The notes under the pieces were generated by a model, which did no database searches, was not told where the DNA came from, and saw nothing but the letters and a program-made list of their open reading frames with translations. The position numbers and the translations under genes are program-made. DNA of 14,586 bases from contig DYCA01000001.1 in NCBI GenBank assembly GCA_019418305.1, positions 96,675 through 111,260 of the forward strand, written 5' to 3'. Of this stretch, positions 1 through 14,586 are shown in pieces. The stretch comes from Clostridiales bacterium (GTDB taxonomy: Bacteria > Bacillota > Clostridia > Oscillospirales > Butyricicoccaceae). How positions within the stretch are numbered: the stretch's first letter is position 1; each line of letters begins with the position of its first letter.

Positions 1-243
1 AAACTGACGGTGTTCGTCGCGGTGCGCTTCGAGGCCGCTGTACCCGATGGACGCTTGATACGCTTCCTCGTCGCGAAAGTGATAGCTGACATAATCTTTC
101 AAAAACGCCAGAACCTTCCGGTAGGTTTCTACCGTGGCTCCGTTCTTCACCGCGGTGACCAGTTCCTCCGTCATCCGGAACAATTCGATATGCTGTTCAT
201 CGATCCGGTCTACGCCGATCCGGTAGCTGTCTTTCCACATCAT
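1..243 (-). CDS. Bacteriohemerythrin (hemerythrin-like metal-binding protein), 5' part only
   Basis: The minus strand reads as a hemerythrin-like protein from an ATG at 243 and is still open at position 1, so 81 N-terminal residues are visible. The di-iron ligands of the family are recognisable: His18 in DEQHIELF, His55 and Glu59 in HFRDEE, and His74 and His78 in HRDEH. The N-terminus also has the typical W-x-x-x-Y-x-[IV]-G-[IV]-x-x-I-D-x-Q-H pattern. The family binds O2 or iron reversibly; in anaerobes a role in oxygen sensing, oxygen scavenging or iron storage is inferred. No membrane segment is visible. Two consecutive ATGs exist (243 and 240). I chose 243 because AGAGGG lies 11 nt before it. 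Whether a signalling domain follows beyond the left edge cannot be seen. Identification is strong; the exact role is open. Confidence 0.88.
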   Translation of the reverse strand, partial: MMWKDSYRIGVDRIDEQHIELFRMTEELVTAVKNGATVETYRKVLAFLKDYVSYHFRDEEAYQASIGYSGLEAHRDEHRQF

Positions 244-280
244 GTGTTGTCAAACCCTCTTTGAAACAAAATCTTGTATT

Positions 281-309
281 ATTGTACCATGTTTCACACA
301 GAAAGGCAA
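281..309 (-). promoter_or_regulatory. Predicted sigma-A promoter of the bacteriohemerythrin gene
   Basis: On the minus strand, a -35 TTGCCT (304-309) is followed by a 17-nt spacer and a -10 TACAAT (281-286). The -10 is preceded by TGG, an extended -10 (TGN). The predicted start is near 274, giving a leader of about 30 nt. The region 244-413 holds no gene, and I see no convincing terminator for the transporter that ends at 414. Confidence 0.5.
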
Positions 310-413
310 GCATTCCCCGCCCGACCGAGGCATCACAAAAAAGCACCGATTGAACAAACCTGAAACTTCTTACTGTGCAGACAGTCTTCTCTTTCGCACA
401 GACGGCCTACCCT

Positions 414-1328
414 TTAGGCCAGAAAATGTTCCGCTATCAAGATCACCAGCGGGATTGCCGGGATCGACAGCACAGTAGAAGCGCAGACATAGGCAACCGC
501 GCGGCGATAGTCACCGCCGAACTTCTGGGCAAACATTCCCGTGCTGGTTGCGACCGGTGTCGACGCCGCAACCAATGTGATCATCGCAATCTCACCGCGT
601 GCAAACGGCAGCGGCAAAAACGCCGCAATGGTCAAAAGCGGGATCACCAGCAGGCGCAGCGCCACGACCGCATACAGCCGCGCGCCGCAAAACAACTCGC
701 GCAGCTTGATTTGCGACAGGTAATATCCCAGCACCAGCATAGCCAGCGGAGTGTTGGAGGCGGCAATCAGCGAGAGCGACTGGTCCACAATCGCAGGCAG
801 CGTCACACCCGTGAAAAACAGCACAAGTCCCGCCAGCATGGACAGGAACACCGGGTTAAGCACAATCTTTTTGACGTTGATTGTGTCCCGACGGCCTGAT
901 ATAATAACAATACCATACGTCCATTGCATCAAATTGACCAAAGAAGCGAACGCGACAACGTAAAACGCCGCCTCGCCGCCAAACACTGCGGTCACCAGCG
1001 GAATGCCGATGAAACCTGCGTTACCAAAGGCCGCGCCGAAGTTTTCGATACGGTCTCGCATGCCGAAGGAAAAAAACGAAACGAGGATGGCAACCGCTAT
1101 GGCCACAACCGCCAACAGGGCAGAAAAGCCCAGCGCATACAGTTTTTCCATGCTGAACTCGGCTATATAACTGCGCAAAACAACGCACGGAATCACCGCA
1201 TACAGCAGAATGTTGGACAGATCCCGGCTGCCCTGCTCGGTCAGCATGCCCAGACGGGACAGCAGCAGACCAAGCAGCATCAGCAGGAACATGATGAGGG
1301 TTTGTTGAATGAGGATCTGTGTGATCAT
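414..1328 (-). CDS. AEC-family transporter (auxin efflux carrier / malate permease-like)
   Basis: This 304-residue protein is almost wholly hydrophobic, with about ten predicted membrane segments in two halves around a charged central region (near GRRDTINVKK). This is the size and layout of the AEC family (PF03547 type). The N-terminal stretch LLGLLLSRLGMLTEQGSRDL and the small, polar-interrupted segment VTAVFGGEAAF fit the family. Bacterial members carry small organic anions such as malate, lactate or related acids across the cytoplasmic membrane. It starts with ATG at 1328, with AGGAAAG about 8 nt upstream. It is divergent from a LysR gene with 45 bp between, a common regulator-target arrangement. 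The nearby aminotransferase and 2-hydroxyacid dehydrogenase suggest a keto- or hydroxy-acid substrate; this is inference. The substrate cannot be read from sequence. Confidence 0.88.
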   Translation of the reverse strand: MITQILIQQTLIMFLLMLLGLLLSRLGMLTEQGSRDLSNILLYAVIPCVVLRSYIAEFSMEKLYALGFSALLAVVAIAVAILVSFFSFGMRDRIENFGAAFGNAGFIGIPLVTAVFGGEAAFYVVAFASLVNLMQWTYGIVIISGRRDTINVKKIVLNPVFLSMLAGLVLFFTGVTLPAIVDQSLSLIAASNTPLAMLVLGYYLSQIKLRELFCGARLYAVVALRLLVIPLLTIAAFLPLPFARGEIAMITLVAASTPVATSTGMFAQKFGGDYRRAVAYVCASTVLSIPAIPLVILIAEHFLA

Positions 1329-1333
1329 AAGAT
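1305..1333 (+). promoter_or_regulatory. Candidate promoter of the LysR gene, inside the transporter's 5' end
   Basis: TTGAAT (1305-1310), a 17-nt spacer and TAAGAT (1328-1333) match four of six bases at each hexamer. Transcription would begin near 1340, ahead of the strong AGGAGG at 1361-1366. The element lies within the first codons of the divergent transporter gene. Confidence 0.33.
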
Positions 1334-1373
1334 GTTCTTTCCTGTCAGTTTGAATTAAAGAGGAGGTTGCGGG

Positions 1374-2267
1374 TTGGAACTATATCAGCTCAGACAATTT
1401 GCAGCAGCGGCGCGGCTGGAAAACATGACACGCGCCGCGCAGGAACTCAATGTGGCGCAGCCCGCAGTATCCAAGACGATCCGGCATCTGGAGAATGAAC
1501 TGGGCGTTGAGCTGTTCGAGCGCACGGGCAAGGGCCTGCGCCGTACAGAAGCGGGCGATATTCTGCTGCGCTATACCCAGCAGATCTTACAGGCCGAGGA
1601 GGATGCGCGCCGCGAAATCGCGGAAAGCGCGCAGCAGGCCGGCAGCTTATGCATTTGCGCACTGTCCTTAAGCGAACAGATCGGTGAAATATTATCCGGT
1701 TTTACACGTGTCTGCGGTGATATTCGTTTCCGTGTCACCACCACGCCCGAGCAGAGCGATCTGCTGCTGGATTCCGCCGTCTCGCGTGAAGAAATCCCTG
1801 CGGATGCAGAGCTGCTCGGCAGCGAGGAGATTTGTCTGGCAGTACCATCCTCGCACCGGCTGGCAGAACAGGAAGCGGTCGCCCTATCCGAACTGACGGA
1901 AGATTCCTTCATTGTACTGCGCAACTCGCACTCATTCCGGCAAGTGTCCGAACACATCTTCCGCGCCACCGGATTGAACCCTCGTATCACCATTGAATGT
2001 GACAATGCGGCTCTTCAAAACCAGCTGATTTCGCTTGGCATGGGCGTCGCATTGGTCGCATCCAATGCCTGGCAGCATGCGCAACAGAACAACGACATCC
2101 GTCTGCTGCACATCCGAGACGCCGACTGCCGCCGTTATCTCTATATGCGAACACTCAGCCGATACCAAACGCGCGGCATGCGGGACTTCAAAGCCTATCT
2201 CCGCCGATTTTTCACCGATATTCAGGCTCAGGCACAGACTTCCAGCGGTACGGTCTCGCCATCATAA
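1374..2267 (+). CDS. LysR-family transcriptional regulator
   Basis: This 297-residue protein has a typical LysR N-terminal winged helix-turn-helix (about residues 1-65: MELYQLRQF, then MTRAAQELNVAQPAVSKTI and LENELGVELFERTGKGLRRT). An effector-binding, periplasmic-binding-protein-like domain follows from about residue 90 to 285. The start is TTG at 1374, fixed by a perfect AGGAGG (1361-1366) 7 nt upstream; there is no competing ATG. It is divergent from the AEC transporter, its most likely target, and LysR proteins usually respond to a small molecule of the pathway they control. The aminotransferase-dehydrogenase operon is a second possible target. Its last 40 bp overlap, tail to tail, with the dehydrogenase gene. 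Family identity is certain; ligand and targets are inferred. Confidence 0.93.
   Translation: MELYQLRQFAAAARLENMTRAAQELNVAQPAVSKTIRHLENELGVELFERTGKGLRRTEAGDILLRYTQQILQAEEDARREIAESAQQAGSLCICALSLSEQIGEILSGFTRVCGDIRFRVTTTPEQSDLLLDSAVSREEIPADAELLGSEEICLAVPSSHRLAEQEAVALSELTEDSFIVLRNSHSFRQVSEHIFRATGLNPRITIECDNAALQNQLISLGMGVALVASNAWQHAQQNNDIRLLHIRDADCRRYLYMRTLSRYQTRGMRDFKAYLRRFFTDIQAQAQTSSGTVSPS
1379..1407 (-). promoter_or_regulatory. Candidate promoter of the AEC transporter, inside the LysR 5' end
   Basis: On the minus strand a -10 TATAGT (1379-1384) is preceded by TGA, an extended -10. The -35 position 17 nt upstream (CTGCTG, 1402-1407) is poor. If used, transcription would start near 1372, so the two divergent transcripts would overlap by about 30 nt. 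The evidence is weak. Confidence 0.25.
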
Positions 2268-3229
2268 AAGCGTCGCAGGCTTTCGAGCGAGCACTGCACC
2301 ATATCAAACACCGCCTGATCGGTAAAGAATGCCATGTGCGGGGTAACGATGGTATTCTGGAAGGATTTCAGAATGATATAGTCGTGGTTGGTGACGCGGC
2401 TGTTATAGCTGTGGTCGACACGAATAACGTCGTCTTCCCCCTCAAAGCAGTCCACGCCCACCGCGCCGATCCGACCGGACTCAATGCCGTCGATCAGTGC
2501 GCCGGTGTCGATCAGCGCGCCGCGCGCACAGTTGATGATCACCACGCCTGCCTTCATCTTATCGATTGCCTGCGCATTGATCATGTGACGCGTGCTGTCA
2601 TCCAGGAAAGTGTGCAGCGTAATGACGTCTGCGTGTGCATACAACTGGTCGAGCGAAACATACTCCACATTCGTCAGGTTGGCCGACGGATAGGGATCGT
2701 ACGCGATGATGCGACAGCCGAAGCCGGACAGGTTTTCGATTACAGCCTTACCGATACGTCCGGTGCCGATCACGCCGACCGTCAGATTCTGCATTTCCAT
2801 GCCGCGCGCGGCGCCCGCAGCGCCCAGTGAATAGTCTGCCGTGTGAGAGCGGAACATGATATATCCGACCTTGCGAATGCACATGAGCATGAGCATGACC
2901 GTGTAGTTTGCTACCGAATACGGCGAGTACCCCGCGTGCGACACACGGATACCCAGACGGGCGGCAGCTTGCAAATCGACATTATCAAAACCGATCGTGC
3001 GCAGCGCCACATAGCGAACACCGTTCTCCGCCAGCGCCTCGAGCACCGGCGCGGACAGATTGCAGGTGCCCACACAGGACACGCCATCAAAGCCTTTCGT
3101 CATGTTGACATTTTTCATACTTAAGCCTTCCGGCTGATAGGTCAGCGCAATATCCAGCGTCTGTGACCAGTGCTCAAAAAAGGCGCGCTCGTCCGGACGG
3201 GCGCTGAACGCCATTACCTTCATTTGCAT
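2228..3229 (-). CDS. D-2-hydroxyacid dehydrogenase (LdhA/VanH-like), NAD-dependent
   Basis: The protein reduces a 2-keto acid to the (R)-2-hydroxy acid with NADH, in the cytoplasm. The Rossmann motif GTGRIGK and the catalytic set are visible: Arg in NCARGALIDT, Glu in DCFEGEDD, and His in TPHMAFFTDQA. The extended stretch between Glu and His, and the AFFT motif, resemble E. coli LdhA and VanH rather than glycerate or phosphoglycerate dehydrogenases. The reading frame opens with GTG at 3238, overlapping the aminotransferase stop. However, AAGGAG (3238-3243) sits 8 nt before the ATG at 3229 and has no room before the GTG, so I place the start at 3229 (333 residues). It is translated directly after the aminotransferase, which could supply its 2-keto acid. 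Lactate, phenylpyruvate-type and branched-chain keto acids are all possible substrates. Confidence 0.92.
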   Translation of the reverse strand: MQMKVMAFSARPDERAFFEHWSQTLDIALTYQPEGLSMKNVNMTKGFDGVSCVGTCNLSAPVLEALAENGVRYVALRTIGFDNVDLQAAARLGIRVSHAGYSPYSVANYTVMLMLMCIRKVGYIMFRSHTADYSLGAAGAARGMEMQNLTVGVIGTGRIGKAVIENLSGFGCRIIAYDPYPSANLTNVEYVSLDQLYAHADVITLHTFLDDSTRHMINAQAIDKMKAGVVIINCARGALIDTGALIDGIESGRIGAVGVDCFEGEDDVIRVDHSYNSRVTNHDYIILKSFQNTIVTPHMAFFTDQAVFDMVQCSLESLRRFYDGETVPLEVCA

Positions 3230-3234
3230 CTTTT

Positions 3235-4428
3235 TCACTCCTTAATCCATTCGTGTGTCAGTTTACCGAGAATTTCAATGCCGCGAACGATCTGTTCATC
3301 CGTGGGGGTGGAATAATTCAGGCGGAAACCGTTCGAAACCTTGCTTTCGTCTGCGAGGAATGCCGATCCAGGTACGCACAGCACGCCGCGCTTAATCGCC
3401 TCACGCACAAAGGGCTGCGCATCCATTCCGTCCGGCAGAAACGCCATGACAAACAGACCGCCCTCAGGCTGGCCGAACTGCACAGCCGGATGGAAGGTGC
3501 GGCGCATAGTGTCCAGCATGAGCTGACATTTAGCGCGGTAGATCTTGCGCGACTGTTCCAGATGCGCGGCGAAGTCATATTGGTTCATATAGGTGTCGCA
3601 GACATACTGGAACAGCACATTAGAATGTACATCTGTCGTCTGCTTGGCAACCGTCAGCGGCATGGTCAGCGCCTTGTCGAACACCAGAAAGCCCAGACGG
3701 AACGCCGGCGCCATGACCTTGGAAAAGCTGCCCGCATAGATAACGCGCCCTTCGGTATCCATCGACTTGATGGTAGGCACATTTTCACCCGCGAAACGCA
3801 GTTCGCCGTAAGGGTTGTCCTCGAGAATCGCGATGTCATAGCGGCAAGCCAATTCATACACCTTTTTGCGTTTTTCCAGCGTAGTGGTGATACCGGTCGG
3901 GTTCTGGAAGGAAGGAATTGTATACAGCAGCTTGGCCTCGGGATATGCCTTGAGCGCAGCCTCCAGCGCATCAATATCCATGCCGTCTTTCTGCATAGGA
4001 ATGCCGACCAACTTCGCGCCATACGCGCGGAAGGTGTTCAGACAGCCGACAAACGCCGGCTCCTCGGTCAGGACGACGTCGCCTTCGTTGACCAGTGCCT
4101 TGGTGGTCAAATCGGCGCACTGCTGTCCACCTGAGACAATGAACAACTCGTTTTTCTCAAAATCAAAGCCCTCCTGCGCGGCAAGATAACGCTTCATCGT
4201 CTCCCGCAGCGGCATATACCCTTCGGACAATCCATATTGCAGCATGGAAACCGGTGCTTTTTGCAGCACTTCTGTCACAATCTGCTCAATTTCCGCACAG
4301 GGAAATGTCTCCGCGGACGGATTGCCGCCGCCAAACGAGATTATGTTCGGATCAGCGCCAAGCTTAAACAGCTCACGGATCGCCGAGCCGTGCACACCGG
4401 ACAACCGGTTGGAAATCTGAAATTGCAT
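3235..4428 (-). CDS. PLP-dependent aminotransferase, class I/II (Aro8/LysN-like)
   Basis: This 397-residue fold-type I aminotransferase moves an amino group between an amino acid and a 2-keto acid in the cytoplasm. Visible landmarks are SGGQQCADL (cofactor phosphate region), NPTG, LEDNPYGELRF (the Asp that contacts the PLP nitrogen, and Tyr), the Schiff-base lysine in AGSFSKVMAPAFRLGF, and the carboxylate-binding Arg in GFRLNYSTP. The N-terminal ISFGGGNPSAETFP stretch is typical of the 2-aminoadipate / aromatic / MocR-derived group, here without a GntR DNA-binding domain. The ATG at 4428 has GGGAG about 9 nt upstream. It is first gene of a two-gene operon with the D-2-hydroxyacid dehydrogenase. 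The pair suggests amino acid to keto acid to hydroxy acid conversion, as in reductive amino-acid fermentation. Substrate specificity is not readable. Confidence 0.92.
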   Translation of the reverse strand: MQFQISNRLSGVHGSAIRELFKLGADPNIISFGGGNPSAETFPCAEIEQIVTEVLQKAPVSMLQYGLSEGYMPLRETMKRYLAAQEGFDFEKNELFIVSGGQQCADLTTKALVNEGDVVLTEEPAFVGCLNTFRAYGAKLVGIPMQKDGMDIDALEAALKAYPEAKLLYTIPSFQNPTGITTTLEKRKKVYELACRYDIAILEDNPYGELRFAGENVPTIKSMDTEGRVIYAGSFSKVMAPAFRLGFLVFDKALTMPLTVAKQTTDVHSNVLFQYVCDTYMNQYDFAAHLEQSRKIYRAKCQLMLDTMRRTFHPAVQFGQPEGGLFVMAFLPDGMDAQPFVREAIKRGVLCVPGSAFLADESKVSNGFRLNYSTPTDEQIVRGIEILGKLTHEWIKE

Positions 4429-4454
4429 ATCAATACGCTCCCTGATTTGAAAAT

Positions 4455-4493
4455 AAAAAAGGGCGCTGAAACCCCAAAATAGGTTTCAGCGCC
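4455..4493 (-). terminator. Hairpin plus T6 in the leader of the aminotransferase operon
   Basis: On the minus strand a perfect 12-bp stem GGCGCTGAAACC (4482-4493) pairs with 4462-4473 across an 8-nt loop and is followed by C and six Ts (4455-4460). This is the form of an intrinsic terminator. No minus-strand gene lies upstream of it before the divergent MATE gene, so it sits in the 5' leader of the aminotransferase-dehydrogenase mRNA, beginning about 9 nt after the predicted start. It could be an attenuator or a 5' stabilising hairpin. Confidence 0.6.
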
Positions 4494-4508
4494 TTTGCTG
4501 ATGATGAC

Positions 4509-4537
4509 AGTATACCAGCGTACTTGTTATTTGTCCA
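4509..4537 (-). promoter_or_regulatory. Predicted sigma-A promoter of the aminotransferase-dehydrogenase operon
   Basis: On the minus strand, -35 TGGACA (4532-4537), a 17-nt spacer and -10 TATACT (4509-4514) each match five of six consensus bases, with an extended -10 (TGG before TATACT). The predicted start is near 4502, immediately before the leader hairpin. Confidence 0.6.
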
Positions 4538-4602
4538 ATAGAAAACGGCTATAACGGTATAACCAACAGGAATGTCAATGAGCAAATTTTGCTATTTTCT
4601 GC

Positions 4603-4631
4603 TATACAGCGGCATACTGTTATGCTAAGAT
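4603..4631 (+). promoter_or_regulatory. Candidate promoter of the MATE exporter with overlapping inverted repeat
   Basis: TAAGAT (4626-4631) is preceded by TGC, an extended -10. A weak TATACA (4603-4608) lies 17 nt upstream. An inverted repeat GCATA-CTGT-TATGC (4612-4625) fills the spacer, the position expected for a repressor operator. The predicted transcript would carry a leader of about 85-90 nt before the ATG at 4725. Confidence 0.3.
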
Positions 4632-4641
4632 AGATTTGGTC

Positions 4642-4707
4642 TGCGCCGCCTGTTCGGCCGGAGCTTTTATATTTTCAGAAAGGACGGCGCACAATTTACT
4701 CTGCGCC
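4642..4707 (+). promoter_or_regulatory. Leader of the MATE gene with two mutually exclusive hairpins
   Basis: TGCGCCG-CC (4642-4650) can pair with GG-A-CGGCGCA (4682-4691, one bulged A). The 3' half of that arm, GGCGCA (4686-4691), can instead pair with a second copy of TGCGCC at 4702-4707 across a 10-nt loop. The two folds cannot coexist. Known guanidine-IV (mepA-motif) riboswitches occur upstream of MATE genes in Clostridia, but I could not match that consensus by eye. Function is unproven. Confidence 0.25.
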
Positions 4708-4724
4708 CACATTGCATAACCACC

Positions 4725-6101
4725 ATGGAACAATCCCTTTCGACCGCCCGGCTGCTCGAGCAGCATACGGTGCGGCATCTGGTGCTGCGTCTGGGTATCC
4801 CAGCGATGTTCGGCCAGTTTTTTAATATTCTTTACAGCATTGTCGACCGTATTTTCGTCGGTCAGATCCCGGAAACCGGCGGGATCGCGTTAGCGGCGAT
4901 CGGCGTATGTGCCCCGGCGCTGACTGCGATCACCGCCTTTGCCTATATGGTTGGCATCGGCGGCGCATCTGCCATGAGCATCAGTCTCGGTCAAAAAGAC
5001 CCGGAACGCGCCCGCGCAATCCTTGGCAATGCGATGCTGCTATTGCTCGGCATCTCGGCAGTCGTGACCGTGTCGCTGCTGCTATTCCGGCGGCCGGTGC
5101 TCTTTCTGCTTGGATGCAGTGACGCAATGTTCCCCTATGCACAAAGCTATTTTACGATCTATCTGTGTGGTACGGTCGCCTCGCTGTGCAGCATAGGCCT
5201 GAATCAGTTCCTACTCGCGCAAGGCTATGCCCGGCAGGGAATGGTTTCGGTGGTAATCGGTGCGGGCATCAATCTGCTCCTTGACCCGCTGCTGATCTTC
5301 GGGCTGGACATGGGGGTGGCAGGCGCTGCGGTTGCAACGGTGACTGCGCAAACCTGCATGGCGCTGTATGTGATTTTTCAACTGCGCCGCCCCAACATAC
5401 CGATTCGGCTTGGCCTTCATTCATGGAAAAGCGCATTGTGCCGCCGTATCGTAACCATCGGTTCAATGTCCTTTTTGATCACAATTCTGGATAATCTGAT
5501 CATCATTCTTCTGAATATCGTACTGCGGAAATATGGCGGTGCGGTACAGGGTGACCGCTTGATCACCTGCGCAACCGTCGTGCAGAGCTTTTTGACTATT
5601 GTTTTCTGTCCCGCGCAAGGCATCACCACAGGCTGCGGCACGATCTTCAGTTACCACTACGGCGCACGCAACTTCTCCAAAATCCAGCAGGCATTCGCGT
5701 ACATGTTCGCACTTTGCGCACTGTATATCGGCCTGATGCAGTTGAGCGTGCAGTTGTTTCCACAGGTATTCGTCGGGCTGTTTTTGCAAGACAGCAACCT
5801 GTACGCGCTCGCCGTGAACGCACTGCGGCTGTACACGTTCGCGCTGATCGGCGTGGCTGTGCAGTATGCACTGGTCGACGGCCTGACCGCAATGGGACTG
5901 ATCCGCTATGCGCTACCGCTTTCCGTGTTCCGCAAGCTGGTCTATTTGGCATGCATCCTTGTGCTGCCGCACTTGCTGGACATTCAGTACATCTTTCTGG
6001 CAGGCACCATTTCAGATGCAATCGGCGCGTCATTCAGTCTGCTGCTGTTTTTCTCGTATATTTTGCCACGACTACGGTGTTCGGACAACCACGTATCCTG
6101 A
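4725..6101 (+). CDS. MATE-family multidrug efflux transporter
   Basis: The 458-residue protein has the usual length and about twelve membrane segments in two six-helix halves. It begins with the family pattern TVRHLVLRLGIPAMFGQFFN followed by LYSIVDRIFVGQ, and GIGGASAMSISLGQKD closes the second helix. The second half repeats this around PAQGITTGCGTIFSYHYGAR. MATE proteins export cationic drugs, metabolites or guanidine-like compounds across the cytoplasmic membrane using H+ or Na+ gradients; the substrate here is unknown. The ATG at 4725 matches the family N-terminus, but I find no Shine-Dalgarno sequence in the 20 nt before it; the nearest purine run (AGAAAGGA, 4677-4684) is about 40 nt away. 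It is monocistronic and divergent from the aminotransferase operon, with no obvious functional tie to it. Confidence 0.92.
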   Translation: MEQSLSTARLLEQHTVRHLVLRLGIPAMFGQFFNILYSIVDRIFVGQIPETGGIALAAIGVCAPALTAITAFAYMVGIGGASAMSISLGQKDPERARAILGNAMLLLLGISAVVTVSLLLFRRPVLFLLGCSDAMFPYAQSYFTIYLCGTVASLCSIGLNQFLLAQGYARQGMVSVVIGAGINLLLDPLLIFGLDMGVAGAAVATVTAQTCMALYVIFQLRRPNIPIRLGLHSWKSALCRRIVTIGSMSFLITILDNLIIILLNIVLRKYGGAVQGDRLITCATVVQSFLTIVFCPAQGITTGCGTIFSYHYGARNFSKIQQAFAYMFALCALYIGLMQLSVQLFPQVFVGLFLQDSNLYALAVNALRLYTFALIGVAVQYALVDGLTAMGLIRYALPLSVFRKLVYLACILVLPHLLDIQYIFLAGTISDAIGASFSLLLFFSYILPRLRCSDNHVS

Positions 6102-6221
6102 TATGAGCATCCTCTTGCTTGCATCTGCAGACTATACGCTCGAACACCTAATCCCAGCAGAAAACGGACATAAAAACACCAAAGTTATTTATCTTAAAAT
6201 CAAAAACTGCGAAAAAATCAC

Positions 6222-6256
6222 AAAAAAGCCGCCTGTTCTTTCGAACAAGCGGCTTT
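6222..6256 (-). terminator. Intrinsic terminator between the MATE gene and the two-component operon
   Basis: AAAGCCGC (6225-6232) and TGTTC (6234-6238) pair with GAACA (6243-6247) and GCGGCTTT (6249-6256) around a TTTC loop, with one C·A mismatch. On the minus strand the stem runs into TTTTTT, so it best serves the minus-strand operon ending at 6499, some 240 bp upstream. The plus-strand side (GGCTTTCTT) could also stop the MATE transcript. The same hairpin, including the mismatch, recurs at 14525-14559. Confidence 0.7.
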
Positions 6257-6266
6257 CTTGGTATGC
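6222..6266. repeat. Left copy of a 45-bp direct repeat (43/45 identical to 14525-14569)
   Basis: The terminator hairpin plus ten further bases (CTTGGTATGC) are shared with 14525-14569. The only differences are T/A in the loop and T/C near the right end. Identity beyond the hairpin shows that the two copies are related by descent rather than by terminator function alone. Confidence 0.75.
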
Positions 6267-6498
6267 CTGATGCGATTTAAGCACATGGTCTTTGGCATCG
6301 GAGCAGTTGACTCCGGCTATTTTCATTGGTTGCAGCTTGGAAAGTGCGGTTTTCCCTCGCTTTTTCGCGCATGATCACCTGTTTTGCAACGCATGTACTC
6401 CACCGAAAACAAGCCGCGAACGCCAAGCCATCGTACGGCAAAGCATGCATATTCAGATACCTTTAACCACAGTATGACATGAAGGTAAAACGGAGAAT
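6267..6498. other. Non-coding stretch downstream of the pseudo-ATPase gene
   Basis: Between the repeat/terminator and the stop of the minus-strand gene at 6499 I see no reading frame with a credible start, ribosome binding site or family match. A short segment ATGTACTCCA (6393-6402) also follows the right copy of the repeat (14573-14582), but with no insert there. The region may be a long 3' untranslated tail or decayed sequence. Confidence 0.4.
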
Positions 6499-7926
6499 TT
6501 ATTCGTTAATATAGTGCAACCTTTGCAGAAATTCTTTGTTTTGTGTTTTTTCGCAAATTGCATCAATACCGGATGATATGACCCAGATTGCCATCCCCCT
6601 TCTGGCACAGGTTACAAGCATATCAATAATCATTTCGTGATGTGCCGATTCCTGCCCTGCAAACGGAAAAAAACAGATCAGCAGCCGCGGATTGAGCAAA
6701 TACCATTTATAGTAGGAAAACCGAAGCCGTTCCGGCAGGGTCCATTCACACAGTGGACGCAGCAGAGCATCCCCATTAAACCATCTCGATGCTTCCTGCT
6801 GAATATTTCCCATAATTTTTTTGCGGATAATGTGCCTCCCGGCTTTCGGAAGCAAGCAGATGCTCAGATTGTCCTGCGCGGTCAATTTATCAAACAATAC
6901 GCCGCTTGGACGGTCCGGACGTTCAATTTGGATTCCGATTTCCGTACCGATAATGCGCGATAATTCGCTATGCTCATATTTTTTGCCATTCAGACGAAAT
7001 TCTCCGCTCAACCAGCTTTGTTCCCGTAAAAAACAATCCCGGATTTGTGATACCGTATTATAGTTTTCATCCCTCAGAAAAGCAATTTCACCGCTGCGAA
7101 TCTGAAAATTCAATGGTTTCAGCTTGCGAAATGCCAGATTCTCAATCGACAGAATGATTTTTTCATCGTGATACGGCTCCGAACGGACTGTGCTACTCCG
7201 ACGTTTCCACCCTAGAATTTCATACAGTCGATCGTCATATTCTTCCGGATATAATCGATAAAATGATTTTCGATTTTTGATAATTTCGACCCGGCTGGTA
7301 TATTGATACAGAAATTCTTCATCCATATCACAGAGCATCACGGAGGTCCCCTGCTTGAGCAAAATCTGGATGCACTGCATGAGCTGCTCCAAATCCTTCC
7401 ACCGCAGAATCTCTGTCAATCGATCCAAAATGAGCAACTCGCTTTTCCAAAACCAAACACGGAACACAGAAAGCCGATAGTAATCCAGCAAGGAAAGTGA
7501 GCAAAGCTTTTGCGTCCATGAAAAAAGCAGCCCCATCTGCTGCAGCATTTCCGCTGTTTCCGACGTGTGCAGCGCGGCTTCTGCTTCCTTATTCTTTCGC
7601 CACCGCATCGGTTTGCTCAGAGCCATCATAAAATCCCAGACCGTCAATTCTTTGGAATCAAACCGGAATTTATCGGCTATGATGCTGTGCTGCATGACCC
7701 AGTGCTCTAAATCAATAGAACCCATACGGCGTCCATATAAAAAGACTTTTCCGCTTTTCATATGCGAATAACCCTTGAAAATATCCAAGAAAGCAGTACC
7801 GGATGTTAAGTGCTCATCCACGTAGATTCCGATGCACTCTCCACGGGAAATCGCAATATCAAATTGATAATCGCTTCCTTCTCGCTGAAAATGGCCATTT
7901 TCAACACGGATTAGTTCTTCTTTCAT
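6499..7926 (-). CDS. Degenerate tandem ABC protein (RbsA/MglA-like pseudo-ATPase), putative signalling adaptor
   Basis: This 475-residue protein aligns along its whole length with the genuine sugar ATPase at 12477-13970 but has lost the catalytic motifs. In domain 1 (about 1-225) the Walker A position GENGAGKS reads DEHLTSGT, the signature region reads LSLLDYYRL, Walker B LDEPT reads LDRLTE, and the H-loop His is gone. In domain 2 (about 245-475) Walker A reads RDENYNTV, LSGGNQQ reads TLPERLRF, and LDEPTRG reads CFFPFAGQ. Surrounding framework (GKVFLYGR, GEFRLNGK, WYLLNPRLLI, WVISSGIDAI) is kept and the frame is intact, so this is not a decaying pseudogene. ATG at 7926 has AGGAGG 11 nt upstream, inside the end of the kinase gene. 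Last gene of a regulator-kinase operon. I infer a non-hydrolysing partner of the kinase and/or sugar permease. Confidence 0.8.
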   Translation of the reverse strand: MKEELIRVENGHFQREGSDYQFDIAISRGECIGIYVDEHLTSGTAFLDIFKGYSHMKSGKVFLYGRRMGSIDLEHWVMQHSIIADKFRFDSKELTVWDFMMALSKPMRWRKNKEAEAALHTSETAEMLQQMGLLFSWTQKLCSLSLLDYYRLSVFRVWFWKSELLILDRLTEILRWKDLEQLMQCIQILLKQGTSVMLCDMDEEFLYQYTSRVEIIKNRKSFYRLYPEEYDDRLYEILGWKRRSSTVRSEPYHDEKIILSIENLAFRKLKPLNFQIRSGEIAFLRDENYNTVSQIRDCFLREQSWLSGEFRLNGKKYEHSELSRIIGTEIGIQIERPDRPSGVLFDKLTAQDNLSICLLPKAGRHIIRKKIMGNIQQEASRWFNGDALLRPLCEWTLPERLRFSYYKWYLLNPRLLICFFPFAGQESAHHEMIIDMLVTCARRGMAIWVISSGIDAICEKTQNKEFLQRLHYINE

Positions 7927-7929
7927 CGA

Positions 7930-8751
7930 TTATCCATCCTCCTGCGATAACAGCGGAAGCGTGATGCAGCACTCCGTACCAATACCAGCCGCACTGTAAA
8001 TCCGAAGGCCGTAATCTTCTCCAAACATCAGTCGGATTCGACTGTTGACATTCCGCAGCGCAATGCCGCCTCGCTGCTGACCGCTGACAGCTGTGCTGTC
8101 CCCTGCAAACTGTGCATTTAATCTTTCGACCTGTTCTTCCGGCATGCCGATGCCATCGTCGCGCACACGCAAAAACAGAGTCTGTTCACTGTTTTCCACA
8201 ATGATCCGAACCGTACCATGCTCAATCTTACCTTCCAGCCCATGTGAAACCGCGTTCTCAACAAGAGGCTGCAAAATAAGCTTGGGCATGCGTGCCTCCA
8301 ACAGATTTTCATTTTCCATTTCCAACTCCAGAGAGAGTTTGTCACCAAAACGGCAGCGCTGAATGGTAAAATAATTTTCAGCATTGTCCAGTTCATCGGA
8401 AAAGGTGACGTATTCCTGCACATTGGAAATGGTATAGCGAAAAAAAGTGGCTAAAGCCTCGGTAGTTTCAGCGATTTCTTCGCAATCCGCCAGCAGCGCA
8501 TCCGCACGGATCGCTTCCAACGCATTATAGAGAAAATGCGGATTGATCTGATTTTGCAGCGCGAGATATTCCGCCTGTTTCTGCCGTAACTTCGTAATTT
8601 CTTCACCATGCAGCCGGTCCTCAATAGCACCCAGAAATGCACTCAAATTCGGACTTCTGCTCCAGTCCAAACGCAGCACGGCTTCCAGATTTTTGTCATT
8701 TTTATAACGTCGAAGTGCACGCCAGAATTGCAATCCACCTCTCAACGACAT
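7930..8751 (-). CDS. Sensor histidine kinase, YesM/LytS type, soluble, without sensor domain
   Basis: This 273-residue kinase consists of a short N-terminal helix-rich region (1-60, ending in a likely coiled coil, EEITKLRQKQAEYLAL), the His_kinase domain and the HATPase_c domain. The phospho-acceptor is His72 in QINPHFLYN. The ATP-binding N-box is Asn166 in LVENAVSHG, the D-box is RDDGIGMPEE, and the G-box is in RGGIALRNVNSRI. It should autophosphorylate and pass phosphate to the response regulator encoded just upstream. Family members usually carry two membrane segments, an extracellular sensor and a HAMP domain (500-600 residues). None is present here, and the start has an upstream AAGG about 7 nt away, so truncation by a wrong start is unlikely. 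It lies 9 bp after the regulator stop and 3 bp before the pseudo-ATPase start. The signal input must come through a partner. Confidence 0.92.
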   Translation of the reverse strand: MSLRGGLQFWRALRRYKNDKNLEAVLRLDWSRSPNLSAFLGAIEDRLHGEEITKLRQKQAEYLALQNQINPHFLYNALEAIRADALLADCEEIAETTEALATFFRYTISNVQEYVTFSDELDNAENYFTIQRCRFGDKLSLELEMENENLLEARMPKLILQPLVENAVSHGLEGKIEHGTVRIIVENSEQTLFLRVRDDGIGMPEEQVERLNAQFAGDSTAVSGQQRGGIALRNVNSRIRLMFGEDYGLRIYSAAGIGTECCITLPLLSQEDG

Positions 8752-8760
8752 AGGATCACC

Positions 8761-10344
8761 TTACTTGTACAGCTTTTTATAATCCGATGGACTTACGCCT
8801 GTCGTTTTTTTGAACAGGCGGGAAAAATACTTCAGATCCCGGTAGCCTACCATTTCTGCAACATCCTGAATGGACAAGCCATCCGCACAAAGCAGCTCTT
8901 TGGATTTATTGATCCGCAGCTCGGTCAAATAATCCATAAAATTCTGACCGGTCTCCTTTTTAAATAGGGCAGAAAAATAGGTTGCATTGAATCCAACCGC
9001 ACTGCTGACATCCTCCAGACGCAATGCTTCTTGATAATGCTGCTGGATATAGCGCTTGGCTTCGGTGATCGGACGCGTTTCTTTTCGAGATTTTTCTTCC
9101 TTGAGCGACTGGATCTGCTGCCGGATGCCTTCTCGCAGCAATCGGAAAATATCTTGTGCGTTGGTGCATCGCCAGAATTTTTCCCGCATGGTTTCTGAAA
9201 ACCGATCTTCTACGTTTCCGCTTTGCTTCATACCGTAATTGGCGGCATCCACAATCTGTTCAAACCAGTCTTCCAGCATTTGTCCATTCAGCGGTTTTCT
9301 TGGCAAAATACAACGATAACTATCATCCAATTCCTGTTGAAACCGGTCTTCGTCCAAGCATTCCGCCGCTTCCTGGAATCGCTTTTTCTGCGCAGGGTCC
9401 ATTTGATACCGTTCGCCCAATGCAGGCGATTCGGCCTCCGCATCCCGCCATGGCTGCACCCGGCAAAGTCGATCCAGACAAAGCCACATCGCCTCACGCA
9501 TAGAAATATCCATTTGCTCCAGACAGTTTTTCCGACTGCCCAAGCAGATTGTGCTTCGGATATCCCAAAACAAATCGCGCTGTTTTTCGATCTCCTTACG
9601 AATCTTCGTGAACGCCTGTTTAACTTCGACCGCCTGATAATTCCGCAGGAATAATATGGCTGCTACGCCTTCCTTTTGGACAGAAACTGCATATTCATCG
9701 GCCAGTTGATGAACCTCACGTCGCACAATCTCCAAAGCATGATGCATGATCATCTGGTATCCATCTCGATACTGTTCTGCATTGGAGATATCCGGTTTGA
9801 CCAGAACAGCGAAATAACTGCCCGCTGCAAAGTGAAAGCCATATTCCGACGCTGCTTGTTCCGCGTTTAGAAAGGACTCATGTCGGGCAACAGCATTTTC
9901 AAGCGCAGCCATCAGCTGTTCCTGACACCGCTCCCCGCTCTTTTTCAACTGAAATTCCAGTTCCGCTTCCTCTCCCAGTTTATCCTTTAAGCGAAGCAGA
10001 ATCCCGCACAGTTCTTCCTGCTTGAGCGGTTTGAGAAGATAATCCTCAACACCATATTTCAGGGCATTCTGTGCATATTCAAATTGGCGATACCCACTGA
10101 TTACAATTGAATGCAATTTGGGCTGCAGCTCCTTGGCACGACGGATTAAATCAATTCCGTCACAACCGGGCATGCGTATATCGGTTATAAGCAGGTGAGG
10201 CTGCTTTTCTTTTACCAGCTCCAGAGCACGAAAGCCGTCATTGGCAATTCCGACGACTTCATAACCAAGCGATTGCCAATCAATTAGCTTCTGCATCAGC
10301 AAAATCACTTTGATTTCATCGTCTGCAAGAACTACCCTTAACAT
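8761..10344 (-). CDS. Response regulator with AraC-type DNA-binding domain (YesN family)
   Basis: The protein has 527 residues from the ATG at 10344. The receiver domain (1-120) has the acidic pair Asp8-Asp9, the phospho-acceptor Asp55 in LITDIRMPG, and the conserved Lys in DYLLKPLK. A linker region of about 300 residues follows, as is usual in the YesN group. The last 100 residues are an AraC double helix-turn-helix (LEDVSSAVGFNATYFSALFK, then IQDVAEMVGYRDLKYFSRLF). The open frame extends 25 codons upstream to 10419, but that stretch is the translated palindrome and promoter. The start at 10344 is preceded by GGGGGTG 4 nt upstream and matches the receiver N-terminus. It should be phosphorylated by the adjoining kinase and probably activates the sugar ABC operon immediately upstream. 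Confidence 0.94.
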   Translation of the reverse strand: MLRVVLADDEIKVILLMQKLIDWQSLGYEVVGIANDGFRALELVKEKQPHLLITDIRMPGCDGIDLIRRAKELQPKLHSIVISGYRQFEYAQNALKYGVEDYLLKPLKQEELCGILLRLKDKLGEEAELEFQLKKSGERCQEQLMAALENAVARHESFLNAEQAASEYGFHFAAGSYFAVLVKPDISNAEQYRDGYQMIMHHALEIVRREVHQLADEYAVSVQKEGVAAILFLRNYQAVEVKQAFTKIRKEIEKQRDLFWDIRSTICLGSRKNCLEQMDISMREAMWLCLDRLCRVQPWRDAEAESPALGERYQMDPAQKKRFQEAAECLDEDRFQQELDDSYRCILPRKPLNGQMLEDWFEQIVDAANYGMKQSGNVEDRFSETMREKFWRCTNAQDIFRLLREGIRQQIQSLKEEKSRKETRPITEAKRYIQQHYQEALRLEDVSSAVGFNATYFSALFKKETGQNFMDYLTELRINKSKELLCADGLSIQDVAEMVGYRDLKYFSRLFKKTTGVSPSDYKKLYK

Positions 10345-10375
10345 AATCCACCCCCGGTAAATACGGATGCTATAA

Positions 10376-10407
10376 GAAAAGGGAAAACGAATTCGTTTTC
10401 CCTTTTC
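10376..10407 (-). repeat. Perfect 32-bp palindrome at the start of the regulator transcript
   Basis: The 16-base half GAAAAGGGAAAACGAA is followed exactly by its reverse complement. In RNA it gives a 14-bp stem with an AATT loop, or a 9-bp GGGAAAACG stem followed by TTTTCTTAT. It may terminate the sugar operon transcript (binding-protein stop at 10475). It begins only about 1-2 nt after the predicted start of the regulator operon, so it also forms that mRNA's 5' end. Confidence 0.75.
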
Positions 10408-10414
10408 CATATTC

Positions 10415-10443
10415 ATCATAACACTTTAGCTGACGTTTGCCAA
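10415..10443 (-). promoter_or_regulatory. Predicted sigma-A promoter of the regulator-kinase-pseudo-ATPase operon
   Basis: On the minus strand, -35 TTGGCA (10438-10443), a 17-nt spacer and -10 TATGAT (10415-10420) match five of six bases each, with TGT before the -10 (extended -10). The predicted start is near 10408 and the leader about 64 nt. The three regulatory genes can therefore be transcribed separately from the sugar operon that precedes them. Confidence 0.6.
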
Positions 10444-10459
10444 ATGAAAATCATGCATA

Positions 10460-10483
10460 TACGAATAAGGGCTCTTATTCGTA
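10460..10483 (-). other. Hairpin spanning the stop codon of the binding-protein gene
   Basis: TACGAATAAG (10474-10483 on the minus strand) pairs perfectly with CTTATTCGTA (10460-10469) across a 4-nt loop. The TAA stop lies inside the 5' arm. There is no T-run after it, so it looks like a 3' stabiliser or RNase barrier for the abundant binding-protein message rather than a terminator. Confidence 0.4.
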
Positions 10484-11446
10484 ATCCGCAACATTGGATG
10501 CGTCGATCCAGGTGTTGTCAGTGATAATCACGTTCTCATCCAGCGTACCGCCGTCGAGCAGTGTAACAGCGGCTTCGATAGCGTTGGCAGCCATTGCGCC
10601 GCCGTTCTGGGAAACCGTGCCGGTGATACGGCCATCTTTGATGGCTTCAAAGCCGTCCGGCGTACCATCGACACCCGCAATAACAATACCGCTGTTCGCA
10701 CCAGCTGCATTACCGGCGCCAACTGCCATGCCGTCATTCTCGCAGATGATCGCATCCAGATCATATGCGGACAGCCAGCTCTCCACCGTTGCCTGCGCGC
10801 TGGCAGTATCCCACTGGCAGTCTGCCGGTGCAACGACCTGAACCATGTCCGGATAATTCTTCAAAACATTCTCATAGCCTTCCATGCGCTGCAATCCACC
10901 TGAGTCACCGGAGGGGCCGGTCAGGATCGCGATGTTGCCTTTGCCATTCAGCAGATCCGCAACATGCTGCATTTCGGTCTCGCCAGCCTTGACATTATCG
11001 CCATAGGAAACCGCCGAAATGCCGTAATTTTCCCAATCGGTGCAAGCCGAAATGATGTTGATTACAACCACACCCGCATCCGCTGCGCTCTTGGCAGCAT
11101 CGCACAGGCCGTCTGGATCAACAGGCTCAAACAGAATCGCATTATAGCCTTCGGAGACACACTGCTCAATCTGACTGATCTGCGTGGCAGCATCCTGATC
11201 CGCGCTCAGGATCGTCAGTTCAACGCCCATCTCCTCGGCCTTTGCCTCGGCTGCTTCGGATACTGCAATCTGGAATGCGTTGGTCTGATGCTGCTGAATC
11301 AGCGCAATCTTATAAGCACCGTCGGTTGAATCTGTGCCTGCATCAGAATTCTGCGAATCATTGGTTGCGGTGTTGCCGCAGCCGGTTGCCACGCCCAGCG
11401 TCATTGCGCCAGCCATCAGCATGGCAAGAAGTCTCTTTTTACTCAT
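10475..11446 (-). CDS. Sugar ABC transporter substrate-binding lipoprotein (RbsB-like)
   Basis: This 323-residue exported lipoprotein has a basic N-terminus (MSKKR), a hydrophobic core and the lipobox-like ATGC with Cys23 as the lipidation site. A Ser/Thr/Asn/Asp-rich tether comes next. The mature part is a type I periplasmic-binding-protein fold (Peripla_BP_4 group). Characteristic points are ALIQQHQTNAFQIAVSEAAE, AILFEPVDPDG, AILTGPSGDSGG, ICENDGMAVGAG, IAGVDGTPDGFEAI and ITGTVSQNG, which line the sugar pocket in RbsB-type proteins. It should capture a monosaccharide or polyol outside the membrane and hand it to the permease encoded upstream. The ATG at 11446 has GGAGG 7 nt upstream. It is third gene of the ATPase-permease-binding protein operon, 68 bp after the permease stop. 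Ribose, galactose and inositol-type ligands cannot be told apart by eye. Confidence 0.92.
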   Translation of the reverse strand: MSKKRLLAMLMAGAMTLGVATGCGNTATNDSQNSDAGTDSTDGAYKIALIQQHQTNAFQIAVSEAAEAKAEEMGVELTILSADQDAATQISQIEQCVSEGYNAILFEPVDPDGLCDAAKSAADAGVVVINIISACTDWENYGISAVSYGDNVKAGETEMQHVADLLNGKGNIAILTGPSGDSGGLQRMEGYENVLKNYPDMVQVVAPADCQWDTASAQATVESWLSAYDLDAIICENDGMAVGAGNAAGANSGIVIAGVDGTPDGFEAIKDGRITGTVSQNGGAMAANAIEAAVTLLDGGTLDENVIITDNTWIDASNVADYE

Positions 11447-11514
11447 TTTACTTCCTCCTCAAATGCATTTATGATAAGAACAGGACAGGATTTTGCCTTT
11501 GTTCCTAACATCCG

Positions 11515-12462
11515 TCAGTCTTTCTTACTCTTACCCTTGACATCAATCAGAACCGCCAGAACAATAATGGCACCCTTTACGATCTTCTGCCAGTGCGACG
11601 AAACACCCATGATATCCAGACCGTTTGCAATTACCGTAATCAGCAAGCAGCCGACGACAACCCCCCACGACTTGCCAACGCCGCCCGACATGGATACGCC
11701 GCCGACAACGCATGCGGTAATCGCATCCATTTCGTAGCTTTCTGCTGCAGTCGGTTGTCCAATCGTAACACGAGAGGTCATCAGGAAGCCGCTCAAGCCT
11801 GCCAGCAAACCGGCAATCGCAAAGGTGGAAATGCGGATCATCGTCGTATTGATACCAGAAACGCGAGCTGCCTGTAAGTTACCTCCGCAGGCATAAACGC
11901 GACGACCATAAACCGTTTTAGATAACACGAAGGAACAAATCAGAATAACAATCACTAAGAAAATCGCCAGCATTGGGATACCAGCAATCGAGTTTGCGGC
12001 AACCGCCCTATATTCCTGGCTGATACCGGTAATCGGCTTACCGTTGGAAGTCAAAAGTGCCAAGCCACGGACCGCGGTCATGGTGCCAAGCGTCATAATG
12101 AACGGCGGCAAGTCACCCACTGCGACGCCAACGCCGTTGACAACGCCGACGGCAAGTCCTGCCAGCATGGCGATAACGAGCGGTACGATCAGCGGATACT
12201 GTCCCTGCCCCAGCATTGCAGCTAAAATGCCTGCAAATGCAACCGTTGAGCCGACCGACATATCAAAACCACCGGCAATGATGACAAACATCATGCCAAA
12301 TGCCAGAATGCCATTGATCGAGGCCTGCTTTAAGATATTGACCAAATTGCTTGGCTGAATGAAGCTGGGCTTCAAGCAAGTCAACACAATTACCAACGCA
12401 ATAAAGATCACGAAAATAAAATATTCACTGACCAGTGCTTTTGCACTTTTCGTCTTTTTCAT
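11515..12462 (-). CDS. Sugar ABC transporter permease (RbsC-like)
   Basis: This 315-residue membrane protein of the BPD_transp_2 family has about eight to ten membrane segments. Diagnostic stretches are NILKQASINGILAFGMMFVI, IAGGFDMSVGSTVAFAGILA, PPFIMTLGTMTAVRGLALL and the cytoplasmic coupling region YEMDAITACVVGGVSMSGG, matching the RbsC / XylH / MglC group. As a homodimer it should form the channel through which the bound sugar passes, driven by the tandem ATPase. The ATG at 12462 has AAGGGG 5 nt upstream, and 14 bp separate it from the ATPase stop, so the two are co-transcribed. Only one permease gene is present, as normal for this class. Its coupling helices are also the likely docking site for the pseudo-ATPase, if that protein contacts the transporter; this is inference. 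Confidence 0.93.
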   Translation of the reverse strand: MKKTKSAKALVSEYFIFVIFIALVIVLTCLKPSFIQPSNLVNILKQASINGILAFGMMFVIIAGGFDMSVGSTVAFAGILAAMLGQGQYPLIVPLVIAMLAGLAVGVVNGVGVAVGDLPPFIMTLGTMTAVRGLALLTSNGKPITGISQEYRAVAANSIAGIPMLAIFLVIVILICSFVLSKTVYGRRVYACGGNLQAARVSGINTTMIRISTFAIAGLLAGLSGFLMTSRVTIGQPTAAESYEMDAITACVVGGVSMSGGVGKSWGVVVGCLLITVIANGLDIMGVSSHWQKIVKGAIIVLAVLIDVKGKSKKD

Positions 12463-12476
12463 AGTTTCCCCTTCCT

Positions 12477-13970
12477 TTATACCTCAATGGCTGAGGCGAG
12501 CGTCATAATCCGTTCCTGCGAGAACTCATCCCGTGTAACCTCGCCCGAAAGCTTGCCTTCGCACATTACCATAATCCGATCGCAAACACCCATCAGCTCT
12601 GGAATTTCCGAAGAAATCATGATAACCGCTTTGCCTTGCTGCACCAAACTGCCCAGCAGCAGATAAATGTCGCGCTTTGCACCGACATCGATACCTCGGG
12701 TGGGCTCATCCAAAATAATAATATCCGGATCGTTCAGCAGCCACTTTGCAATAACCACTTTCTGCTGATTGCCGCCAGACAAATTACCAACAATCTGATC
12801 GCCGGAAGGAGTTTTGATATTCAGTTTTTTGATATACTCCATTGAGGCACTGCGTGCTTTATTTTTGTTATACAAACCATTGGTGACCAGTTTTTGAATG
12901 GCAACCATCGCAATGTTATCGTTGACCGAACCGCTTAGGTTCAGGCCGGTTACCTTACGGTCTTCTGTGATTAAGGCTACGCCTTCCTTGATGATATCGT
13001 GCGGCGAGTGCACATTGACTTTTTTGCCCTTAACAAAAATTTCTCCGCCGGAAAGCTCATGCATACCGAAAATGCCTTCCACCAATTCGCTGCGTCCTGC
13101 GCCGACCAGACCGCCGATTCCAAGAATTTCTCCCTTACGGACAGAAAAACTGACACCCTTCACCTTGTTATCCGCACGGACAATATCTTTGGCTTCAAAA
13201 ACGACATCACCGATTTGTGCATCCAATTTCGGGAATACATCCGTAATCTCACGACCAACCATCATTTTAATCAGCTGCGCTTCGTTTAGGTCTTTTGTGT
13301 CGCCCGAACCAATGTACTGACCATCACGATATACGCTGACACGATCACAAATGGTGAAGATTTCATCCATACGATGCGATATGTAAATGATGGCAACGCC
13401 TTTTTCTTTCAGCCTGCGAATATGGCCAAACAGCAGCTCCACTTCGCGTTCCGTGATGGCGGCTGTTGGCTCATCCATTATAATAACTTTTGCCTTGATA
13501 GAGATCGCCTTGATGATTTCGATCAACTGACACTGTGCAACGGTCAGATTGCGAAGCTTTTCCTTAGGAGATACGTGCAGTCCGCATTCTTCAATCAGCT
13601 TTTGCGCCTCTTCTATTTCTGCTTTGTTATCTACCAAACCGTGCTTACGCAGCTCCCGGCCTACAAAAATGTTTTCATACACGGTCATATCCAGAATCGG
13701 ATTCAATTCCTGATGAATCATTGCAACACCATGATCCATAGCCTCTTTGGGATTAGAAACCTTATATGGTTGCCCATTAAAGAGGATTTCCCCGCCTTCA
13801 TCCTTGGTGTAAATGCCCATCAAGATTTTCATCAGTGTGGATTTTCCCGCACCGTTTTCTCCCATAAGCGCATGCACTTCTCCGGGTTTTATCTGAAGCT
13901 GTACATGGTTCAGCGCTTTGACGCCGGGAAATGTCTTGCTGATATCCTTCATTTCCAGAATATACTCCAT
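12477..13970 (-). CDS. Sugar ABC transporter ATP-binding protein, tandem domain (RbsA/MglA-like)
   Basis: This 497-residue protein holds two fused ABC domains. Domain 1 has a perfect Walker A (GENGAGKST), Q-loop (MIHQELN), Walker B (IIMDEPTAA) and H-loop His (ISHRMDEI). Its signature is atypical (LTVAQCQL), as usual in this class. Domain 2 has the usual degenerate Walker A (GLVGAGRSE), a canonical signature (LSGGNQQK) and Walker B (IILDEPTRGIDVGA). It powers import of a monosaccharide through the adjoining RbsC-like permease. The frame opens at an ATG at 13994, but GGAGG 7 nt before the ATG at 13970, and the family N-terminus MEYILEMKDISKTFPG, fix the start there. It is the first gene of the operon, about 30 nt after the predicted transcription start. 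It is the intact counterpart of the degenerate protein at 6499-7926. Confidence 0.94.
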   Translation of the reverse strand: MEYILEMKDISKTFPGVKALNHVQLQIKPGEVHALMGENGAGKSTLMKILMGIYTKDEGGEILFNGQPYKVSNPKEAMDHGVAMIHQELNPILDMTVYENIFVGRELRKHGLVDNKAEIEEAQKLIEECGLHVSPKEKLRNLTVAQCQLIEIIKAISIKAKVIIMDEPTAAITEREVELLFGHIRRLKEKGVAIIYISHRMDEIFTICDRVSVYRDGQYIGSGDTKDLNEAQLIKMMVGREITDVFPKLDAQIGDVVFEAKDIVRADNKVKGVSFSVRKGEILGIGGLVGAGRSELVEGIFGMHELSGGEIFVKGKKVNVHSPHDIIKEGVALITEDRKVTGLNLSGSVNDNIAMVAIQKLVTNGLYNKNKARSASMEYIKKLNIKTPSGDQIVGNLSGGNQQKVVIAKWLLNDPDIIILDEPTRGIDVGAKRDIYLLLGSLVQQGKAVIMISSEIPELMGVCDRIMVMCEGKLSGEVTRDEFSQERIMTLASAIEV

Positions 13971-14006
13971 GCTTTTCCCTCCCCGCTTTTTCATTTCCTT
14001 GTGATA

Positions 14007-14034
14007 ATTTTATCAAAGTATTTCATATTCTCAA
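14007..14034 (-). promoter_or_regulatory. Predicted promoter of the sugar ABC operon with overlapping inverted repeat
   Basis: On the minus strand, -35 TTGAGA (14029-14034), a 16-nt spacer and -10 TAAAAT (14007-14012) match five of six bases each. TGA precedes the -10 (extended -10). An inverted repeat TGATAA-AA-TTATCA (14002-14015) covers the -10 and could be a repressor operator. The predicted start is near 14000, giving a 30-nt leader. Confidence 0.5.
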
Positions 14035-14421
14035 ACTTTCATTTTTCACATGAGGGGGGAGGATTTTTGGATATTTTGTAAAATAGTGAATATAGAACAA
14101 ATCACTGATTTAATTTTGTATATTTTATACATTAAAATTTGCATGTTTAAAGCATTCTATACATAAAAGAACCTTACTGGCATTGCATATTATCCAATAT
14201 TCAACCTGAGGTTGATTTTAAAAACAAATGCGCATAAATTGTACTGCTATCCTCAGCCCGCCCCAAATTCCACTTCATGCATAAAGCACACACTGATCGT
14301 GCGCAGACACAGCCAAAGAATGGAAAACCTTCTCCTTTTACAACCATCTGTCCATTTTCAAGCAATTCGCCCACTTATTTATACAAGACGGACAATCCAT
14401 ACAGCAACCTCTTTTCTGCAA
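14035..14421. other. AT-rich control region upstream of the sugar operon, no gene seen
   Basis: Positions 14060-14165 are very rich in A and T. The word ATTTTGTA occurs at 14073-14080 and again at 14113-14120, 40 bp apart in the same orientation. Each copy sits in a local inverted repeat (ATTTT-GT-AAAAT at 14073-14084; GTATA-TTT-TATAC at 14118-14130). This is a reasonable location for response-regulator binding, but no site is established. From about 14200 to 14421 I see no gene with a credible start or family match. Confidence 0.35.
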
Positions 14422-14447
14422 AGAACAGCCGAAATGCCGGCTGTTCT
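14422..14447. terminator. Hairpin with weak T-runs on both sides
   Basis: AGAACAGCCG (14422-14431) pairs perfectly with CGGCTGTTCT (14438-14447) across a 6-nt loop, flanked by TCTGCA and TGCAGA words that could lengthen the structure. The downstream sequence is GTTTACTGTTT on the plus strand and TTTGCAGAAAA on the minus strand, so it is a poor to moderate terminator in either direction. It may be a second stop for the gene off the right edge. Confidence 0.35.
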
Positions 14448-14524
14448 GTTTACTGTTTCTGCAGACTTTGACCAACAGGATGAACTCCGAATCTGACGTC
14501 TTTTCTTAATCTGTGCAAGCAGTT

Positions 14525-14559
14525 AAAAAAGCCGCCTGTTCTTACGAACAAGCGGCTTT
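14525..14559 (-). terminator. Intrinsic terminator for a minus-strand gene beyond the right edge
   Basis: AAAGCCGC (14528-14535) and TGTTC (14537-14541) pair with GAACA (14546-14550) and GCGGCTTT (14552-14559), with a TTAC loop and one C·A mismatch. On the minus strand it ends in TTTTTT (14525-14530). This indicates that a minus-strand transcription unit arrives from the right edge and stops before the sugar operon. Confidence 0.65.
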
Positions 14560-14569
14560 CTTGGTACGC
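14525..14569. repeat. Right copy of the 45-bp direct repeat (43/45 identical to 6222-6266)
   Basis: This copy has the same orientation and the same internal mismatch as the left copy. The two copies bracket the entire sugar transporter plus two-component module, about 8.3 kb apart. Confidence 0.75.
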
Positions 14570-14586
14570 TCGATGTACTCCAAACG
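14542..14586 (-). CDS. Possible 3' end of a gene entering from the right edge (14 codons plus stop)
   Basis: On the minus strand the last 45 bases can be read as RLEYIERTKKAACS followed by TAA at 14542-14544. The stop would lie in the loop of the terminator hairpin, and the ending would be encoded by the stem. The left repeat copy encodes the similar TKKAACS but without the stop. The reading is plausible in view of the terminator, but too short to identify. The real gene could equally end in another frame or further right. Confidence 0.25.
   Translation of the reverse strand, partial: RLEYIERTKKAACS

Follow-up and report, generated by a model that had tools for sequence, protein, structure and literature searches.

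How sensorless kinases couple sugar uptake to gene control is an open question for many Bacillota systems, and six genes in the stretch of DNA analyzed here (14,586 nucleotides from a Clostridiales bacterium; "the window") raise it in compact form. On the minus strand, between positions 6499 and 13970, genes for an RbsA-type ATPase, a permease, and a sugar-binding protein are followed by genes for a response regulator, a histidine kinase, and a second RbsA-like protein, here called psA (Table 1). An earlier sequence-only reading had named six genes in this order, and all of them are present. The importer is of the RbsABC class, with one binding-protein gene in the operon, and is not a BceAB-type transporter with a large permease loop. 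Its RbsA (12477 to 13970) is intact, so psA is not the permease's sole ATPase. What, then, does psA do beside the kinase?

Table 1. Features of the sugar importer and signaling locus in the window
Feature	Position	Strand	Basis or remark
RbsA-type tandem ATPase of importer	12477..13970	-	Motifs intact; ORF open to 13994
RbsC-type permease (BPD_transp_2)	11515..12462	-	Domain match
RbsB/AlsB-like sugar-binding protein (Peripla_BP_4)	10475..11446	-	Domain match
YesN-type response regulator, receiver and AraC HTH	8761..10344	-	Domains; ORF open to 10419
LytS/YesM-type histidine kinase, 273 aa	7930..8751	-	H72, N-box, and G-boxes present
psA, full-length RbsA relative with tandem NBDs and neither ATP site intact	6499..7926	-	Profile, motif, and fold comparison
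psA D168-R169, NBD1 Walker B, catalytic Glu replaced by Arg	7420..7425	-	Invariant in 37 sequences
psA N353, segment past NBD2 Q-loop	6868..6870	-	Conservation across alignment
Putative operator TCCAAAAATC-nn-CCCCCCTCATGTGAAAAAT, AAAAAT repeated at 22 bp	14041..14071	-	Presumed response-regulator site
Promoter-like TTGAGA-16-TAAAAT, TG before -10	14007..14034	-	Consensus match only
Promoter-like TTGGCA-17-TATGAT, 5' of regulator gene	10415..10443	-	Consensus match only
Terminator-like hairpin, 18 pairs and T-run	6221..6260	-	Downstream of psA

The description of psA as a pseudo-ATPase holds: it is a full-length RbsA relative in which both ATP sites are destroyed. Its best NCBIfam match is YtfR over residues 23 to 459, at 45 bits against a cutoff of 850, and it scores 21.5 bits against Pfam ABC_tran (cutoff, 25). 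The tandem-NBD relationship and an RbsA-like fold were both recovered; that no RbsA chain stands among the 50 matches listed in the structure comparison is not evidence against them. Neither Walker A motif survives, and psA has also lost the NBD2 signature, the H-loop His, and the Walker B glutamates; none of the scored motifs is kept. Among 94 RbsA-conserved columns, N353 is the only one retained in all 46 aligned kinase-linked proteins, and this residue may have a structural role; the window psA lacks the corresponding Asn in NBD1 (F99). Homologues number 183, and most of those listed (113 of 120) are 470 to 498 aa long, down to about 50% identity; dN/dS values are 0.07 and 0.03. By these measures psA is under purifying selection and not decaying. 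Because the homologues are near full length and dN/dS is low, chance or decay is excluded. Mobile-element origins found no favor: phage comparison gave one weak match (22% identity over 43% of psA), and the 20 listed of 271 plasmid records share 20 to 23% identity, the annotated ones being mostly sugar ABC ATPases.

LytS/YesM-type kinases are typically membrane anchored and carry an extracytoplasmic sensor. The window kinase consists of PF06580 and HATPase_c domains, with H72 as the phosphorylated histidine; it has no predicted membrane segment, no sensor domain, and no ectodomain, bearing out its earlier description as soluble and sensorless. Within its branch, a membrane segment before the H-box is predicted in none of 32 loci, nor is one predicted in the kinases of loci L224 and L226, and the RbsA-like gene is still kept in all of these. 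A whole-length scan finds one hydrophobic stretch in some window-branch kinases, at residues ~251 to 272, inside the ATPase domain. Outside the branch, 58 of 66 kinases have a hydrophobic stretch fitting two helices within 71 residues; this fits the BceS-like layout (two transmembrane helices, no ectodomain), which the soluble window kinase does not share. These predictions establish that the short kinases examined lack an extracytoplasmic sensor and that the window's branch lacks any membrane part. The regulator had been called an AraC regulator, which is right as to its helix-turn-helix; the receiver domain (PF00072) makes it a YesN-type response regulator and not a plain AraC type. An acidic pair, a phospho-acceptor Asp, and a Lys, which we take to be the receiver motifs, are visible in its sequence. 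It probably starts at 10344 rather than 10419, because many relatives are 527 aa long.

The psA gene starts 3 nt past the kinase stop codon, and this arrangement recurs across genomes. A short kinase gene stands directly before the RbsA-like gene at 98 of 102 loci, with a spacing of no more than 25 nt in 93 of the 98 and a 4-nt overlap in 20 (longest-frame starts). The 102 include L138 and L140, which begin at a contig end (the L140 kinase lying beyond it), L218, with its RbsA-like gene in two pieces, and L220, with a half-size NBD located 5' of the regulator; L032 (cut) and L033 and L035 (fragments) were left out. In the reverse direction, 37 of 39 short kinases from 120 genomes precede a full-length RbsA-like gene and one more a split gene, the genome tallies being lower bounds with few candidates scored per genome; G456:C79, a 317-aa frame at 243 bits, fell under the score cut and was left out. 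None of nine kinases of ~600 aa has an RbsA-like gene behind it, and none of 22 control RbsAs has a kinase directly upstream, counting L199, later found to be kinase linked in another gene order (L237), and L195, which starts near a contig edge. Divergent kinase-linked proteins score 139 to 346 bits on the psA profile and ordinary RbsAs up to 293; because these ranges overlap or nearly do, divergent members were recognized by the adjacent kinase and not by score.

An RbsA or permease gene lies near the module in 83 of the 98 loci. Twelve of the other 15 are beside a contig end, and the L074 importer falls beyond the distance limit of the script; neither L147 nor L213 has an RbsA or permease gene within 18 kb. 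L076 has a permease and a binding protein with no RbsA nearby. Independence of psA from kinase or transporter, the outcome named earlier as fatal to the signaling proposal, was thus not what the neighborhoods revealed. In one cluster (P0231; three members, one contig) kinase and psA are naturally fused, which could reflect a lost stop codon. Gene order establishes the dead RbsA as an all but constant partner of the short kinase, and there is a strong case for assigning psA to the kinase.

Loss of the ATP motifs extends to the wider class. The NBD1 Walker B Glu, the NBD2 signature, and the NBD2 Walker B are jointly absent in 61 of 68 kinase-linked proteins, and a strict Asp-Glu in NBD2 occurs in 0 of 68, whereas all 14 neighboring or control RbsAs have it. 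Among the 119 best-scoring homologues in the database, not one retains any of four motifs. Seven motif patterns were used; those for NBD2 Walker A and the NBD1 signature were dropped for failing in RbsA controls (0 and 4 of 14), and that for NBD2 Walker B also accepts Asp-Gln, the state of L146. Of the 68 proteins, 35 have kept the NBD1 H-loop His and 10 the NBD1 Walker A, so nucleotide binding may persist in some members. In the tree, the kinase-linked RbsAs group as one clade of 76, in which L001, a 92% relative, stands in for the window and places psA, whose gene immediately follows that of a short LytS/YesM kinase, among them. The first branch, L146, keeps most ATP motifs, and a series runs from mostly intact (L237 and L146) through half-dead (e.g., L225, L143, and L144) to dead proteins, which makes testable the proposed order, in which partnership with a kinase preceded catalytic death. 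As judged from sequence, a dead RbsA copy is not peculiar to the window but the norm across a large class of systems. The bacteria carrying the pair of sensorless kinase and broken ATPase include some gut and related ones.

The regulator's presumed target lies at the importer. A putative 31-bp operator occurs 5' of rbsA in 26 of 27 loci, each instance beating all 40 of its own shuffles; against 87 genomes the pattern has 10 matches, all beside the rbsA promoter, and a reversed-pattern control has none. The rbsA promoter-like site lies 6 bp downstream of it. On these comparisons, one conserved operator adjoins the importer promoter. An operator before the regulator gene was rejected: the best matches in 31 loci carry 12 to 17 mismatches (14 in the window), scored with no shuffle control.

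With moderate confidence, we read psA as the kinase's sensor subunit, reading an RbsC-type permease, in a module of YesN-type regulator, sensorless kinase, and dead RbsA coupled to an RbsABC-type importer. We infer that psA binds the kinase and docks on the permease. It would sit on the cytoplasmic side of an RbsC-type permease, either that of the importer or, at some loci, a private permease, through a docking face inherited from RbsA. Lacking ATP hydrolysis, psA would not drive transport and would instead be moved by the permease once a loaded binding protein engages; this movement would be relayed to the kinase, leading to phosphorylation of the regulator and switching of the rbsA promoter. 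In four loci (L140, L141, L215, and L224), psA overlaps the gene for a private RbsC-like permease; if the reading is true, these loci would be complete pseudo-transporters serving as sugar receptors only. The transport-coupled model proposed earlier thus gains from the kinase linkage, the P0231 fusion, and the putative operator at the importer promoter, and loses on psA-specific co-variation with the permease, as set out below.

The kinase linkage, the fusion, and the clade would be explained equally well if psA sensed a cytosolic small molecule (a sugar phosphate, nucleotide, or other metabolite) in remodeled ATP sites or at the domain interface, with no permease contact. We consider this unlikely, yet the strongest of the rivals. 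The window's branch has a rewritten former P-loop that is highly conserved around VDxHxTSGTA, as for a new ligand site, and the NBD1 Walker A of 10 members and the two loci without a nearby importer fit as well. So does the mirror-tree analysis, itself weak because psA distances are near saturation: psA co-varies with kinase and regulator, and no co-variation specific to psA and the permease appeared beyond these, the psA-permease remainder given kinase and regulator being reached by 62 and 88 of 500 permutations (psA-RbsA, 45 and 93 of 500). However, the former ATP site shows no single conserved new form across the wide class, and the psA-overlapping private permeases and the usual RbsABC neighborhood would go unexplained.

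The same analysis bears on a possibility that we rate lower again, namely, that the kinase receives its signal directly from the permease or binding protein, as in BceS, with psA a mere scaffold or brake. Ties of the permease to kinase (0 and 18 of 500) and regulator (0 and 43) are stronger than its tie to psA and look as if permease and kinase were in direct contact. Since co-variation with the permease is seen for kinase and regulator and not for psA, we weighted direct contact up and psA docking down. The two-helix stretch of the 58 kinases outside the window's branch corresponds to the intramembrane-sensing layout (PMC7828314). Against direct contact stand the 32 window-branch loci, L224, and L226, where no membrane segment is predicted and the RbsA-like gene is retained.

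It is improbable that psA is a transport throttle, a dead ATPase competing with RbsA for the permease with no part in signaling; the RbsA-like fold, the retained Asn, and the private permeases would suit this role, but the position behind the kinase at 98 loci, the co-variation with kinase and regulator, and the P0231 fusion do not. A functionless, decaying RbsA duplicate is hardly credible: its catalytic motifs are gone, but selection has kept it near full length beside the kinase.

Returning to psA as a permease-reading sensor subunit, we tentatively suggest a history for this Bacillota class, in which an importer ATPase was duplicated, became coupled to a kinase, and later ceased to hydrolyze ATP, leaving a dead motor as a receptor, from inside, for the conformation of the RbsC-type permease; the kinase could then have dispensed with its sensor and, in the window's branch, L224, and L226, with its membrane anchor. 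If right, one answer, a transporter-motor copy repurposed as a sensor, would serve a large class (>200 protein clusters listed) and would explain genes named "ABC-type sugar transport system ATPase subunit" or "ribose transport system ATP-binding protein," whose products are probably not ATPases. The literature searched (subscription papers, bioRxiv, and supplements being outside its scope) yielded no description of a dead RbsA beside a kinase.

Known systems offer partial parallels. In XylFII-LytS/YesN, a clostridial two-component pair lies beside a sugar ABC importer, and a second transporter-type subunit is the sensor. CuaDSR is likewise a clostridial pair by a sugar ABC importer with a transporter-type subunit recruited as sensor (PMC10384115). 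Both recruit an extracellular binding protein onto a kinase ectodomain; the window operon has no extra binding protein and its kinase no ectodomain, the recruited subunit being a cytoplasmic ATPase. For Caldicellulosiruptor bescii, a published table lists GxgRS with GxgABC, a CUT2 importer with a local two-component system, and a further "A1" (PMC8579813); A1 is possibly a second ATPase, in which case it would belong to the kinase-linked class. Go-betweens of another kind also exist, and PhoU is not known to be an ABC ATPase. In Pst-PhoU-PhoR, a separate protein links an ABC importer to a histidine kinase (PMC9239213); the go-between here is, in contrast, a paralogue of the importer's own ATPase. 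In BceAB-BceRS and related intramembrane-sensing systems, a kinase without an extracytoplasmic sensor reads the state of a working ABC transporter and the regulator controls the transporter genes (PMC7828314). By comparison, the present systems add an ATP-dead copy of the importer ATPase that accompanies the kinase, and the window kinase has no membrane part.

All six genes named in the sequence-only reading (ATPase, permease, binding protein, regulator, kinase, and pseudo-ATPase) are present in the window, tightly packed on the minus strand. The importer is of the RbsABC type; its ATPase, permease, and binding protein resemble ribose, arabinose, xylose, and related families and score below every curated cutoff among the importer families listed. 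The supposed AraC regulator does carry an AraC domain and, having a receiver domain as well, is more precisely a response regulator. The kinase has His_kinase and HATPase_c domains and no further Pfam domain above its cutoff. The last gene product, psA, is related to RbsA over its full length and has no functional ATP site. It is 92% identical to the psA of L001, a locus from an uncultured Agathobaculum, and the window therefore probably comes from this genus or a close neighbor of it. A 99% homologue, P0001, is named Agathobaculum sp. Marseille-P7918, yet the psA of L002, from a genome record of the same strain, is only 87% identical to that of the window. The genes on the 3' side of the operon have no evident connection to it.

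Features of the window and of related loci
Feature	Location	Strand	Remark
Putative operator TCCAAAAATC-nn-CCCCCCTCATGTGAAAAAT	14071-14041	-	in front of rbsA
Promoter match TTGAGA-16-TAAAAT	14034-14007	-	putative operator 6 bp upstream
Strong terminator-like hairpin	6260-6221	-	3' of the six genes
Mem_trans permease, LysR regulator, 2-hydroxyacid dehydrogenase, class I/II aminotransferase, MatE transporter	414-6101		window neighbors
Private permease genes	L215:10367-11293; L141:7124-8056; L140:1638-2585; L224:5510-6556		overlap dead ATPase gene
RbsA-like ATPase	L146:8072-9523		psA position
RbsA and kinase	L237:8684-10210; L237:5518-6975
Split RbsA-like gene	L218:9298-10427		two pieces
Stray psA C-terminal fragment	L033:9788-10258

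A catalytically dead RbsA is a regular part of a conserved signaling module. Scanning the species-genome collection revealed 35 psA loci, and in all 32 taken forward the kinase gene was immediately 5' of psA; the importer was directly upstream of the regulator-kinase-psA trio wherever the contig extended, except at L013, L014, L017, and L026, where it was downstream on the opposite strand. When whole genomes were searched, psA turned up in 15 of 87 from the family of the L002 genome and in 2 of 350 from that of the L017 genome. With distant relatives as the query, 43 of the 44 top-ranking places examined (397 genomes, family of L029) held a psA-type gene; the other, L148, was rejected as an ordinary RbsA. 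With the wide profile A3, 8 of 245 genomes scored 459 bits or more at class level, where the next score was 292, and 3 of 249 scored 462 bits or more at phylum level, where the next was 277. Source names of homologues include Mobilisporobacter, Diplocloster, Anaerocolumna, Hydrogenoanaerobacterium, Clostridium, and Paenibacillus. Besides a full psA locus (L023), Agathobaculum butyriciproducens DSM 100391 carries two stray C-terminal fragments of psA, located on different contigs (L033 and L035).

Overall, a short kinase was directly 5' of an RbsA-like gene at 98 of 102 loci, with a spacing of at most 25 nt in 93 of the 98 and a 4-nt overlap in 20 (longest-frame starts were used, and overlaps above 4 nt are therefore uncertain). 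On the six-gene co-conservation raised by the earlier reading, this pair is accompanied by the regulator at 95 of the 98 loci, by an intact RbsA within 11 kb at 81, and by RbsA or a permease at 83. Among the remaining 15, 12 are on contigs ending close to the trio, and at L074 the importer is present but past the script's distance limit. L147 and L213 have the trio without RbsA or a permease within 18 kb; there it adjoins a binding-protein gene and long (~770- to 830-aa) genes.

A kinase search of 120 genomes returned 39 short-form matches at 292 bits or more. Nineteen were known loci, all with an RbsA-like gene 3' of the kinase, and 18 of the other 20 had a full-length one immediately 3'. At L218 this gene is split, its second piece keeping the NBD2 signature and Walker B; L220 has none 3' of the kinase, just an NBD of half size on the upstream side of the regulator. 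No long (~600-aa) kinase had an RbsA-like gene directly behind it (38 of 39 short kinases, L218 included, versus 0 of 9 long; Fisher's test, P = 6e-9). None of 22 control RbsAs had a kinase directly upstream; one, L199, had a regulator and kinase downstream. In P0231 (837 aa), a single chain holds the kinase domains together with a whole dead RbsA; this one cluster comprises three members and a single contig. It is highly probable that psA belongs to the kinase complex.

Of 68 kinase-linked proteins, 1 (L146) kept SGG, the signature of NBD2; 10 kept the NBD1 Walker A, 7 the NBD1 Walker B Asp-Glu, and 35 the NBD1 H-loop His, and none had a strict Asp-Glu in the NBD2 Walker B. All 14 RbsA controls kept all five. 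The NBD1 Asp-Glu, NBD2 signature, and NBD2 Walker B were jointly absent from 61 of the 68. None of the best-scoring 119 further database homologues kept Walker A, the NBD1 Asp-Glu, SGG, or the NBD2 Walker B, and 118 kept the H-loop His.

No membrane segment was predicted before the kinase H-box at any of the 32 loci of the window's branch. Outside it, 58 of 66 kinases have at least 45 hydrophobic residues within at most 71 positions, which would form two helices almost without a loop; the stretch is shorter in four and missing in four (L224 and L226, together with L074, whose frame is split, and L219, which lies where a contig ends). The kinase catalytic boxes were invariant in an alignment of 22. 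Both parts of the original observation, a pseudo-ATPase beside a sensorless kinase, were borne out. Since the kinase lacks a sensor, its input most evidently comes from the partner protein. The sensor subunit is likely psA.

The 76 kinase-linked proteins formed one clade (FastTree, 153 sequences; support, 0.937), with L146 as first branch and control L199 as sister (support, 0.997). The L146 ATPase lies behind a short kinase, with a separate divergent importer alongside, and keeps all scored motifs save for Gln replacing the NBD2 Walker B Glu. The RbsA of L199 and L237 is also kinase linked (gene order RbsA, regulator, kinase); it keeps the NBD1 Walker A, NBD1 Asp-Glu, and NBD2 signature, with Asn replacing the NBD2 Walker B Asp, and in its kinase ~120 residues still separate the two membrane helices. 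Because these proteins keep most motifs, and the L199/L237 kinase its loop, the kinase partnership seems to have preceded catalytic death and sensor loss, the exact order being uncertain given the long branches. The L237 arrangement is likely an ancestral form. At the N terminus, 73 of 98 kinase-linked proteins carry the motif E-[ILV]-[ILVM]-R, which is in 0 of 81 neighboring RbsAs.

That psA reads an RbsC-type permease is plausible and evenly balanced. At L140, L141, L215, and L224, private RbsC-family permease genes (PF02653, 74 to 126 bits), apparently from three lineages, overlap psA; L141 and L215 have a separate complete importer besides, and the L140 contig begins at psA, leaving the kinase out of view. 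Such loci may be complete pseudo-transporters serving as receptors. Among RbsA columns at least 90% conserved (n = 94), only N360 (psA N353) was kept in 46 of 46 kinase-linked proteins; its NBD1 counterpart was kept in 76%, the window having F99 instead, and ATP-site residues mostly in 2 to 43%. N360 sits in a V-x-D-N-I segment past the NBD2 Q-loop, which presumably lies near the permease's coupling helices. Mirror-tree analysis gave two units, regulator-kinase-psA and RbsA-permease-binding protein, with no significant psA-permease remainder; the kinase and regulator each showed a remainder with the permease. For the docking on the permease proposed earlier, the private permeases and retained N360 count in favor, and the mirror-tree result counts against.

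The putative operator motif outscored all its shuffles in 26 of the 27 upstream regions, four rearranged loci included, and did not do so at L029; the window's 0 mismatches hold by construction, as the motif was derived from it. The 28-base core, at no more than 3 mismatches, occurred at 10 sites in 87 genomes (reversed control, 0). By coordinates, nine fall where the rbsA promoter lies, ~6 kb upstream of a psA gene; the tenth, in genome G036, precedes an rbsA orthologue, the contig ending just beyond. At this threshold, the core was not found in 6 of 15 psA genomes. The importer promoter is probably the regulator's one main target, and we infer that the regulator is the protein binding the putative operator.

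In the titles, abstracts, and some passages of the literature searched, no description was found of a dead-motor receptor. Transporter-coupled kinases are already known, and the module is therefore a variant of these rather than a wholly new kind.
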